Assembly (NCBI RefSeq): GCF_000024405.1
Contig: NC_013517.1
Coordinates: 682,001-746,000, forward strand
Direction of reading: 5' to 3'
Length of the DNA: 64,000 nucleotides
Source: Sebaldella termitidis ATCC 33386
GTDB taxonomy: Bacteria; Fusobacteriota; Fusobacteriia; Fusobacteriales; Leptotrichiaceae
Part shown: one piece after another, positions 1 to 64,000 of the stretch
Layout of the letters: every line of letters begins with the position of its first letter
Position numbering within the stretch: the first letter of the stretch is position 1
Translations under genes and position numbers: made by a program
The notes under the pieces: model-generated
What the model saw: the letters and a program-made list of their open reading frames with translations, nothing else
The model's database searches: none
What the model was told of the DNA's origin: nothing

Positions 1-2
1 TA

Positions 3-689
3 CAGGAAAATGCCCTTGTAAGATTTTATGTTCAAAAGAAACTGGATGGTACAGTGGCAGTTACAAATAACGAGATCCAAAGCTTTTATAATGCAAACAG
101 AGGCTTGTTTGCAAACCAGAATGAGAGTAATTCTGATAATATAGCTGCACAGATCTATAACTTCTTATACAGACAAAAGCTGGTTGCCAATGAAACAAAA
201 ATGATACAGGATATCATAGCTAATTTTCAGGGTGAACTTGTGCTGAGCAATGATGAAGTAAAATATATGAGTAATAATTCTGTAAGAATTACTGCAAAAT
301 ATTTTGATAAAATAATGCTTGAAGAGATGAAAAAGGAAGATTTTTTTACTACTGAGGCTGACGAAATAGAAGAGATTAAAGATAAAGTACAGATAAACTA
401 TTATATAGAAAAAAGTTTGTCAGGAAAGGTGAATGTAACTGAGGATGAAGTTAAGAATTTCCATGAAATGAATAAGGAATCATTCCTAAACTTCACCATA
501 GCAGATGCATATACACAAATTTACAATTTCTTATTTCAGCAAAAAATAAACAACGACAGACTTGAAATAATGAAAAAAGTTGTAGATAAATATAAATTAA
601 ATGACATAATAAAAGATTATGATAAAAAAGGTCTGATAAATCTCGGGAAAATAAAAATGACAAAAAAAGATAAACCGGATGCTGAGTAA
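3..689 (+). CDS. SurA/PrsA N-domain-like protein, 5' end missing
   Basis: The reading frame is open to the left edge, so this is the C-terminal 228 residues of a longer protein; the GTG at position 54 is internal. Two copies of a similar block are visible: a YxxxKxLxGxVxVTxxE segment, an N-x-x-x-F segment, then a QIYNFL(Y/F)xQK helix. This layout resembles the helical chaperone arms of the SurA/PrsA/PpiC family of periplasmic foldases, but no parvulin isomerase domain is present in the visible part. Family assignment is inference from the repeated pattern. A strong terminator follows the stop, so this is the last gene of its transcript. Confidence 0.6.
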   Translation, partial: QENALVRFYVQKKLDGTVAVTNNEIQSFYNANRGLFANQNESNSDNIAAQIYNFLYRQKLVANETKMIQDIIANFQGELVLSNDEVKYMSNNSVRITAKYFDKIMLEEMKKEDFFTTEADEIEEIKDKVQINYYIEKSLSGKVNVTEDEVKNFHEMNKESFLNFTIADAYTQIYNFLFQQKINNDRLEIMKKVVDKYKLNDIIKDYDKKGLINLGKIKMTKKDKPDAE

Positions 690-695
690 GAAAAA

Positions 696-727
696 ATCAC
701 TGATATTGAATCAGTGACTTTTTTTTC
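696..727 (+). terminator. Rho-independent terminator
   Basis: A 7-bp stem (TCACTGA/TCAGTGA) at 697-717 is followed by a run of T, directly after the stop of the partial first gene. Confidence 0.85.
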
Positions 728-846
728 TGGGTTAAATCAGATAAGAATACAGTGTATTAGTTAATGTTTTATATTGAATTAATTTAATATATATGTTATT
801 ATATATTGAAAAATGCTTTTTATTTAATTTATATAAGGAGGAGAAT

Positions 847-1056
847 ATGAAAAAAATCATAATTGGTATTATGCTTGTATTAGGTGCAGTTTCATTTAGT
901 GCAAAAAAAGATAAAGCAGCACCTGAAATGCCTGATATAAGCGCACAAATGGAAAAGGCAGATAAAATAGAAAATTACAGAGCTAAAAAAGATGTGGCGT
1001 GGCATAAAACAGAGTATAATAAAGTACTAAAATATCTTAATAAAACAAAAAAATAG
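847..1056 (+). CDS. Small exported protein (69 aa)
   Basis: The start is the ATG at 847, because AAGGAGGAG lies just upstream; an earlier in-frame ATG at 793 has no ribosome binding site. The N-terminus is a signal peptide (MKKIIIGIMLV, Ala/Ser-rich cleavage region SFSA). The mature part is about 50 residues, charged and Lys-rich, and probably helical. It is the first of three consecutive small exported proteins with 9-12 bp gaps. I do not recognise a family. Short signal-peptide proteins of this kind are common in Fusobacteriota envelopes. Confidence 0.7.
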   Translation: MKKIIIGIMLVLGAVSFSAKKDKAAPEMPDISAQMEKADKIENYRAKKDVAWHKTEYNKVLKYLNKTKK

Positions 1057-1065
1057 GGAGGGTGC

Positions 1066-1356
1066 ATGAAAAAACTATTATTATTATTTTTAATGGGTTT
1101 AATGACTGCTGCAGCATACAGTGCTGAAAATGGAGATGTACAGGTAAGTAAAGCAGTAGAGGACAGTATAACGAAGGACTATGATCAGGACGGAGTATAC
1201 TCTTCATATGAAAAGGCATTAAGAAGATCACAGGAATCAGTATATGTAACATTACCTGAAAAAAGAGGATACTGGTATACAATACTGGACAGAATAAAAG
1301 CAGAAGAAGAGGAACTAATGCCGGATGAACAGGCAAGAATGAGAAGAAAGAGATAA
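1066..1356 (+). CDS. Small exported protein (96 aa)
   Basis: It starts 9 bp after the previous gene with GGGAGG as ribosome binding site. A clear signal peptide (MKKLLLLFLMGLMTAAAYSA) precedes a highly charged mature region. An acidic DYDQDGVYSSYEKA stretch resembles a single calcium-binding DxDxDG loop, which is only a visual resemblance. The C-terminus is strongly basic (RMRRKR). Function unknown. It is probably co-transcribed with the genes on either side. Confidence 0.7.
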   Translation: MKKLLLLFLMGLMTAAAYSAENGDVQVSKAVEDSITKDYDQDGVYSSYEKALRRSQESVYVTLPEKRGYWYTILDRIKAEEEELMPDEQARMRRKR

Positions 1357-1368
1357 AAGGAGGAGAAA

Positions 1369-1638
1369 ATGAAAAAATTAGGAATAACAGCAGTATTATG
1401 TGTATTTACAGGAATGATAGCAGGTGCAGCTCCAACTTATGAATATAGAAGAGAGTTAAGAGAAGGTGCAAGAGGAAAATGGACAAATCTAAGACAGCAT
1501 CTGAACAGCGGGACAAGATTGGAAAAAGAACTTACAAAGGTAGACAAGCAGATAGATAAAAAAGTAAATGAAATACAGGAAATAGAAGATTTATTATTCA
1601 GAATAGAGCAGTATAAAGCGGAAAATAACATAAGATAA
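1369..1638 (+). CDS. Small exported coiled-coil protein, FadA-like in size
   Basis: 89 residues with a signal peptide ending near AGA-AP and a mature helix rich in Glu/Lys with heptad-like spacing (residues about 45-85), consistent with a coiled coil. AAAGGAGGAG lies just upstream. Size, export and coiled coil recall the FadA adhesin-like family of Fusobacteriota, but I see no diagnostic motif, so the similarity is only general. Last gene of the three-gene run; a terminator follows. Confidence 0.65.
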   Translation: MKKLGITAVLCVFTGMIAGAAPTYEYRRELREGARGKWTNLRQHLNSGTRLEKELTKVDKQIDKKVNEIQEIEDLLFRIEQYKAENNIR

Positions 1639-1649
1639 CTGGAAATTGA

Positions 1650-1685
1650 AATGGTTGCTGTTAATTCAGAGCCATTTTTTTATTT
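1650..1685 (+). terminator. Probable terminator
   Basis: AATGG pairs with CCATT and CTG with CAG across a small internal loop, followed by a run of at least seven T. Confidence 0.55.
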
Positions 1686-1791
1686 ATAAAAATTACACTA
1701 TTAAAGTTTTAAAATTATAAAGTGTACTGAATACAAACACTGTTAAAAAAACAATTATATCATCATAACTCTAATCTTTGAAAAAATTTTG

Positions 1792-1820
1792 TTTCAAATA
1801 GTCTTCAAATGTAGTATAAT
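1792..1820 (+). promoter_or_regulatory. Promoter for the NuoE-like gene
   Basis: A consensus -10 TATAAT at 1815-1820 sits 17 bp from a weak -35 (TTTCAA, 1792-1797). It lies about 35 bp before the start codon. Confidence 0.55.
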
Positions 1821-1854
1821 TGAGATATGAATTATTTCAAAAGAAAGTGCTGAT

Positions 1855-2307
1855 ATGGAAAATATAAAAGATTTAATTAATAATTATCTGTTAGTAAAAA
1901 AGGATGATACTGATCTGTTTGATGTTCTGCACTTTGTACAATCCCAAATAGGCTGTATACCTGAAGATATACAAAAATTTATTGCTGCAAGAATGTGTCT
2001 TGAATTATCTGAAGTTCATGAAGTGATAGAAATTTCGAGCTCCTTTCAGGAAAAGAAACAGATATCGGTTACTGTATGTTCCGGTTCCGGATGTACAATG
2101 AAAGGCAGCATGGAAATACTTGGCATAATTTCCAAAGAATTAGGAGTAAATTTAAATGATGAAGATAAAAGTGTTTTTTTAACTGTGAAAAACTGTTTTA
2201 AGGCTTGCAGTTACGGAGTTAATATAGAGGTTAACGGAGAGCTGTTCCATAATGTAACAGTTTCTACACTAGGCAGAGTACTGGAGAAAATAAAATTTTA
2301 CTATTAA
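1855..2307 (+). CDS. NuoE/HndA-like thioredoxin-fold [2Fe-2S] protein
   Basis: 150 residues, the usual length of the 24-kDa subunit family (NuoE, HndA, HydC). The N-terminal helical part has the family-type LHFVQSQIGCIPEDIQKFIA segment. The C-terminal half carries the four cluster ligands as CSGSGC (C-x4-C) and CFKAC (C-x3-C). These proteins pass electrons between NADH or hydrogenase modules and a flavoprotein. Here it stands alone between its own promoter and a TPR gene, with no nuoF-like or hydrogenase gene nearby, so its partner must be encoded elsewhere or it acts as a free ferredoxin. The ribosome binding site is weak. Confidence 0.85.
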   Translation: MENIKDLINNYLLVKKDDTDLFDVLHFVQSQIGCIPEDIQKFIAARMCLELSEVHEVIEISSSFQEKKQISVTVCSGSGCTMKGSMEILGIISKELGVNLNDEDKSVFLTVKNCFKACSYGVNIEVNGELFHNVTVSTLGRVLEKIKFYY

Positions 2308-2379
2308 AAAAAAATATGTTAGAATATTTAATAAAATTAATCAGAGAGTGTTAGAATAGAATAATGGAGAGTGTATTAA

Positions 2380-2940
2380 ATGTTAAAGACATTAATATTT
2401 AAAGAAATCAGATATGATGACAATATAGAAGAAGCGTTAAAACTATATAAGGCAAAAGTAATCAATAATTCTAAGGATACTGAAGCACTGCAGAATTTGG
2501 CTACAATCTATCATGCACTGAAGAAGGATAAGGAAGCTATAAGCATTTACGAGCAGCTTGTGAAGCTTAAACCTGATGATTTTGAAATGCGGGCATTTTT
2601 AGGTTACTTATATTATGAAGTAAACGATTTGGATAAGGCAGAGGAAAATTTGAATATAGCATTAAATTATGACCCTATGGAACCTTTTATATTATTTCTT
2701 TTGGGAAATATACACTCAAGAAAGGGAGAGATCATAAAAGCAATAGAGAATTATGAATTTGCAATTTTCCTTGATCTTGACATATACATTGCACATATAG
2801 ATTTTGCAAGAAAATATGAAAATATGGGAAGATTTAAGAGAGCTATAGAGGAATATAAAGCAGCTTATGATATAGATTCGAGAGATGAAGCATTAAAAGA
2901 AAAGATAGCTGAATTAGAAAAAGAATGTCGAAATTGTTAA
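2380..2940 (+). CDS. Tetratricopeptide repeat protein
   Basis: 186 residues made almost wholly of TPR units. At least four 34-residue repeats are visible from about residue 40 to 180, with the typical ALQNLATIYHAL, EMRAFLGYLYYE, ILFLLGNIHSRKG and AHIDFARKYENMG helices. There is no signal peptide, so it is likely a cytoplasmic scaffold. GGAGAG lies before the ATG. The specific partner cannot be deduced. Confidence 0.85.
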   Translation: MLKTLIFKEIRYDDNIEEALKLYKAKVINNSKDTEALQNLATIYHALKKDKEAISIYEQLVKLKPDDFEMRAFLGYLYYEVNDLDKAEENLNIALNYDPMEPFILFLLGNIHSRKGEIIKAIENYEFAIFLDLDIYIAHIDFARKYENMGRFKRAIEEYKAAYDIDSRDEALKEKIAELEKECRNC

Positions 2941-2953
2941 TTTATAAAAAATG

Positions 2954-2980
2954 AAAATGTGGATACTCCACATTTTTATT
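2954..2980 (+). terminator. Rho-independent terminator
   Basis: A 10-bp stem AAAATGTGGA/TCCACATTTT with a 3-base loop is followed by T-rich sequence, just after the TPR gene. Confidence 0.8.
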
Positions 2981-3072
2981 ATGTAATTTTGGTTTCATGA
3001 AAAATTGTAGTGAAAAATCAATATAATTTTGGGAAAAGACATACTGGTTATATTTGATTGCAAGGAGTAAAA

Positions 3073-3903
3073 ATGATAAATTTAAAATGTGATGCGGTTT
3101 TGCCGGAATGTGATATGAAACCGCTTGAAGATATAGAAAACAGTATAACTGCCGAGTATAAAAAATCTATATGGGCAAAATTTTTGAAAGCTGTTAATGA
3201 ATTCGGACTTGTAAAGGATGGAGATAAGATTGCAATTGCAATTTCCGGAGGGAAGGACAGTCTTTTGCTTTATAAGCTTTTTCAGCGGTTAAAAAAGGAT
3301 AAGAGAAGAAACTTTGAATTCAGGGCGGTTAATCTAAATCCCGGTTTTAAAAAAGAAGATCTGGATAATTTTAAAAATAATCTTTTGAAGCTGGATATTG
3401 ATTGTGAAATTTTTGATACTAATATTTGGAAAATAGCAAATGAAAAGGCTAAGGATTATCCGTGTTTCTTATGTGCTAAGATGAGAAGAGGAATTTTGTA
3501 TAAAAAAGTAGAAGAATACGGCTATAATAAACTTGCTTTGGGTCACCATTTTGATGATGTTATAGAGACTACACTTATAAATATTTTTTATTCGGGTTCT
3601 GTGAAGACAATGACTCCCGAGGTAGACTCTACATCAGGAAAATTAAAAGTGATAAGACCGCTAATATATGTAGAGGAAAAAGATATAATTAATTATACAA
3701 AGAAGAACGGTATACTTGCAATGAACTGCGGGTGTACTATAGAAGCAGGAAAAACGTCAAGCAAAAGAAAGGAAGTAAAGGATCTTCTGAGTGATCTTGA
3801 AGAGAAGCATCCTGGGATAAAAAAAAGCGTGTTTAATTCGATGCGGAATATAAATCTGAATTATGTATACGGTTATGAAAAAGAGAAAGAAAAAAATTTA
3901 TGA
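3073..3903 (+). CDS. ttcA: TtcA/TtuA-family tRNA thiolation ATP pyrophosphatase
   Basis: A PP-loop enzyme of 276 residues. The ATP-binding SGGKDS motif is near residue 60. It is followed by a CFLC pair (C-x2-C) and a later NCGC segment, matching the three cysteines that hold the 4Fe-4S cluster in TtcA-type enzymes. TtcA makes 2-thiocytidine at tRNA position 32; the close relative TtuA makes 2-thioribothymidine, and the sequence alone does not separate them. I chose ATG 3073 because AAGGAG precedes it by 6 bases; the TTG at 3058 lies upstream of that site. Confidence 0.8.
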   Translation: MINLKCDAVLPECDMKPLEDIENSITAEYKKSIWAKFLKAVNEFGLVKDGDKIAIAISGGKDSLLLYKLFQRLKKDKRRNFEFRAVNLNPGFKKEDLDNFKNNLLKLDIDCEIFDTNIWKIANEKAKDYPCFLCAKMRRGILYKKVEEYGYNKLALGHHFDDVIETTLINIFYSGSVKTMTPEVDSTSGKLKVIRPLIYVEEKDIINYTKKNGILAMNCGCTIEAGKTSSKRKEVKDLLSDLEEKHPGIKKSVFNSMRNINLNYVYGYEKEKEKNL

Positions 3904-3954
3904 TAAACTAAAAGAAAGTAAAATTTTATAGTTTTATAAATAAAAATAGATTTA

Positions 3955-4000
3955 AAAATACAAGTCTGAAAATGGAAAAATCAGAAATTGTATTTTTTTT
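3955..4000 (+). terminator. Rho-independent terminator
   Basis: An interrupted stem (AATACAA..TCTGA / TCAGA..TTGTATT) is followed by nine T. The rest of the 3904-4131 gap is AT-rich and shows nothing else. Confidence 0.7.
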
Positions 4001-4131
4001 TATTGAATGAAAAATTTTTTAATTAGTAATATCAATGTTTTGAGAATAAAAATTAAAATTTAGAATAATTAATAAAATGTAATCTTTACAATTTTATAAA
4101 TATTTCACAAAAAACCTTGTAAAATAAAGGC

Positions 4132-4160
4132 TTGACAAAGGTTTCAAAAAGTTATAGAAT
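4132..4160 (+). promoter_or_regulatory. Strong promoter of the feo operon
   Basis: A perfect -35 TTGACA (4132-4137), a 17-bp spacer and TAGAAT (4155-4160). No clear Fur box is visible around it. Confidence 0.8.
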
Positions 4161-4220
4161 TATTTTGAGTATAAAAACAATTTATAGTTAGTGAATCAAA
4201 TTTGTGAGGAGTTGGGAATT

Positions 4221-4436
4221 ATGACATTGTTACAAGCAAAAGCAGGGGACAAATTCAGAATTAAGGAAATAAAAGAAAAAAAACTGAATATGAGACTGTT
4301 GAGTTTAGGGGTATGTAATGGGGATTCTTGTTTCATGGAAAACGCAGCAAATGGAAATATACTTATGAAAACTACTGAAACTAAAATAGTGTTAAGCAAT
4401 AATCTGGCACAAAAAATTGAAATTGAGGTAGTATAA
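4221..4436 (+). CDS. feoA: FeoA, ferrous iron transport accessory protein
   Basis: 71 residues with the FeoA SH3-like pattern: LLQAKAGDKFRI, then RLLSLGVCNGD, then KIVLSNNLAQKIEIE. FeoA binds FeoB in the cytoplasm and supports Fe(II) uptake. I chose ATG 4221 because GAGGAG lies 9 bases upstream; an earlier GTG at 4191 would add ten residues that do not fit the family. The feoB start follows after one base. Confidence 0.9.
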   Translation: MTLLQAKAGDKFRIKEIKEKKLNMRLLSLGVCNGDSCFMENAANGNILMKTTETKIVLSNNLAQKIEIEVV

Positions 4437-4437
4437 G

Positions 4438-6657
4438 ATGATAAAAATAGCATTTGTAGGAAACCCAAATGTCGGAAAGACTGCCTTAATTAATAAGATT
4501 TCAAATGCAAGTTTAAAAATGGGAAACTGGCCTGGTGTTACGATCGAGAAAAAAGAAGTATTTTTTAAATTTGAAAATGAAGAAGTTAATCTAGTCGATC
4601 TTCCGGGAATATACAGTTTAACAGCTAATACACCTGAGGAACTGGTTTCCAGAGATTTTATACTGGAAAATGATGTTGACGTAATTATAAATGTGGTGGA
4701 GTCTACCGCATTGGAGAAAAATCTCTATTTGACAGCTTTATTAAAGGAAATAGGGAAACCAATGGTCATGGCTTTAAACTATCATGACGAATTTAAAAAA
4801 TTAAACTATCAGCTGGATAAAGAAGTTTTTGAAAAGCAAATAGGTATGGAAACAGTATTCACAAGCGGGAAAACTGGAGAAGGTGTAAATGAGATAATCT
4901 CCAAAGCCGTGAAACTGGCAAAGCTTCATAAAGATCAGGCTCATATACCGTATACGCTGGCATTTGATAATGCAATAGAGGAAGATATTACAAGCGTAAA
5001 AAAAACACTGACAAATAATAAAGAATATAATAAATTGACAGAAAAATACCCTATTGACTGGATTGCCATAAAAGCACTGGAAGAAGATACTAACTTTTTA
5101 GCAACGGTAAAAGTGAATTACGGAATAGACTTAAGAAATACAGCTGAGAAAGAAATAAAAAATTTAAAAGACAGATATGATATGGATCCTGCCGATGTAA
5201 TAGCAAGAGCGCGATACGGAGCAATAAGAGGTATTGTATCAGCAAATCTGAAAAAAAGTGATATTAATAAATTTGCCATGACAGATAAAATTGATAAAAT
5301 ATTACTAAATAAATTTTTTGGGATTTTATCATTTTTATTAATTGTGTATGTAATGTTTGTATTGATTTTTGACGGAAGTGCCCCGTTTATAGACTGGGTA
5401 GACGGATTTTTCAGTAATTATATCATAAAATATGTAGGGAAATTAATAGAAGGAACTCCGGGATGGCTGAACAGTTTCATACTTGACGGAATTCTGGCAA
5501 GTGTGGGTGCCGTTCTGACATTCGTACCTCTGATGTTCTTTATCTATTTCTTTATGTCAATACTTGAAGAAAGCGGATATATGGCGAGAGTTGCTTTTTT
5601 GATGAATAAAGCAATGAATAAAGTAGGATTATCAGGTAAGGCATTTATACCAATGCTTATTGGTTTTGGATGTACAGTTCCTGCAATTTATTCTACAAGA
5701 ACACTTGAAGATGAGAAAACAAGAAGACTTACAGGATTTATTACTACATTTATGTCATGCGGTGCAAGGCTGCCAGTATATTCATTGCTTGCAGCAGCAT
5801 TTTTCAGCAAAAATGCTGCATTAGTGATAGTTTCGATGTATGTAATAGGTGTTTTGTTTGCTCTTATTATGGCATATATATTAAAGAGATTTGATTATTT
5901 CAAAGGTGATAATACAGAATTATTAATAGAGCTTCCTCCATACAGAATGCCGAGCTTTAAAGTGGTATGGAATAATATGTTTTCAAAAACTATGATGTAT
6001 GTAAAGAGAGCTACAACAATAATTCTTGGAATATTAATAGTAATATGGTTTTTCGGGTATTTCCCTAGTGAAGGGAACATACAGGAATCTTATCTTGCAA
6101 AAGCGGCAAAGGTTGTTCAGCCTGTGTTTAAGCCTACAGGATTTGCAGACAGATGGGAGCCTGTGGCATCGCTTGTTCCGAGTGTAATAGCCAAAGAAAC
6201 AGTAGTAGCATTTTTCGGACAGGTATTATTACAGCAGCAGGAAGAGGAAGCAGTAGAAGGTGAAGAGGAAGAAGCAGAAGAGTATAATTTCCTTGCTGAT
6301 ACTTTCGGACAGGTAAAAGATCTGGGTGTAGCAGCAATAGACTCAGTAAAAGCACTTGTCAATGCAGTTACTTTCCATGTAGGAGCATTTGAGCCTGCTG
6401 ATGAAGAAACTCTTCAGGAAGATGCCGGAGGAGATATCATACCGGCAGTAAGAAGCTTATGGAGTGATGATTTAGGACCTGTAAGAGCATATTCGTTTAT
6501 GCTGTTTGTACTCTTGGTTGTGCCTTGTGCAGTTGCCCTTGGTGCATTAAAACAGGAATTCGGATGGAAAATGATGCTGATGGAGACTGCAATACTTTTA
6601 GTACTGCCTTATGTGGTATCGACTTTATTCTTCAATATAGCAAAATTAATTATGTAA
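4438..6657 (+). CDS. feoB: FeoB, ferrous iron transporter
   Basis: 739 residues. The N-terminal G domain shows G1 GNPNVGKT (8-15), G3 DLPG and a G4 NYHD, followed by the helical GDI region and then about ten membrane segments including the two gate repeats (PMLIGFGCTVPAI and the PSVIAKETVV region). FeoB is the inner-membrane Fe(II) permease. A Glu-rich insert (about residues 600-620, QQQEEEAVEGEEEEAEE) lies in a C-terminal loop and could bind metal, which is inference. Co-transcribed with feoA (1-bp gap) and the small Cys-rich gene downstream. Confidence 0.97.
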   Translation: MIKIAFVGNPNVGKTALINKISNASLKMGNWPGVTIEKKEVFFKFENEEVNLVDLPGIYSLTANTPEELVSRDFILENDVDVIINVVESTALEKNLYLTALLKEIGKPMVMALNYHDEFKKLNYQLDKEVFEKQIGMETVFTSGKTGEGVNEIISKAVKLAKLHKDQAHIPYTLAFDNAIEEDITSVKKTLTNNKEYNKLTEKYPIDWIAIKALEEDTNFLATVKVNYGIDLRNTAEKEIKNLKDRYDMDPADVIARARYGAIRGIVSANLKKSDINKFAMTDKIDKILLNKFFGILSFLLIVYVMFVLIFDGSAPFIDWVDGFFSNYIIKYVGKLIEGTPGWLNSFILDGILASVGAVLTFVPLMFFIYFFMSILEESGYMARVAFLMNKAMNKVGLSGKAFIPMLIGFGCTVPAIYSTRTLEDEKTRRLTGFITTFMSCGARLPVYSLLAAAFFSKNAALVIVSMYVIGVLFALIMAYILKRFDYFKGDNTELLIELPPYRMPSFKVVWNNMFSKTMMYVKRATTIILGILIVIWFFGYFPSEGNIQESYLAKAAKVVQPVFKPTGFADRWEPVASLVPSVIAKETVVAFFGQVLLQQQEEEAVEGEEEEAEEYNFLADTFGQVKDLGVAAIDSVKALVNAVTFHVGAFEPADEETLQEDAGGDIIPAVRSLWSDDLGPVRAYSFMLFVLLVVPCAVALGALKQEFGWKMMLMETAILLVLPYVVSTLFFNIAKLIM

Positions 6658-6676
6658 AAGCAAGGAGACTGATAAT

Positions 6677-6826
6677 ATGAAAACAGCAATAATATTATTG
6701 ATTACAGCTGGAATTGTATATAAAGTATTTTCAGTGATATACAAAGAATACAAAAAAAATAAAAATTTTTGCGGAACTAGCTGTGCAAGCTGCAGCTGTT
6801 CGGAAGCTTCACATAAAAAACATTAG
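6677..6826 (+). CDS. FeoB-associated Cys-rich membrane protein (49 aa)
   Basis: A 49-residue protein read directly from the sequence: one N-terminal membrane helix (AIILLITAGIVYKVF), a Lys-rich turn, then a Cys-rich tail CGTSCASCSC. This is the layout of the FeoB-associated Cys-rich family that follows feoB in many anaerobes and may help deliver or hold Fe(II). AAGGAG precedes the ATG and the gap to feoB is 19 bp, so it belongs to the operon. Confidence 0.85.
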   Translation: MKTAIILLITAGIVYKVFSVIYKEYKKNKNFCGTSCASCSCSEASHKKH

Positions 6827-6881
6827 TGTATCTGCGGATTAATATTCGGAATAGCAATATATGCTAATGTCAACATACTAT

Positions 6882-6908
6882 GAAAAATGCCGTTATGCGG
6901 CATTTTTC
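6882..6908 (+). terminator. Rho-independent terminator of the feo operon
   Basis: A perfect 11-bp stem GAAAAATGCCG/CGGCATTTTTC with a 5-base loop and T-run within the stem. The rest of 6909-7047 shows nothing recognisable. Confidence 0.85.
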
Positions 6909-7047
6909 AGTTAGTGAAATTTTTGGTTTTAAGTCAGATAATATTGTGCAGAAGTGATAAAATGTTCAGCATAATTTAACTAAAAGCAAGCAAATCATAT
7001 ACCGGAATAAAGGAAAAAAACTTTATATCTAAAAAAATTCATAATAA

Positions 7048-7077
7048 TTGAATTGACATGAACAATTATGTTATAAT
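7048..7077 (+). promoter_or_regulatory. Promoter for the glmU operon
   Basis: TTGAAT (7048-7053), 18-bp spacer, perfect TATAAT (7072-7077). A nearby TTGACA at 7053 is only 13 bp from the -10, too close to pair with it. Confidence 0.6.
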
Positions 7078-7150
7078 GAAATATAAGTTTTTTTGGCAAA
7101 ATTAATATTTTAACAATTATTTAATCAAAATGAAAAGGAGTATATGAAAA

Positions 7151-8494
7151 ATGATATCTGTCATATTGGCGGCCGGCAAGGGGACCAGAATGAAATCTGA
7201 ACTCCCCAAGGTAATACATAAGGTCAATGGTGTACCAATGCTGCAAAAAGTTTCTGATGTACTTGAAAAAACAGGAGTACACAAAAAAATATTCATTCTG
7301 GGACATATGAAAGAAAAGGTTTTGTCTGTAATGGGTGATATTGATTACATTGAGCAGGATGAACAACTGGGAACAGGACATGCGGTTCTTATAGCAAAAG
7401 ATGAAATATTAAAAAGTAAGGATAACGTTCTTATTACATATGGTGATTCACCATTAATTAAAGCTGAGACCTTGAGAAAAATGGAGGAAAAATTTCTGAA
7501 GGACAGCCTTGATTGTATACTATTATCATGTGAAGTAAACGATCCTTTCGGATATGGCAGAATAATACTTAACGAAAAAGAGCAGATAATTGACATAATA
7601 GAGGAAAAAGAGGCCTCTGATGAAATAAAAGAAATAAAAGAAATAAATGTAGGTGTCTATATTTTCAGATATGATAGTCTGGTGGATGCTTTAGACAAGA
7701 TAGATAACAAAAATGAAAAAGGGGAGTATTATCTTCCTGATGCAATAAAAATACTTGTTAACGGCGGAGGAAAAGTAGAAAGCTACAAAATTTTTGATGA
7801 AACAGAGATTCTGGGTGTAAATTCAAAAGCACAGCTGGCAATAGCCGGAAGAATTCTTAAAAACAGAAAAAATGAAGAGTTAATGGATGAAGGTGTAATA
7901 CTTATTGATCCTGAAACTTCATATATAGAAGATAATGTAGAAATAGGTCAGGATACAGTAATATATCCCAGTACTGTAATTCAGGGAAAGACTAAAATAG
8001 GGAATAACTGCATTATATATTCAAATACGCGTATAATTGACTCAAATATAGGGAATAACATCACAATCGAAGCTTCTCTGGTAGAGGAAACAGTTGTGGA
8101 GGATTATGCAACGGTAGGACCGTTTGCACATTTAAGACCGAAAACAGTTCTGAAGGAAAGAGCTCATGTTGGGAATTTTGTAGAAGTAAAAAATTCGGTT
8201 TTGGAAAAAGGTGTTAAAGCAGGTCATCTAACATATATTGGTGATGCTGAGATAGGTCAGAATACTAATATAGGGGCGGGAACCATTACATGTAATTATG
8301 ACGGACAAAAGAAACATAAAGTCAAAATAGGGGAAGATTCTTTTATTGGAAGCGATTCTATAATAGTAGCTCCGGTAAATATAGGTAAAAATGCAGTAAC
8401 AGCTGCAGGATCGGTAATAACAGAAGATGTAAATGATAATCAAATAGCTTTTGGAAGGGCAAGACAAATAAATAAAGAAAGAGGGAAGGATTAA
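7151..8494 (+). CDS. glmU: GlmU, UDP-GlcNAc pyrophosphorylase / GlcN-1-P acetyltransferase
   Basis: 447 residues, normal length. The N-terminal nucleotidyltransferase domain starts with the signature LAAGKGTRMKSELPKV and has the GTGHAV motif. The C-terminal left-handed beta-helix shows hexapeptide repeats (for example IGNNCIIYSNTRI) and the acetyltransferase GAGTITCNYDG motif. It makes UDP-N-acetylglucosamine for peptidoglycan and lipopolysaccharide. First gene of a tight run; its TAA overlaps the prs ATG by one base. Confidence 0.97.
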   Translation: MISVILAAGKGTRMKSELPKVIHKVNGVPMLQKVSDVLEKTGVHKKIFILGHMKEKVLSVMGDIDYIEQDEQLGTGHAVLIAKDEILKSKDNVLITYGDSPLIKAETLRKMEEKFLKDSLDCILLSCEVNDPFGYGRIILNEKEQIIDIIEEKEASDEIKEIKEINVGVYIFRYDSLVDALDKIDNKNEKGEYYLPDAIKILVNGGGKVESYKIFDETEILGVNSKAQLAIAGRILKNRKNEELMDEGVILIDPETSYIEDNVEIGQDTVIYPSTVIQGKTKIGNNCIIYSNTRIIDSNIGNNITIEASLVEETVVEDYATVGPFAHLRPKTVLKERAHVGNFVEVKNSVLEKGVKAGHLTYIGDAEIGQNTNIGAGTITCNYDGQKKHKVKIGEDSFIGSDSIIVAPVNIGKNAVTAAGSVITEDVNDNQIAFGRARQINKERGKD

Positions 8495-9450
8495 TGGAAA
8501 AAGATTTTCAAATCTATGCTGGGTCTTCAAGCAAAGCTTTGGCAAGACAGATAGCTCAGAAATTAGGTGTAGAACTGGGCTCGGTAGATTTAATCAAATT
8601 TGCGGACGGGGAGACATTTGCAAAAGTTAATCAAAGTGTGAGAGGATGTATGGTTTTCATAGTTCAGTCGACTTCAAAACCAGTAAATGAGAGCATAATG
8701 GAGCTTTTGATCTTTATGGATTCATTAAAAAGAGCATCTGCCGCTGAGATAATCCCGGTAATACCTTATTACGGATATGCCAGACAAGACAGGAAGGCAA
8801 GTCCGAGAGAGCCGATTACATCGAAACTTATTGCTGATATTTTAACAGTAGCGGGAGCCTCAAGAGTGGTGACTATGGATCTGCATGCAAGGCAGATACA
8901 GGGATTCTTTGATATTCCGGTGGATCACATGGAAGCACTCCCTATTCTGGCGAAATATTTCATTAAAAATGAACTTGTGGGTGATGATATCGTAGTAGTG
9001 TCGCCTGATGTAGGCGGGGTAAAAAGAGCAAGAAGTCTGGCTAAATGGCTTCATGCACCACTTGCGATAATTGATAAGAGAAGAGCTAAAGCCAATGTAT
9101 CTGAAGTTATGAATATAATCGGAGATGTGGCCGGGAAAAAAGCTATACTTATCGATGACATGATAGACACAGCAGGAACTATATGCAATGCTGCGTATGC
9201 TCTTAAAGAAAAAGGAGCTACTGAGGTATTTGCTTGTGCTACACATGCAATTTTATCTGATCCGGCAGTAGAAAGACTAAAAGCTGCTCCGTTTAACAAA
9301 GTAATAGTAACAGATACAATAGAACTGCCTGATAATAAAAGATTTGAAAATCTGGAAATATTATCTACAGATACTATGTTCTCAGAAACAATCAAAAGAA
9401 TAGTAAATGATCAGGCGATAAGTGACTTATTTGAGCTTCCTCATGAATAA
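8494..9450 (+). CDS. prs: Ribose-phosphate pyrophosphokinase (PRPP synthetase)
   Basis: 318 residues, normal length. The KFADGE segment, the YYGYARQDRK ATP-loop, the metal-binding DLHARQIQGFF and the PRPP-binding IDDMIDTAGT are all present. It makes PRPP from ribose-5-phosphate and ATP for nucleotide, His and Trp synthesis. The glmU-prs order is conserved in many Firmicutes-like genomes. The stop region overlaps the next start by 8 bases. Confidence 0.97.
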   Translation: MEKDFQIYAGSSSKALARQIAQKLGVELGSVDLIKFADGETFAKVNQSVRGCMVFIVQSTSKPVNESIMELLIFMDSLKRASAAEIIPVIPYYGYARQDRKASPREPITSKLIADILTVAGASRVVTMDLHARQIQGFFDIPVDHMEALPILAKYFIKNELVGDDIVVVSPDVGGVKRARSLAKWLHAPLAIIDKRRAKANVSEVMNIIGDVAGKKAILIDDMIDTAGTICNAAYALKEKGATEVFACATHAILSDPAVERLKAAPFNKVIVTDTIELPDNKRFENLEILSTDTMFSETIKRIVNDQAISDLFELPHE

Positions 9451-10072
9451 ACAGAAAATAAGTGAAGAGTCGGTTCAAGAAATAGTAAGCTGTCTAAAAA
9501 ATAACGGGATAGCAATCTTTCCTACAGATACAGTGTATGGAATAGGGGCAGTATACAATAATCCCGAAGGGATAGACAGAATCTATGAAGCAAAACAGAG
9601 GGACAGAAGTAAACCAATAATAGCGTTAATAAGTGATATTTCTCATCTTCATAAATTAATCAGCTTTGAAGAAGAAGATCTGGGGAATATTTCAGAAATA
9701 ATGAAAAAATACTGGCCGGGAGAGCTGACTATTGTATTTGATAACAGCAAGTATAATGTAGCGGAAGATAATACAATAGGTGTAAGAATTCCCGGTGACG
9801 AGATACTGTTGAGGATAATAGAATCCTGCGGAGGAATAGTGTTTACTACCAGTGCAAATATATCCGGGGAAAAATCACCTGTAAAAACCCAGGATATATC
9901 TTATGACATTTTAGAAAAAACAGATTTTATATTAGACGGCGGAACTATATTAAATGGTGTTCCGTCGACTGTAATAAAATATTCGGCAGGAAAGATAAGT
10001 GTCTTGAGGGAGGGGAATATAAAGACCGGAGAAATTTTAAAATTATTTATGAGAAGGGCAGAGAAAAAATGA
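9443..10072 (+). CDS. tsaC: TsaC/Sua5-type threonylcarbamoyl-AMP synthase
   Basis: 209 residues of the YrdC fold: FPTDTVYGIGAV near the N-terminus, KQRDRSKPI, the TTSANISGEK motif and the PSTVI motif. It makes threonylcarbamoyl-AMP for the t6A37 tRNA modification. I start it at ATG 9443, overlapping the prs stop, because the upstream in-frame GTG at 9422 lies well inside prs. The short form lacks the C-terminal Sua5 domain. Its end overlaps the next gene by 4 bases. Confidence 0.9.
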   Translation: MNKQKISEESVQEIVSCLKNNGIAIFPTDTVYGIGAVYNNPEGIDRIYEAKQRDRSKPIIALISDISHLHKLISFEEEDLGNISEIMKKYWPGELTIVFDNSKYNVAEDNTIGVRIPGDEILLRIIESCGGIVFTTSANISGEKSPVKTQDISYDILEKTDFILDGGTILNGVPSTVIKYSAGKISVLREGNIKTGEILKLFMRRAEKK

Positions 10073-10503
10073 AAAGACAAGCAGTAAACCCAAGTGCTGT
10101 AGATGCTATGGCAGCAAGGACACAAAATAAAGCAGCTTCACTTATACAAAAAATAGGCAGAGGGAAAAGAAATCTAAAGGTAGAGCTGAGCAGAGGAAAT
10201 ATGAAATATCTTGCCAAGCTGGTAAAAGAGATGAAAAAACAGATGCTTCCATATGAAAAACAGGCTTCTAATGTATTTACATTTTTAAATTATCTGGAAA
10301 AAGAAGCACAATCAAAGAGTAAAAAGATTACTTTAACTCTATCATATGAAGAACTGGACTTTTTAAAAATGCAGGTAAGAGAGTCTACAAAAGCAGTGGA
10401 AGAATTAAAGCAAAATTTGAAATGGCACAATATGATCAAAAAGATAGTATACGGACTTCTTGTTAAGCAAAATAAATACTTTCTGGAAGAATTATCAAAA
10501 TAA
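10069..10503 (+). CDS. Conserved-looking helical protein of unknown function
   Basis: 144 residues, strongly basic and helical, with no signal peptide or membrane segment. The central and C-terminal parts (about 40-125) look like two long amphipathic helices joined by an ITLTLSYEELDFL strand-helix turn. The 4-base ATGA overlap with tsaC shows translational coupling. I do not recognise it. Its place between tsaC and a pilus-type ATPase does not settle a role. Confidence 0.75.
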   Translation: MKRQAVNPSAVDAMAARTQNKAASLIQKIGRGKRNLKVELSRGNMKYLAKLVKEMKKQMLPYEKQASNVFTFLNYLEKEAQSKSKKITLTLSYEELDFLKMQVRESTKAVEELKQNLKWHNMIKKIVYGLLVKQNKYFLEELSK

Positions 10504-10539
10504 TAATCTTTGAATAATAAAATTAAAAGGCGGGGGAAC

Positions 10540-11655
10540 ATGGGGGACAATTTTAGAATTCATAACGGAAAACCGGGTATTATAGAAAGTGTAAACCGGA
10601 TAATTCGTGATGCAACAACAAAGCATGCAAGTGATATACACATAGATATTAACAGCAGAGAGTTTAACATCCGCTACAGAATAGACGGTGTTTTGGAAAA
10701 AGCAGAAAAATTTTCATTTGATAATGAAAAGCTTGAAGTCATTTCAAGGATAAAGATCATTTCCGGAATGAATATAGCAGAGAAAAGACTTCCGCAGGAT
10801 GGGAGTATCAATATCGTGATAAATAATCGAAAATACGATATAAGAGTATCTTCTCTGCCAACTGTTGATGGTGAAAGCCTTGTGTTAAGGATTCTTCAAA
10901 ATGAAGAGAAAATAACGGATTTTGAGTCTTTGGGTTTTAGAGGCAAGAGTTTTTCCAATATAAAAAAATTAATTAATAAAAATCATGGATTAGTATTAAT
11001 AAGCGGACCAACGGGTTCGGGAAAAACAACTACATTATTTTCCATAATAAATAAGCTTAATGATAAGAGTAAAAAAATAATTACTGTAGAAGATCCTGTA
11101 GAAAAAAAATTAAAAGGGATAACACAGATTCAGGTGAAAGAGAAGATAGGACTGACTTTTCTTGAAGGCTTAAAGCACGTACTTCGTAATGATCCGGATA
11201 TTATAGTAATAGGTGAGATAAGGGATAAAGAAACTGCTGAAATTGCAGTTAAATCTGCGTTGACAGGACATTTGGTAATTGCTACTATACATACCAATGA
11301 TTCATTGTCAACTATTTTTAGATTAATGGATATGGGAATTCCTGAGTACTTGATTTTAAATTCCCTGAACGGGGTGATTGCACAAAGGCTTGTCAGAAAA
11401 ATATGTGTGAAATGCTGTGGTCAGTCCTGTCCTTCGTGTAATTCCGGATACAGCGGGAGAATAAATATAAATGAAATTCTTGTTTTTGATGACGGGGTAC
11501 ATGAATTATTCAGAAAAACAAATTCATTGGGAGAAATCAAAAATAAAATCAAAGAAACCGGATTTCGGGATATGCTGGATGATGCCCTTGAAAAAGAGAA
11601 AGAAAAAATAATAAACAAAGAAGAAATATTCAGAGTTTTAGGAGAATTGCAATGA
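10540..11655 (+). CDS. GspE/PilB-type secretion or pilus ATPase, short form
   Basis: 371 residues. The core is complete: HASDIHID, Walker A GPTGSGKTTTL, Asp box VEDPVE, Walker B VIGEIRD and His box TIHTND. A zinc-type cysteine set (C-x2-C...C-x2-C, CVKCCGQSCPSC) is visible near residue 300. The long N1 domain of normal GspE/PilB (500 residues or more) is absent, so this is a short ATPase like those in minimal type II/IV or competence systems. ATG 10540 follows GGCGGGGG. No pilin, platform protein or prepilin peptidase gene is in the window. Confidence 0.85.
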   Translation: MGDNFRIHNGKPGIIESVNRIIRDATTKHASDIHIDINSREFNIRYRIDGVLEKAEKFSFDNEKLEVISRIKIISGMNIAEKRLPQDGSINIVINNRKYDIRVSSLPTVDGESLVLRILQNEEKITDFESLGFRGKSFSNIKKLINKNHGLVLISGPTGSGKTTTLFSIINKLNDKSKKIITVEDPVEKKLKGITQIQVKEKIGLTFLEGLKHVLRNDPDIIVIGEIRDKETAEIAVKSALTGHLVIATIHTNDSLSTIFRLMDMGIPEYLILNSLNGVIAQRLVRKICVKCCGQSCPSCNSGYSGRININEILVFDDGVHELFRKTNSLGEIKNKIKETGFRDMLDDALEKEKEKIINKEEIFRVLGELQ

Positions 11656-12305
11656 CAAAACTATCAGTATATGATTTCGATAAAACTATATATAATGGAG
11701 AAACTTTAAATGATTTTTACAGATTTTATCTGATAAAAAAACCTTGGAAAATTTATACTGTAATCTTTCAGTTATGGTATTTTTTGTTATATGTATTAAA
11801 AATAATAAATCTGGAGAAACTAAAGGAGAATTTTTTACGTTTCTTGAACGGAGAAAATACAGGTGAGTTAAAAAAACTAATAAGGGAATTTTGGAAAAAA
11901 AAAGAGAGTAAAATAAATCTCTGGGTAAAAGATGAAATACTAAAAAATAAAAAAGAAACAGAAATTTTAGTGGCAATATCTGCATCTCCGACATTTTTAA
12001 TAATTGACAGATTAAGATTAATGGGATTTGATGTGGTAATAGGTACAGATTTTTTATTTGAGAGTACGAAATTTCATTCACATATAACAAGTAAAAACTG
12101 TAAAAATTATGAAAAAGTGAAAAGACTGGACAAGTGGGCAGAAGATAACAATATCCAGTATGATATAGTGAATTTTTATTCTGATAGTATAGCGGATAAA
12201 CCTCTTTTTGATCTTGCAGAACACAAATACTGGATAAAAAAAGGAATATTGAAAAATGGGATGCCGCAAAAGAAAACCCTCATTGATAAATTATTCTGGA
12301 AATAG
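11652..12305 (+). CDS. HAD-IB family phosphatase
   Basis: 217 residues with the four HAD motifs in order: DFDKT near the N-terminus, SAS in the middle, then a Lys, and DSIADKPL as motif IV. The hydrophobic cap region (about 35-65, WYFLLYVLKII) is typical of the HAD-IB phosphoserine-phosphatase-like subgroup that includes lipid-phosphate phosphatases. The substrate is unknown. It overlaps the ATPase gene by 4 bases and ends the glmU run. Confidence 0.8.
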   Translation: MTKLSVYDFDKTIYNGETLNDFYRFYLIKKPWKIYTVIFQLWYFLLYVLKIINLEKLKENFLRFLNGENTGELKKLIREFWKKKESKINLWVKDEILKNKKETEILVAISASPTFLIIDRLRLMGFDVVIGTDFLFESTKFHSHITSKNCKNYEKVKRLDKWAEDNNIQYDIVNFYSDSIADKPLFDLAEHKYWIKKGILKNGMPQKKTLIDKLFWK

Positions 12306-12348
12306 TCACAGTACGAGCCTGTAGCTGATTATAACACTACTAAAAGGG

Positions 12349-12377
12349 TTGCAAAGCCCAAAAAAATATGATATAAT
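12349..12377 (+). promoter_or_regulatory. tuf promoter
   Basis: TTGCAA (12349-12354), 17-bp spacer and perfect TATAAT (12372-12377), 42 bp upstream of the tuf start. Confidence 0.75.
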
Positions 12378-12418
12378 TACACATAAAATTTAATGAAATT
12401 GTAGGAGGAGAATTACAA

Positions 12419-13607
12419 ATGGCAAAAGCTAAATTCGAAAGAAGCAAACCACACGTAAACGTGGGAACAATCGGTCACGTAGATCACGGAAAAAACAACA
12501 ACAACAGCAGCAATATCAAAAGTATTATCGGATAAAGGACTGGCTCAAAAAGTAGATTTTGAAAATATTGACCAGGCACCTGAAGAAAAGAGAAAAGAGG
12601 AAATAACAATAAATACAGCTCACATAGAGTATGAAACAGAAGCAAGACACTACGCACACGTAGACTGTCCAGGCCATGCGGATTATGTAAAGAACATGAT
12701 AACAGGAGCAGCACAAATGGATGGAGCAATCTTAGTAGTATCAGCAGCTGACGGTCCAATGCCTCAGACAAGAGAACATATCCTGCTTGCAAGACAGGTT
12801 GGAGTTCCTTATATCGTAGTATACTTAAACAAAGTAGATATGGTAGATGACGAAGAATTATTGGAATTAGTAGAAATGGAAGTAAGAGAATTACTAACAG
12901 AGTATGGATTCCCTGGAGACGATATACCAGTAATACAAGGATCATCATTAGGAGCGTTAAACGGAGAAGAAAAATGGATAGATGCAATAATGGAATTAAT
13001 GAATGCAGTGGATTCATACATACCAACACCTGAAAGACCGGTAGATCAGCCGTTCCTATTACCAATAGAGGATGTATTTACTATAACAGGAAGAGGAACA
13101 GTAGTAACAGGAAGAGTAGAAAGAGGAAAAGTTAATGTTGGAGAAGAAGTAGAGATCATAGGAATAAGACCTACAACAAAGACAACAGTAACAGGAGTAG
13201 AAATGTTCAGAAAGTTATTAGATTCAGGAGAAGCAGGAGATAATATCGGAGCATTATTAAGAGGAACAAAGAAAGAGGATGTGGAAAGAGGACAGGTACT
13301 AGCTAAGCCGGGATCAATAACACCACATACTAACTTTAAATCAGAAGTATATGTATTGACAAAAGAAGAAGGCGGAAGACATACACCATTCTTTACAGGA
13401 TACAGACCGCAGTTCTATTTCAGAACGACAGATATAACAGGAATGGTAAATCTGCCAGAAGGTATTGAAATGGTAATGCCTGGAGATAACATAGAAATGA
13501 CAGTAGAATTAATCCACCCAATAGCAATGGAAGAAGGATTAAGATTCGCCATCAGAGAAGGCGGAAGAACAGTTGCTTCTGGTGTAGTTGCTACTATAAC
13601 TAAGTAG
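12419..13607 (+). pseudogene. tuf: tuf, elongation factor Tu, frameshifted by one base
   Basis: AGGAGGAG and ATG 12419 open a normal EF-Tu N-terminus ([21 protein letters not shown]). At 12490-12495 there are six A where five keep the frame (GHVDHGKTTTT). As written, translation ends at a TAA at 12533. The rest of the protein is intact in the next frame to 13607, with DCPGH, NKVD and the C-terminal barrels. Deleting one A restores a 395-residue protein of usual length. The single fault in a homopolymer, in an essential gene with perfect coding downstream, suggests a sequencing error or a very recent mutation with another tuf copy elsewhere. Confidence 0.9.
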
Positions 13608-13634
13608 TGAACTGTATAAATTTACATAAAAGTA

Positions 13635-13663
13635 TTTACATATGAGGAATTATGTGGTATAAA
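13635..13663 (+). promoter_or_regulatory. Promoter of the outer-membrane protein gene
   Basis: TTTACA (13635-13640), 17-bp spacer, TATAAA (13658-13663) between tuf and the porin-like gene. Confidence 0.65.
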
Positions 13664-13703
13664 TAAGTGATATAAAATTTAAAATATTGTGGAGGTAAAT
13701 TAA

Positions 13704-14723
13704 ATGAAAAAATTATTCGGGTTATTAGCTTTAATGACAGTTATATCGGGTGTATCTGTCGCTGACGATTTTACTAATTTAAGTATTGATTCTCACTGGA
13801 GAAGCTTACATAGTGGTCGGACTACTAATGAAGCAATGAGAAATAGAACTCACATGACTGGTCAGGAAATGAGAAATGAGTTTACTGGAAAATTAACTTT
13901 AGATGATGAGTGGCAAGGATTAAGCTTTAACTTTGATTTTTTAAAGAAAGATTTTTATAATAGTAAAGGTAAACATCAAGGAAATGGTTGGGATAATGAT
14001 GTATATTTCTCAAAAGATTTCTCAAAAGGTCCATTTGTTGGAGATATGAAATTAGGATGGAAATATGAAGGATATACTGATTCAGGACATGGTAATGAAT
14101 TTTATTTTGGACCAACTGTAGGGTTTAAATTACTAGGACAAGAAGGAACTTTCTCAGCTCAGTTTGTATACTATAATGATGTAAACAGCCAAAAAGATTT
14201 TGGACCAAGTATTGTAGAAGAAAAAGTATACAATAGACACTATAAAGATACTGGTACAGAAGGAATCGGAGGAAACTTTGATTTTAACTTCAATGGAACT
14301 ATCTTAGAAGGAAGATTCGGAACAGTTTCTTATAATTTAGATCTTAAAAACCATTTAAGAGATGCTACTAATACAAAAACTACAACTTCAGATGGTAGAA
14401 ATACAGTATACTTAGATTATGATGGAGTAATTTCATATGACTCACCTAGATTCTACGGATTTGGTGTTGGATTAGACATTGAAAATGAATATGAAATGCA
14501 AACAGGTAATGGATGGTATAATAATGGGTTCTATTTAAGTCCAAAAGCTTCATTTAAGCACACTTTCGATACTTCACTTGGAAAAATTGGTGTAATGCCT
14601 TATGTTAAATGGGATGCAATTGATCAACAAAGAGGAGAATTTGCTGAAAGTGATGATACTTATTCAGGATATGGAGATACTAAGTTAAGAGCAGGATTAA
14701 ACATATCATTAGACAGAAACTAA
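13704..14723 (+). CDS. Outer-membrane beta-barrel protein, fusobacterial porin-like
   Basis: 339 residues with a signal peptide (MKKLFGLLALMTVISGVSVA, cleavage before DD). The mature part has alternating hydrophobic/aromatic strands rich in Gly, Asn and Tyr, such as GPFVGDMKLGWKYEGY and FSAQFVYYNDV, as expected of a transmembrane beta-barrel. Own promoter, strong GGAGG and own terminator suggest a highly expressed single gene. It resembles the general style of fusobacterial major porins (FomA type), but I cannot confirm homology; an outer-membrane channel is the most likely role. Confidence 0.7.
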   Translation: MKKLFGLLALMTVISGVSVADDFTNLSIDSHWRSLHSGRTTNEAMRNRTHMTGQEMRNEFTGKLTLDDEWQGLSFNFDFLKKDFYNSKGKHQGNGWDNDVYFSKDFSKGPFVGDMKLGWKYEGYTDSGHGNEFYFGPTVGFKLLGQEGTFSAQFVYYNDVNSQKDFGPSIVEEKVYNRHYKDTGTEGIGGNFDFNFNGTILEGRFGTVSYNLDLKNHLRDATNTKTTTSDGRNTVYLDYDGVISYDSPRFYGFGVGLDIENEYEMQTGNGWYNNGFYLSPKASFKHTFDTSLGKIGVMPYVKWDAIDQQRGEFAESDDTYSGYGDTKLRAGLNISLDRN

Positions 14724-14735
14724 TTATAATTATAT

Positions 14736-14764
14736 AAAACAGGCTGAAAAGCCTGTTTTTTTGT
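14736..14764 (+). terminator. Rho-independent terminator
   Basis: A perfect AAAACAGGCT/AGCCTGTTTT stem with a short AAA-type loop, then T-run. Confidence 0.9.
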
Positions 14765-14839
14765 AAAGTTTTTTGAATTATGAAAATTGGATAATGGTTA
14801 TTATGGCATTATAAGTGTGGTGAAAAAAGTAAAAAAATT

Positions 14840-14907
14840 GCATAAGTGAAAATTCAATAGTATCATGTTTTTAAAAGAAAACAATATAAAAGGAATTTTA
14901 CTTATGC
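14840..14907. repeat. Inverted repeat, 14-15 bp arms
   Basis: GCATAAGTGAAAATT at 14840-14854 pairs with AATTTTACTTATGC at 14894-14907 with one unpaired base. It may be an element end or a stem-loop. Confidence 0.45.
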
Positions 14908-15295
14908 GAAGTAATTATAGATATTTAGAGTAAAATGTTGAAGAGGTGAAAAATTTGACATATGTCATGTTGAAGCACTCAGGATTGATATAAGAGCAGT
15001 TTGCTGCCAAAAAAAGCGCTGAAACCTCTAAATTAAATGTAAGCTGGATAAAGAAGTTATGGAAGAATATAATGAAAATAAAGGTAACAATAGGTATTCT
15101 ATAAGATAAAAATTTAATATATTCAAAAAACTGATTCAATTATGGTTTTCATTTTATATAGATTGTTTTTAGTCTGCTTATTGATAGAGAACTATAATTA
15201 TAAAAAGAGTTATTATAAACTAAAAAAGCTATAGGAGTTAAAAGTTTTAGCGAGAGTGGTATTACAAAATTAATTACAGGAGGAAAAAGAAAAGT

Positions 15296-15379
15296 ATGTC
15301 TGTGAAGAATTATGAAGTATATAAAGAAAAGACAGATAATAAAAATAAGAAAACAATATTTTTAGATACAATTGTATAA
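15296..15379 (+). CDS. Possible 27-residue peptide
   Basis: An ORF of 27 codons begins with an ATG 11 bases after AGGAGG and stops directly before a hairpin. The peptide is Lys-rich with a hydrophobic end (TIFLDTIV). The good ribosome binding site is the only support; it may be a remnant. Confidence 0.2.
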   Translation: MSVKNYEVYKEKTDNKNKKTIFLDTIV

Positions 15380-15380
15380 A

Positions 15381-15407
15381 AAAATCAGGCCTACCAAACC
15401 TGATTTT
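15381..15407 (-). terminator. Hairpin, terminator-like, stronger on the minus strand
   Basis: AAAATCAGG pairs with CCTGATTTT. Read leftwards it is followed by seven T; read rightwards by only four. Confidence 0.5.
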
Positions 15408-15701
15408 AAATAAAAAATTATTATTATCTTCTCTAGCGTATTTATCATACAATTTTTTATTTAGAAAAAACTTATAATAAACTTAGAAAAATCTTTGTTA
15501 ATTAATTTTTGATGATTATAAAAAGTAAAAAATAGAATAATTGTAATTTTTATAAATTTGTATAGCTCAATTTAATAAAATTGTATATATTATTAAAAAT
15601 GCACTGTATATTAGAATATTACATTTTGAATATAATATGATATATATAATATTAGGAAATATAGTACAATGGAAAATATTTTATTTTAAATTAGATTTTA
15701 T

Positions 15702-15729
15702 TTGACATAGAGTGGAAAAATGATAAAAT
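15702..15729 (+). promoter_or_regulatory. Promoter of the BFD-domain gene
   Basis: Perfect TTGACA (15702-15707), 16-bp spacer, TAAAAT (15724-15729). Confidence 0.65.
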
Positions 15730-15765
15730 ATAATATATAAAATTGGAATGAAAAGGAGAAGAATT

Positions 15766-16086
15766 TTGGCTGGAAATAGAATAGTTTGTGAAAAGAACAA
15801 TGTAGATTACATAACTGTACGTAAAGCAATGTCTCAGGGAGCAAGAACAAAGGAAGAGATGAAGGAAACTGCGGGTGTCTGCCTTGAATGTGATAGCTGT
15901 AAAAGCGAATTAGATCAAATACTCAGCTCTGTGTGCGGATGTAAAAATGTATCACTGGAAGCTGTAATAAATGCTGTGAAACTTGGAGCAGCAACAGTTG
16001 ACGAAGTAGGGCAGGCAACTGGTGCAGGGATAGACTGTGGAAGATGTAAAATTTTAGTAGAAAATATTATCGAGATAGGAAGATAG
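15766..16086 (+). CDS. Tandem BFD-type [2Fe-2S] ferredoxin-like protein
   Basis: 106 residues holding two BFD-like domains. The second has the full ligand set CGC...CGRC (C-x-C, then C-x2-C). The first has only one Cys in its first pair (VCEKNN) but keeps CDSC. BFD domains bind a [2Fe-2S] cluster and occur in bacterioferritin-associated ferredoxin, NifU and nitrite reductase. I prefer the TTG at 15766, 7 bases after AAGGAG; the ATG at 15748 lies upstream of that site. A stand-alone double-BFD protein could act in iron handling or electron transfer. Confidence 0.8.
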   Translation: MAGNRIVCEKNNVDYITVRKAMSQGARTKEEMKETAGVCLECDSCKSELDQILSSVCGCKNVSLEAVINAVKLGAATVDEVGQATGAGIDCGRCKILVENIIEIGR

Positions 16087-16091
16087 AATAG

Positions 16092-16141
16092 AAAATATCA
16101 TTTTAACTAAAAATTTTAGTAATGTCTGATATTTTATTTTT
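16092..16141 (+). terminator. Terminator after the BFD gene
   Basis: AAAATATCA pairs with TGATATTTT, followed by ATTTT. The stem is AT-rich, so confidence is moderate. Confidence 0.5.
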
Positions 16142-16158
16142 GGAAACATATTTCATTA

Positions 16159-16202
16159 TGAGCAGAATGAAGTTATATTGTAAATTTTCTGCTCATTTTT
16201 TA
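16159..16202 (+). terminator. Second tandem terminator
   Basis: ATGAGCAGAA pairs with TTCTGCTCAT, followed by a long T-run. Confidence 0.7.
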
Positions 16203-16304
16203 TTGGATTCTAAAATATGAAATAATAAGATATATAATTTACTAATGTACTTAAAGATGATAAAATATAAATGTTGATTTGAAATTATTATGAAAGGTAA
16301 TGAT

Positions 16305-17021
16305 ATGGGGAACAATATTACATACTGGAAGCAGGGGGTCAAAGACGGGGTTCCAATATGTCTGGGATATCTGGCAGTATCTTTTACATTTGGAATCGCA
16401 GCAAGAAATACTGGATTGACAGCTTTTCAGTCTTCATTAATGTCTGCAACAAATTACACATCAGCAGGACAGTTTTCTGCAATAGGTCTGATAGGAGTGT
16501 CAGCTTTATATTTTGAAATGGCTGTAACACAGCTTATAATTAATTTACGTTACTGTCTGATGTCATGCGCCTTATCGCAAAAGCTTAAAGAGAAAACTCC
16601 ATTAATACATAAGTTTATTATGGCTTTTGGGATTACTGATGAAATTTTTGGAATATCAGTATGCAATGATGGAAAATTAAATCCTTTTTATATATATGGT
16701 GCAATGAGTGTAGCAATGCCCGGGTGGATTTTGGGAACATTTTTAGGAGTTATTTCGGGTGATATTCTGCCATTGGGAATTATAAGTACTTTAAGTGTGG
16801 CACTTTATGCTATGTTTATAGCAGTTATTATACCGCCTGCTAGAGGAAACAGAATATTAGCCGGTCTTATTACATTATCTATGATTTCAAGCCTTATTTT
16901 TTCGAAAATCCGGATTTTATCAGTAATATCACCAGGATTTAAGATTATTATTCTTACTATACTGATAGCTGGAGCTGCAACTGTAATTTTTCCGCTGAAG
17001 GAGGAGGAATATGAGGGGTAA
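16305..17021 (+). CDS. azlC: AzlC-family branched-chain amino acid exporter, large subunit
   Basis: 238 residues with the AzlC start GVKDGVPICLGYLAVSFTFGIAARNTGL and the conserved TNYTSAGQFSAIGL segment, plus several membrane helices. With AzlD it forms an inner-membrane exporter of branched-chain amino acids. GAAAGG lies 7 bases before ATG 16305; the ATG at 16290 has no such site. The azlD start overlaps its end by 11 bases. Confidence 0.9.
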   Translation: MGNNITYWKQGVKDGVPICLGYLAVSFTFGIAARNTGLTAFQSSLMSATNYTSAGQFSAIGLIGVSALYFEMAVTQLIINLRYCLMSCALSQKLKEKTPLIHKFIMAFGITDEIFGISVCNDGKLNPFYIYGAMSVAMPGWILGTFLGVISGDILPLGIISTLSVALYAMFIAVIIPPARGNRILAGLITLSMISSLIFSKIRILSVISPGFKIIILTILIAGAATVIFPLKEEEYEG

Positions 17022-17328
17022 TGTTTATATTTACATACTTGTAATGTCTGGAGTCACTTATTTAATACGTCTGCTTCCATTACTGCTTTTTAACAGAGAG
17101 ATAAAAAATATTTATATTAAGTCATTTTTATATTATGTACCTTATGTTACTCTTGCTGTTATGATTTTTCCGGGTATACTGTACGCAACAGGAAATAGAT
17201 GGTCGGCTTTTGCCGGATTTTTAACAGCTCTTATACTGGCTTACAGGGGAAATAATTTATTTAGGGTTTCTCTTTGCGCATGTTTTTCAGTTTTTATTGT
17301 TGAATTAGTTCAAAAAATTATATTTTAA
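17011..17328 (+). CDS. azlD: AzlD-family branched-chain amino acid exporter, small subunit
   Basis: 105 residues with three to four membrane helices and the family pattern YLIRLLPLLLF near the N-terminus and YVPYVTLAVMIFPGIL in the middle. GGAGGAG lies inside the end of azlC. The overlap shows translational coupling of the two subunits. Confidence 0.9.
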   Translation: MRGNVYIYILVMSGVTYLIRLLPLLLFNREIKNIYIKSFLYYVPYVTLAVMIFPGILYATGNRWSAFAGFLTALILAYRGNNLFRVSLCACFSVFIVELVQKIIF

Positions 17329-17337
17329 CAGAATAAT

Positions 17338-17369
17338 AAAAGACCGGCTGATATATCTTCAGCCGGCCA
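17338..17369. terminator. Bidirectional terminator between azlD and dhaL
   Basis: CCGGCTGA pairs with TCAGCCGG around a 7-base loop. Leftward reading gives TCTTTTATT after the stem. It ends the long leftward polyol operon and probably also azlCD. Confidence 0.75.
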
Positions 17370-17413
17370 CACTTTATATATAAATTTAGAAAACGGGACT
17401 TTATTTGAGCTGT

Positions 17414-18055
17414 TTAAGTTTCTGAAAGCATTTTTTGAATCGTATCAGCCATGGATTCAATAATCAGATAACAACTTGTAGCTCCTGCATCTAAAACACC
17501 TCTTGATCTTTCACCAAGTCTTGAAGCTCGTCCTATTTTGGCGACCATATCTTCTGTAGACTGCCAGCCTTTATAGGCAGCATCTTTCATTTCATTTAAT
17601 GAGTCATAAAAATTATTTCCTTTTATATGGGCATTTTCAAAAGCTTCGTATGCAGGTACCAGAGTGTCAAGCAAAGTTTTATCGCCGGGTTTGGCATTTC
17701 CTATATCTTTTATTGCTTTAATAGAATTATTAAGTACTTCTGCAAAAATTTCAGCAGAAATATTTTCTTTATTTATTGAAAGTGATATTTCTTCAAAGAA
17801 AACTCCATATAAAGGACCCATTGAACCTCCAATATCATCCATAAGAGTTTCACTTAATACTTTTAATCCTTCAGAAAAAGAATAGGTTTTTCCTGCGAGC
17901 TTTTCACGGCACATAGTGAATCCCTTATTCATATTAATTCCATGGTCACCATCACCGATTTTTCCGTCTATTTCACTTAGATAATCTCTGTTATTCTGTA
18001 TAGTAGTGATAAGATTATCTACAATTACTCCAGAAGTACTGTTTTTAAATATCAT
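17414..18055 (-). CDS. dhaL: DhaL-type nucleotide-binding subunit of a dihydroxyacetone-like kinase
   Basis: 213 residues, normal for DhaL. The Mg-ADP site IGDGDHG is near residue 33 and GGSMGPLYG follows at about 77. DhaL carries the nucleotide and works with DhaK. In the PTS-linked form DhaM re-phosphorylates the bound ADP, but no dhaM is in the window, so the phosphoryl donor is open. Last gene of the operon; GAGGTAA precedes the start, 9 bp after dhaK. Confidence 0.92.
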   Translation of the reverse strand: MIFKNSTSGVIVDNLITTIQNNRDYLSEIDGKIGDGDHGINMNKGFTMCREKLAGKTYSFSEGLKVLSETLMDDIGGSMGPLYGVFFEEISLSINKENISAEIFAEVLNNSIKAIKDIGNAKPGDKTLLDTLVPAYEAFENAHIKGNNFYDSLNEMKDAAYKGWQSTEDMVAKIGRASRLGERSRGVLDAGATSCYLIIESMADTIQKMLSET

Positions 18056-18064
18056 AAAATTACC

Positions 18065-19069
18065 TCATTTCCCAAACTGTGTTAATCCTACGGATTCTAC
18101 AGGTATATCAATTAGTTCTTTTAACTCGTCGTCCAGTTTCATAACAGTAAGAGTTATACCCATCATTTCAAGTGATGTAAAATAGTTGCCTACATATGCT
18201 TTATATATGTTTATGCCTTTTTCCCTAAGAATACTGTCTACTTTATTATAAACTATATATTGTTCCATAACAGGCGTAGCACCAAGCCCTGAAAGAAGAA
18301 CCACAACTTCGTCGCCGGAATTAAAAGGCAGATCAGGAAGAATAATATCAGTTATTTTTTTGGCTATTTCGTCAGCTTTTTTTAATGACTCTACAGCTAT
18401 ACCGGGTTCACCGTGATGTCCTATTCCGACTTCCATCATTCCTGCTTCTATAGTGAAGTTCGGATGTCCTACGGCAGGAATAGTGCATGGAGCAGTACCT
18501 ATACCCACTGATCTTGTATTATCAATAGCTTTTTGAGCCGCTTTAATTACTTCGTCAAGATCAGCACCCTGTGAAGCTTTGGCACCGCCTATTTTCCACA
18601 TCAAGACTTCTCCTGCCACACCTCTTCTTTTTTCTCTTTCACTTTTTCCTGCAGAAGCACAGTCGTCATTTGCAACTACGGTTTTTACTTCTATCCCGAG
18701 TGCTTTGGCTTTTCTTATTGCCATATTTACATTCATATTGTCGCCTGCATAATTTCCATAAAGACAGGCAACACCTTTACCGGAAGAAGCAGCAGATATT
18801 GCATCAAGAAAAGCATTTGCAGTAGGAGAAGAGAAAATCTCACCTACAGCAACAGCATCACACATATTTTTTCCTATATAACCGATAAACGCAGGTTTAT
18901 GTCCTGAACCACCGCCTGTAACAATTCCTACTTTTCCTTCTACAGGTGCATTTATATATTTTATTACTCTCGAATTTTCAGTGGCTGTTACAAGATGTTT
19001 ATTTGCTTTTATAAATCCTTTTAACATATCTTCTACCACAAAATCCGGATTATTAACTATTCTTGTCAT
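18065..19069 (-). CDS. dhaK: DhaK-type substrate-binding subunit, probable ketose kinase
   Basis: 334 residues. TGGGSGHKPAF, GNYAGDNMN and the GHHGEPG motif that holds the substrate-binding His are all present. DhaK binds dihydroxyacetone or related short ketoses through that His. In this operon, next to RpiB and a TIM-barrel epimerase, an erythrulose-type substrate is plausible; related kinases act on L- or D-erythrulose. The start is ATG 19069 after AAAGGGG; a TTG at 19093 would overlap rpiB. Confidence 0.92.
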   Translation of the reverse strand: MTRIVNNPDFVVEDMLKGFIKANKHLVTATENSRVIKYINAPVEGKVGIVTGGGSGHKPAFIGYIGKNMCDAVAVGEIFSSPTANAFLDAISAASSGKGVACLYGNYAGDNMNVNMAIRKAKALGIEVKTVVANDDCASAGKSEREKRRGVAGEVLMWKIGGAKASQGADLDEVIKAAQKAIDNTRSVGIGTAPCTIPAVGHPNFTIEAGMMEVGIGHHGEPGIAVESLKKADEIAKKITDIILPDLPFNSGDEVVVLLSGLGATPVMEQYIVYNKVDSILREKGINIYKAYVGNYFTSLEMMGITLTVMKLDDELKELIDIPVESVGLTQFGK

Positions 19070-19089
19070 AATACCCCTTTCTAAAAAAA

Positions 19090-19539
19090 TCAACGGCGGT
19101 AAATTTTTTCTATTTCATTAATCATTTCTACTTTGTCTGTACTGCCTCCGCCTGAAAAATCATTTGAAAGCCAGATTTCTAACAGCTGTTTTGCCAGTTC
19201 ATTTCCTATTACTCTTGCACCCATACACATAATTTGTGCATTATTGGAACATCTTGAACGGACTGCCGAAAAACTGTCATGACAAACTGCTGCACTGACA
19301 CCCGGGATTTTATTAGCAGTAATACACATGCCTATACCTGTACCGCAAATTAAAACTCCTCTTTCATGTTTTCCGCCGGCTATTGCTTCTGCCACTTTTC
19401 TTCCGATATCAGGATATAAAACAGGATTTTTATCATAACAGCCATAGTCTTCTATACTATGCCCCAGCTCTTTTAATTTAGCAGCTATGATCTGTTTTAG
19501 ATCGAAGCCGGCCTCATCACAGCCTAATGCAATATTCAT
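19090..19539 (-). CDS. RpiB/LacB-family sugar-phosphate isomerase
   Basis: 149 residues, normal for RpiB. It has ALGCDEAGF at the N-terminus, the catalytic-Cys segment ICGTGIGMCITANK and the family-type SRCSNNAQIMCMGARVIG. Family members interconvert ribose/ribulose-5-P, allose-6-P, galactose-6-P (LacAB) or erythrulose-4-P/erythrose-4-P (EryI). The DhaK/DhaL neighbours make a tetrulose-phosphate role attractive, which is inference. AAGGAG precedes the start. Confidence 0.88.
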   Translation of the reverse strand: MNIALGCDEAGFDLKQIIAAKLKELGHSIEDYGCYDKNPVLYPDIGRKVAEAIAGGKHERGVLICGTGIGMCITANKIPGVSAAVCHDSFSAVRSRCSNNAQIMCMGARVIGNELAKQLLEIWLSNDFSGGGSTDKVEMINEIEKIYRR

Positions 19540-19558
19540 ATTAATCTCCTTCTTATGA

Positions 19559-20416
19559 TTAAATAGTTTCGGCTATTTCTTTCAGATTTTTAAGTCCTTT
19601 GACAGCAAGTTCCTCGCCTGTATCGGCAAATTTTCTCCATATAGCACAGTTGCCGCTCAGTTCTTCAAAGCTTGGATCAAATGATTCTATTACAAGAGGA
19701 CCTTCATAGCCTATATTTTTAACAGCAAGAAAGAATTCTTTGAACGGAACAAGCCCTGTTCCGGGAATACCTCTGTCATTCTCATTTACATGAATATATC
19801 CCAGATATTCTTTTCCGCATGTTTTAACTGCTTCGGTAAAGTTTTTTTCTTCCCTTATCATATGGAAACAGTCTAAATGAACTTTTATATTATCATAACC
19901 AACATCTTTACAGAATTTAACTGCGTCCTCTGCAATATTCAGAAAATGGGTTTCAAATCTATTTACACATTCTACACAGATAATGACATTTCCTTTTTCC
20001 TTGGCATATTTACACACTTCTTTCATGTTAGCTACAGCCCAATTCCATTCTTCTTCTGTTCGCGGCTTTTTTGTGAGATAACCCCATGCTGCATAATTAA
20101 CCCCGCCCAAAATAGGAGATTCCAGTTCTTCACATATATCAACACATTTTTTCATAGCTTCTGCTGCATTTTTTCTTATTTCCGGATCGGGCGAAATCGG
20201 ATTTGTTTCAGCAGTGAGAGTAGTAGTACATACACAGTCAATTCCTACTTCTTCCAGCTTTTCTTTTACAGCTTTAACAGGAAAAGAAAATGGGTCTGCT
20301 ATAGCAAAATCAATAACTTCAAAACCAAGTTCCTTTGCTTTGGGAATAATCCATAGATCCTTTTCACTAAATTTTTCTGCCCATATAAAACTGTCTACAC
20401 CAAATTTAAAATACAT
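19559..20416 (-). CDS. Xylose-isomerase-like TIM barrel, tagatose/psicose 3-epimerase type
   Basis: 285 residues. The metal-binding acids and His of the D-tagatose 3-epimerase family are visible in order: VECVNRFE (Glu), HLDCFHM (Asp), YIHVNENDRG (His) and VIESF (Glu). Such enzymes epimerise free ketoses; the EryC relative acts on tetrulose-4-phosphate as a racemase. It lies between the bicupin and rpiB, with 19 bp to the latter. Which sugar is used cannot be told from sequence. Confidence 0.85.
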   Translation of the reverse strand: MYFKFGVDSFIWAEKFSEKDLWIIPKAKELGFEVIDFAIADPFSFPVKAVKEKLEEVGIDCVCTTTLTAETNPISPDPEIRKNAAEAMKKCVDICEELESPILGGVNYAAWGYLTKKPRTEEEWNWAVANMKEVCKYAKEKGNVIICVECVNRFETHFLNIAEDAVKFCKDVGYDNIKVHLDCFHMIREEKNFTEAVKTCGKEYLGYIHVNENDRGIPGTGLVPFKEFFLAVKNIGYEGPLVIESFDPSFEELSGNCAIWRKFADTGEELAVKGLKNLKEIAETI

Positions 20417-20462
20417 AAAAACACCTCACATTTGAATAAATTTAACTAAAGCGTAAAGAAGA

Positions 20463-21380
20463 TCATAAATCAGTTATGGCAAAGACTAATTTTACAGGAT
20501 GATTCTGAAAGTTTACCAGCTGATACTTGATTCCGGCAGGAATAAAGAAAGTATCTTCAGGCTCTATCTGAAAAGATTCCTCCATATCCACAAGATTAAC
20601 AGTTACCGGTCCGTCAACACAATATAATGCAGCGTCTCCTTTGTGTATATCGGGATCTGAGCAACGAGGTCCGTATCCGCCGGCAGGAAGTATAAATTCA
20701 CCCATGTGACCATAATCATTGCTTGATATGAATCTCATCAGCATAGGATGTGCAGTGCCGTGAACATTATTAAGTTTATCTCCGTCTCTTACAGCATATA
20801 CTGCCTGAGGAGCTTTTCTTGCTTCCGGTCCGCTTACAGGCCATGCTCCTATATCATCAGTACACCCCTGTCTTGCAAAATCCTTTATGATTCCTCTCAT
20901 ATCAGGAAGATTATCATTATTAGGTCCTTTATAAAATTTAGTTTCTGAATCAGTAGGGATAACAGCAGGCGGAATATTTTCGCCCCATGCTTTAGGAGTA
21001 ATAAAATAAAGAACTCTTGCTGTTTTGTCAGAAAAATTATGAGCTTTATGCCATGCTTCTTCAGGCATGTAAAGTCCGTCACCAGTTTCAAGGTATGCGA
21101 ACTGACCATTTCCGCTTCTTTGTACAATAGGACCCTGAAGAATATAGTAAGTTTCATCACCTGGGTGAATATCAAGCGGATCAAATGCCCCGCCTGGTCC
21201 TAATTCATATATTCCCAGCATAAAAGTATCTGTAGTAACAATAGTATATGTGTTATCGCTGGTGAATGCATTATTCGGCGGATAAAGAGCCATAGAGTAA
21301 TCCTGCTTTCTGATTAACATAGGTTTTTTCTTGTCAGGTTCGAATGGGAATTTACCCATAATTTCCATTAATTTTGCCAT
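20463..21380 (-). CDS. Bicupin protein, probable sugar isomerase or binding protein
   Basis: 305 residues with two cupin barrels. The first has DIHPGDETYYILQG with YMPEEAWHKAHN; the second has DIHKGDAALYCVDG with FFIPAGIKYQLVNF. Metal ligands (His, Glu) are clear in the first barrel, while the second keeps fewer. Cupins in sugar operons are often isomerases or epimerases. No signal peptide. AAAGGAG precedes the ATG. The reaction is unknown. Confidence 0.75.
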   Translation of the reverse strand: MAKLMEIMGKFPFEPDKKKPMLIRKQDYSMALYPPNNAFTSDNTYTIVTTDTFMLGIYELGPGGAFDPLDIHPGDETYYILQGPIVQRSGNGQFAYLETGDGLYMPEEAWHKAHNFSDKTARVLYFITPKAWGENIPPAVIPTDSETKFYKGPNNDNLPDMRGIIKDFARQGCTDDIGAWPVSGPEARKAPQAVYAVRDGDKLNNVHGTAHPMLMRFISSNDYGHMGEFILPAGGYGPRCSDPDIHKGDAALYCVDGPVTVNLVDMEESFQIEPEDTFFIPAGIKYQLVNFQNHPVKLVFAITDL

Positions 21381-21540
21381 ATTTCTTATCTCCTTTATAA
21401 ATTATTTTTTTGATACTGTCGTTTGAGAAAATTGTATAAATTAATAATGTTTAAAAACTATATATTTTTATTAAGACCATAATGCCGATATTTGGGGAGC
21501 AGAGAGTATTAAGATTAATCGGATCGGAATTGCCGGAAGA

Positions 21541-23478
21541 TCAGCTTTGTTTTAATAGAACCTGAAACATTTCCTCAGAATTTTCTACGTCAAGTAAATG
21601 TACCTGTTTTTCCGGGTTATCAATAAAAGTATAGAGTTTTTGAAGTAATTTTTTCATTTTATTTTTGGAATTTATATCAAGTGCCATGAGCAGTATAATT
21701 TTGACTTTATCTTCCCCGCACCATAAAACGGGATATTTTAATCTTACTGCTGCAATTGCCGTTTTCTTGACACAGTCTTTGAAAACATGCGGTATTGCTA
21801 TTTGTGAACCGATAGAAGTAGGAGTTTTATTTTCACGTTCCAGTACTTTTTCTTCAAAGCCTTCGCTGACATAGCCTTTTTCCATCATCAGATTGCAAAT
21901 TTTGGAAATGGCATCTTTTTTATCCTTGGCATATAGGTCACATAATACAAGTTCTCTGTGAAACACTTCTTCAAAAATATTGCTTGAAATAATTTCATCA
22001 TAAAATTTTTCTCCTATTTTCTTTTGTATAAGTTCTATATCATCTTCATTGACCTCTTTACTTATGAATGCGGAATTATTGATATTAAGTGCTACTGTGG
22101 TAATAATGAGAGGAGGCTTTAGTGATTTTTTCATTTTGAAATTTTTATAGTGACTTATCTCTTTTACATCAAGTCCCATAATTTTTTCCATCAGCTTATT
22201 GGCCATGTATCTGGAAGTCTGTTTATCAGAGGCGGTAATGAGAACAGCTTCCTTTGATTTTACAGTTTCAACAATAGTGTTATGCAGGAGAAGAACAATC
22301 CATGCTACATCATCCTGTGTAAAGTCAACATTAAGCTCATCTTCGATATCATGAAGCTGTGCAAGACACATGCCGTAAAGACTTGCAAACCTTTCCTTTA
22401 TGTCATGGTGTATATCATTCCAGGTTATTATTTGATAATCATTCCGGAATTTTATAATTTCGTAGAAGGCGGCTATATCTCTTATAAGATGATTTTTCTG
22501 AGAGAGAGTTGTTTCTCCGATAACACCTCCTATACCTGAAATGAATTTTTTTGCTATATTTTTATAATATTTATTTGAGGATAAAATATTGCTGGTACAT
22601 GTGCGGTAAACCATAAGCCTTGCAGCCAGATAGGTGCTTTCCAGCTCCAGACCGGCTGTTTCTGCTTTGACTATACTGTTGAAAAGGTTTCGGGCTGCAG
22701 TAAAACATGATTCATTTAACTCAAGGGAGCTTTCAGGTTTTTGACTGGTGATAAATTTCTCATTTTTCATTCTTATGAGGCTGACTATAATATATTCCAA
22801 AAGCTGATAGAAAGAATCATCGGAAAATGTAATGTCCAATTCTTCTTCAAGCTTCTGGACAGCAGTCAGTATTTTTGACATATCAATATTTTCATAAGTA
22901 TTTCTGAAATAGGAGTACTTTTTGCTGTCAAAACGTCTGTCCAGATCCTCGGGTAATTCAAAAGAATCTGAAACTGAATATTTTTTTATATTATGTTCGA
23001 TCATAGCCTGTCTGATGTTAAATTCATTACCTTCAATTACAATTCCATAATTTCTTTTTTTCATTAGCGTGAGATCATGTCTTTCCAAAATATTCGTAAT
23101 ATACTGCAGGTCTTTTCTTATAATACTGCGGCTGACATATAACTCATCTGCGAAAAGCTGAATTGTATAAACGGAGTTATACTGAAACAGGGTATCAAGA
23201 ATGTAATTTTTTCTGAATGAAAACGAATCAGGAGAATTAGCATTATCTATTTCCTGAAGTGTCAGAGCCCTTTGGCTGTTGTCAATATCAAGGCAAAAAC
23301 CTTTTCGCGGGATGCTGAGCAGCTCGATATCGTATTTTTTTAATTCTTCACGAACATCTTTAATATTGTGTTTAATGCTGCTTACGGAGACATTCACTAT
23401 TCTTGCAAGTTCATCGGCTGTCATATAATCATGAACATCAAGTAAAGTACGGATAATCTTTTTTACTAAATTTTTCAT
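21541..23478 (-). CDS. PRD-type transcriptional activator with PTS EIIA domain
   Basis: 645 residues. An N-terminal helix-turn-helix (TADELARIVNVSVSSIKHNI) is followed by a second HTH, two PTS regulation domains, an EIIB-like segment without the usual Cys (VLITASDKQTSRYM), and a C-terminal mannitol/fructose-type EIIA with IAIPH. This is the MtlR layout. PTS phosphorylation of the PRD and EIIA His residues would set its activity. It is encoded inside the operon it probably controls. ATG 23478 has GGGAGA upstream; a TTG at 23493 does not. Confidence 0.9.
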   Translation of the reverse strand: MKNLVKKIIRTLLDVHDYMTADELARIVNVSVSSIKHNIKDVREELKKYDIELLSIPRKGFCLDIDNSQRALTLQEIDNANSPDSFSFRKNYILDTLFQYNSVYTIQLFADELYVSRSIIRKDLQYITNILERHDLTLMKKRNYGIVIEGNEFNIRQAMIEHNIKKYSVSDSFELPEDLDRRFDSKKYSYFRNTYENIDMSKILTAVQKLEEELDITFSDDSFYQLLEYIIVSLIRMKNEKFITSQKPESSLELNESCFTAARNLFNSIVKAETAGLELESTYLAARLMVYRTCTSNILSSNKYYKNIAKKFISGIGGVIGETTLSQKNHLIRDIAAFYEIIKFRNDYQIITWNDIHHDIKERFASLYGMCLAQLHDIEDELNVDFTQDDVAWIVLLLHNTIVETVKSKEAVLITASDKQTSRYMANKLMEKIMGLDVKEISHYKNFKMKKSLKPPLIITTVALNINNSAFISKEVNEDDIELIQKKIGEKFYDEIISSNIFEEVFHRELVLCDLYAKDKKDAISKICNLMMEKGYVSEGFEEKVLERENKTPTSIGSQIAIPHVFKDCVKKTAIAAVRLKYPVLWCGEDKVKIILLMALDINSKNKMKKLLQKLYTFIDNPEKQVHLLDVENSEEMFQVLLKQS

Positions 23479-23493
23479 AATAATTTCTCCCAA

Positions 23494-23831
23494 TGATTTT
23501 AATAAAAATTTATTTTAGCTGAGTACAATATTTTCTACATTAGTATATTACCCCAAAATTCTGGAAAACAAAGAAAATATAAAATCTAATTTTGCACTAT
23601 AATTACTCAAATAATGCAAAAAACTTTTAACAGAAATACTTGATATATAAAAATTAACATTAATAAATATATAATATCAGACTCAAAAAATGAGAGAGGA
23701 TATATGAAAATATATATTTATGGAAACTGTCTTAAAGTAAAATTTTTAAGACAGCTTCATAAAATATGTCTGTTTTAATAAATTACTCAAAATATTTTTA
23801 TAGTTATTCTGAATGATATAGAATTTATAAT
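23494..23831 (-). other. 338-bp gap inside the polyol operon
   Basis: The gap between the dehydrogenase and activator genes is AT-rich. It contains a 10-bp-stem hairpin CTGTCTTAAA/TTTAAGACAG at 23728-23754 without a T-run and a tiny rightward ORF over it. The gap may carry a separate promoter for the activator half of the operon; none is clear. Confidence 0.5.
23704..23778 (+). CDS. Possible 24-residue peptide opposite the operon
   Basis: An ATG 4 bases after GAGAGGA opens 24 codons (MKIYIYGNC start) that read through the hairpin at 23728-23754. Length and lack of relatives make this weak. Confidence 0.15.
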   Translation: MKIYIYGNCLKVKFLRQLHKICLF

Positions 23832-24881
23832 TTATAGTTCTACTGTAACCCTGTATTTTCCAGGAATAGAAGCGTATTCCAGTGCTTCTTTAAAGTCATC
23901 CAGCTTAAAGGTTTTAGACTCAAGGAGATTAGTGACCTTAACTGCTCCTGAATTTAACAGTTCGGCAGCATCCATAAAGTCTATATAGTCTGCTGAAAAA
24001 GTTCCTATGATTTCCATACGTTTGTAATGTATAAGATTAGAGCTGATGTCAAAATTTGGCTCGGGATATCCTGCAGCAAAAACTAGGATTCTGCCGTAAG
24101 CTTCTTTCAGCATTTTTACAGACTGATTATTTGCTGCAGAATTACCCACAGCAACAACTACTGCATCCACTCCTTTACCGTTAGTAAGTCTCATTACACC
24201 TTCTACAGGATCCTCTTTTTTTATATCAATAACATCAAAACCAAGAGCTTTAGCATTTTCCAGTTTATTATCAAAACTTTCTGTCAGAATAACTTTACAT
24301 CCATAAGCTTTTAATGTGAGGGCATTTAACAGCCCCATAGTTCCTGCGCCTATAACTGCAATAGTTTCATTTGGTTTTGCCTTGACCAGCTTTACCCCTT
24401 TTACTACTGTGGCTAAGGGTTCAAGAAATCCGGCCTCTGCTGAAGGAAGATCTTTATTTATTTTGGCAATTCTTCTGCTTGGTACTACCATATAATCAGC
24501 GAATCCAAAAAATCCTTTGTATCCGTCTTCCGAAAATTTATCCAGAATATCAGCGTCAGCGCACCGCCCTTCCTGTCCGGATTTACACATGTCGCAACGC
24601 CCGCAGGCATCATATAAAAGGGCAACTCTGTCTCCGATTTCGTATCCCTTTACTTTCCTTCCCTTTTCTATAATAATTCCTGACCCTTCGTGTCCCCCGG
24701 CCATAGGATATCCCTGATGTTCCCTTAAACCTGAAAACTGACCGTAATCTGTAGTACAGATATTGCAGGTTTCCTGTTTTATAAGCACGTCGAATTCTCC
24801 CATTTCAGGAAGGGCTCTCTCCCTTATTTCTGTAACTCCCTTAGCTTTCAGCATACCAAAGCGCATTTTTTTAATATCCAT
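23832..24881 (-). CDS. Zinc-dependent medium-chain polyol dehydrogenase
   Basis: 349 residues of the alcohol/sorbitol dehydrogenase family. The catalytic zinc Cys lies in CNICTTDYG, GGHEGSG is the second ligand region, and four structural zinc Cys sit in CGRCDMCKSGQEGRC. The nucleotide-binding segment is IGAGTMGLLNALTL. It would oxidise a polyol or polyol phosphate to a ketose. Placed after the PTS and aldolase genes, a polyol phosphate is the likelier substrate. TGGAGG precedes the ATG, 17 bp after the aldolase gene. Confidence 0.88.
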   Translation of the reverse strand: MDIKKMRFGMLKAKGVTEIRERALPEMGEFDVLIKQETCNICTTDYGQFSGLREHQGYPMAGGHEGSGIIIEKGRKVKGYEIGDRVALLYDACGRCDMCKSGQEGRCADADILDKFSEDGYKGFFGFADYMVVPSRRIAKINKDLPSAEAGFLEPLATVVKGVKLVKAKPNETIAVIGAGTMGLLNALTLKAYGCKVILTESFDNKLENAKALGFDVIDIKKEDPVEGVMRLTNGKGVDAVVVAVGNSAANNQSVKMLKEAYGRILVFAAGYPEPNFDISSNLIHYKRMEIIGTFSADYIDFMDAAELLNSGAVKVTNLLESKTFKLDDFKEALEYASIPGKYRVTVEL

Positions 24882-24898
24882 ATTGTTATTACCTCCAT

Positions 24899-25777
24899 CT
24901 ATTTTCCATTTCTAAATGCTGTTAGGACTTCTTTCGCATGTTCTTTCATCAGACCGTAAACTGCCTCCTGCAATTCGTGATATCCAATTTTACCTTCTGT
25001 TTCTCTGATTTTTTCTTCTGCAAATTTAACAGCAGCTTTTGACATGTATGAATAATAGTTTATTTTGGAACAGCCGGCATCAATAGCACGCTGAACCTGA
25101 TCAAATTCTACTCCTGATGCTCCGTGCATAACTATTCTGCAGTTATCCGGCATAGCAGCGCGGATTTCTTTTACTCTTTCAATATCAAGTACAGGCGGTT
25201 CGGCATATATACCGTGCATTGTACCAAAGCAGACAGCCAGAGCGTCACAGCCTGTTTCCCTTGCGAATTTTCCTGCTTCCTCAGGATCTGTAAAGTACTC
25301 TTTTATATCTTCATTTGTCAGCACTCTTGATTCTGCATCTCCGTGTGTATCTTCAGCGGAAGAAGCCATAACGCCGAGTTCGGCTTCCACGGTTATATCA
25401 AGTTCTTTTGCGATTCTGACAAAATCTTTTACATTTTTCATATTTTCTTCGAAGGGCAATGCGCTGCAATCATACATAATAGAAGAAAATCCAAGCCTGA
25501 TAGCTTTCATAACAAAGTTAAAATCTACTCCGTGATCCAGATGTACACATACGGGTACTTTTGCCTGTTTGGCATATTTGACCATTTCCGGTCCTATTTT
25601 TTCAATAGGAATAACTGAATCATGAACCTGTGCATGATCTATGATTACAGGTGTATTCAGCTCTTCTGCTGCATCTACCACAGCACGCAGAGTTTCCATA
25701 TTTGGTGTATTAATGCAGGGAACGGCGTATCTTTCTTTTTCCGCAATATCCAAAATTTCTCTCATGTTTACTAACAT
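24899..25777 (-). CDS. Class II ketose-phosphate aldolase
   Basis: 292 residues, FbaA/GatY/KbaY family. It has the zinc and catalytic HLDHG, the MYDCSALPFEENM segment, FGTMHGIY and MHGASG. The usual NVxTD/E substrate segment near the C-terminus is replaced by INYYSYM, which keeps the Asn but loses the acid, so the substrate may differ from fructose- or tagatose-bisphosphate. It would split a ketose phosphate to DHAP and an aldehyde. AGGAGG precedes the ATG. Confidence 0.85.
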   Translation of the reverse strand: MLVNMREILDIAEKERYAVPCINTPNMETLRAVVDAAEELNTPVIIDHAQVHDSVIPIEKIGPEMVKYAKQAKVPVCVHLDHGVDFNFVMKAIRLGFSSIMYDCSALPFEENMKNVKDFVRIAKELDITVEAELGVMASSAEDTHGDAESRVLTNEDIKEYFTDPEEAGKFARETGCDALAVCFGTMHGIYAEPPVLDIERVKEIRAAMPDNCRIVMHGASGVEFDQVQRAIDAGCSKINYYSYMSKAAVKFAEEKIRETEGKIGYHELQEAVYGLMKEHAKEVLTAFRNGK

Positions 25778-25809
25778 TTTATATTCCTCCTATTTTTTAT
25801 AAACTCTAT

Positions 25810-25873
25810 ATCAGTCTGATATTTTAAACATCCATATTTGAATCAGTCTGATATTTTAAACATCCATATTTGA
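25810..25873. repeat. Perfect 32-bp tandem duplication at the EIIA 3' end
   Basis: Two identical 32-bp units (25810-25841 and 25842-25873) lie head to tail. The second covers the last codons and stop of the EIIA gene; the first lies just after it. Each unit starts with the small palindrome ATCAGTCTGAT. Confidence 0.9.
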
Positions 25874-26293
25874 AAATGTGTTAATAATAAGATTTTTATC
25901 GTTTGTGTGACGTAATATTTCAATAGTTTCCAGTTCAGAGCATGCAAGGGCAATGTTGCTCAATATATCAATGTGTGTTCCGTCTTTTCCTGCAATACCT
26001 ATCATAAGATAGGCGGTATCTTCGCCAAAAGATACCCCGTCAGGAATTTGTATAAATGAAATTCCAGAATGAAAGATGTGGCATTCGGAATTGGCAATTC
26101 CGTGGGGAATTGCCAGATGATTGCCGATGTGTACTGTAGCTACTTTTTCCCTCTCCAGCATATCATCAATATATTCTTCGGCGACATAGCCCTGATTTAC
26201 CAATATTTCCCCGCAGGCTCTGATAGCATCCCATTTATTGTCAAATTCAGCCTGTAAAACTATATTTTCTTCACATATTATACTTTTACACAT
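25856..26293 (-). CDS. PTS EIIA, mannitol/fructose type
   Basis: 145 residues with the phosphorylation site HLAIPHG (His). It passes phosphate from HPr to the EIIB domain of the neighbouring EIICB. ATG 26293 lies just after AAAGGGAGG; the open frame extends upstream to 26377 but without a site. Its 3' end was duplicated (25810-25873), leaving the stop intact. Confidence 0.9.
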   Translation of the reverse strand: MCKSIICEENIVLQAEFDNKWDAIRACGEILVNQGYVAEEYIDDMLEREKVATVHIGNHLAIPHGIANSECHIFHSGISFIQIPDGVSFGEDTAYLMIGIAGKDGTHIDILSNIALACSELETIEILRHTNDKNLIINTFSNMDV

Positions 26294-26397
26294 ACTACCT
26301 CCCTTTGCAGATAACTTTTTCATAATACTATGGTCTGAAAACTGCTGTTTATACCGGTATATTCCGTATAACTGCATATTTTTCAGCAGTTATTAAC

Positions 26398-27708
26398 CTA
26401 AGACAGTGTTTTTAAATATTCTATTATTTTTTCATATTCTGCATTATTCATAAGATTATCCACGGCAAAAACAGGAATATCCTTATTGTATTTTTTTATA
26501 ACATCCCTGACTCTTCCCTCAAGGGATTTTGTGGTAACTATTAAGTCAGCCTTTTCCGGAATTTCAGCTACGGATACATGCTCGACATTTTTATAGATCA
26601 TGGCTTTTTTCAGCATATTTTTCATAACGGAAACTCCCATAACACTTGACCCCATACCTGCATCACATGCAAATATAATATTTTCGATATTTCCAGATGG
26701 AGTCATTGTTTCCAGGGTATCTGCCGGCTCTCCGACACCTTCTGTGTTTAAGGCAGCTTCTGTTTCGTAATCTTCTGTTTTGTCCCTCATGAGGAAGAAA
26801 GAAGCTACAAGCATTGCAACAGCAGCTACGGTTCCGCCGTTAAAAGTGGTAAGGATAAACAGCGATGCCATGTTTCCGAGTATAGCTCCGAGCAATGTTT
26901 TTGGCTTACTTAATACATAAGGGAATACAACTTCTCCGATACCGCCGAAAAACATAATAAGTGCGGCTGCGGGAGCAGATTTTTTGGCCATGCCTTTTCC
27001 GAAGAACATAAAGGCAAGTGTGATACCAAACCAGCATCCGCAGTTTGCCTCTACGAGAAATATAACTGATTTTCCAAATTTAGCAGCCTGTTCTATTGCA
27101 ATAGGTGTCATGATACCGTGATTAATAGCATTATTCAGGAATAATACCTGGCCAGGCTGGACAAATAATGCTGTTAATGGCAATAGCTTAGCATTAATAA
27201 GGAAATTTACGCCGACAGTCATTACGCTTAATATAACAGAAATAATGGGCTCAATAGCTACAAAGCCAAATATCATCATAATAAGTCCGACTATTCCCAT
27301 GGAAAAATTATCAACGAGCATTTCCATTCCGGGTTTGACTTTACCTTCATATAGTTTATCAACCTGTTTCATTATCCAGGCACCCAGCGGTCCCATAATC
27401 ATTCCGCCGATCAGCATAGTGATATCAGCACCTATGACAACACCCATTGTCGAAATAGCACCGATAACTCCTCCTCTTCGTCCGTATACAGCCCAGCCGC
27501 CGGTATAACCAATTAAAACCGGCATTAAATAATTCAGTGTAGGACCGACCATGCTTCCCAGTCTTTCATTAGGAAACCAGCCTGTAGGGATAAAAAGCGC
27601 TGTTAAGAGTCCCCATGCAATAAATGCTCCGATATTAGGCATGACCATACCGCTTAAAAATGCTCCAAATTTTTGGATTTTGATTTTAATTTGATTTTCT
27701 TGATTCAT
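26398..27708 (-). CDS. PTS EIICB, mannitol family
   Basis: 436 residues. The EIIC membrane domain starts with FGAFLSGMVMPNIGAFIAWG and has about eight helices, as in MtlA. A linker of about 30 residues leads to an EIIB domain whose phosphorylated Cys is in CDAGMGSS. It imports and phosphorylates a polyol. The normal MtlA EIIA domain is absent and supplied by the next gene. AAGGAG precedes ATG 27708. First gene of the leftward operon. Confidence 0.92.
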   Translation of the reverse strand: MNQENQIKIKIQKFGAFLSGMVMPNIGAFIAWGLLTALFIPTGWFPNERLGSMVGPTLNYLMPVLIGYTGGWAVYGRRGGVIGAISTMGVVIGADITMLIGGMIMGPLGAWIMKQVDKLYEGKVKPGMEMLVDNFSMGIVGLIMMIFGFVAIEPIISVILSVMTVGVNFLINAKLLPLTALFVQPGQVLFLNNAINHGIMTPIAIEQAAKFGKSVIFLVEANCGCWFGITLAFMFFGKGMAKKSAPAAALIMFFGGIGEVVFPYVLSKPKTLLGAILGNMASLFILTTFNGGTVAAVAMLVASFFLMRDKTEDYETEAALNTEGVGEPADTLETMTPSGNIENIIFACDAGMGSSVMGVSVMKNMLKKAMIYKNVEHVSVAEIPEKADLIVTTKSLEGRVRDVIKKYNKDIPVFAVDNLMNNAEYEKIIEYLKTLS

Positions 27709-28132
27709 AAACGTCTCCTTCTTTCTCAAGTTCTTATGCTATAAGCAGCTTGTGAAACACTATGATGTCGTTTTGTAAATCCAGAGCTGTGTTAGTTTCT
27801 GTTTTATCAAACAGAAAAAGTTACAATTTTGTCTAATTGGTAATAAACAGCAGTTATCCGTTACAACCGGCTTATAAAATCACAGGATTGATATTTTATT
27901 TGCAGTATTAGACTGCATGGATTATTAGTACAGACCGGTACTGTCTTCGAAGAGCTGTACAGTTATTTAACCGTAAGGATGATGAAAATCATATGTTTTT
28001 GAATGAAGATGTGTAGAGATATTTCGGCAGAAAATTTAGTTCTGACTGATTCTGATAATTGACAACAGCGGATTTCTAATATCTACCTCCTTTCGTTACC
28101 GATTGATATTATTCGTTATCATTTATTATCAA
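27709..28132 (-). other. Long leader of the polyol operon
   Basis: About 400 bases between the leftward promoter and the EIICB start without a gene. It contains a 9-bp hairpin TTTCTGTTT/AAACAGAAA (27796-27817) and several shorter inverted stretches around 27900-27960. No known riboswitch fold was recognised. Confidence 0.5.
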
Positions 28133-28157
28133 TATATACCATGATTTATTATCATTG
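28115..28157. promoter_or_regulatory. DeoR operators over the operon promoter
   Basis: TTATCATTTATTATCA (28116-28131) and a partial copy ATTTATTATCA (28144-28154) flank and overlap the leftward -35/-10 region. A third partial copy, TGATAACAAATG, is at 28218-28229. An exact inverted copy of the 16-mer occurs at 29067-29082. Confidence 0.7.
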
Positions 28158-28161
28158 TCAA
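28133..28161 (-). promoter_or_regulatory. Promoter of the leftward polyol operon
   Basis: Read leftwards: TTGACA (28161-28156), 17-bp spacer, TATATA (28138-28133). It lies between the two operator copies, a typical repression layout. Confidence 0.7.
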
Positions 28162-28180
28162 GCGAATTTCTGAAAAAATG

Positions 28181-28209
28181 TTGAATTTATTCTCGATTTA
28201 TGATAATAT
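28181..28209 (+). promoter_or_regulatory. deoR-type regulator promoter
   Basis: TTGAAT (28181-28186), 17-bp spacer, TAATAT (28204-28209). A TGATAAT operator half-site overlaps the -10, suggesting self-control. Confidence 0.55.
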
Positions 28210-28242
28210 AAATAAAATGATAACAAATGGGAGTGCATATGT

Positions 28243-29010
28243 ATGTTTATAGAAGAACGTCATGAAGTAATTCTTGATATGCTTAACAAAGAAGGAAAAG
28301 TAAATGTCAAGGAATTAAGCAAAACTTTTAATATAAGCGAAAGCATGATTAGAAAAGATCTCCAGTCTTTAGAGAAAAACGGAAAGCTTAAACGTACATA
28401 CGGGGGAGCTATCCAGCTTGAACGTACACTGGTGGACGAGGAGGACTTTATAATTACAAGAGTTTACCGTAACAGGGAGGCTAAATCGGAAATAGCACAT
28501 AAAGCTCTTGATCTGATACAGGATGATGATATTATTTTTCTTGATATTTCCAGTACTTCGTATTTATTGGCAAAAATGCTGGTAAACAGTAATAAAAATA
28601 TTACAATCATCACAAATATGCCGCTGCTCGCTTCAATGATAAAGTCTACAAACGAGCAGAAATTTATTTTTATAGGCGGGGATTATAATACACTAGCAGG
28701 CGGTAATATAGGTTCTCAGGCAATAGAGCAGATAAGTAAATATCGCTGCAGCAAGTGTTTTATAGGATGCATAGGAATAAACCTGGATGACGGAAGCCTT
28801 ACAGCACTGAATTCTGAGGATTCTCATACTAAAAAATCAATTATGGACATATCAAAAGAATCATATCTTTTTGCACCGAGCATGTATTTTAAGCAGGACG
28901 GATTATTTAATTTTGCCAATCTTATTGATTTTAAAGGGGTAATTACCGAAATAAAGCCTGATGATAAGACAATGTCTGCACTAAATCAGTACGGAGTAGA
29001 AGTAATATAA
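28243..29010 (+). CDS. DeoR/GlpR-family repressor of the polyol operon
   Basis: 255 residues. The N-terminal winged helix has ERHEVILDMLNKEGKVNV and the recognition segment NISESMIRKDLQSLEKNGKLKRTYGGA. The C-terminal sugar-phosphate sensor domain has the family ILDISSTSYLLA-like and IGGDYN segments. DeoR-family proteins repress sugar operons and release DNA on binding a phosphorylated intermediate. It is divergent from the PTS operon, with matching operators at both ends of its gene. Confidence 0.92.
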   Translation: MFIEERHEVILDMLNKEGKVNVKELSKTFNISESMIRKDLQSLEKNGKLKRTYGGAIQLERTLVDEEDFIITRVYRNREAKSEIAHKALDLIQDDDIIFLDISSTSYLLAKMLVNSNKNITIITNMPLLASMIKSTNEQKFIFIGGDYNTLAGGNIGSQAIEQISKYRCSKCFIGCIGINLDDGSLTALNSEDSHTKKSIMDISKESYLFAPSMYFKQDGLFNFANLIDFKGVITEIKPDDKTMSALNQYGVEVI

Positions 29011-29048
29011 AAAAATTCCATAAAATGATAAAATATAAAGGAATTTTT
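29009..29048 (+). terminator. Terminator after the DeoR gene
   Basis: AAAAATTCC pairs with GGAATTTTT around a 20-base loop, then TCGG; an AT-rich, moderate terminator. Confidence 0.5.
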
Positions 29049-29066
29049 CGGATATTTCAGTATGAA

Positions 29067-29082
29067 TGATAATAAATGATAA
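29067..29082. promoter_or_regulatory. Distal DeoR operator copy
   Basis: TGATAATAAATGATAA is the exact reverse complement of the 16-mer at 28116-28131, 936 bp away on the far side of the regulator gene. Confidence 0.65.
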
Positions 29083-29215
29083 AAAAAGAAACTTTATTTT
29101 TATATTTTAATCAGCTGCATATTAATATATTGTTTAATATCAACATAAATAGTGATATCATATAGTATATTGAAATATTTTTCGTTCTTTCTTAGTATTT
29201 TTACTTGGGGCAAAT

Positions 29216-29236
29216 AGACGGCACTGCCGTCTTTTT
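29216..29236 (+). terminator. Hairpin with T-run before the DUF1349 gene
   Basis: AGACGGC pairs with GCCGTCT around ACT, followed by TTTTT. It could end a short transcript from 29083-29215 or attenuate the next gene. Confidence 0.65.
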
Positions 29237-29334
29237 GCGTTTTATAGGTGTAATGGTTGACAGAACTGCGGAAATATTATTATTATATAATAGTAAATAT
29301 CTGTAAATTATGTGAATTTACAAGGAGGGATAAA

Positions 29335-29916
29335 ATGGAAAATATTAATGCAGAGAAAGGCTTTTGGATTAATAAGCCGAAAAAATTTATAATTTCAAAA
29401 GAAAAAATAGTTATAACTACGGAAGAAAAAACAGATTTTTGGCAGAGAACTCATTATGGCTTCAGGAATGATAATGCACCGGCTTTTCTTTTTGAAACTG
29501 ACAGAGAAGCTTTTTCATTTACTGTAAAAACTGCTTTTAATTCAAAAAAAGTTTATGATCAATGCGGAATCATCATTTATCAGAATAGCGATAACTGGTT
29601 TAAAGCATCTATAGAGTATGAAAATGAAATTTATCAGAGACTTGGAAGCGTAGTGACAAATAACGGCTATTCAGATTGGGCAACTACTGATATTGAGGCA
29701 GATATAAACGAGATGTATTATCGTCTGAGCCGTAAAGGAAACGATTTTTGTCTGGAAAGTTCTGCAGATGGCATTAATTTTAAACAAATGAGAATATTTC
29801 ATCTGTTTGAAGCTAAAAATGAGATAAATATCGGAATATATGCATGCAGCCCGTCAGAATCAACATTTGATGCTGTATTTACAGAGATTGATTTTTCTGA
29901 ATCAGTCTGGAAATAA
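29335..29916 (+). CDS. DUF1349 concanavalin-like protein
   Basis: 193 residues with the DUF1349 pattern: KTDFWQRTHYGF, CGIIIYQNSDNWFKASIEYE, LGSVVTNNGYSDWAT, and the end NIGIYACSP. This jelly-roll family (YjqA/Ynaf-like proteins, yeast REE1) probably binds a sugar; the biochemical role is unknown. AAGGAGG precedes ATG 29335. It lies downstream of the second DeoR operator and may belong to that regulon. Confidence 0.85.
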   Translation: MENINAEKGFWINKPKKFIISKEKIVITTEEKTDFWQRTHYGFRNDNAPAFLFETDREAFSFTVKTAFNSKKVYDQCGIIIYQNSDNWFKASIEYENEIYQRLGSVVTNNGYSDWATTDIEADINEMYYRLSRKGNDFCLESSADGINFKQMRIFHLFEAKNEINIGIYACSPSESTFDAVFTEIDFSESVWK

Positions 29917-29931
29917 AAAATTAACAAAGAT

Positions 29932-29960
29932 TTGATAAATTATGATGGAAATGCTATAAT
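29932..29960 (+). promoter_or_regulatory. yccF promoter
   Basis: TTGATA (29932-29937), 17-bp spacer, perfect TATAAT (29955-29960). Confidence 0.7.
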
Positions 29961-29991
29961 TTACCGAAATTATAAAAATAGGGAGTGAATT

Positions 29992-30399
29992 ATGAGCACG
30001 TTATTAAACATTATATGGATATTTTTCGGCGGTCTTGGTCTGGCACTGGGCTGGGTAATTTCCGGAATTTTATGCATAGTTTTTATTGTAACAATTCCAT
30101 TTTCAGGAGCTTGTTTTGAACTGGCAGGACTTACACTGGCACCTTTCGGGAAAGAAGTAGTAGAAAGAAAACATTTGAATAATGCAGTAGTTCCCAAGCC
30201 TATAGCAAGTACACTTTGGATAATTTTTTCAGGATTCTGGCTTTATATAGGATACTTAATATCAGGTATACTTATGATGTGCACTGTAATAGGGATACCT
30301 CTTGGACTGCAGTGCTTCAAAATAGCAAAGGTCAGTCTGAATCCTTACAAATACACACTGGTTGACAGCAAAGTAATGAATATGATAAATAACAGATAA
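29992..30399 (+). CDS. yccF: YccF-family inner membrane protein
   Basis: 135 residues formed by two copies of the YccF repeat, each LxxIWxxFxGxxLxxG plus a helix and a P-F-G or N-P motif (LAPFG and LNPYK). Two to four membrane segments. Function unknown in the family. Own promoter and terminator. Confidence 0.88.
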   Translation: MSTLLNIIWIFFGGLGLALGWVISGILCIVFIVTIPFSGACFELAGLTLAPFGKEVVERKHLNNAVVPKPIASTLWIIFSGFWLYIGYLISGILMMCTVIGIPLGLQCFKIAKVSLNPYKYTLVDSKVMNMINNR

Positions 30400-30400
30400 A

Positions 30401-30426
30401 ATGACCGTTTTACGGTCTTTTTTTTA
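30401..30426 (+). terminator. Rho-independent terminator
   Basis: GACCGT/ACGGTC stem followed by eight T. Confidence 0.85.
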
Positions 30427-30531
30427 TTACAAACAGAAGTTGAAAATATTGGAAAAATAAAGTAAAATAATATATGTTATTTTAGAAAAAATAAAAAAAT
30501 TACGGAATATATCAAAGAACGGGAGATTAAA

Positions 30532-31113
30532 ATGCAGGAATATGATGATAATAATGCTAATGCACCTGAAGTAATTACAGTCTACAGAAGTTTTGACTTT
30601 GAAGCTTACGATATAAAAGAAGCCGATAAAAATTATCTGTATGAAATAGAAAGAACAATAACCGACAATCAGGAGGCAGTTACAAAAGAACTGTGCGAAA
30701 TAGCCAGAAAACTAAGCGAGGCCAGAAAGATACTCGGCGGATATGCAGACGGATGTTTTAATAAATGGTTTGAAAATCTTGGTTTTGAAAAGAATTATGT
30801 AAGTAAAATGATTGATAAATATGATCTGGTAGAGGAAACGCATGTGGAAAAGGCTATAGACCTGCCGGTAAGACTGGTTTCCGATATGAAAAAAGAAGAT
30901 CTTGATACTGAGCAGAAAACAGAGATTGTAAACAGTCTGGAGCCTAAGCAGAAATTTAAAGAGATAAAAGAGGAAATATACGGACCTGAGCCTGAAAAGA
31001 ACGAAGTAGAAGTAATTCTGGAAAAAATACATAAGGCAGAGCTGGCTATAACCAAGCAGGAGGATAAAATAGAAAGATTAAAAGAAAAATTAGAAAAACT
31101 GCGTGATATGTAA
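30532..31113 (+). CDS. DUF3102-like protein
   Basis: 193 residues. The part from about 45 to 110 (ELCEIARKLSEARKIL..., then FNKWFENLGFEKNYVSKMI) follows the pattern of DUF3102-type proteins seen in phages, plasmids and mobile elements. The C-terminus (about 155-193) is a Lys/Glu coiled coil. A role in DNA binding is inferred from the helix-turn-helix-like GFEKNYVSKMIDKY. It stands alone, with a terminator after it. Confidence 0.6.
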   Translation: MQEYDDNNANAPEVITVYRSFDFEAYDIKEADKNYLYEIERTITDNQEAVTKELCEIARKLSEARKILGGYADGCFNKWFENLGFEKNYVSKMIDKYDLVEETHVEKAIDLPVRLVSDMKKEDLDTEQKTEIVNSLEPKQKFKEIKEEIYGPEPEKNEVEVILEKIHKAELAITKQEDKIERLKEKLEKLRDM

Positions 31114-31121
31114 TTTATATA

Positions 31122-31157
31122 GGGAAACGGCATATGGAAAAACCGTTTCTTTTTTAT
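31122..31157 (+). terminator. Rho-independent terminator
   Basis: GAAACGG pairs with CCGTTTC, followed by a long T-run. Confidence 0.8.
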
Positions 31158-31177
31158 TACATTTTTTTAAATAAAGA

Positions 31178-31223
31178 TAAAATAAAAACCGCAGTAAATA
31201 TATGAAATTTATTTTCTGCGGTT
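31178..31223 (-). terminator. Terminator of the helicase gene
   Basis: AAACCGCAG pairs with CTGCGGTTT around a 20-base loop; leftward reading continues into TTTATTTTA. Confidence 0.7.
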
Positions 31224-31239
31224 TATTAACAAATCTTTT

Positions 31240-34200
31240 TTAAATATCAAAGAGATTTCTGATATCTTCCTCGGAAAGAGTATTTATAAGACTTCCCTCA
31301 CTTGTAAGGACATTGTCTATCAGTTTTTTCTTTTTATTCTGAAGTTTCATTATTTTTTCTTCAATAGTTCCTTTAGTTATTAATTTAATAACCTGTACGC
31401 TGTTTTTCTGACCGATTCGGTGTGATCTGTCAGAGGCTTGATTTTCCACACTTGGATTCCACCATGGATCTACATGTATTACAGTGTCAGAGCCTGTAAG
31501 ATTTAGTCCTGTTCCTCCGGCTTTCAGCGAGATAAGAAATATCGGAGTATTTCCAGCATTAAAAGAATTAACAAGTTCGAGTCTGTCACGAGCTTTCATG
31601 CTTCCGTCGAGGTAAAAATGTTCAATCCCTTTTTTCTTAAGCTCGCCGGAAATCAGTTTCAGCATAGTAGTAAACTGTGAAAAAACAAGTGTTTTGTGGT
31701 TTCCGGAAATCAGATCGTCAAAAAGCTCAAAAAGAGTTTCAAATTTTCCGCTGCTGTGTGCATAGTTGTCAATAAAGAGCTTTGGATGACAGCATATCTG
31801 TCTTAGCCTTGTAAGCAGAGAGAAGATTTTTATCTGGCTTCTGCTTAATTTCTCATTTTTTATTTCATTCTCAATTTCTTTTTTGGCAACTTCCAATTGG
31901 GACTGATAGAGTCTTTTCTGGTCAGTATCCAGTTCACAAAGCTGAGTTGTTTCTATTTTTGGGGGAAGCTCCAGAAGAACATCCTTTTTTATACGTCTTA
32001 AAATAAATGGTTTTATATGAAAGCTTAATGCTTCCAGTGCAGACTTATCATTCTGTTTCATAATAGGCGTCATAAAATTCTTGGAAAAATATCCGTGGCT
32101 GCCTAGATATCCGGGCATAATAAAGTCAAATATAGACCAGAGCTCGCTGAGATTATTCTCTATGGGAGTTCCGGTAAGGGCAAATCTGTGCTTTGCATTA
32201 ACTGACTTTATAGCCTTGGTAAGGTTAATGCCGGGATTTTTTATATGCTGGGCTTCATCAAGAAAGCAGAAGCTGAACGTATATTTTTCATATATATCAA
32301 TATCACTTCTGAAAAGTGAGTAAGAAGTAATTATAATATCATAATTCTCAGTTTTCTTTAGAAGCTTTTTTCTCGTGGAAATAGAACCTTCCACAATCAG
32401 AAGCTTTAGATTAGGAGAGAATTTTTTGAATTCTTCTTCCCAGTTATATAAAAGTGTTTTTGGGACTATGATAAGAGCAGGTGAAGAAAGCTCAAGCTTA
32501 GTAAGCAGTGCAATAACCTGCAGTGTTTTACCAAGTCCCATATCATCTGCAAGTATTCCGCCGAGGTTGATTTGTGAAAGAGATTCCATCCACTGTATGC
32601 CGAATCTCTGATAATCTCTCAGCTTTACATTCTCCAGCAGTGAATCGTCATATTTATCTACGTTAAGACTTTTTATTTTCTTAATATAGTTTTCAAGGCT
32701 TTCACTTTTTGTGTATTTATCTTCAAAATATTCTGTACCCAATAAATCTATATAAAAAGATTTATATTGGGGAATTGTTAATTTTGAGGAAAATTTAGAA
32801 TTTTCAGGGAAAATCTTTTCTATGGAATCAAGCTGCTTTTTTAGTTTTTCATCCTCAAAATTTACAAAGCTGCCGTTTTTCAGCCTGTAAAATTGTTTTT
32901 TGATTCTGTAGCTGTGATAAAGATCTTCCATTTCTTCCGGTGTCATATCTTCTATCTCAAAGTTTATATTCAGATAGTCATCCTCCAAGGATACATTCAT
33001 TGCAAAGTTTTTCTTATTTCTGGAAGATTCGATTTTTTTATCAGTATAAACAGCTGCTATTTCTTTTAGTTCGTCTATTCCGCGAAACAGAAAATCATAG
33101 ATATCCTGCTCGATATTCATAATAAAACGGGCTTCTGTATTTTCTGATTTATCTTCATAATTTACTCTGTATCTGTGAAAAAATTCGATTATTTTGTTTT
33201 CTTTTGAATGATCTATTTTCTGTATTTTATCACCGTTTGTCAGCGGTGTCCCGTCAAGAGAAAAAACTGTATCTCCATAACAAAAATGAATACGGACTGT
33301 TAAATGCTGGGCATGTGTTTCTATATAAATTTTTGTTTCCAGTTCAGAATGATTTTCTTCATATACAAGTGATTTTGGAAGATAAAAATTACTTTTATTT
33401 ACGATATTCGGGATAACATTATTAATAAAGATATCCTCATTATTTTTCGGTATTTTAAAATTAGTTAAATTCAGCTGATTTATCTTAAAAAGCGGTCTCA
33501 AAAATTTATTATCTTTCTCATCTGTAAGGTATGCAGTATCTTCCTGAATATATATACCGGAATTGGCAAGTGTATCAAAATCCCAGATTTGTTCACCGTC
33601 AGTATTCAAAATCAATTGGTCGTTTTCTCTGGAAAGATAAAAATCAACTTTTGGAAGTCCGTTTTTTACGATAATAGCTTTGCTTTTGGCATAAGAAGCA
33701 GTATCTGTCTTAACGTAGATTATCTCATTTTCATAAAGCTCAAAAAGTCTTCTTAAATCTTCCGGAAGCAGGAATTGTTTTTTTCCGTTATAGAGATAAG
33801 AATTATAAAAATTTCCTTTTACGATATTTTTCAAATTCCTTTCTTTATCAGCACAGTAAAACAGGAAATCTATGATTTTTTTTGATTTTTCATCAAACTG
33901 ATCTTTTTTAAAATCGCATGTAAGATTTTTTCCCAGCTCAAAGATGCTGTTTCTTCTTAATGCAGTAGTGAAAAAATTAATGTCTTTTACCACATATTTA
34001 TGTTTGTTCAAATAGCCCACCTTGTATTCCAGATAAGGATCAAGTTTGGTAAGAATAAGCTCAAAAGATAATTCGAGAAGCTCTTTGTTATAATTGCTTT
34101 TTTCCAGAGTTTTGTAGTCATCCATCAGAAGCTCTACAGCTCTTATACCGCTACTATTATCAGAGCGTGTTTTATTCGCTTTTTTTTCCGTATTTTTTGC

Positions 34201-34617
34201 TTTCTCATGAAAAAGATCATCAAGCATATTTTCTATATCGACATCTTTATATTTCTCAGCTTCTGTTTCCGTATCCTGAAAAATGAAATTATTTTCCTGC
34301 TCAGGTAAAATACTGTTTTTTTCCTGAAGATCCCTTAATTTTATAAGAACAGCAATAATATGTTTGCAGGCACCGCTGAACTGCTTAAAAGCGGTACAGT
34401 TACAGTGACACCGATAATCTATAATATTGGAATTTTTATCTAAGCCCACAGTTACGTCATAAACAGAGTCATTGCCGATTACTCTGCCCTCCCAGTTTAA
34501 GCCGAAGTTATCCGTACTTTTCAGGCTGATTATCCGGTTGGAAGAAAAGTAATCTTCACCTCGGGAAAAAACAGCTTTATTAGAAGCAAATTTTTTTATA
34601 TCTGAATAGTTTAACAT
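31240..34617 (-). CDS. SWIM-domain SNF2 helicase/translocase
   Basis: 1125 residues. The N-terminal SWIM zinc motif is C-x-C...C-x-H (CHCNCTAFKQFSGACKH). The C-terminal SNF2 motor has ILADDMGLGKT, DEAQH, LTGTPIENN and the HRIGQ motif VI region. Such proteins are ATP-driven DNA translocases. I chose ATG 34617, since TTGGAG lies about 7 bases upstream and the TTG at 34629 is part of that site. Large stand-alone SNF2 proteins can take part in phage defence, but no defence partner is next to it. Confidence 0.92.
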   Translation of the reverse strand: MLNYSDIKKFASNKAVFSRGEDYFSSNRIISLKSTDNFGLNWEGRVIGNDSVYDVTVGLDKNSNIIDYRCHCNCTAFKQFSGACKHIIAVLIKLRDLQEKNSILPEQENNFIFQDTETEAEKYKDVDIENMLDDLFHEKAKNTEKKANKTRSDNSSGIRAVELLMDDYKTLEKSNYNKELLELSFELILTKLDPYLEYKVGYLNKHKYVVKDINFFTTALRRNSIFELGKNLTCDFKKDQFDEKSKKIIDFLFYCADKERNLKNIVKGNFYNSYLYNGKKQFLLPEDLRRLFELYENEIIYVKTDTASYAKSKAIIVKNGLPKVDFYLSRENDQLILNTDGEQIWDFDTLANSGIYIQEDTAYLTDEKDNKFLRPLFKINQLNLTNFKIPKNNEDIFINNVIPNIVNKSNFYLPKSLVYEENHSELETKIYIETHAQHLTVRIHFCYGDTVFSLDGTPLTNGDKIQKIDHSKENKIIEFFHRYRVNYEDKSENTEARFIMNIEQDIYDFLFRGIDELKEIAAVYTDKKIESSRNKKNFAMNVSLEDDYLNINFEIEDMTPEEMEDLYHSYRIKKQFYRLKNGSFVNFEDEKLKKQLDSIEKIFPENSKFSSKLTIPQYKSFYIDLLGTEYFEDKYTKSESLENYIKKIKSLNVDKYDDSLLENVKLRDYQRFGIQWMESLSQINLGGILADDMGLGKTLQVIALLTKLELSSPALIIVPKTLLYNWEEEFKKFSPNLKLLIVEGSISTRKKLLKKTENYDIIITSYSLFRSDIDIYEKYTFSFCFLDEAQHIKNPGINLTKAIKSVNAKHRFALTGTPIENNLSELWSIFDFIMPGYLGSHGYFSKNFMTPIMKQNDKSALEALSFHIKPFILRRIKKDVLLELPPKIETTQLCELDTDQKRLYQSQLEVAKKEIENEIKNEKLSRSQIKIFSLLTRLRQICCHPKLFIDNYAHSSGKFETLFELFDDLISGNHKTLVFSQFTTMLKLISGELKKKGIEHFYLDGSMKARDRLELVNSFNAGNTPIFLISLKAGGTGLNLTGSDTVIHVDPWWNPSVENQASDRSHRIGQKNSVQVIKLITKGTIEEKIMKLQNKKKKLIDNVLTSEGSLINTLSEEDIRNLFDI

Positions 34618-34910
34618 GTTATACTCCAATACTTATTTCTTGATATTTTCTCTATATTATATCATATTTCTTCTATAACATAATCAAAATTCTTTTCTAA
34701 AAACAATTTTTATTTTTATGAGCTAATTTTTATCATTTATCCATTTCAATGGAATATTGTTTTTGAATTTACAATTATCAGAACAAGCAAAACAGTTCGA
34801 AAAATAATTGGATATATTGGAAATCTGATGAAAAATGTGAGAAATTGAGATATAATTAATTATATAAACAAAGTATGGGAAGCAAGAAAAAAATATTTAG
34901 GAGGCAGAAA

Positions 34911-35243
34911 ATGATATCTATTAACAGCTTACAAAAAGAAATACATAAAAATGCGGTATCTCATGGATGGTGGGATTCAAAAAGAGAATTCGGTACTTTG
35001 ATAGCTTTGTGTCATTCAGAATTATCCGAGGCTCTGGAGGAAAACCGGAAAGGGATTCCGATTAACCAGACTTACTATACAGAATCCGGAAAGATGGAGG
35101 GTGTTCCTTCTGAGCTGGCAGATACAGTAATCAGAATTATGGATATCTGTGAATATTACGGTATTGATCTTGAAAAGGTTATTTTAGAAAAACATGAATA
35201 TAATAAAAACAGAGAATTTAAACACGGTAATAAAAAATTTTAG
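34911..35243 (+). CDS. MazG-like nucleotide pyrophosphohydrolase
   Basis: 110 residues. The Mg-binding acids of the MazG fold are visible as ELSEALEE (ExxE) and ELADTVIRIMD (ExxxD). It likely hydrolyses a (d)NTP or related nucleotide. TAGGAGG precedes ATG 34911 and a TATAAT-like -10 is at 34851. Its relatives are common in phages and house-cleaning systems. Confidence 0.85.
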   Translation: MISINSLQKEIHKNAVSHGWWDSKREFGTLIALCHSELSEALEENRKGIPINQTYYTESGKMEGVPSELADTVIRIMDICEYYGIDLEKVILEKHEYNKNREFKHGNKKF

Positions 35244-35334
35244 TATAATTATGTAACCAAGAAAAGAGTTCCTGATAAAAGCTGGTAATAAAAATCATTT
35301 AAATTACGGAGATTCTTTCATATATTTACACTAA

Positions 35335-35363
35335 AAAGAGATCGGATTTTTCCGGTCTTTTCT
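35335..35363 (+). terminator. Rho-independent terminator
   Basis: AAAGA-GATCGGA pairs with TCCGGTC-TTTT, followed by CTTTTTT. Confidence 0.7.
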
Positions 35364-35609
35364 TTTTTATCCGGAATTATATCATATGTTTAATAATATA
35401 TTACATATCATAATATTTTTTTCTGAGTAAAATTATTATATTTGAAAATCAGAAAACTAATTTGGGTTTAGAAAAGGCAGAAAATATTTTTTTATTAACC
35501 GTCAAATCAAAAATAAAGTTTAAATAAAGCAAGGACTAAGGCTCTAATCATATAATAAACATAAGAAAAAAGTAAATACCCGAAAAAATTTACCTTTTTA
35601 TATATAGAG
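35364..35609 (+). other. Non-coding stretch between two terminators
   Basis: No gene is seen in this AT-rich 246-base stretch. A small hairpin (GTAAAT/ATTTAC, about 35571-35597) lies near its end, and it is bounded by terminators at both ends, so a short non-coding transcript is possible. Confidence 0.35.
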
Positions 35610-35642
35610 ACTATCAGTTACCCGACTGATAGTATTTTTTTT
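35610..35642 (+). terminator. Rho-independent terminator
   Basis: ACTATCAGT pairs with ACTGATAGT around a 6-base loop, then ATTTTTTTT. Confidence 0.85.
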
Positions 35643-35764
35643 AAGCAAGGTATAAATTGTCTGTACAAATCATCTGTACAATGATAAAATTAATATAAAC
35701 GTTTAATATAATAACTTCTTTCTGAAAGTAAGTCTGCAGCTATATTAATACAGGAGGTAACAAA

Positions 35765-36454
35765 ATGAAAATAAAATTTTTGGGGCAGTCATGTTTCCTT
35801 ATAGAAACTAACGGTAAAAATATAATAATAGATCCTTACCTTACGGAAAATCCAAAAAATCCCACTTCTCTTAATGATATTCCAAAGCTGGATCTGATAT
35901 TGATAACACATGCGCATTCAGATCATGTAGGAAATGCTGTGGAACTGGCACTAAGAGATGATGCTCTTATAGTAACGGGAACTGAGCTGGCACGCTGGCT
36001 TGCATCTAAAGGGGCAAAGGTCATTCCCGCAGGGATAGGCGGAAAGAAGGATTTTGAATTTATAAGTGTAAAATTCACTCAGGCAATACACAGCTCCAGC
36101 ATAAATGACAACGGACAGATGCTTTATGGCGGGTTGGCAGCAGGAATACTGATTTATGCAGAGGGAAAAACAATATATCATGCAGGGGATACAGCGCTGT
36201 TTCTTGATATGAAGCTTATAGGAGAAATGAATAATATTGATTATGCGATACTTCCTATAGGGGATAATTTTACTATGGGAATTGACGATTCAGTGACAGC
36301 CGCAAAATGGCTTAAGGCAAAAAAGTATATACCAATGCACTATAATACAATGCCGCTTATAGAACAGGATCCTTATGAGTGGCTTGGGAAAATAGAATCA
36401 AAAGGGCTTGCGGGAGAAATACTGAATTATGGAGATGTTCTTGAGATACAGTAA
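35765..36454 (+). CDS. UPF0173-type metal-dependent hydrolase
   Basis: 229 residues of the metallo-beta-lactamase fold, close in length and pattern to the UPF0173 family (YtkL). The metal-binding THAHSDHVGNA, the HAGDTALF and the PMHYNTMP segments are visible. The substrate is unknown. AGGAGG precedes the ATG. Confidence 0.9.
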   Translation: MKIKFLGQSCFLIETNGKNIIIDPYLTENPKNPTSLNDIPKLDLILITHAHSDHVGNAVELALRDDALIVTGTELARWLASKGAKVIPAGIGGKKDFEFISVKFTQAIHSSSINDNGQMLYGGLAAGILIYAEGKTIYHAGDTALFLDMKLIGEMNNIDYAILPIGDNFTMGIDDSVTAAKWLKAKKYIPMHYNTMPLIEQDPYEWLGKIESKGLAGEILNYGDVLEIQ

Positions 36455-36521
36455 ATAATAATGATTAGTGACAATAAACAGGATTCTTTTATGTTGTAAG
36501 TAAAGACATATTAATAATTGC

Positions 36522-36550
36522 TTGACGGATAAATTTAATGATGATAAAAT
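36522..36550 (+). promoter_or_regulatory. Promoter of the exported-protein gene
   Basis: TTGACG (36522-36527), 17-bp spacer, TAAAAT (36545-36550). Confidence 0.6.
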
Positions 36551-36580
36551 TAAATATTAAAAATAAACGGAGGTTTAAAT

Positions 36581-37117
36581 GTGAGGAAATTATTATCAGC
36601 ATTATTTTTAGTTCTTGGTGTCGTTTCTTTTTCTAATTGCAGTCTCTTTACAGGAATAAATAAAGATCCCATGGCTGCAGCTGTTGTTAATGCCATTAGC
36701 GAGTCAAAATTAGATAATAAAGTATACTGCGACAACTCAGGATACTTCATGGTATATTACTGGAATGGACAAAACGGGATACAGGTCGGGCTTGCTTATC
36801 AGGTTCCAAGCATACAGAATGGAGCACCAACAGAAGCTTTTATAAAAGATGTAAAAAATATTCAGAAAAAATTGCCGAAAGAGTTTAAAGAAATGCAGAT
36901 ACACTATAGAATGTATATATACACGTCAAGTAAGACTTATTTTTACGGGAGTATCTTCATGGATAAAAATAAAGAATATCATTACAGTAATGAAAATAAC
37001 AGAAATACATATTTGGAAGGAAAGCCTTTTGCTTCAACAGTTTCGACGTTCGGTGCAGGTATTTTTTCAGAATATAAATATCAAGGCTGGCAGTATACTG
37101 AAAATATAATTTATTAA
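36581..37117 (+). CDS. Exported protein, possible lipoprotein
   Basis: 178 residues starting at GTG 36581 with GGAGG seven bases upstream. The signal peptide (RKLLSALFLVLGVVSF) ends at SNC, which is a poor lipobox, so a lipid anchor is possible but not clear. The mature part is rich in Tyr and Asn and probably beta-structured. No family recognised. Confidence 0.65.
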   Translation: MRKLLSALFLVLGVVSFSNCSLFTGINKDPMAAAVVNAISESKLDNKVYCDNSGYFMVYYWNGQNGIQVGLAYQVPSIQNGAPTEAFIKDVKNIQKKLPKEFKEMQIHYRMYIYTSSKTYFYGSIFMDKNKEYHYSNENNRNTYLEGKPFASTVSTFGAGIFSEYKYQGWQYTENIIY

Positions 37118-37145
37118 TTATAATGCCGATAAAGATAATATATAA

Positions 37146-37190
37146 AAAAGAGGTGTAACAAAATTATGCATTTTGTCCAGCCTCTTTATT
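37146..37190. terminator. Bidirectional terminator
   Basis: AAAGAGG pairs with CCTCTTT and AACAAAAT with ATTTTGT. It separates the exported-protein gene from the convergent IclR gene. Confidence 0.7.
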
Positions 37191-37964
37191 TTATTTCGGA
37201 GAATAGCCCAGATTTTGGGAAATTTCCAAAGTAGTTTTCAGAAGGTATTTCAGTACCTTTTCTTCTTTTTCTTTATTAAATCTGTTTTTTGGAATAGAAA
37301 CGCTTACGGCATAGTTGACAGTTCCGAGATTATTAAATACAGGGGCTGCAATACATATTATTTCCAGTTCCTGCTCTTCATTATCGTACGCATATCCGTT
37401 TTTCAGGATATTTTTTAGTTCATCTCTCATTTTATCTATGGAGACTATGGTGTTGGGAGTATAAGACTTTAGGTCAAATCCCGCCCATATCTCATCAAGA
37501 TTATCCATATAATTATATGCGAGCATAATTTTTCCCACGGCTGTAGAGTAAAGAGGATTTCTTTTGCCGATGTAGGTATTCATTCTGTAAGGCATATCCT
37601 TTGGTTCCAGCTTATCTATATATGCGACTCCGAGACCGTCCAGAAATACCAGATGTATTGTTTCATTTATTTCAGAAAGAAGATTTTTCAAAAACGGTGC
37701 AGCTATTTCGTTAAATTTTGTTTCATTAAGAAGTTTGCTGCCAAGACTTAATATTTTAAATGACATTTTATATTTCAGGGTTTCCTCATTTTGTGTAATA
37801 TATCCTCTTGCAAGAAGAGTATTGGCAATTCTGTGTGTAGTTGCTTTATTCCATTTTAAATTATTTGAAAGATCCGTAAGGGATAGTCCATTTTCATATC
37901 TGCTCAACAGTTCAAGCAGATCGAATGCTTTTAAAATGGATAAAACATTATTAGCATTATTCAT
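37191..37964 (-). CDS. IclR/KdgR-like regulator
   Basis: 257 residues. The N-terminal winged helix is SLTDLSNNLKWNKATTHRIANTL; the C-terminal effector domain has GKRNPLYSTAVGKIMLAY and the end segment AISVSIP-like (YAVSVSIPKNRF). It is divergent from kduD-kduI, so a role like KdgR, which senses KDG in pectin/uronate use, is likely. AAAGGAGG precedes ATG 37964. Confidence 0.88.
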   Translation of the reverse strand: MNNANNVLSILKAFDLLELLSRYENGLSLTDLSNNLKWNKATTHRIANTLLARGYITQNEETLKYKMSFKILSLGSKLLNETKFNEIAAPFLKNLLSEINETIHLVFLDGLGVAYIDKLEPKDMPYRMNTYIGKRNPLYSTAVGKIMLAYNYMDNLDEIWAGFDLKSYTPNTIVSIDKMRDELKNILKNGYAYDNEEQELEIICIAAPVFNNLGTVNYAVSVSIPKNRFNKEKEEKVLKYLLKTTLEISQNLGYSPK

Positions 37965-38221
37965 GCTTCCTCCTTTTGGCACCGTAGTTTTGAATAATTA
38001 ATTCCTATTAGAATAAGTCTCTTATATGGCATAAAATTATTTCCTTCTAAAACTTTTGGCAGCCAGAATTCTAAATAAGATTATTATAAGGTATAATTGA
38101 TATTTTATCAAGATAGGCATATTTTGAGTATTTACGTGAAAAATATATATAAGTTAACAAATTTACTTATATGATATATTTTATAAATCAAAAAAAGTAA
38201 AATGATATATTATATATTATT

Positions 38222-38248
38222 TTGAAAAAACATAAAATGATGTATACT
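38222..38248 (+). promoter_or_regulatory. Probable kduD-kduI promoter
   Basis: TTGAAA (38222-38227) and TATACT (38243-38248) with a short 15-bp spacer. The spacing is not ideal, as expected of a regulated promoter. Confidence 0.4.
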
Positions 38249-38285
38249 AGTATTGTAAGAGATAAATTTTTTTACAAAAATAAAA

Positions 38286-38302
38286 ATGAAATTCAGTTTC
38301 AT
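38286..38302. promoter_or_regulatory. KdgR-type palindromic operator
   Basis: ATGAAA-n5-TTTCAT, a perfect 6-bp inverted repeat about 40 bp after the putative -10 and 90 bp before kduD. It is similar to known KdgR boxes with TGAAA/TTTCA arms. Confidence 0.55.
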
Positions 38303-38390
38303 AATACGAAACTATTTTAAGAAAGTAAGTAATATCAGTTATTTCAAGCAAAAATAATATTTTAAAATAAATCAATAAGGAGATGATGGA

Positions 38391-39170
38391 ATGTCAGGGT
38401 TAACAGGATTTTCAATGGACTTTTTCTCATTGAAAGGAAAAACGGTTTTTATTACAGGTGCCAATACAGGACTGGGACAGGGATATGCAATAGCGCTTGC
38501 CACAGCAGGAGCTGATTTGTTTATAGTGACTTATGACAGAGAATGGGAGGAAACAGAAAAGCTGATCACAGCTGAAGGAGTAAAAGTAAAGTTTTTTCAG
38601 GCAGATCTGACTAAAAGAGATCAAGTAACAGCAGCAGTAAATGCATGTATTGAAGAATACGGTAAAATAGATGTTCTGGTAAACAATGCGGGAACTATAA
38701 GAAGAGCTCCTCTTCTGGAGTATAAGGATGAAGACTGGCAGGCTGTCATGGACATTAATCTGAATGCCGTGTATTATCTGAGTCAGGATGTAGCAAAGCA
38801 AATGGCAAAGCAAGGCGGAGGAAAAATTATAAACGTTGCTTCCATGCTTTCATTTCAGGGAGGAAAATTCGTACCTCCGTATACAGCAAGCAAACATGGT
38901 GTAGCAGGCTTAACAAAAGCTTTTGCCAATGAACTTGCAGAGAAAAATATACAGGTAAATGCAATAGCACCGGGATATATAGAAACTGCGAATACTGCGC
39001 CAATAAGAGCAGATGAAAGCAGAAATAAAGAGATTCTGGGAAGAATACCGGCGGGCAAATGGGGAAAACCGTTTGACTTAATGGGCAGCATTGTATTTTT
39101 AGCAAGCAAGGCTTCTGACTATGTAACAGGACATATTTTGGCTGTTGACGGCGGATGGCTTGTAAGATAG
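38391..39170 (+). CDS. kduD: KduD, 2-dehydro-3-deoxy-D-gluconate 5-dehydrogenase
   Basis: 259 residues, a short-chain dehydrogenase of the KduD type: TGANTGLGQG cofactor motif, NNAGTIRRAPLLEY, and the catalytic S...YTASKHG. The C-terminus AVDGGWLVR is typical. It reduces 2,5-diketo-3-deoxygluconate (DKII) to KDG. The kduI gene follows 47 bp later. AAGGAG precedes the ATG. Confidence 0.93.
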   Translation: MSGLTGFSMDFFSLKGKTVFITGANTGLGQGYAIALATAGADLFIVTYDREWEETEKLITAEGVKVKFFQADLTKRDQVTAAVNACIEEYGKIDVLVNNAGTIRRAPLLEYKDEDWQAVMDINLNAVYYLSQDVAKQMAKQGGGKIINVASMLSFQGGKFVPPYTASKHGVAGLTKAFANELAEKNIQVNAIAPGYIETANTAPIRADESRNKEILGRIPAGKWGKPFDLMGSIVFLASKASDYVTGHILAVDGGWLVR

Positions 39171-39217
39171 AATTAATAATAAATTATAAAAAATAATAAA
39201 TAAAGGAGAATGGAAAA

Positions 39218-40048
39218 ATGGATGTAAGATATGCAAGTCACCCGGATGACGTAAAAAATTATGATACAGAGACTTTAAGAGAAAAGTTTTTAATAGAAAA
39301 AGTATTTGGAAAAGACGAAATAAATTTAACATATTCACATGTAGACAGAATAATAGCAGGCGGGATATTCCCGGTAGAAAAGGAACTGAAGCTGGAAGTG
39401 GGAGACGCTCTGGGAACTGATTATTTTCTTGAAAGAAGAGAAATGGGGATTATAAATATAGGCGGAAAAGGCGAGGTAGTTCTTGACGGAGAAACTTTTG
39501 CACTAAACCCGAAGGACGGAATGTATATGGGACTTGGAATTAAGGATGTTATTTTCAGATCACTTGATAAAAACGATCCTGCCAAATTTTATATGAATTC
39601 AGCACCGGCACATAAAAAATATCCTACTGTAAAAATAGATATAGATAAAGCAAATCCGGCTCATATGGGTGATGAAAAGCTTTCAAACAAAAGAACAATA
39701 TATAAATATATAGATCCTAGTGTATGTGAAAGCTGTCAGCTTCTAATGGGAATGACTATACTGGAACCTAATAACATGTGGAATACAATGCCGTGCCATA
39801 CACACGACAGAAGAATGGAAGTATATTTTTACTTTAATCTTCCGGAAGATCAAAGAGTATTTCATTTTATGGGAAAACCTGATGATACAAAGCATCTGGT
39901 ACTTGCGAATGAGCAGGGAGCAATATCTCCAAGCTGGTCTATACACTCAGGTGTAGGAACACACAACTATACATTCATCTGGGGAATGGTCGGGGAAAAT
40001 GTAAATTACGGTGATATGCAGGCAGTAAAAATGGAAGACTTAAAATAG
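39218..40048 (+). CDS. kduI: KduI, 5-dehydro-4-deoxy-D-glucuronate isomerase
   Basis: 276 residues, normal for KduI. It has RYASHPDDVKNYDTETLRE, the metal-binding PCHTHDRRMEVYFYF and the SPSWSIHSGVGTHNYTFIWGM segment. It isomerises the open-chain 4-deoxy-5-keto-uronate (DKI) made from unsaturated uronates. Second gene after kduD; ends before the inverted repeat. Confidence 0.96.
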   Translation: MDVRYASHPDDVKNYDTETLREKFLIEKVFGKDEINLTYSHVDRIIAGGIFPVEKELKLEVGDALGTDYFLERREMGIINIGGKGEVVLDGETFALNPKDGMYMGLGIKDVIFRSLDKNDPAKFYMNSAPAHKKYPTVKIDIDKANPAHMGDEKLSNKRTIYKYIDPSVCESCQLLMGMTILEPNNMWNTMPCHTHDRRMEVYFYFNLPEDQRVFHFMGKPDDTKHLVLANEQGAISPSWSIHSGVGTHNYTFIWGMVGENVNYGDMQAVKMEDLK

Positions 40049-40072
40049 TTTGTTACCTCTAAAATATTAATA

Positions 40073-40176
40073 GCAGGACTGTATAAAACAAAATAATTAT
40101 GAATACTGAAATATCTGAAAACATTTAGTTTATTGATATTTATTCTGTAGATAATTTTTGTTTTTAACAGTCCTGT
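40073..40176. repeat. Long imperfect inverted repeat (about 42-nt arms)
   Basis: The left arm (from 40073) and right arm (to 40176) match imperfectly over about 42 nt, with perfect outer ends CAGGACTGT/ACAGTCCTG, around a loop of about 20 nt. It sits between convergent kduI and rep genes. It could be a terminator structure or a small mobile element (MITE-like) with flanking TA. Confidence 0.65.
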
Positions 40177-40281
40177 ATTTAGTTCTGAATAAAACCTGTA
40201 AAATATATTTGAAAAGATTATTTTCCCTTATATTTTGCAGGTATGAAAGATTCATATTCATTCTGTTATTTTTTGTAAGAT

Positions 40282-41349
40282 TTAAGTTTTTTTGTATATT
40301 TTTATATCATAAAACTTATCTGAAAGCTCCAGTATTTCTATTCGGATAGTTTTAGTTTCAAAAAAGATTTTTTTATCAATATTAAGCATATAGAATTTTT
40401 TATTAAATCTGCTGTTTATAATCTGATCATCAAAAATTTCGCTTTCCTTTATTTTTCCCATTTCCTGAAACAGTATTTTCTGAAGCAGTATAATATTATC
40501 TGCTTTTTCTTTTATATGAAGCAAAAGTGAGCTGTTTTCAAAAAACTGGTCTTTTATTATATTTTCAAGGTGATTTTCTATTGTTTTGTTTTTATCAAGA
40601 TTTTTAATCCCTTTCAGGATAATTTCCTTGGAGTAAACACTGAGCAGTTCGGTAATTTTGGTAATTGCAGTGTTAAAATTTATGTACTGTGTGGTTTTTT
40701 CAAGAAGTTCTATAGCAAATTTAGAATTGGCATAAAAATTTTTATTTGTAATAATAAAGCTTAAGCTTACTATTTTATTATTAACACTGCTTCCGGATTT
40801 TATTTTATCATAAAAAACAATATAAGGAGTATTTTCTTCTATATCTGATACTATAGTTTTCAGTATAAATTTTTCAAAATCATAAAACCGTGCATAGGAA
40901 TCTATTTCGATAGAATCCTTTAGATCGTCAACAGAGATATCTATTTTTTTGCTGTCACTAATATCCTGGCAGTATTTCAGGAAAAAACGCAGTGTAAATT
41001 TTTCCTGTAACGTCAGCACAGACTGAAAGTCAGGAATGATATTCATGTGTGAAATATTCTTTAATAAATCGCTGAACTGCAGACTTACTATATTACTGGT
41101 AGCTTCGTATCCTGACAGAAACATGTAGGAATATATTTCCTCCTTAAAATATATTTTTACATTTTTCTTTTGAAATTTGTCTAAAATATTGTAAAGTTCA
41201 CTTTTGTTTACATCGATCTGAGACAAAATCTCTAGAATAGTGTATTTTTCAATTTTTTTATGTAAAAAATTTTTTATTAAAACTTTTTCATGTTTAGAAA
41301 GAAATTTGTCAAAACTTATTTTATGATTATCATAATAAAAAAATTCCAT
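40282..41349 (-). CDS. Rep_3-like replication initiator / winged-helix protein
   Basis: 355 residues. The C-terminal half shows a pattern like the second winged helix of plasmid Rep_3 initiators: YARFYDFEKFILKTIVSDI followed by YIVFYDKIKSG and KIVSLSFII. The N-terminal half is less clear but helical, and starts with a short acidic/aromatic segment. It stands alone between sugar genes and no iterons are visible, so it may be a chromosomal regulator or a leftover of an integrated plasmid. Strong promoter upstream. Confidence 0.55.
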   Translation of the reverse strand: MEFFYYDNHKISFDKFLSKHEKVLIKNFLHKKIEKYTILEILSQIDVNKSELYNILDKFQKKNVKIYFKEEIYSYMFLSGYEATSNIVSLQFSDLLKNISHMNIIPDFQSVLTLQEKFTLRFFLKYCQDISDSKKIDISVDDLKDSIEIDSYARFYDFEKFILKTIVSDIEENTPYIVFYDKIKSGSSVNNKIVSLSFIITNKNFYANSKFAIELLEKTTQYINFNTAITKITELLSVYSKEIILKGIKNLDKNKTIENHLENIIKDQFFENSSLLLHIKEKADNIILLQKILFQEMGKIKESEIFDDQIINSRFNKKFYMLNIDKKIFFETKTIRIEILELSDKFYDIKIYKKT

Positions 41350-41435
41350 TAAATCACCTCTTTTTTTATCCGTGAAAAGTATCTTTTTTTAGAAAATACA
41401 CGAAAACAGCTGACTGTGATTTTCAATTATTATAT

Positions 41436-41464
41436 ATTATACCATTATTATTGCTTAGTTACAA
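41436..41464 (-). promoter_or_regulatory. Promoter of the Rep_3-like gene
   Basis: Read leftwards: TTGTAA (41464-41459), 17-bp spacer, perfect TATAAT (41441-41436). A cre-like TTAAGCGTTTGTAA overlaps its -35. Confidence 0.65.
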
Positions 41465-41604
41465 ACGCTTAAGGCAAAAAAAATATTTTAAACGAAAACA
41501 GCACAAAAAATAGCCGGAATTTGACTTAGCATTATAATGTGGTAGAACATGAGTAGAATAAAAATTATTAACTAATTCAAAAAAATTTCAGGAGGAAAGA
41601 AATT

Positions 41605-42909
41605 ATGAGTAAAATTATGACAATATTAGAAGAAAGGGTAGCACCGGCTGTAAACAAAATAGGCGGACAAAGACATTTGAGAGCAGTAAGAAACGGAATA
41701 ATATCAATGCTGCCTCTGACTATAGTAGGATCATTTTTTGTAATATTTCTAAATGTACCAATACCGGGATATGATGAGCTGATAGCTCCTATCAAAGCTT
41801 CACTGGACATACCGTTCAGATATACCGTGGGTATAATGTCAATATATGTATCTTTTGGTATAGCACACCAGCTGGCAAAGAGCTATAATCTGGATGAGCT
41901 TACTTCAGGGTTTCTTGCTGTGGCAGGATTTCTTATTTCATCAGTAGTGCCTACACAGGTTTCAAAAGGCGTAGAAGGTGTAATTGCTGCCGGAAGATGG
42001 ATGCCTATAGCAAAATTAAGTGCATCAAGTCTTTTTGGAGCAATACTTGCGTCAATAATATCAGTGGAGATATACAGATTCTTTAAAGAAAAGGATATAG
42101 TAATAAAGATGCCTGACGGTGTACCGCCTGCAGTATCAAACTCTTTTGCAGCATTATTTCCAGCAGTTGCCATAATATTGCTTTTCTGGACAATAAGACA
42201 TTTATTGGGATTCGATATAAGTGAGGCTCTGTCAACGCTGCTTGCACCGTTAAAAGGTATTCTTGCAGGGAATTCACTGCTTGGAGGATTACTAACAGTT
42301 TTTCTTATACTGTTTTTCTGGGTTTTGGGAATTCACGGGCCTGCAATACTAGGACCGGTTATAAGACCGATCTGGGATGCTACAATAGCGGAAAATATGG
42401 ATGCATTTACAGCAGGTGCCAGTGCACATGCACTGCCGAATATCTTTACAGAACAATTTCTGCAATGGTTCTTATGGATAGGCGGATCAGGTATGACGCT
42501 TCCTCTGGTATTCCTGTTTTTAATATCAAAATCAAGATTTCTGAAGGATCTGGGGAAATTATCACTCCTTCCGGGAATCTTTAATATAAATGAACCGGTA
42601 ATTTTCGGAGCGCCGATAGTTATGAATCCGATTCTGGCGATACCATTTATAATAGTGCCTATAATATGTACAATAATATCATATATTTTAACAAGAGTGG
42701 GCATGATACCAATGATGATGGCGAAGCTGCCGTTTACAGTTCCTGCACCTATAGGGGCGTTGATAAGTACTAACTGGAGTGTGATGGCCTGTATTCTGGT
42801 ATTTGTAAACTTCTTTATAGGACTTGTTATATACTATCCTTTCTTTAAAATGTATGAAAAACAGCTGCTTGAACAGGAAGCTGCTGCTAAGTCAACAGAA
42901 GAAGCATAA
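41605..42909 (+). CDS. celB: PTS EIIC, lactose/cellobiose/chitobiose family
   Basis: 434 residues with about ten membrane segments. It has the family start NKIGGQRHLRAVRNGIISMLPL, the substrate region GIHGPAILGPVIRP and NEPVIFGAPI. It imports a disaccharide or glucosamine-type sugar as a phosphate. No EIIA or EIIB gene is near, so it must share those with another system. First gene of a rightward operon to dgaF. AGGAGG precedes the ATG. Confidence 0.92.
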   Translation: MSKIMTILEERVAPAVNKIGGQRHLRAVRNGIISMLPLTIVGSFFVIFLNVPIPGYDELIAPIKASLDIPFRYTVGIMSIYVSFGIAHQLAKSYNLDELTSGFLAVAGFLISSVVPTQVSKGVEGVIAAGRWMPIAKLSASSLFGAILASIISVEIYRFFKEKDIVIKMPDGVPPAVSNSFAALFPAVAIILLFWTIRHLLGFDISEALSTLLAPLKGILAGNSLLGGLLTVFLILFFWVLGIHGPAILGPVIRPIWDATIAENMDAFTAGASAHALPNIFTEQFLQWFLWIGGSGMTLPLVFLFLISKSRFLKDLGKLSLLPGIFNINEPVIFGAPIVMNPILAIPFIIVPIICTIISYILTRVGMIPMMMAKLPFTVPAPIGALISTNWSVMACILVFVNFFIGLVIYYPFFKMYEKQLLEQEAAAKSTEEA

Positions 42910-42918
42910 ACTGATTAT

Positions 42919-42948
42919 CATTGTGAAGGTAAAGCTGCCTTCACAATG
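42919..42948 (+). other. Perfect hairpin between EIIC and DUF871 genes
   Basis: CATTGTGAAGG pairs with CCTTCACAATG around an 8-base loop. No T-run follows, so it is more likely a processing or stability element than a full terminator. Confidence 0.65.
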
Positions 42949-42977
42949 GTATATTTTATAATTTACAGGAGGAAAAA

Positions 42978-44069
42978 ATGAAAAGAAAACTGGGAATATC
43001 AATATATCCTGAAAAATCAACAGTGGAAAAAGATAAGGAATATATAGAAAAAGCACATAAATACGGATTCAGTAAAATTTTTACATGTCTTTTATCTGTG
43101 GATAAGCCTATAGAGATAATAAAAAAGGAATTTATAGAAATAATAGATTTTGCAGACAAGCTGGGAATGGAAGTAATACTGGATATTTCTCCGGCAGTAT
43201 TCGATAAGCTGAATATAAGCTATAATGATCTGAGCTTTTTTAAAGAGCTCGGGGCAGCGGGAATACGTCTTGATCTTGGATTCGACGGTTTGAAAGAAGC
43301 TCAGCTTACTTATGACAAAACAGATTTGAAAATAGAGTTGAATATGAGTAATGATATAGATTATCTTAATAATATATTAAGCTATACACCCAATAAAGAT
43401 AACCTGATAGGAAGTCACAATTTTTATCCACAGAAATATACAGGGCTTGAATACGGGTATTTTTTGAGATGCAGCAGAAGATTCAAGGAAAAAGGGATAA
43501 GAACATCAGCCTTTATTTCATCGCAGGCGGCAAGTTTCGGACCTTGGAGTATAAATGACGGTTTGTGTACGCTTGAAATGCACAGAAATCTTCCGGCAGC
43601 TGTTCAGGCAAAGCATTTGTGGGCAACAGGTCTTATAGATGATGTGGTAATAGGGAATGCTTATGCAAGTGAAGAAGAGCTGAAAGCCCTCGGAGAACTT
43701 AACCCTTATCTTCTTGAGCTGGATGTAGAGCTAGAAAATGGTATATCAGATGTAGAGAAGAAAATACTTTTTCAGGAAAATCATCTTAGAAGAGGTGATA
43801 TAAGTGAGTATATGATAAGATCCACAGAAGTAAGAAAGAGATATACAGGAGCTGATATTCCCGCAAGAAATTATGATTCACAAAAAATCGGGGATATTGT
43901 GATAGGAAATAATGAATTCGGTAAGTATAAAGGAGAAACTCAGGTAGTGATAAAGGATATGCCGGCAGACAGCAGAAAAAACAGAGCAGGGAAGGTTATA
44001 GAGGAGGAATTGTTTTTACTTTCATTTATTGGTCCGTGGATAAATTTTAAATTCAAAGAAAAAAAATAA
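42978..44069 (+). CDS. MupG-like DUF871 TIM-barrel protein
   Basis: 363 residues. The N-terminal TIM barrel begins KLGISIYPEKSTVEKDKEYI; GSHNFYPQKYTGLEYGYF is the family signature. The family includes MupG, a 6-phospho-N-acetylmuramidase that splits MurNAc-6-P-GlcNAc, so it may hydrolyse the phospho-disaccharide brought in by the preceding EIIC. The smaller C-terminal domain has RKRYTGADIPARNYDSQKIG. Exact substrate unknown. Confidence 0.88.
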   Translation: MKRKLGISIYPEKSTVEKDKEYIEKAHKYGFSKIFTCLLSVDKPIEIIKKEFIEIIDFADKLGMEVILDISPAVFDKLNISYNDLSFFKELGAAGIRLDLGFDGLKEAQLTYDKTDLKIELNMSNDIDYLNNILSYTPNKDNLIGSHNFYPQKYTGLEYGYFLRCSRRFKEKGIRTSAFISSQAASFGPWSINDGLCTLEMHRNLPAAVQAKHLWATGLIDDVVIGNAYASEEELKALGELNPYLLELDVELENGISDVEKKILFQENHLRRGDISEYMIRSTEVRKRYTGADIPARNYDSQKIGDIVIGNNEFGKYKGETQVVIKDMPADSRKNRAGKVIEEELFLLSFIGPWINFKFKEKK

Positions 44070-44088
44070 TATAGAAAAGGTGATGTTA

Positions 44089-45102
44089 GTGAAAGTAGCA
44101 GCATTTGGGGAAGTGATGATGAGATGCAGTGTTCCCGGAAAAAAGAAGTTATTTCAGTCAAATAATCTGGAGTATATGTTTTCAGGAACTGGTCTGAATG
44201 TAATGGGACAGCTTGGAAGATTCGGTCTGGAAACAGAACTTATTACAAAGCTTCCCGATAATCCTCTGGGGGATGCGGCAGTCTCACAGATACAGAGTCT
44301 TGGTGTAAATACTGGGAAAATAGCCAGAGGCGGAGAATTTATAGGAATATATTTTCTCGAGGAAGGTTTTGGAAAAAGACCTTCTGTGGTTACATATACA
44401 GATAGAAGAGGAAGCTCCTTTTGTAAATCTAAGTTAAAGGATTACAATATGGAGGATATTCTGGAAAATGTACAGATGATTCATTTCTGCGGGATAAGCC
44501 TTGCAATGAATGATGATGTAAGAAATATTATGTTCTCTATGGCTAAAAGAGCTAAGGAAAAAGGGATACTGGTTGTTTTTGACTGCAATTACAGGGAAAA
44601 ATTATGGAAAAAGAAATATGAGGATGCTATACCAAATTATAAAAAAATAATAGAATATTCTGATATTGTTTTTGCAAGTGAAAAAGATATAAGTAATATA
44701 TTTGGCATAAAAAGTGAAAAAGAGAATGTAGAAATAGAGGAAATATTAAGAGATCTTATTCCGGAATTTGCTGCGAAGTATGATCTGAAGCTGGTGTCAG
44801 GAACAATCAGGGATAATAAAAGCCTGAATTCTCAAAAATTAAAGGGATTTGCTTATAAAAATAAAAAAATTTACTTTTCCGAATATCAAGAACTTGAAAT
44901 TTATGATAGAATTGGAGGAGGTGATGCCTACACTTCAGGTATACTTTATAAATATCTGAAAAAGGCAAAGCTTGAAGAAATGGTAGATTTTGCAGTAGCA
45001 AGTGCTGTTTTGGGACACACTACATATGGAGATACGCCTGTATCAGCTTTGGAAGAAGTGGAGGAATTGCTTCACGGTGATTTTAGCGAGCTGAAAAGGT
45101 AA
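44089..45102 (+). CDS. kdgK: PfkB-family 2-keto-3-deoxygluconate kinase
   Basis: 337 residues. AAFGEVMMR opens the PfkB fold, SGTGLNVMGQLGRFG is the substrate region, and GGGDAYTSGILY near residue 290 is the signature with the catalytic Asp. It phosphorylates KDG to KDPG for DgaF to split. I chose GTG 44089, 8 bases after GAAAAGG; the ATG at 44083 is too close. Kinase specificity is inferred from the neighbours DgaF, KduI and KduD. Confidence 0.88.
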   Translation: MKVAAFGEVMMRCSVPGKKKLFQSNNLEYMFSGTGLNVMGQLGRFGLETELITKLPDNPLGDAAVSQIQSLGVNTGKIARGGEFIGIYFLEEGFGKRPSVVTYTDRRGSSFCKSKLKDYNMEDILENVQMIHFCGISLAMNDDVRNIMFSMAKRAKEKGILVVFDCNYREKLWKKKYEDAIPNYKKIIEYSDIVFASEKDISNIFGIKSEKENVEIEEILRDLIPEFAAKYDLKLVSGTIRDNKSLNSQKLKGFAYKNKKIYFSEYQELEIYDRIGGGDAYTSGILYKYLKKAKLEEMVDFAVASAVLGHTTYGDTPVSALEEVEELLHGDFSELKR

Positions 45103-45220
45103 GGAATTACTTCTTCATGTCAAAATATGAACAAGTTTAACATCAGATGTTTTGATATTATTATTATACTATTATTTACTTCAGGCAAAACATCAATAAA
45201 AACATAAAGGAGGGAAATTT

Positions 45221-46333
45221 ATGCTTATTAAGAACGGGGTGTTGATTGACAAAAACAACGGTTTTCATCTGAGCAGAAAGGATATCAGGGTCGAAGACGG
45301 ACTCATAAAGGAGGTAGCTGATGATCTTCTTCCATATGAAAATGAAGAAATAGTGGATATCAGCGGTCTTGTAGCGGCTCCCGGCTTTACAGACATACAT
45401 ACACATGTATATCACGGGAAAACTGCCATAGGAATAGATCCGGACAGGGTCGGTGTAGAACAGGGAGTAACAGCGGTAGTAGACGCAGGAACTGCCGGAG
45501 CTGATACTTTCGAAGATTTCTATGAGCGTATTATAAAAAAAGCCAAGACCAGAGTATACGCCTTTTTGAATATTGCATCACCGGGACTGTTGAGTCTCAG
45601 CGAGCTGACTGATTTATCAAACATAGAATTTGAAAAAGTAAAGGAAACCGTAGAAAAGTACAAGGATGTCATAGTAGGAATAAAAGCAAGAGCTTCCGGT
45701 TCTGTCGTGGGAGAGAACGGGGCAGAGCCTATAAGAATAGCAAAGGAAATAGCTAAAAAACTAGGGCTTCCTATTATGGTACATATAGGAAACGCACCTC
45801 CGAAAGTAGAAGAGGTTTTGAATTTCATGGAAAAAGGAGATATAATAACACATTGTTTTCATAATAAAGTGAATAATCTGATAAGGGAGATAGGAATTCT
45901 TCCTGAAGCAAAGGCTGCCAGGGAAAGAGGAGTACTTTTTGATGTAGGACATGGAAATGCAAGCTTTTCATTTGATACAGGTGCTAAAGGTATAGCAGAC
46001 GGTTTTATTCCTGATTTTTTGAGTACGGATATTTATGATAAAAATATAGAAAAACCTGTAAAAAGTCAGATAACTACTTTGAATAAAATGCTGTATCTGG
46101 GACTTACCCTGGAAGACTGCATAAATAAACTTACCAGAGAACCTGCCAAAGCACTTTCACTGGGAGAAACAGGAGAAATAAAAACAGGATACAGAGCTGA
46201 TTTTACAATATTTGAATTGGTGGATAATTATACGGAATTAACTGATTCAGTGGATAAAACAGTGAAACAGAAGCCGTATGTAAAAGGGAAATACAGTATA
46301 GTAGGTGGAAAAGTCTACGAATGTGTGCAATAA
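45221..46333 (+). CDS. Amidohydrolase/deacetylase (EF_0837/AHA_3915 type)
   Basis: 370 residues. The metal ligands are clear: DIHTH, MVHIGN, ITHCFH, and a late STD. In the GIKARASGS segment the Lys could be carboxylated. Members of this amidohydrolase group occur next to dgaE/dgaF-like genes in Enterococcus. A deacetylase acting on an N-acetylated amino-sugar acid before DgaE would fit the order, which is inference. AAAGGAGG precedes the ATG. Confidence 0.88.
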   Translation: MLIKNGVLIDKNNGFHLSRKDIRVEDGLIKEVADDLLPYENEEIVDISGLVAAPGFTDIHTHVYHGKTAIGIDPDRVGVEQGVTAVVDAGTAGADTFEDFYERIIKKAKTRVYAFLNIASPGLLSLSELTDLSNIEFEKVKETVEKYKDVIVGIKARASGSVVGENGAEPIRIAKEIAKKLGLPIMVHIGNAPPKVEEVLNFMEKGDIITHCFHNKVNNLIREIGILPEAKAARERGVLFDVGHGNASFSFDTGAKGIADGFIPDFLSTDIYDKNIEKPVKSQITTLNKMLYLGLTLEDCINKLTREPAKALSLGETGEIKTGYRADFTIFELVDNYTELTDSVDKTVKQKPYVKGKYSIVGGKVYECVQ

Positions 46334-46383
46334 TATTATTATACCAATAACAGGATTTTATTATCCGTTTCTAAGGAGGAAAA

Positions 46384-47481
46384 GTGAATATATATGAAAA
46401 AATAGGTCTTCAGAAAGTAATAAACGCTAGCGGGAGAATGACAATACTAGGAGTATCGGTATTATCAGATAAGAGTACAGACGGCTTCAAGGAAGGAAGT
46501 CAGAATTTCGTGGTAATGGAAGATCTTATGAATAAAGCAGGAGAAATAGTTTCAGCTTATACAAAGGCTGAGGCAAGCTGTGTTACATCTTCGGCATCAG
46601 CAGGAATAGCAATAGCTGCAGCTTCTCTTATTACAAAGGATAATCAGACAATGGCTGAGAATCTTCATATACTGAATACTGATAAAAGAGAAATAATTAT
46701 ACAAAAAGGTCATGTAGTAAACTATGGCGCACCTATAAAGACTATGATAGAGCTAGGCGGAGGTAAGCTGGTGGAAGTAGGCCAGTCAAATCTTACAAGC
46801 GAAGAAAATATAACAGGAAATATAAATGAAAATACTGTGGGAATATTTTACGTAAAATCACATCATAGTGTACAGAAGGGTATGCTGAGTCTGGAAAAGA
46901 CAATAGAGATAGGAAAGAAATATAATATTCCAGTAGTAGTGGATGCAGCAGCAGAAGAGGATCTGGAAAAATATGTGTTAATGGGAACAGACATGGTGAT
47001 ATACAGCGGTTCTAAGGCAATAGAAGGACCAGCATCGGGATTTATAACAGGAAAGAAGGAGCTTATCAAGAATTGTAAGCTGCAGTATAAGGGAATAGGA
47101 AGAGCAATGAAGGTGGACAAAGGAGTAATAATGAGTCTTTTGAGCGCTTTGGAACAGTATAGTCAAAAGGATGAGGCAAGGATAGAGCAGGAAAATAAGA
47201 AGAAAGCAGAGCTTCTAGCAGAGGAATTAAAGGGGATAAAGGGTACTGCAATATCAGTGGTAAAGGATGAAGCAGGAAGAGAGATATACAGAACAGAGAT
47301 GAAGCTTCTGGATACTAAGCTGAATGCAGAAGAACTGATAAAGGAGCTGGAAGGCGGGAATCCTGCGATCTATACAAGAAACTATTATAAGAATCAGGGG
47401 AAAATACACTTTGACATGAGATCAGTAGATGAAAAGGAAATAGGAAATATATTTAAGAGAATAGAAGAAATATTAGGTTAA
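46384..47481 (+). CDS. dgaE: DgaE-like, D-glucosaminate-6-phosphate ammonia-lyase
   Basis: 365 residues, a SelA-like PLP enzyme. The Schiff-base Lys is in YSGSKAIEGPASGF. The start VINASGRMTILG is typical of the family. DgaE turns glucosaminate-6-phosphate into 2-keto-3-deoxygluconate-6-phosphate plus ammonia. GTG start with AAGGAGG upstream. Followed by dgaF, as in the Salmonella dga operon; the mannose-family PTS of that operon is absent here. Confidence 0.93.
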   Translation: MNIYEKIGLQKVINASGRMTILGVSVLSDKSTDGFKEGSQNFVVMEDLMNKAGEIVSAYTKAEASCVTSSASAGIAIAAASLITKDNQTMAENLHILNTDKREIIIQKGHVVNYGAPIKTMIELGGGKLVEVGQSNLTSEENITGNINENTVGIFYVKSHHSVQKGMLSLEKTIEIGKKYNIPVVVDAAAEEDLEKYVLMGTDMVIYSGSKAIEGPASGFITGKKELIKNCKLQYKGIGRAMKVDKGVIMSLLSALEQYSQKDEARIEQENKKKAELLAEELKGIKGTAISVVKDEAGREIYRTEMKLLDTKLNAEELIKELEGGNPAIYTRNYYKNQGKIHFDMRSVDEKEIGNIFKRIEEILG

Positions 47482-47569
47482 CTCTATAAAAAATAAAAGC
47501 TTTTGTCCATTCAAAAGAAAAATATACAGAATGGAATGCTTATTCAAATAAATACAGGAGGAATATGAA

Positions 47570-48319
47570 ATGCTTGATACAAAAATAAAGTTTTATAAAG
47601 GAAGAGTAGCATTAAATGTGCTTGCGAAAGATCTGGCGAATGCAAAGGAAATATATGAAGCAGCAGAAGGTCATGTAGTAGTGGGACTTTTATCGAAAAA
47701 CTATGATAAGATAGAAGACGGAGTTGCAGAAGTAAAGGAGTATCTGAAAGAGCTGGGAGTGGTATCTGTAGGTCTTGGAGCGGGAGATCCGAGTCAGTTT
47801 GAGAAGGCAGCACTGATATCATGTGAGACAGATCCGGGTCATGTAAATCAAGTATTTACAGGAGCAGGATATGCAGCAGGAGCATTAAGAGCAAAGGGTC
47901 ATGGCAGAACATATATAAATGTATTAATGAGTCCTACAGGAGAGCCTGGAAAGGTAAAGATAAGCACGGGAGAGCTGAGTGAAAAGGAGAAAGCAGCAAT
48001 AGTCGATGTAGATACAGCAGTGGCAATGCTTAAGGATATGAGAGCACATTCGGTGAAATTCTTCCCTATGGGAGGTCTGAAATCACTGGAGGAGCTGAAG
48101 GAAGTGGCAAAGGCGAGTGAAAGAGGGAATCTGGAGCTGATAGAGCCTACAGGGGGAATAGATCTGGAGAATTTTGAGGAGATACTAAAGGTGTGTGTGG
48201 AAAGCAGTATACCAAGAATAATGCCGCATATATACGGATCAATAATAGATAAGGAAACAGGACTTACAAGAGTGGAAGACATAAAAAAACTTTATGAAAT
48301 TATAAAAAAGCTGGTGTAA
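47570..48319 (+). CDS. dgaF: DgaF-like, KDGP aldolase
   Basis: 249 residues. Typical segments are KGRVALNVLAKDLANAKEIYEA, GLGAGDP and SVKFFPMGGLKSLEEL, the last with the likely Schiff-base Lys. DgaF splits 2-keto-3-deoxy-6-phosphogluconate into pyruvate and glyceraldehyde-3-phosphate, the end point for both the KDG kinase and DgaE routes. AGGAGG precedes the ATG. Last gene of the operon. Confidence 0.93.
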   Translation: MLDTKIKFYKGRVALNVLAKDLANAKEIYEAAEGHVVVGLLSKNYDKIEDGVAEVKEYLKELGVVSVGLGAGDPSQFEKAALISCETDPGHVNQVFTGAGYAAGALRAKGHGRTYINVLMSPTGEPGKVKISTGELSEKEKAAIVDVDTAVAMLKDMRAHSVKFFPMGGLKSLEELKEVAKASERGNLELIEPTGGIDLENFEEILKVCVESSIPRIMPHIYGSIIDKETGLTRVEDIKKLYEIIKKLV

Positions 48320-48330
48320 TATAAATATTG

Positions 48331-48365
48331 AAGTTCGGAATATGGAATTAATCCGGACTTTTTTA
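48331..48365 (+). terminator. Terminator of the sugar-acid operon
   Basis: AAGTTCGGA pairs (one G-T) with TCCGGACTT around a 12-base loop, then TTTTT. Confidence 0.75.
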
Positions 48366-48456
48366 ATTTTAAATGATTCGGAATATAAAAGAATTTGAAA
48401 ATAATAAAAAATAATGGTACAAATATAAAAAAACTGAATATAAGGTGAGGAGTCTG

Positions 48457-48999
48457 ATGGAGCTGAAAGATATCTTATTCGGAGAAAAATTTTATAATAT
48501 ATGGGAAGAAGTCCAAATAAAACTGCCGAGAGAGGATTATTACAAAAAGCTGGCTGATAACAGGGAGAGAAGTGAATGGATAATTGATGAACTGACTTAT
48601 TGTATAAAGAATGTAGCAAAAATTTTTGAGAAGTCATATCAGGAAGTTATAGAGTATTTATATGAATTTTTAATGTCAGATGTGGTTTTTTTATCTGATT
48701 TTACTGCGAAATGGATAAACGGGATATCAAAAGAAGAATTTGATGAGGATGAATTATCTGATTTTTTGCAGGATACAGGCATGTCAGAAGAAGAATATTT
48801 GGAATACAGTGCAGAAGGAAGCTATGATATCGGTATTGTATTTGATGCTTTAATTTATGCTTTTATTATAAAAAACAATCCTGAAGCACTGCTTTCCTAT
48901 TTAGCAGAAGATATGTACATAAATCAGAAAAATTTAGAAAAAAGAAGGCAGATACTGATGAAAATTTTTAGTGAAAGTATACGAAAAGATAAGAATTAA
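48457..48999 (+). CDS. Unknown cytoplasmic protein (180 aa)
   Basis: 180 residues, acidic and mostly helical, with Trp, Phe and Tyr spread along it and a strongly acidic patch (EEFDEDELSDFLQDT). No signal peptide or motif. ATG 48457 follows GTGAGGAG; a GTG at 48445 would place that site inside the coding region. Single gene between terminators. No family recognised. Confidence 0.7.
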   Translation: MELKDILFGEKFYNIWEEVQIKLPREDYYKKLADNRERSEWIIDELTYCIKNVAKIFEKSYQEVIEYLYEFLMSDVVFLSDFTAKWINGISKEEFDEDELSDFLQDTGMSEEEYLEYSAEGSYDIGIVFDALIYAFIIKNNPEALLSYLAEDMYINQKNLEKRRQILMKIFSESIRKDKN

Positions 49000-49000
49000 T

Positions 49001-49036
49001 AAAGCCGGAACAATTTCAATTTCCGGCTTTATTTTT
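49001..49036. terminator. Bidirectional terminator
   Basis: A perfect AAAGCCGGAA/TTCCGGCTTT stem with T-run, between convergent genes. Confidence 0.9.
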
Positions 49037-49448
49037 ATTTTTTATTAAAAATTTTGTCAAAAAGTTCATTTACAAATTCAGCAGCTTCACTATCAACATC
49101 GGAAACAGATTCGTAAACCTGTTTTCCGTCTTTTGTAATAACTGTCTTGGTATATTTTGCATAAATTTTTTTAATGTCATCTTCTGTGAGCTTAACATTA
49201 TGTACATATTTATCCGAGGTAATATCACCAAGAACATCTATTACAGGACCTAAAAATTCATTTATGGTTTCCCTGCTTATATTATCACTGTCATTTTTAG
49301 TACTGTCTTTGCTGGAAAAAAATTCCCGGGAATTTGAATTTTCTTTTTGAAAATCTGCTTCTTTTTCTCTTTTTAATTCAGAAGCGGCAAAATCCGTTTC
49401 TGAATCTGAAATTTTTATTTTTGAAAAAAGCTTTTTAAATATGACCAT
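49035..49448 (-). CDS. Unknown protein (137 aa), Ser/Asp-rich linker
   Basis: The N-terminal 55 residues are low complexity, charged and probably disordered; the C-terminal part (about 60-137) may form a small helical domain with KLTEDDIKKIYAKYT. No signal peptide. CAGGAG precedes the ATG. Its stop lies within the shared terminator. Not recognised. Confidence 0.6.
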   Translation of the reverse strand: MVIFKKLFSKIKISDSETDFAASELKREKEADFQKENSNSREFFSSKDSTKNDSDNISRETINEFLGPVIDVLGDITSDKYVHNVKLTEDDIKKIYAKYTKTVITKDGKQVYESVSDVDSEAAEFVNELFDKIFNKK

Positions 49449-49538
49449 AAATTACTCCTGATTTCTTGATTATAAAATTAATTACTGGTAATGAAGCAGT
49501 GAGCATTGATATAATGATAGTCTGAAAAAACAGAAGAT

Positions 49539-51254
49539 TTATTTTCCAAGATGATTTTTTACATAATCAAGCAGTGTACCTATTTCAACAATTTCTGTAT
49601 TTCCTGTCTTTCTGTCCTTTACTTCTACTTTTCCTTCGGCTATAGATTTTCCAGTGATTATTTTCATCGGGAAACCTATAAGATCAGCATCTTTAAATTT
49701 GAACCCTGCTCTTTCATCTCTGTCGTCAAGAATAACATCAATATTATGATCTTTTAGAAGCTGATAAACATCTTCTGCCACTCTTACCTGATCTTTATCT
49801 TTGATATTAGGAATTATGACATCTACTTCATACGGAGCGATGTTTACAGGCCAGATAATTCCGTTTTCATCGTAGTTTTGCTCAATTGCAGCGGACATTA
49901 TTCTGGAAACCCCTATTCCGTAGCATCCCATTTTAAGAGTAGCCTGTTTTCCGTTTTCATCAAGAACATTTGCCTTCATAGCTTCTGAATACTTTGTTCC
50001 AAGCTCAAATATATGACCTACCTCGATACCTCTTGCTATTTTCAGAGTTCCGCCGCATCTCGGACATTTTTCTCCTTCTTTTGCTTCTCTTATATCACCT
50101 GTCATATCGTATTTAAAATCACTGATATTTGAATTTATATAATGATGATCTTTTTTATTAGGTCCCAGTGTAAAGTTTTTCATGAATTTTACACTTTCAT
50201 CCATTACTATTTTTATATTTTCGTTATTTAATCCTACCGGACCGATAAATCCTTTAACAAGATTAAGTTTTTCCATATCGGAATCATTTATCATTTCCAG
50301 CTCTACAGCAGCATTAACAAGATTTTTTACTTTTATTGTATTTACTTCGTAGTCCCCTCTTATCAAAGCCATGTAGTATTTATCATTTTCACCGAAGGCT
50401 TCCTTTAGAACAATGGCCTTTACAGTTTTGCTTGTAGGAATATTAAAGAATGCAGCTACATCTTCTATAGTCCATGTATTAGGAGTTTCTACAAGCTCTA
50501 TGCTTTTTGCTTCCTCGTCTGATTCTTTAAAATCAGCTTTGCTTGTGGCTTTTTCCTTATTAGCTGCATAATCGCATGAATCACAGTAAAGAACGTCATC
50601 TTCACCGCTTTCGGCCAATACCATAAATTCATGAGTAACATCTCCGCCTATAGATCCGGAATCAGCTTCTACGGCCCTAAAATCAAGTCCGCATCTTGTA
50701 AAGATATTTTCATAGGTAGTTTTCATATTCAGATATTCTTCATCAAGAGATTCATGAGTAGTATGAAAGCTGTAAGCATCCTTCATAATGAACTCCCGGC
50801 CTCTCATAAGTCCGAATCTTGGTCTTATCTCGTCTCTGAATTTTGTCTGGATCTGATACAGATTCATAGGAAGATCTTTATATGAATTTATTTCATTTCT
50901 GACAATATCAGTAACAACTTCTTCATGTGTAGGACCAAGAGCAAATTCTCTTTCATGTCTGTCTTTCATTCTCATGAGTTCAGGACCGTAAGCAATCCAT
51001 CTTCCGCTTTCCTTCCAAAGATCAGCAGGCTGCAGAACAGGCATAAAAACTTCCTGTGCACCTGATTTGTCCATTTCTTCCCTTACGATGTTTTCTACTT
51101 TTTTTAATACTCTGTTACCAAGCGGCAGATAAGAATATACACCACTTGCAAGTCTTTTTATCATAGAAGCTCTCAGCATAAGCTTATGACTGATTACTTC
51201 TGCTTCTTTCGGAGCTTCTTTGTATGTTTTTACGAATGCTTTTGATAATCTCAT
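49539..51254 (-). CDS. proS: Prolyl-tRNA synthetase (ProS type 1)
   Basis: 571 residues, bacterial-type length with the INS editing insert (about 225-390). Motif 2 is FRDEIRPRFGLMRGREF and motif 3 is GCYGIGVSRIMSA. It charges tRNA-Pro and the insert clears Ala-tRNA-Pro. It follows the methyltransferase by 17 bp, so the two are probably co-transcribed. No T-box leader was seen. Confidence 0.97.
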   Translation of the reverse strand: MRLSKAFVKTYKEAPKEAEVISHKLMLRASMIKRLASGVYSYLPLGNRVLKKVENIVREEMDKSGAQEVFMPVLQPADLWKESGRWIAYGPELMRMKDRHEREFALGPTHEEVVTDIVRNEINSYKDLPMNLYQIQTKFRDEIRPRFGLMRGREFIMKDAYSFHTTHESLDEEYLNMKTTYENIFTRCGLDFRAVEADSGSIGGDVTHEFMVLAESGEDDVLYCDSCDYAANKEKATSKADFKESDEEAKSIELVETPNTWTIEDVAAFFNIPTSKTVKAIVLKEAFGENDKYYMALIRGDYEVNTIKVKNLVNAAVELEMINDSDMEKLNLVKGFIGPVGLNNENIKIVMDESVKFMKNFTLGPNKKDHHYINSNISDFKYDMTGDIREAKEGEKCPRCGGTLKIARGIEVGHIFELGTKYSEAMKANVLDENGKQATLKMGCYGIGVSRIMSAAIEQNYDENGIIWPVNIAPYEVDVIIPNIKDKDQVRVAEDVYQLLKDHNIDVILDDRDERAGFKFKDADLIGFPMKIITGKSIAEGKVEVKDRKTGNTEIVEIGTLLDYVKNHLGK

Positions 51255-51271
51255 ATATTTTTCCTCTCTTT

Positions 51272-52003
51272 TTATAATTTTCTTGCTTTTATAAATAAAA
51301 AATGTGCTAAATTTTTTCCGTTTAAAAATTTTGGTTCTTTGGAAATAAGCTCATCATCTGCACGGCTTTCGGCAATTTCCAGAATTTCAAAATTATTTTT
51401 GATTATGGTATTTATTATGGTAGACAAAGTTCTATGATACTTTTTTACATTATCTATAAACCATTTCTCAAATCGTTCACCCTCTTCATTATAATTACTG
51501 ACAGGCCAGTAACGGCTTTTGGTTTCCGGGTCGCAGATCCAGTCCTTTAATTGTCTGTTAGCCGTGACCATGGGGTGCTCCTGTGAAAAAATCAGACTTC
51601 CTCTTTTTCTCAATAATTTTGAAATATCCAAAATCAGTTTTTCAAAATTTTCAACATAGTGAAATGCCAGTGAGCTGACAGCTATATCAAATTTTTCACT
51701 GAGACTGTCGATATTCTCCATGGATAATTCCTGATACCGGATATTATTACTTATGTTTTTTTCTCTGGCGGTATTAAGCATCTTTTGGGAAATATCTATT
51801 CCGAGTACAGAATTGGCTGTTTTTGCAAGTATTGACGATAAATCACCGGAACCGCATCCGATATCGAGGATATCTTTGCCTTCTGTATTTCCGATAAGCT
51901 TTAGCATAAGGGGTTCTTCAATGCAGTTGTTATAATTCATTTTCTGACTGCGTATGCTCATGTACCCGTTAAAAAATTTTTCGTTATCGTAATAATTAGC
52001 CAC
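51272..52003 (-). CDS. Class I SAM-dependent methyltransferase
   Basis: 243 residues from GTG 52003, which has AAAGGAG seven bases upstream; the open frame extends to 52117 without a site. The SAM loop DILDIGCGSGDLS is clear, followed by GIDISQKML and later FDIAVSSLAFHYVEN. The substrate is unknown; the pattern is that of UbiE/Tam-like small-molecule methyltransferases. Upstream of proS. Confidence 0.85.
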   Translation of the reverse strand: MANYYDNEKFFNGYMSIRSQKMNYNNCIEEPLMLKLIGNTEGKDILDIGCGSGDLSSILAKTANSVLGIDISQKMLNTAREKNISNNIRYQELSMENIDSLSEKFDIAVSSLAFHYVENFEKLILDISKLLRKRGSLIFSQEHPMVTANRQLKDWICDPETKSRYWPVSNYNEEGERFEKWFIDNVKKYHRTLSTIINTIIKNNFEILEIAESRADDELISKEPKFLNGKNLAHFLFIKARKL

Positions 52004-52094
52004 GGGGCATCTCCTTTCCGTGAAAATATAAAACTTTGTACCTGATATTATACCAAATTCTTCAATTATAGTAAAACGTTTATTTAAACAAAGA

Positions 52095-52131
52095 AAAATA
52101 AAATTCCCTGTATACATTAAGATACAGGGAA
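52095..52131 (-). terminator. Terminator of tcyP
   Basis: TTCCCTGTAT pairs with ATACAGGGAA; leftward reading continues TTTTATTTTTC. Confidence 0.85.
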
Positions 52132-52148
52132 CTTATTATGATATGGAT

Positions 52149-53546
52149 TTATGAGTGCATTTCATCACTTTCTACAGAGATGAGAGCAGGGTCGTTATAC
52201 ATATCAGTATTCAGCTCGTTTAACATTTTTCCGGTAACAACTCCGGAAAGTATAGAGTCATTGACATTTAGTGCAGTTCTTCCCATGTCGATCAAAGGTT
52301 CTACAGAGATCAGAAGTCCTGCCAGTCCTACAGGAAAGCCTAAAGATGAGAGTACTATAAGTGCCGCAAATGTGGCTCCTCCTCCTACGCCTGCCACTCC
52401 GAAAGAGCTTATGGTAATAATAACGATTAATTTTGCGATAAAGCCTATACTGTAAGGATTTACTCCCACAGTAGGTGCGATCATAACTGCAAGCATTGCA
52501 GGATAAATGGCTGCACAGCCGTTTTGCCCGATAGAGGCTCCGAATGTAGCAGAAAGATTGGCAATTCCCTGTGATACACCCAGTTTTTTAGTCTGTGTTT
52601 CTATATTCAGAGGTATTGCACCCATACTTGTTCTTGAGGTAAAGGCGAATGTAAGAACCGGAAATACCTTTTTCAGATAAATAACAGGGTTCAGCTTAAA
52701 CAATGCAAGTATAATCATATGTATTATGAACATAATAATTATTGCAGTGTAAGATGCCAGTATAAACTTAATAAGCTTTGCAATCTGCAGGAAATCACTG
52801 CTTGCCAGTACATTGGTAATAAGAGCAAGTATACCGTAAGGAGTAAGTCTCAAAACAAGTGTAACCATTCTCATAACTATGTCGTGTGCAGAGTTAACAA
52901 TGTTTCTGAAAGTTTCAAGAGATTCAGGTTTTTTCTTTTGTATACCAAGAGCTGCTATACCTACGAATGCCGAGAAAATAACCACGGCTATTGTGGATGT
53001 ATTTCTTGCGCCTGTCATATCCAGAAACGGATTTGTCGGGATGAAATCCAGAACTTTCTGCGGGAAGGAAGAATTCGCTTCTCCGAGTTTATTCTGTAAG
53101 TATTCGGCTCTGGTCATTTCGGCACTTCCCTGAAGCATACCTGTAGCATCAAGCTTATAGAAAAGTGAAACCATGATTCCTACCAAACCTGCAATAGCCG
53201 CTGTAATTAACAGAATTGCTATAATATTTCCGCCCATTTTACCAAGCTGTTTACTGTCTTTAAGATTAATGATTGCCGAAGTAATGGAAACCATTATAAG
53301 AGGCATTACTATCATTTGAAGCAGTCTCACATATCCCGATCCGATGATGTTAAACCAGTCTTTGGTTACACTGATTGTATCAGAATTAGGTCCGTAGACA
53401 TAATGCAGTATAAGTCCGTAAACTATCCCCAGCCCGAGTGCTGTGAAGACTCTTTTAGTAAACGAAAGATGTTTTTTTTGCATTTTATATAATACAAAGA
53501 TTAAAGCTATTAATCCGATAATGTTTATTATCAGTTTGAAATCCAT
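52149..53546 (-). CDS. tcyP: L-cystine:cation symporter (TcyP/YdjN type)
   Basis: 465 residues of the dicarboxylate/amino acid:cation symporter fold with about nine membrane segments. The re-entrant loops are visible as SRTSMGAIPLNIE and GVAGVGGGATFAAL. Family members near YdjN/TcyP take up cystine. The divergent Rrf2 gene fits a CymR-like sulfur control. GAAGGAGG precedes the ATG. Confidence 0.9.
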   Translation of the reverse strand: MDFKLIINIIGLIALIFVLYKMQKKHLSFTKRVFTALGLGIVYGLILHYVYGPNSDTISVTKDWFNIIGSGYVRLLQMIVMPLIMVSITSAIINLKDSKQLGKMGGNIIAILLITAAIAGLVGIMVSLFYKLDATGMLQGSAEMTRAEYLQNKLGEANSSFPQKVLDFIPTNPFLDMTGARNTSTIAVVIFSAFVGIAALGIQKKKPESLETFRNIVNSAHDIVMRMVTLVLRLTPYGILALITNVLASSDFLQIAKLIKFILASYTAIIIMFIIHMIILALFKLNPVIYLKKVFPVLTFAFTSRTSMGAIPLNIETQTKKLGVSQGIANLSATFGASIGQNGCAAIYPAMLAVMIAPTVGVNPYSIGFIAKLIVIITISSFGVAGVGGGATFAALIVLSSLGFPVGLAGLLISVEPLIDMGRTALNVNDSILSGVVTGKMLNELNTDMYNDPALISVESDEMHS

Positions 53547-53600
53547 AAAGAATCCTCCTTCATAAAAATATATTTATTCACGTTATTGAAATCTATCTGT

Positions 53601-53629
53601 AGTATAGAATATTTTTTTCATTTTTTCAA
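53601..53629 (-). promoter_or_regulatory. tcyP promoter
   Basis: Read leftwards: TTGAAA (53629-53624), 17-bp spacer, TATACT (53606-53601). A TCTGTAGT half-site at 53596-53603 overlaps the -10 and matches the palindrome at 53728-53752 in 7 of 8 bases. Confidence 0.65.
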
Positions 53630-53696
53630 GATTTTTTTGAATATACAAATGTTTTTTGAGAATATTTAATTATAAAATGGAGAATAATAAAAAGTC

Positions 53697-53726
53697 TTGA
53701 CATATGCAATATAATTATGTTAAAGT
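53697..53726 (+). promoter_or_regulatory. Rrf2 regulator promoter
   Basis: Perfect TTGACA (53697-53702), 18-bp spacer, TAAAGT (53721-53726). The operator follows at once. Confidence 0.55.
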
Positions 53727-53727
53727 A

Positions 53728-53752
53728 ATTACAGATAATAATTGTCTGTAAT
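53728..53752. promoter_or_regulatory. Rrf2-type palindromic operator
   Basis: ATTACAGA and TCTGTAAT form perfect 8-bp arms around a 9-bp centre, over the likely transcription start of the Rrf2 gene. Confidence 0.65.
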
Positions 53753-53765
53753 TGGGAGTGGTAAT

Positions 53766-54260
53766 ATGCATTACAGTGTAGGTGTGGAATATGCGCTGCA
53801 TTGTCTGATTTATCTGGCAACGCCGTCTGTTAAGCCGGTACTGACAGTAAAAGAGCTGGCTGAATTTCAGGGTATATCAGAAACATATCTGTCTAAGATT
53901 TTTACTAAGCTTTCTAAAAACGGCATAGTAAAAGCAACACCGGGAGTTACCGGAGGTTATCAGCTGAAACAGGATCCTTCTGTTGTAACATTCTGGGATG
54001 TGGTTCAGGCGGTGGAGGGAGAAAAACAGATATTCCGCTGTAAAAATATAATAGGGACATGTGCTCTGCATGATAAAAAAACTGAAGCAGAAGAATGTCC
54101 GGGTAAGGTAGACTGCCTTATAAATGATGTAATGCTTGATGCAGAAAAGCAGATGGAATTATATCTGAAAGAAAAAAATCTGAAATGGCTTACGGAAAAG
54201 CTTGAAAAAAAGCTTACAAAAGAATATCAGGATTTAACTGCGGATTGGTTTAACGGTTAG
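53766..54260 (+). CDS. Rrf2-family regulator with Cys cluster motif
   Basis: 164 residues. The winged helix has VKELAEFQGISETYLSKIFTKLSKNGIVKATPGVTGGYQL, the Rrf2 signature. Cysteines at CKNIIGTC, ECPGKVDC could hold an Fe-S cluster, as in IscR or NsrR, whereas CymR lacks one. It is divergent from tcyP, so cysteine/cystine control is likely. ATG 53766 follows GGGAGTGG. Confidence 0.9.
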   Translation: MHYSVGVEYALHCLIYLATPSVKPVLTVKELAEFQGISETYLSKIFTKLSKNGIVKATPGVTGGYQLKQDPSVVTFWDVVQAVEGEKQIFRCKNIIGTCALHDKKTEAEECPGKVDCLINDVMLDAEKQMELYLKEKNLKWLTEKLEKKLTKEYQDLTADWFNG

Positions 54261-54389
54261 TATAGTATTTGATTAGTATATGAAATGCTATACTTTTTAA
54301 TGATTTTCATTCTTAAAATGTAAATCTTATTTTTTTGAAAACAATTACGGATAAAAGTTATCGATAATAGAAAATAAGGAGGAATAAAT

Positions 54390-54764
54390 ATGTTTAATGA
54401 AAAATTCAATGAGGTACTTACTAAAGAAGGTGTAGTTTCTATTACATCATGGTCAGCAGAAAATGTTCATGTGGTGAATACATGGAACAGTTATCTGGTG
54501 AAGAGCGGTGAAAATAAACTGCTTATTCCTGCTGCAGGTATGAGAAAAACACAGAAAAATGTAGAAGCTAACAGCAGAGTAATATTAACACTGGGAAGTA
54601 AAGAGGTTATGGGCTATAAAGATTATCAGGGAACAGGATTTGTTATAGAAGGGACAGCAAAGTATCTTACTTCGGGAGAAGAATTTGATATGATGAAAGA
54701 AAAGTTTCCATTTCTAAGCAGAGTACTTGAAATAACTGTTGAAAGTTTGAAACAGACAATTTAA
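54390..54764 (+). CDS. Pyridoxamine-5'-phosphate-oxidase-fold FMN-binding protein
   Basis: 124 residues of the split-barrel flavin family. The pattern LTKEGVVSITSWS, NSYLVKSGENKLLIPAAGMRKTQKNVEAN and GTGFVIEGTAKYL fits small FMN-binding oxidoreductases. The substrate is unknown. AAGGAGG precedes the ATG. It may be co-regulated with the Rrf2 gene, 129 bp upstream. Confidence 0.88.
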   Translation: MFNEKFNEVLTKEGVVSITSWSAENVHVVNTWNSYLVKSGENKLLIPAAGMRKTQKNVEANSRVILTLGSKEVMGYKDYQGTGFVIEGTAKYLTSGEEFDMMKEKFPFLSRVLEITVESLKQTI

Positions 54765-54841
54765 TTTATTTTTATATATTTCGTCTGAAATATAGAGTGT
54801 TTTTTGTGGAAAATCATATGAAAATAAAATAGTGTTTAAAT

Positions 54842-54873
54842 CCTGATATCATTTAAATATATCAGGTTTTTTT
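54842..54873 (+). terminator. Rho-independent terminator
   Basis: CCTGATAT pairs with ATATCAGG, followed by seven T. Confidence 0.85.
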
Positions 54874-54958
54874 AAATTGTAATTTATGAATTGACAAGCA
54901 TTATACTATATGGTATATTTAAAAATAATTTAATCAAACTATCGGGGGTTAGTGGGAA

Positions 54959-55420
54959 ATGAGATTATATAAAAGTACAAGGCTGTGTCTGGAAAATAAG
55001 TCAAAAGAATTTGAAAAAGTAGGGTGGTATTCTCATGAGAAAGAATACAATAATTCTGCTGTCAGCAGATATTATTATTCAATGTTTATAAGGGTTTCTT
55101 ATATTTATAAAGGGATTATGGGATATACAGACACTGGTTTGAATTCTCATCAGAGAGTATTAAGCCAGCTAAAAAAAATGATTGAAGGTTTTATTCTTGA
55201 AAAACAATATTTAGAATCAGGCACCGGGAAAAAAATCAGTGAGCTGTTTATAAGGCTGGAGTTATGCTGTAATTATAGAAATATTGCAGATTATAAAGAT
55301 ATTGAATTAACAAAAAATAATGTTAATTATTTAAAAAAGACTCTTTGGATGTTTAATAGTCTGTATGAAATAATCTTAGAAATTTGTGGAATTGTAAAAA
55401 AAGAAAGGGAGGATGTATAA
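54959..55420 (+). CDS. HEPN-domain protein
   Basis: 153 residues, all helical. The segment NNSAVSRYYYSMF matches the first HEPN helix pattern, and the late RNIADY segment corresponds to the place of the Rx4-6H nuclease motif, though the His is Tyr here. HEPN proteins of this size are often toxins or RNases of toxin-antitoxin pairs, or C-di-nucleotide-linked factors. TAATG overlap with the next gene shows tight coupling. GGGGGTTAGTGGGA lies upstream. Confidence 0.7.
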   Translation: MRLYKSTRLCLENKSKEFEKVGWYSHEKEYNNSAVSRYYYSMFIRVSYIYKGIMGYTDTGLNSHQRVLSQLKKMIEGFILEKQYLESGTGKKISELFIRLELCCNYRNIADYKDIELTKNNVNYLKKTLWMFNSLYEIILEICGIVKKEREDV

Positions 55421-55794
55421 TGGGGAAAAAATTAATAAAAGCAGCAGAATCTGCTGTTTTTGAACTTCAAAGCAGATATGAGGGGTTGAAAATCCTTTTA
55501 TATAATAATTTAGAAAGAAATCAGTATGAGATAATCGTAGATGTGGAAAAATACGGTCTTGATGATGCATTTGTGAGTGACTTAGCAAGAACTGTCCGTG
55601 AAAAAACGAATCCTGAAGGTTTTGGGATTTATACTTATTTTGTTAATGATTTTGATGAAAAGAAGAGAGCGCAGGAAAATATGAAAATACAGGGGAAGAT
55701 ATGTACCTTTTTTCGCCCGATTACTGCTGCAATGTCAGAATTTAGATTGAAGTATCTAATACGAAAACATAGAAAGAAACTAGAAAAATACTGA
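55420..55794 (+). CDS. Small partner protein of the HEPN gene
   Basis: 124 residues, with mixed alpha/beta pattern (KILLYNNLERNQYEIIVDVEKYGLDDAF) and a basic C-terminus (RLKYLIRKHRKKLEKY). ATG 55420 shares its A with the HEPN stop; AAAGGGAGG lies 7 bases upstream. No nucleotidyltransferase (MNT) motif is seen, so it is not the usual HEPN partner. A short conserved-looking core and coupling suggest an antitoxin-like or modulator role, which is inference. Confidence 0.65.
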   Translation: MGKKLIKAAESAVFELQSRYEGLKILLYNNLERNQYEIIVDVEKYGLDDAFVSDLARTVREKTNPEGFGIYTYFVNDFDEKKRAQENMKIQGKICTFFRPITAAMSEFRLKYLIRKHRKKLEKY

Positions 55795-55950
55795 TTATTT
55801 GAATAACTGAATAAAAATCAGAAGTCATATTGGCAGGTGTAATGTAAGAAATATATAAAATATCAATTTCCTTTTATACAGGGATTGTGATAAAATATAT
55901 ATAAATGCAATGTGAAAATAATACAGATAAAGGGAAAAGGTGCCGTAAAT

Positions 55951-56928
55951 ATGAAAAGACAGATTTTAATTTTATTAGTTTTATTTACTTCAATTATTTT
56001 AGGAGACGGAATGGTAAAGCCGCAGGCGTTAAAATACGGGGATACTATCGGTATAATTGCCCCGGCGAATTATTCAGGTGCTTCTGCCGATACAATGGTA
56101 AAAGATCTTGAGGCAAGAGGCTTTAAAGTCGTACTCGGGGATTCTTTCTATTCAAAATGGTATAATTTTGGCGGTTCTGATGAAATAAGAGCAAAAGATA
56201 TAAACAACATGTTTAAAAATAAAGAAGTAAAAGCCATATTTTGTGTACGCGGCGGATACGGAAGCATACGTCTTCTGGATTTGATAGATTTCGATACAAT
56301 AAGAAAAAATCCTAAAATATTCGTGGGCTACAGTGATATTACCACTTTACTTATGGCAATAAGCCAGAAAACCGGACTTGTGACATTTCATGGTCCGATG
56401 AGTTCTAATTATACGAATTTTGATGATATAACAAGAATTTCTTTTTTTGACACAATAATGACAGATAAGGATTCATATGTTCTGTCTGATTATTTGGGAG
56501 CCGATCTCAGAGTAATAAGCAGCGGGAAAGCAGAAGGAGAAATAGTAGGCGGTAATCTTTCGCTGATAGTAGCTTCTCTCGGGACAAAATATGAAATAGA
56601 CACAAAAGGGAAAATTTTATTTATTGAAGAAGTAGGGGAATATACCTACAGAGTAGACAGAATGTTTCAGCAGCTAAAGCTCGCAGGAAAATTTGATGAT
56701 GCAAGCGGAATAATACTGGGAAGTTTTACTAAGGCTAATCAGGAGGCACCGGAAGATATGCCGCTTCAGGAAGTGTTTTATGACAGCTTCGGCAGTTTGA
56801 AAAAGCCTGTAGTGAGTAATTTCAGTTCGGGACATATGAGACCGTTTATTACTGTGCCAATCGGAGCAAAGGCTAAAATGAATACAGATACAGGGAAAAT
56901 AGAGATAGTAGGGGGAACTGTAAAATAA
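55951..56928 (+). CDS. LD-carboxypeptidase (peptidase S66)
   Basis: 325 residues with an N-terminal signal-like hydrophobic segment (ILILLVLFTSIIL). IAPAN opens the fold; CVRGGYGS holds the nucleophile Ser, IEEVGEYTYRVDRM the Glu, and SSGHM the His of the triad. It trims D-Ala from tetrapeptide stems during cell-wall recycling. The secretion signal suggests a periplasmic enzyme. Start ATG 55951 follows AAAAGG; the earlier ATG at 55912 has no site. Confidence 0.92.
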   Translation: MKRQILILLVLFTSIILGDGMVKPQALKYGDTIGIIAPANYSGASADTMVKDLEARGFKVVLGDSFYSKWYNFGGSDEIRAKDINNMFKNKEVKAIFCVRGGYGSIRLLDLIDFDTIRKNPKIFVGYSDITTLLMAISQKTGLVTFHGPMSSNYTNFDDITRISFFDTIMTDKDSYVLSDYLGADLRVISSGKAEGEIVGGNLSLIVASLGTKYEIDTKGKILFIEEVGEYTYRVDRMFQQLKLAGKFDDASGIILGSFTKANQEAPEDMPLQEVFYDSFGSLKKPVVSNFSSGHMRPFITVPIGAKAKMNTDTGKIEIVGGTVK

Positions 56929-56933
56929 ACACT

Positions 56934-56976
56934 AAAAAAGCAGAGAAGTCATATTGAACCTTTTCTGCTTTTTTAG
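56934..56976 (+). terminator. Rho-independent terminator
   Basis: AAAAAAGCAGA pairs with TCTGCTTTTTT, with T-run included. Confidence 0.75.
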
Positions 56977-57074
56977 TAGAAGTTTTTAACTATTATCTGA
57001 TATATAGAAAATTGACTTAAATTAGTAAATAGTATAGAATTAATAAAGGATTTTATTTGAAGAAGGAGTTTATA

Positions 57075-57938
57075 ATGAAAAAAATAGTTGTTTTACTGGT
57101 ATTTTTATTTTCTTTTTGTGTTTTTTCAAAAGTATATGAATATGCAGTGATAAAAGATGCAAGAGGTTATACAGAAGTGATGGAGAACAGTAATACCGGT
57201 GCAAAAGTAAGGGCAAAATTAAAAAATAACACACTTGTCCGAATTGAGGAAATTAATGAGTCAAAAGGTCAATGGATAAAGATTTCTACAAGAACAGAAT
57301 ATATTGAAAATTCAAAATATACAGAAAATGCAGATGGCTATGTAATGAAGGATAAACTTTCATATGAATTCGGGCCTTTAATTTATGTAAGCTCAAGCAC
57401 AGAGTGTGATAATACCACACTGGCAAAATTAGTATTGAAAAATAAAATGGATTACGATGATTTTAGTGTTCTGGCTGATTATATACAAAATAATGCCAAT
57501 AATTATGAAAGAAATAAAAACAGCAGTTATTCCGTAAAAAGAGATTCTGAGGAAGAGTACATCTATATACTGAAAATTAATAACGGTCTGGAATTAAGAC
57601 TTACTGAAGATTATGATATTTATATAAGCGGACTGAAATATAAAAAAATAAACATCAATAATGAAAAAATTCCTGTATTAAGCGAATTTGTCCCGGATAC
57701 AAGTATTTCCGGGATTAACAGCATAAATATTTTTGAAGATAAAAATTATACAATTATAAATATTCCCATGGAAATAAAAGGTGATGGCTGCAGTATAGAA
57801 TCAGGGAATAAAATATTTATGTTTAAAGATAATAACCTGACTTTTACAGCTGATATGATTTATGAAAATATCAGCAGTGTAAGAGAATTTAGGAAATGGA
57901 TAAAGGTAAAGGAAGAAAGTATGACAGAGGAGAGGTAA
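57075..57938 (+). CDS. Exported SH3-like domain protein
   Basis: 287 residues from ATG 57075 (AAGGAG upstream). Signal peptide MKKIVVLLVFLFSFCVFS. Residues about 20-95 look like a bacterial SH3 domain: VIKDARGYTEVMENSNTGAKVRAKLKNNTLVRIEE and GQWIKISTR. The rest is less defined with beta-type repeats. A periplasmic cell-wall-binding role is possible. It is followed at 3 bp by the next gene. Confidence 0.7.
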   Translation: MKKIVVLLVFLFSFCVFSKVYEYAVIKDARGYTEVMENSNTGAKVRAKLKNNTLVRIEEINESKGQWIKISTRTEYIENSKYTENADGYVMKDKLSYEFGPLIYVSSSTECDNTTLAKLVLKNKMDYDDFSVLADYIQNNANNYERNKNSSYSVKRDSEEEYIYILKINNGLELRLTEDYDIYISGLKYKKININNEKIPVLSEFVPDTSISGINSINIFEDKNYTIINIPMEIKGDGCSIESGNKIFMFKDNNLTFTADMIYENISSVREFRKWIKVKEESMTEER

Positions 57939-57940
57939 AA

Positions 57941-58474
57941 ATGAAAATTCCGGTATATTTAAAAAATAATGTAAAAAATTATGAGGAAAAAGACTTTGCA
58001 ATAATGACGATTTGTTCGCAAACAGGAAATGACCTGCTTGAAGTATGGTATTACGGAGATTTTTTTATGGTCTCCGGCGAGGAGCGGAACTATATAGTAG
58101 GAACAGATTCTGCACCTGAAAAAATCGTAGCTAAAGATCCTGAAACAAATGAAGAAATTCTAATTTTTGACGGTACGGTGCACGGTTATGATAATATGTT
58201 TTGCGATGTATACACAGAAGAGCAGATTAATGACAGAGAATTAAAAAAACTTGATATTCCCGCATCGCAGCTTATTTTGGAATTAGGCTACAGTATTGAC
58301 TATGAAGATGAAAAAGACGATTATGATTTTGATGAAAACGGGGAAGTAATTTTGGTGAATGGAAATAAAATGTCATGGGATGATGTGGTTTTGAACGGCT
58401 TCGATTATCTGGCATTATCGTATATTGATAAAAATGGTAAAAAAATTCAATTTGTAGATTGTGAGCTGGCATAG
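57941..58474 (+). CDS. Unknown acidic protein (177 aa)
   Basis: 177 residues from ATG 57941 after GAGGAGAGG. Very acidic in the second half (DYEDEKDDYDFDENG), with several Trp/Tyr in the first. No signal peptide. It is likely translated together with the SH3-like gene, whose stop is 2 bases before it. Not recognised. Its pattern recalls immunity-type proteins only in charge. Confidence 0.65.
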   Translation: MKIPVYLKNNVKNYEEKDFAIMTICSQTGNDLLEVWYYGDFFMVSGEERNYIVGTDSAPEKIVAKDPETNEEILIFDGTVHGYDNMFCDVYTEEQINDRELKKLDIPASQLILELGYSIDYEDEKDDYDFDENGEVILVNGNKMSWDDVVLNGFDYLALSYIDKNGKKIQFVDCELA

Positions 58475-58521
58475 TAAAATTATGAAATGCTGTTCAGATA
58501 CTATTAGAATAAGGGTGTAAT

Positions 58522-58560
58522 AAATAACGGATCTGTACTGTTACAGATCCGTTATTTATT
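58522..58560. terminator. Bidirectional terminator
   Basis: A long stem AATAACGGATCTGTA/TACAGATCCGTTATT between convergent genes. Confidence 0.9.
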
Positions 58561-58580
58561 ATCTTTAGTATTCCGATAGT

Positions 58581-59321
58581 TTATTTATCAAATTTGAAGC
58601 CCTGTTTTAAAGCTGTCGGGTATACATCAGGGAAATAAACAGTTTTGTAGGCATTAGCAACAAAATTACTCCATGATTTTTCCTGTTCTCTTCCGATTTC
58701 GTCCAGATATTTCGCTATTTGTCTGTCGTAGTTATTTATTAACTCGGGAAGTCTGTCTTTATCATATTTTTCATCAAAACGAAATGTCTTGATATCCATT
58801 CTTGGTTTCTGTCTTGAATGATCCTTGGGATGACCGACAGCCAGACCGACCATAGGGAAAGTATACTCAGGAAGCTCAAGAAGGTCTATTACAGTCTCGG
58901 GATTTTTTCTTACTGCACCTATAGGAACTATTCCGAGACCAAGTGATTCAGCGGCAGTTATAGCAGTACCGAGAGCTATTCCTGCATCTACTGACGCTAC
59001 CATCATACCTTCCACACTTTCATGGATAATCTGTTCATATCCTGCATTTTTTACTCCAAGGCTTGTTTTATATAAATCAGCAATAAAAATTAAGAATACC
59101 GGGGCCTGTGCTACCCAAGTCTGACCGCCTGTAAGCTCAGCCATTTTTTCTCTTGTGTTCTTGTCCTTTATGACAATTATGCTTATTCCCTGTCCGTTTA
59201 TGGAAGTAGGAGCATGCTGGGCGGCACTTATTACTGCACTTATCATTTCTTCAGATACTGGTTCATTTGTAAAGCTTCTTATGGATCTATGATTTTCCAT
59301 AATTTTTATAGTTTCTGTCAT
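58581..59321 (-). CDS. NfsA/FRP-type nitroreductase
   Basis: 246 residues of the nitroreductase fold, NfsA subgroup by length. HRSIRSFTNEPVSEEMISAVI, AAQHAPTSINGQGISIIV (FMN-binding) and SLGLGIVPIGAVRKNPE are present. It would reduce flavins, quinones or nitro compounds with NAD(P)H. AAAGGA precedes the ATG. Single gene with its own promoter. Confidence 0.92.
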   Translation of the reverse strand: MTETIKIMENHRSIRSFTNEPVSEEMISAVISAAQHAPTSINGQGISIIVIKDKNTREKMAELTGGQTWVAQAPVFLIFIADLYKTSLGVKNAGYEQIIHESVEGMMVASVDAGIALGTAITAAESLGLGIVPIGAVRKNPETVIDLLELPEYTFPMVGLAVGHPKDHSRQKPRMDIKTFRFDEKYDKDRLPELINNYDRQIAKYLDEIGREQEKSWSNFVANAYKTVYFPDVYPTALKQGFKFDK

Positions 59322-59351
59322 TTTATCACATCCTTTACGTGTATGTACAAA

Positions 59352-59380
59352 ATGATACTCTTTTTCACTAAAAATGTCAA
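59352..59380 (-). promoter_or_regulatory. Nitroreductase promoter
   Basis: Read leftwards: TTGACA (59380-59375), 17-bp spacer, TATCAT (59357-59352). Confidence 0.7.
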
Positions 59381-59418
59381 TTAATAAGAAAATTTTATTT
59401 TATATGTAAAGTATATTA

Positions 59419-59447
59419 TTGACAATTAATAAAAAATGGGGTATATA
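59419..59447 (+). promoter_or_regulatory. uxaA operon promoter
   Basis: Perfect TTGACA (59419-59424), 17-bp spacer, TATATA (59442-59447). Confidence 0.75.
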
Positions 59448-59459
59448 TTTAGTAATATA

Positions 59460-59480
59460 TTACAAAATATATTTTTGTAA
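59460..59480. promoter_or_regulatory. Palindromic operator at the uxaA promoter
   Basis: TTACAAAA and TTTTGTAA form perfect 8-bp arms around TATAT, starting 12 bp after the -10. A half-site copy (TTACAAATATATTT, 63637-63650) is before the gntR-type gene. Confidence 0.6.
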
Positions 59481-59507
59481 AAAATAGTCATAACGGAAGG
59501 TGAAGAC

Positions 59508-60998
59508 ATGAAAAAATATATTAAAATCAATAAGAATGATAATGTAGCAATAGTATTGGAGCCGATGAAAAAAGGAGAAATAATTACAGATGGGGATGAA
59601 GACACGATACTTGCAGAAGATATAGATAAGGGACATAAAACAGCTTTGACAGACATAAAAGAAGGGGAAAATATTATAAAATACGGAATGCCTATAGGAA
59701 AGGCAGTAAAAGATATCGCAGCCGGAGAATGGATTCATACACATAACGTAAAAACAAATCTTTCGGATCTGAATAATTATGAATATAATCCGAAGTTTCA
59801 GGAACACAGCATTAAGATTCCAGAAAAAAAGATCAATGCATACAGAAGAAAAAATGGTGAGATAGGTGTAAGAAATGAATTGTGGATTGTCCCCACTGTG
59901 GGCTGTGTAAACGGGATAGCGAAAATAGCAATAAATGAATTTCTAAAGGAAAACGACATATCCATGATTGACGGAATAAATATACTATCACATAATTACG
60001 GGTGTTCGCAGCTTGGTGATGATCATGAGAATACTAAAATAATACTGCAGGATGCTGTAAAGCATCCAAATGCAGGCGGTGTTCTGGTAATGGGACTAGG
60101 ATGTGAAAATAACCAGATAGATGTATTTATGGATACACTGGGGGATTATGACAGGGAGAGAGTGAGATTTCTGGCTGTTCAGCAGGTAAGCGACGAGATA
60201 GATGAAGCAAAGAAGCTTTTGAAAGAGCTTTTTGATATAATGAAAAATGACAAAAGGGAAGAAACAAGTATTGCCGAATTAAAAGTTGGGCTGGAATGCG
60301 GGGGATCGGACGGTTTTTCCGGAATAACAGCTAACCCTATGCTCGGGGAATTTTCCGATTACATGGCTAATTACGGCGGGACAACCCTTTTGACAGAGGT
60401 TCCGGAAATGTTCGGAGCGGAAACACTTTTGATGGAAAGATGTGAAAACAGGGAAATATTTGAAAAAACAGTAAATCTGATAAATGATTTTAAAGATTAT
60501 TTTATAAAGCATGACCAGGTAATATATGAAAATCCTTCACCAGGAAATAAAAAAGGCGGAATAACCACTCTTGAAGATAAATCTCTGGGATGTACACAAA
60601 AATCAGGAACTGCAAAAATAAGAGATGTTTTAAAATACGGGGAAAAAATAAAAAAGAACGGCCTGAATCTTCTTTCTGCACCGGGAAATGACCTTGTGGC
60701 AACTACGGCACTTGCAGCAGCAGGCTGTCATATGGTATTTTTTACTACTGGAAGAGGAACACCTTACGGAGGCTTCGTACCTACGGTAAAAATTTCCACT
60801 AATACAGAGCTGGCGGAGAATAAGCCTAAATGGATAGATTTTGATGCAGGAAAGCTGATAAGCCGTAACATGGAGATGGAGAAGCTTCTTGAAGAATTTA
60901 TAGATTATATAGTAAAAGTAGCAAATGGTGAAAAAACAAGAAATGAAATAAATGAATTTAAAGAACTGGCTATATTTAAGTCAGGCGTAACGTTGTAA
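59508..60998 (+). CDS. uxaA: Altronate dehydratase (UxaA)
   Basis: 496 residues. The N-terminal SAF domain (about 1-95) ends in WIHTHNVKT; the catalytic part has RNELWIVPTVGCVN, HNYGCSQLGDDHENT and GLECGGSDGFSGITANP. UxaA dehydrates D-altronate to KDG, which joins the KDG kinase/DgaF route. GGAAGGTG precedes the ATG. First gene of uxaA-ugpC-uxaC. Confidence 0.93.
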   Translation: MKKYIKINKNDNVAIVLEPMKKGEIITDGDEDTILAEDIDKGHKTALTDIKEGENIIKYGMPIGKAVKDIAAGEWIHTHNVKTNLSDLNNYEYNPKFQEHSIKIPEKKINAYRRKNGEIGVRNELWIVPTVGCVNGIAKIAINEFLKENDISMIDGINILSHNYGCSQLGDDHENTKIILQDAVKHPNAGGVLVMGLGCENNQIDVFMDTLGDYDRERVRFLAVQQVSDEIDEAKKLLKELFDIMKNDKREETSIAELKVGLECGGSDGFSGITANPMLGEFSDYMANYGGTTLLTEVPEMFGAETLLMERCENREIFEKTVNLINDFKDYFIKHDQVIYENPSPGNKKGGITTLEDKSLGCTQKSGTAKIRDVLKYGEKIKKNGLNLLSAPGNDLVATTALAAAGCHMVFFTTGRGTPYGGFVPTVKISTNTELAENKPKWIDFDAGKLISRNMEMEKLLEEFIDYIVKVANGEKTRNEINEFKELAIFKSGVTL

Positions 60999-61031
60999 TA
61001 TTATAAAAAAACGAATTATGGAGGAGGAAAT

Positions 61032-62126
61032 ATGGCAAAGGTAACATTAAAAGGAGTGGAGAAACAATATCCAAACGGATTTAAAGCAGTACACGGGATA
61101 AATCTTGATATTAAAGACGGGGAGTTTATGGTCTTTGTCGGTCCCTCGGGATGTGCTAAATCAACTACACTTAGAATGGTAGCAGGTCTTGAAGAGATCA
61201 CAGGAGGGGAAATATATATCGGTGATAAGCTCGTTAATGATGTAGCACCAAAAGACAGAGGAATAGCAATGGTTTTCCAGAACTATGCCCTTTATCCGCA
61301 TATGAGCGTTTATGATAATATGGCTTTTGGACTGAAGCTAAAGAAGACACCAAAAGCAGAAATAGACAAAAGAGTAAGGGATGCAGCCGAAAAGCTTGAA
61401 ATAACAGACCTGCTGGACAGAAAACCAAAGGATATGTCAGGAGGACAAAGACAAAGGGTAGCACTTGGAAGAGCAATAGTAAGAGAGCCGGAAGTATTCC
61501 TTTTTGACGAGCCTTTAAGTAATCTTGATGCAAAGCTGAGAGTATCCATGAGGGTAAGAATAAGCCAGCTTCATAAAGAGCTGGGGTCTACAATGATTTA
61601 TGTGACACATGATCAGGTGGAGGCAATGACAATGGGAGACAGAATATGTGTCTTAAGAGAAGGAAAGATCATGCAGGTGGATACGCCGTTAAATCTGTAT
61701 AACCATCCAGCGAATAAATTCGTAGCAGGCTTTATAGGATCACCGACAATGAATTTTTTGAATGGAGTAATAGAAGAAAAAGACGGGAAGCTGTTAATGA
61801 AGGTAAAGGGGACAGAGCTGGAATTTCCAGAGAGCATGAGAGAGAAGATAAAAGGACATACAGGAAAAGAGGTGTCATTCGGAATAAGACCGGAACATAT
61901 CTCACTGGGAAAAGAAGGAGAGCAGAATGCACTGAGAGGGAATATACTGGTAAAGGAACAGATGGGAAATGAAGAGATAGTGTATTTTGAGAGTGAGGGA
62001 AACCAGATAACGGCAAGACTGACGCTGAATCAGGAGGAAAGTCTGAGCCTGAAGGAGAGCGGAATATTTAAAATAGATATGGAAAAATGTCATTTATTTG
62101 ACAGAGATACTGAAGAAGCTATTTAA
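61032..62126 (+). CDS. Sugar ABC transporter ATP-binding protein (MsmK/UgpC/MalK type)
   Basis: 364 residues. Walker A is GPSGCAKST, where Ala replaces the usual Gly before Lys. The signature is MSGGQRQRVALGRA, Walker B FLFDEPLSN, and the H-loop YVTHDQVEA. The C-terminal TOBE/OB regulatory domain is present. No permease or binding protein is adjacent, so it probably serves several sugar importers. GGAGGAGG precedes the ATG. Confidence 0.93.
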   Translation: MAKVTLKGVEKQYPNGFKAVHGINLDIKDGEFMVFVGPSGCAKSTTLRMVAGLEEITGGEIYIGDKLVNDVAPKDRGIAMVFQNYALYPHMSVYDNMAFGLKLKKTPKAEIDKRVRDAAEKLEITDLLDRKPKDMSGGQRQRVALGRAIVREPEVFLFDEPLSNLDAKLRVSMRVRISQLHKELGSTMIYVTHDQVEAMTMGDRICVLREGKIMQVDTPLNLYNHPANKFVAGFIGSPTMNFLNGVIEEKDGKLLMKVKGTELEFPESMREKIKGHTGKEVSFGIRPEHISLGKEGEQNALRGNILVKEQMGNEEIVYFESEGNQITARLTLNQEESLSLKESGIFKIDMEKCHLFDRDTEEAI

Positions 62127-62146
62127 CGATTTTAGGAGGATAATAA

Positions 62147-63550
62147 ATGAAACAGTTTATGGACGAAAACTTTTTGCTAAAAAATGATGTGGCAGTGGAG
62201 CTGTATAATAAATATGCCAAAGATATGCCGATAATTGATTATCACTGTCATTTGAGCCCGCAGGAAATAGCTGAGAATAAAAGATATAAAAATATTACTG
62301 AATTATGGCTCGGAGGAGATCATTACAAATGGAGAGCAATGAGAATCAATGGCGTAGGAGAGGAATATATAACAGGAACAAAAGATGATAAGGAAAAATT
62401 CATAAAATGGGCGGAAACAATTGAAAACTGTATTGGAAATCCATTGTATCACTGGACACACCTTGAATTAAAGAGATATTTCGGTATAGATGAAGTACTG
62501 GGGAGCAAAACAGCGGAAGATATATGGGAAAGAGCCAATAAAATAATACAGAGTGACAGTTTTACGGCAAAAGAAATAATAAAAAAATCAAATGTAGAGA
62601 TAATATGTACTACTGATGATCCGGCAGATGACTTAAAATATCACAAGGCGATAAAAGAAGACAAGGATTTTCCCGTAAAAGTATTTCCTGCATTCAGACC
62701 TGACAGAGCTATAAATATTGAAAAAGAAGATTTTGTTACATGGCTTGGTCTTCTTGAAAAAGCGGTAGGAAAAAAAATAAATGATATTAACGGACTTTTA
62801 AGTGCATTAGTAGAAAGAATCGAATATTTTCACGAGGCAGGATGCAGACTTTCGGATCATGCTCTGGAGCCTGTTATGTTCAGACATGGTAATATAAGCG
62901 AGATGGATGCGGTATTTAAAAAGGCACTATTAAAAGAAAGCTTCAGCGAATCTGATCTGACGCTTTATAAAGGGCAGTTAATGCTGTTTCTCGGGAAAGA
63001 GTATGCTAAAAGAGGATGGACTATGCAGATACATACAGGAACAATGAGAAATAATAATACAAAGATGTTCCGACAGCTGGGGCCTGATACCGGATTTGAC
63101 GCTGTGGGGGATTACAGCTGTGCAAAAGCTCTTTCAGATTTGCTGAACAATCTTGACTATAATGATAAGCTTCCAAAAACAATACTGTATTGTCTGAACC
63201 CTAATGATAATTTTGTATTGGGGACCTTGCTGGGTTGCTTTCAGGACGGAAAAACTCCGGGAAAAATTCAGTTTGGCTCGGCATGGTGGTTTAATGACCA
63301 AAAAGAAGGAATGATAACACAGATGACAGATCTTGCCAATCTGGGGCTTCTTCCAAGATTCGTGGGAATGCTTACGGATTCCAGAAGCTTTTTATCATAC
63401 ACAAGACATGAGTATTTCAGAAGAATTTTATGCAATCTTATCGGCGAATGGGTAACGGACGGGGAATTTCCTTATGATACCGAGCTTCTGGGGAATATTG
63501 TGCAAAATATAAGCTATACAAATGCAAAAAATTATTTCGGACTTATATAA
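62147..63550 (+). CDS. uxaC: Glucuronate isomerase (UxaC)
   Basis: 467 residues, normal for UxaC. IDYHCHLSPQEIAENK carries the metal-binding His pair; CTTDDPADDLKYH, MQIHTGTMRNNN and FGSAWWFNDQKEGM are family segments. It isomerises glucuronate and galacturonate to fructuronate and tagaturonate. AGGAGG precedes the ATG. The reductases that link it to UxaA are not in the window. Confidence 0.96.
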   Translation: MKQFMDENFLLKNDVAVELYNKYAKDMPIIDYHCHLSPQEIAENKRYKNITELWLGGDHYKWRAMRINGVGEEYITGTKDDKEKFIKWAETIENCIGNPLYHWTHLELKRYFGIDEVLGSKTAEDIWERANKIIQSDSFTAKEIIKKSNVEIICTTDDPADDLKYHKAIKEDKDFPVKVFPAFRPDRAINIEKEDFVTWLGLLEKAVGKKINDINGLLSALVERIEYFHEAGCRLSDHALEPVMFRHGNISEMDAVFKKALLKESFSESDLTLYKGQLMLFLGKEYAKRGWTMQIHTGTMRNNNTKMFRQLGPDTGFDAVGDYSCAKALSDLLNNLDYNDKLPKTILYCLNPNDNFVLGTLLGCFQDGKTPGKIQFGSAWWFNDQKEGMITQMTDLANLGLLPRFVGMLTDSRSFLSYTRHEYFRRILCNLIGEWVTDGEFPYDTELLGNIVQNISYTNAKNYFGLI

Positions 63551-63598
63551 AAAAGGATAGATACTAAAAATCCGGGGGAATATGTACAAATAAGAGAA

Positions 63599-63627
63599 TT
63601 GAAATATAAGAAAAAATATAATATAAT
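63599..63627 (+). promoter_or_regulatory. Promoter of the GntR-type regulator
   Basis: TTGAAA (63599-63604), 17-bp spacer, perfect TATAAT (63622-63627). Confidence 0.7.
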
Positions 63628-63664
63628 ATAATATATTTACAAATATATTTAAAGGTGGAAGATG

Positions 63665-64000
63665 ATGGATACAAATAATTTGAAAATAAAGGCATATAAT
63701 TATATCAAAAATAAGATAATTTCCGGAGTGTACCCCCCTAATCAAAAGATAGAGGAAAGTGAAATATCAAATGAGCTGAATTTTAGCAGGACACCAATTA
63801 GAGAAGCCATAAATACGCTTAAGGATGAAGGCTGGATAACTATAATACCCAGAAAAGGGATATTTGTAAGCGAGATATCATTAAAAGACATCAATGATAT
63901 TTTTCAGGTAAGAGAAACTATAGAACCTATAATATTAAGGCTTGCTTTTGAAAATCTGAATACACAGGAGCTGGATGATTTTGAAAAGGCCTTTAAGAAA
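63665..64000 (+). CDS. GntR/FadR-family regulator, 3' end missing
   Basis: 112 codons up to the right edge. The N-terminal winged helix has YNYIKNKIISGVYPPNQKIEESEIS and NFSRTPIREAINTLKDEGWITIIPRKGIFVSEIS, the GntR pattern; the FCD domain begins at IFQVRETIEPIILRLAFENL. UxuR/ExuR-type regulators of uronate genes belong here. AAGGTGG precedes two adjacent ATG (63662 and 63665); spacing favours either. Confidence 0.9.
   Translation, partial: MDTNNLKIKAYNYIKNKIISGVYPPNQKIEESEISNELNFSRTPIREAINTLKDEGWITIIPRKGIFVSEISLKDINDIFQVRETIEPIILRLAFENLNTQELDDFEKAFKK

Follow-up and report, generated by a model that had tools for sequence, protein, structure and literature searches.

Sebaldella termitidis, a termite gut bacterium, carries a ten-gene operon that was confirmed to be real and not an artefact. 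Sequence comparison suggests, with a probability of about 0.5, that this operon encodes PTS uptake of a long-chain polyol and its breakdown by an aldolase, ending in the known erythrulose route. The comparison shows a complete EIICB/EIIA pair, a class II aldolase whose nearest PDB relative is YdjI, an RpiB with the active site of EryI/DerI, a DhaK outside the DHA-type clade, and a gene set that recurs across phyla. The original prediction is partly supported. Its core has the best support of all readings, namely oxidation of a PTS-delivered polyol phosphate, cleavage into DHAP and a short aldehyde, and entry of that aldehyde into central metabolism after isomerisation and phosphorylation by DhaKL; the enzyme roles are predicted ones. 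The short aldehyde would most likely be a tetrose and the exit erythrose-4-phosphate, because the RpiB bears the EryI/DerI signature and the relatives in Chloroflexi have an EryH-type TpiA.

In the predicted pathway, EIICB and EIIA would bring in the polyol as its phosphate, the Zn-dependent dehydrogenase would oxidise it to a ketose-1-phosphate, and the aldolase would cut this into DHAP and a free aldotetrose. The bicupin would then isomerise the tetrose to L-erythrulose, the TIM-barrel 3-epimerase would invert L-erythrulose to D-erythrulose, DhaKL would phosphorylate the latter at C4 to D-erythrulose-4-phosphate, and RpiB would yield D-erythrose-4-phosphate for transketolase and transaldolase, the genes for both of which are present in the Sebaldella genome. 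There is good support for the tetrulose end of this scheme; what we infer are the C7 substrate and the bicupin step.

Layout and gene content of the operon

The window, i.e. the whole stretch of 64,000 nucleotides that was analysed, contains ten co-directed ORFs on the minus strand at 27708-17414, as seen in the ORF list and the sequence. The features of the region are:

17342..17368, minus strand: Rho-independent terminator (10-bp stem, 7 GC pairs) 3' of DhaL, closing the operon
17414..18055, minus strand: DhaL, nucleotide-binding kinase subunit, 213 aa (TIGR02365, 183.8 bits, above the cut-off of 138.3)
18065..19069, minus strand: DhaK of the erythrulose-kinase-like group, 334 aa (PF02733, E 8.8e-114)
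19090..19539, minus strand: RpiB-family isomerase, 149 aa, predicted D-erythrulose-4-phosphate isomerase (EryI/DerI signature residues)
19559..20416, minus strand: TIM-barrel sugar 3-epimerase, 285 aa, predicted L-/D-erythrulose 3-epimerase (NF051856 match, 3vni alignment)
20463..21380, minus strand: bicupin, 305 aa, putative aldotetrose-ketotetrose isomerase (Cupin_2, E 6.1e-20)
21541..23478, minus strand: MtlR/Mga-type transcriptional regulator, 645 aa (PF00359, HTH_11, Mga, PRD)
23832..24881, minus strand: Zn-dependent MDR dehydrogenase, 349 aa, predicted polyol-phosphate dehydrogenase (ADH_N and ADH_zinc_N)
24899..25777, minus strand: class II aldolase, 292 aa, predicted ketose-1-phosphate aldolase (PF01116, E 1.7e-79)
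25856..26377, minus strand: PTS EIIA, fructose/mannitol family, 173 aa from the first ATG (PF00359, E 4.4e-26)
26398..27708, minus strand: mannitol-type PTS EIICB, 436 aa, predicted polyol importer (NF011663, 452.9 bits; PTS_IIB, E 3.7e-13)
28243..29010, plus strand: divergent DeoR-type regulator, possibly a second regulator (ORF by sequence)

Pfam and NCBIfam searches confirmed the predicted gene types, namely DhaL, DhaK, RpiB/LacAB, bicupin, Zn-ADH, class II aldolase, EIIA and mannitol-type EIICB, and the enzyme described as tagatose-3-epimerase-like proved to be a xylose-isomerase-like TIM barrel whose nearest family is D-psicose 3-epimerase. The tenth gene, previously counted but left nameless, encodes the MtlR/Mga-type PTS regulator with HTH/Mga/PRD and EIIA domains; L035 and L036 have a homologue of it close to the aldolase. 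The divergent DeoR-type gene keeps its position in L085, and DeoR genes also adjoin L037 and L084. Intergenic gaps are mostly 9-80 nt, with larger ones of 353 nt upstream and 160 nt downstream of the MtlR/Mga-type regulator; an Rfam search of 15000-31000 gave no match.

The gene-order comparison proposed earlier showed the same order in another genome of the genus, with 90-97% identity per protein. Among the 31 bicupin loci that form the comparison set, the gene set recurs in Firmicutes and Chloroflexi with altered orders and non-homologous replacements, and it is therefore not a chance neighbourhood. Sequence inspection located the EIIB Cys of EIICB in IIFACDAGMGSS, and EIIA has the phospho-His motif IPHG. 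Since the relatives have a fructose-type PTS and their loci lack the Zn-ADH, the polyol as predicted substrate is specific to Sebaldella.

The tetrulose end of the predicted pathway

The operon RpiB has D9-E10, C66 and S99, the last within SNNAQI. Glu and Ser thus stand in place of the His10 and His99 of ribose-5-phosphate isomerase B, both of which are retained in the two ordinary Sebaldella RpiB copies, and the replacement of the ring-opening His99 by Ser within SNNAQI is that of the erythritol-operon RpiB (EryI of L095/L096 as references). S99 and SNxAQ are common to all bicupin-operon RpiB copies and the annotated erythritol-operon EryI, while RpiBs with H10/H99 are encoded at other places in these genomes. 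The residue proposed to open the ring in RpiB is His99, and in EcRpiB the H99N exchange lowers kcat 26-fold (PMC4783025). Because a tetrulose phosphate cannot form a furanose, the loss of His99 fits such a substrate. Judged by its residues, the operon RpiB is not a ribose-phosphate isomerase, and a plain ribose or pentitol pathway was rejected on this ground. The protein nonetheless passes the TIGR01120 cut-off (150.5 vs 138.65). With NF051858, a model whose name suggests rhizobial sequences, it reaches 154.7 bits, below the equivalog cut-off of 240 bits, and we do not class it as this equivalog but only propose that it works like EryI/DerI. The residue rule (His99 to Ser, SNNAQI) would keep such enzymes from being annotated as ribose-5-phosphate isomerases.

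An S99 RpiB was found in 18 of 20 bicupin genomes vs 1 of 29 sampled class-mates (Fisher 3e-10), and in 5 of 7 vs 1 of 29 (3e-4) when linked copies and rhizobia were excluded. It was not found in the two bicupin genomes of L031 and L041; the L084 cluster has no RpiB, and that genome encodes an S99 copy at another place.

DhaK keeps the covalent-substrate His region GIGHHGEPG. In the DhaK tree, the clade of the E. coli and Sebaldella DhaKLM systems splits from the operon DhaK with a support of 100, and the DhaK of the Oceanobacillus DhaKLM cluster falls elsewhere. The ORF list shows no DhaM in the operon, which together with the tree places this DhaK apart from the DHA-type DhaKLM systems; a plain DHA kinase role was rejected on the tree. 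DhaK of the operon type is linked to an S99 RpiB in L036, L087, L089 and L093. Context and phylogeny thus predict an erythrulose kinase (LerK/DerK)-like enzyme, and the last two steps, DhaKL followed by RpiB, are highly probable.

Aligned to 3vni, the TIM barrel keeps the metal-binding and catalytic Glu/Asp/His/Glu set of D-psicose/D-tagatose 3-epimerases, and its score with the D-psicose 3-epimerase model NF051856 (183.6 bits) lies below the equivalog cut-off of 300. Epimerisation to D-erythrulose by this enzyme is likely. L-erythrulose can be converted to D-erythrulose-4-phosphate in two orders, by a kinase and then LerI/EryH, or by a 3-epimerase and then a kinase. The Chloroflexi clusters (L037-L040) comprise a class I aldolase unrelated to the Sebaldella class II aldolase, the bicupin, EIIA/B/C, DhaK-DhaL-RpiB and a second TpiA, which is 45-46% identical to EryH vs 31-40% to other TpiAs. 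The 3-epimerase-like TIM barrel is absent from these clusters, and the EryH-like TpiA paralogue occurs where Sebaldella has it, so that each cluster type appears to carry one of the two routes. If true, one chirality problem (L- to D-erythrulose) is met by two unrelated enzymes.

Proposed aldolytic cleavage, the bicupin and the candidate substrate

The best PDB relative of the aldolase is YdjI (6ofu, 146 bits). Alignment with YdjI and GatY revealed the catalytic Asp (Asp-His), the metal-binding His, the Asn motifs and the phosphate-binding loop of class II DHAP aldolases; the C-terminal DPR motif of GatY is absent. The Arg of this motif binds the second phosphate in tagatose/fructose-1,6-bisphosphate aldolases, and the operon aldolase scores under every NCBIfam equivalog cut-off. 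A simple GatYZ-type bisphosphate route was rejected, as the operon has no second sugar-phosphate kinase gene and the aldolase no DPR motif. Since DHAP (C3) and a tetrose are the predicted products, cleavage of a C7 substrate is slightly favoured. By hand-worked stereochemistry, perseitol, which is one candidate only, would yield L-threose via L-galacto-heptulose-1-phosphate. That tetrulose pathways use no aldolase had been noted as a contrast, and this is accounted for if the aldolase produces the tetrose.

The bicupin has no NCBIfam equivalog match and its families do not indicate an isomerase. Its AlphaFold model (pLDDT 83.6) has a generic bicupin fold that matches only quercetinase, oxalate decarboxylase and BacB in the PDB, with no isomerase signal. 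Among 60 Fusobacteria relatives searched, full-length bicupins occur in the same genus only, the remaining matches being short cupin stretches. Several lineages have orthologues that adjoin sugar-phosphate aldolases. Within the Chloroflexi clusters, the sole leftover enzyme is the bicupin and the sole leftover step tetrose to tetrulose, which is why we infer this role for it; it is the only candidate for making L-erythrulose from the tetrose, and its action as a tetrose isomerase is tentative, at slightly less than even odds.

Bicupins are found together with aldolases also at loci that have no DhaKL nearby (L032, L033, L034), and L031, L033, L034 and the rhizobial loci are without adjacent DhaK/RpiB of the operon's kind, several using ABC transport and an FGGY kinase; the bicupin could therefore act upstream. 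It might be an isomerase or epimerase that makes the sugar or sugar phosphate cleavable, with the TIM barrel converting tetrose to tetrulose besides or instead of 3-epimerisation, as aldose-ketose isomerases exist among xylose-isomerase-like TIM barrels. This is unlikely given the Chloroflexi clusters, where, without that TIM barrel, nothing else could make the ketose.

Counted against the preferred tetrose-releasing scheme are the uninformative bicupin fold and families, the loci without DhaK/RpiB, the two genomes without S99, and the usual regiochemistry of MtlD/GatD. Polyol-phosphate dehydrogenases of the mannitol and galactitol type usually introduce the keto group at the end remote from the phosphate, giving a ketose-omega-phosphate and not a 1-phosphate. 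With this regiochemistry the same enzymes could release dihydroxyacetone, to be phosphorylated by DhaKL, and tetrose-4-phosphate, which the bicupin, TIM barrel and RpiB would turn into erythrose-4-phosphate; EryC, a 3-epimerase, does work on a phosphorylated tetrulose (PMC10733421). Such a route is improbable, as the fructose-type PTS of the relatives should give ketose-1-phosphates, the EryH-type TpiA in the Chloroflexi clusters takes L-erythrulose-1-phosphate and not the 4-phosphate, class II aldolases of this family are DHAP-dependent, and the operon DhaK lies outside the DhaKLM clade.

Hexitols are common, EIICB resembles the mannitol PTS and DhaKL are annotated as DHA kinases, so that a hexulose-1-phosphate might be cut to DHAP and glyceraldehyde, the bicupin making dihydroxyacetone for DhaKL to return as DHAP and RpiB and the TIM barrel serving a side branch; we consider this quite improbable because no role is left for the EryI-type RpiB or the Chloroflexi EryH-type TpiA. 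There is only a slim chance that erythritol or threitol is imported as its phosphate, the aldolase being incidental or cutting erythrulose-1-phosphate to DHAP and formaldehyde as has been suggested for some erythritol-degrading bacteria (PMC10733421), since DhaKL and bicupin would then be superfluous, and an aldolase is conserved even where unrelated ones take its place.

Extending the preferred reading, we tentatively propose, with the odds against it, that C7 sugars are catabolised by a PTS pathway not described before, which would act on heptitols in Sebaldella and on heptuloses in the relatives; in it, heptulose-1-phosphate would give DHAP and a free L-tetrose, the new bicupin family would be a tetrose-tetrulose isomerase, and the L-form would become the D-form through a free-sugar 3-epimerase or an EryH-type isomerase depending on phylum. 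No bacterial heptitol or heptulose PTS pathway was found in the literature searched. If true, this is a likely catabolic route for rare plant sugars with seven carbons, on whose degradation by bacteria very little work exists, it finds a use for an orphan bicupin family of Fusobacteria, Firmicutes, Chloroflexi and rhizobia, and the genes would be useful for the utilisation of tetroses and formose sugars.

Comparison with known systems

Erythritol/threitol catabolism (Brucella/Rhizobium EryABC-EryH-EryI; Mycolicibacterium LerK/LerI/DerI) likewise leads from erythrulose or its phosphate to D-erythrose-4-phosphate, with an EryI/DerI-type RpiB, the erythrulose kinase LerK and the 3-epimerase EryC or the TpiA-type isomerase EryH/LerI as counterparts. 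The Sebaldella operon differs in adding an upstream PTS, polyol-phosphate dehydrogenase, aldolase and bicupin, in having separate DhaK and DhaL genes, and in an epimerase that would act on free erythrulose; Pfam and NCBIfam found in it neither the EryA kinase nor the EryB dehydrogenase of the erythritol operon (EryABCD-EryH-EryI).

With the E. coli galactitol pathway (GatABC-GatD-GatYZ) it shares PTS polyol uptake, a Zn-dehydrogenase and a class II aldolase yielding DHAP, but lacks a second sugar kinase acting ahead of the aldolase, the DPR motif and GatZ, and its aldehyde product would need DhaKL and isomerases. The E. coli ydjEFGHIJ cluster holds the PDB-nearest class II aldolase (6ofu, annotated ketose-1-phosphate (octuluronate) aldolase) with an adjoining Zn-dehydrogenase, but has the kinase YdjH in place of a PTS and no DhaKL, RpiB or bicupin. 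A mannoheptulose pathway predicted for Rhodobacteriaceae bin08 also splits a C7 ketose into DHAP and a C4 unit entering as erythrose-4-phosphate; this prediction involves ABC uptake and two kinases giving a 1,7-bisphosphate, hence no free tetrose to rescue (PMC5507952). The Klebsiella plasmid cluster L093 (ADH-MFS-DhaK-DhaL with RpiB-tal-tkt) lacks the PTS, aldolase and bicupin, but its DhaK is 69% identical to that of Sebaldella, its RpiB is of the S99 type, and its tal and tkt serve erythrose-4-phosphate.

The operon and its probable tetrulose endgame
The genome of Sebaldella termitidis, a fermentative fusobacterium of termite gut origin (strain NCTC 11300; PMC3035275), comprises 4,486,650 bp in three contigs, with the window at bases 682001-746000 of contig 1. 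The features considered are:

27708-17414, minus strand: operon of ten genes, EIICB to DhaL, all on this strand (ORF reading)
23479-23831: 353-nt gap separating the dehydrogenase and regulator genes
15748-16086: small ORF

The gene types named in the original prediction were borne out by family searches, and the tenth gene was found to encode a regulator of the MtlR/Mga type that includes an EIIA domain. A terminator stem of 10 bp lies 3' of DhaL, and a second Sebaldella genome conserves the operon gene for gene at 90-97% identity. The operon is real, conserved and interpretable. The 353-nt gap, in which no Rfam match was found, could harbor a regulatory site or an internal promoter. The small ORF shows, by eye only, CxxC motifs and a likeness to a (2Fe-2S) BFD-like domain.

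The start of the operon resembles the galactitol PTS, while its endgame resembles the tetritol pathways of the Brucella and Mycolicibacterium types (PMC12780249), and the tetrulose endgame is well supported. Judged from its residues, the operon RpiB is predicted to be a tetrulose-phosphate isomerase. E. coli RpiB carries His10 and His99, the latter (Leishmania His102) being the proposed proton donor to the ring oxygen; the H99N exchange lowers kcat 26-fold (PMC4783025). All operon RpiBs, from Sebaldella through Chloroflexi, have Glu or Asp at position 10 and Ser at position 99 (S99) in the motif SN(N/D)AQ; both ordinary RpiB copies of Sebaldella retain the two His. Loss of His99 fits a tetrulose-4-phosphate substrate because there is no furanose to open. 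The same S99 motif occurs in two annotated rhizobial erythritol operons (L095, L096), which encode an FGGY kinase, a glycerol-3-phosphate-dehydrogenase-like protein, a TIM barrel, TpiA and RpiB. Reading the best RpiB match per genome, we found S99 in 18/20 bicupin-carrying genomes versus 1/29 sampled class-mates, all of one class, and in 5/7 versus 1/29 once linked copies and rhizobia were excluded (both uncorrected for kinship).

The operon DhaK is separated (split 100) from the DhaKLM clade, in which E. coli DhaK and the second DhaK of Sebaldella sit, and lies with DhaKs that occur in linkage with S99 RpiBs, including those of a Klebsiella plasmid cluster (ADH, MFS, tal, tkt) and an SDR-DhaK-RpiB cluster; branching within this group is poorly resolved. 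Sebaldella has another DhaK/DhaL operon (L091, G000:C1:3357000-3369000) with a mannose-type PTS EIIA-B-C-D, a mannitol-1-phosphate-dehydrogenase-like gene, an SDR, HxlA (hexulose-6-phosphate synthase) and HxlB, the last two (the HPS/PHI pair) above cut-off.

The proposed chirality step
LerK phosphorylates L-erythrulose at C1, the TpiA homologue LerI converts the product to D-erythrulose-4-phosphate, DerI yields erythrose-4-phosphate, and EryC is an erythrulose-1-phosphate 3-epimerase (PMC10733421). The Chloroflexi operon TpiA is 45-46% identical to erythritol-operon TpiA (EryH) and 31-40% to other TpiAs, and clusters with EryH (support 80); a housekeeping TpiA is encoded elsewhere in both Chloroflexi genomes checked. 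Given this known chemistry, the Chloroflexi clusters hold the gene set required to take L-erythrulose to erythrose-4-phosphate. In its place, Sebaldella and Firmicutes have a TIM-barrel member of the psicose/tagatose 3-epimerases, catalytic residues conserved, that could convert L- to D-erythrulose ahead of phosphorylation. L-erythrulose is favored as the intermediate mainly because two unrelated enzymes occupy the same slot.

The bicupin and variant loci
No component of the operon is more specific than the bicupin. Among 60 related genomes, the full-length protein is restricted to the genus Sebaldella; rhizobial plasmids carry copies of 43-44% identity divided between two adjacent genes. One pass over genome contigs with an alignment of such sequences gave 31 loci, whose genes were read and compared.

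Gene content of variant bicupin loci
Firmicutes L035, L036, L084, L030: bicupin, TIM barrel, DhaK, DhaL (DhaL unresolved in the L030 ORF call)
RpiB in Firmicutes loci: L035, L036, L030, yes; L084, no
Class II aldolase in Firmicutes loci: L035, L036, L084, yes; L030 (short contig), none visible
Chloroflexi L037-L040: EIIA/EIIB/EIIC, class I (DhnA-type) aldolase, bicupin; divergent DhaK-DhaL-RpiB and TpiA-family gene
Oceanobacillus L032: PTS, class I aldolase and bicupin only
L033: ABC transporter, FGGY kinases, aldolase, bicupin

Where visible, the PTS of the Firmicutes loci is of the fructose type (EIIA/EIIB/EIIC), and the genes read at these four loci include no dehydrogenase. The variant loci fit a supply of the ketose phosphate for cleavage by a PTS, or by a transporter plus kinase; the Sebaldella dehydrogenase would derive that ketose from a polyol. 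Across loci the aldolase is swapped for an unrelated one and the bicupin is retained, which fits a ketose-phosphate cleavage pathway. Converting a tetrose to a tetrulose would need an isomerase, and the bicupin is plausibly this enzyme by elimination, because no other is left over in the Chloroflexi clusters. A fold comparison of the bicupin gave no help with its function.

Three bicupin clusters hold a phosphoglycolate-phosphatase-like HAD gene (L036 11012-11713, L084 626-1279, L034 1478-2194; the L084 copy matches NF009695 at 144 bits, under cut-off) that could remove a toxic by-product, e.g., 4-phosphoerythronate. In rhizobial plasmid clusters (L024 10489-19900, L025 10489-19897), the split bicupin is accompanied by an ABC transporter, an FGGY kinase, an AraD/FucA-like protein and a gene whose annotation is aminoacyl-histidine dipeptidase.

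The aldolase and the possible C7 substrate
The aldolase conserves the class II catalytic residues and lacks the GatY DPR motif. The closest relative with a solved structure is YdjI, an octuluronate-1-phosphate aldolase according to its E. coli K-12 annotation. It would cleave a ketose-1-phosphate to DHAP and a free aldehyde; since entry into the erythrulose route requires a tetrose aldehyde, a C7 substrate is plausible. Sebaldella encodes transketolase and transaldolase-family proteins for the use of erythrose-4-phosphate. The combination of a galactitol-PTS-like start with a tetritol-type endgame was not found in the literature searched; a published prediction for mannoheptulose proceeds via a 1,7-bisphosphate with two kinases (PMC5507952). 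The genome holding L036 carries a further cluster (L087 1129-8374) with an L-fucose-isomerase-like gene, an FGGY kinase, a class II aldolase, DhaKL, an S99-type RpiB and transketolase but neither 3-epimerase nor bicupin; it may serve a D-series sugar as a kinase-dependent counterpart.
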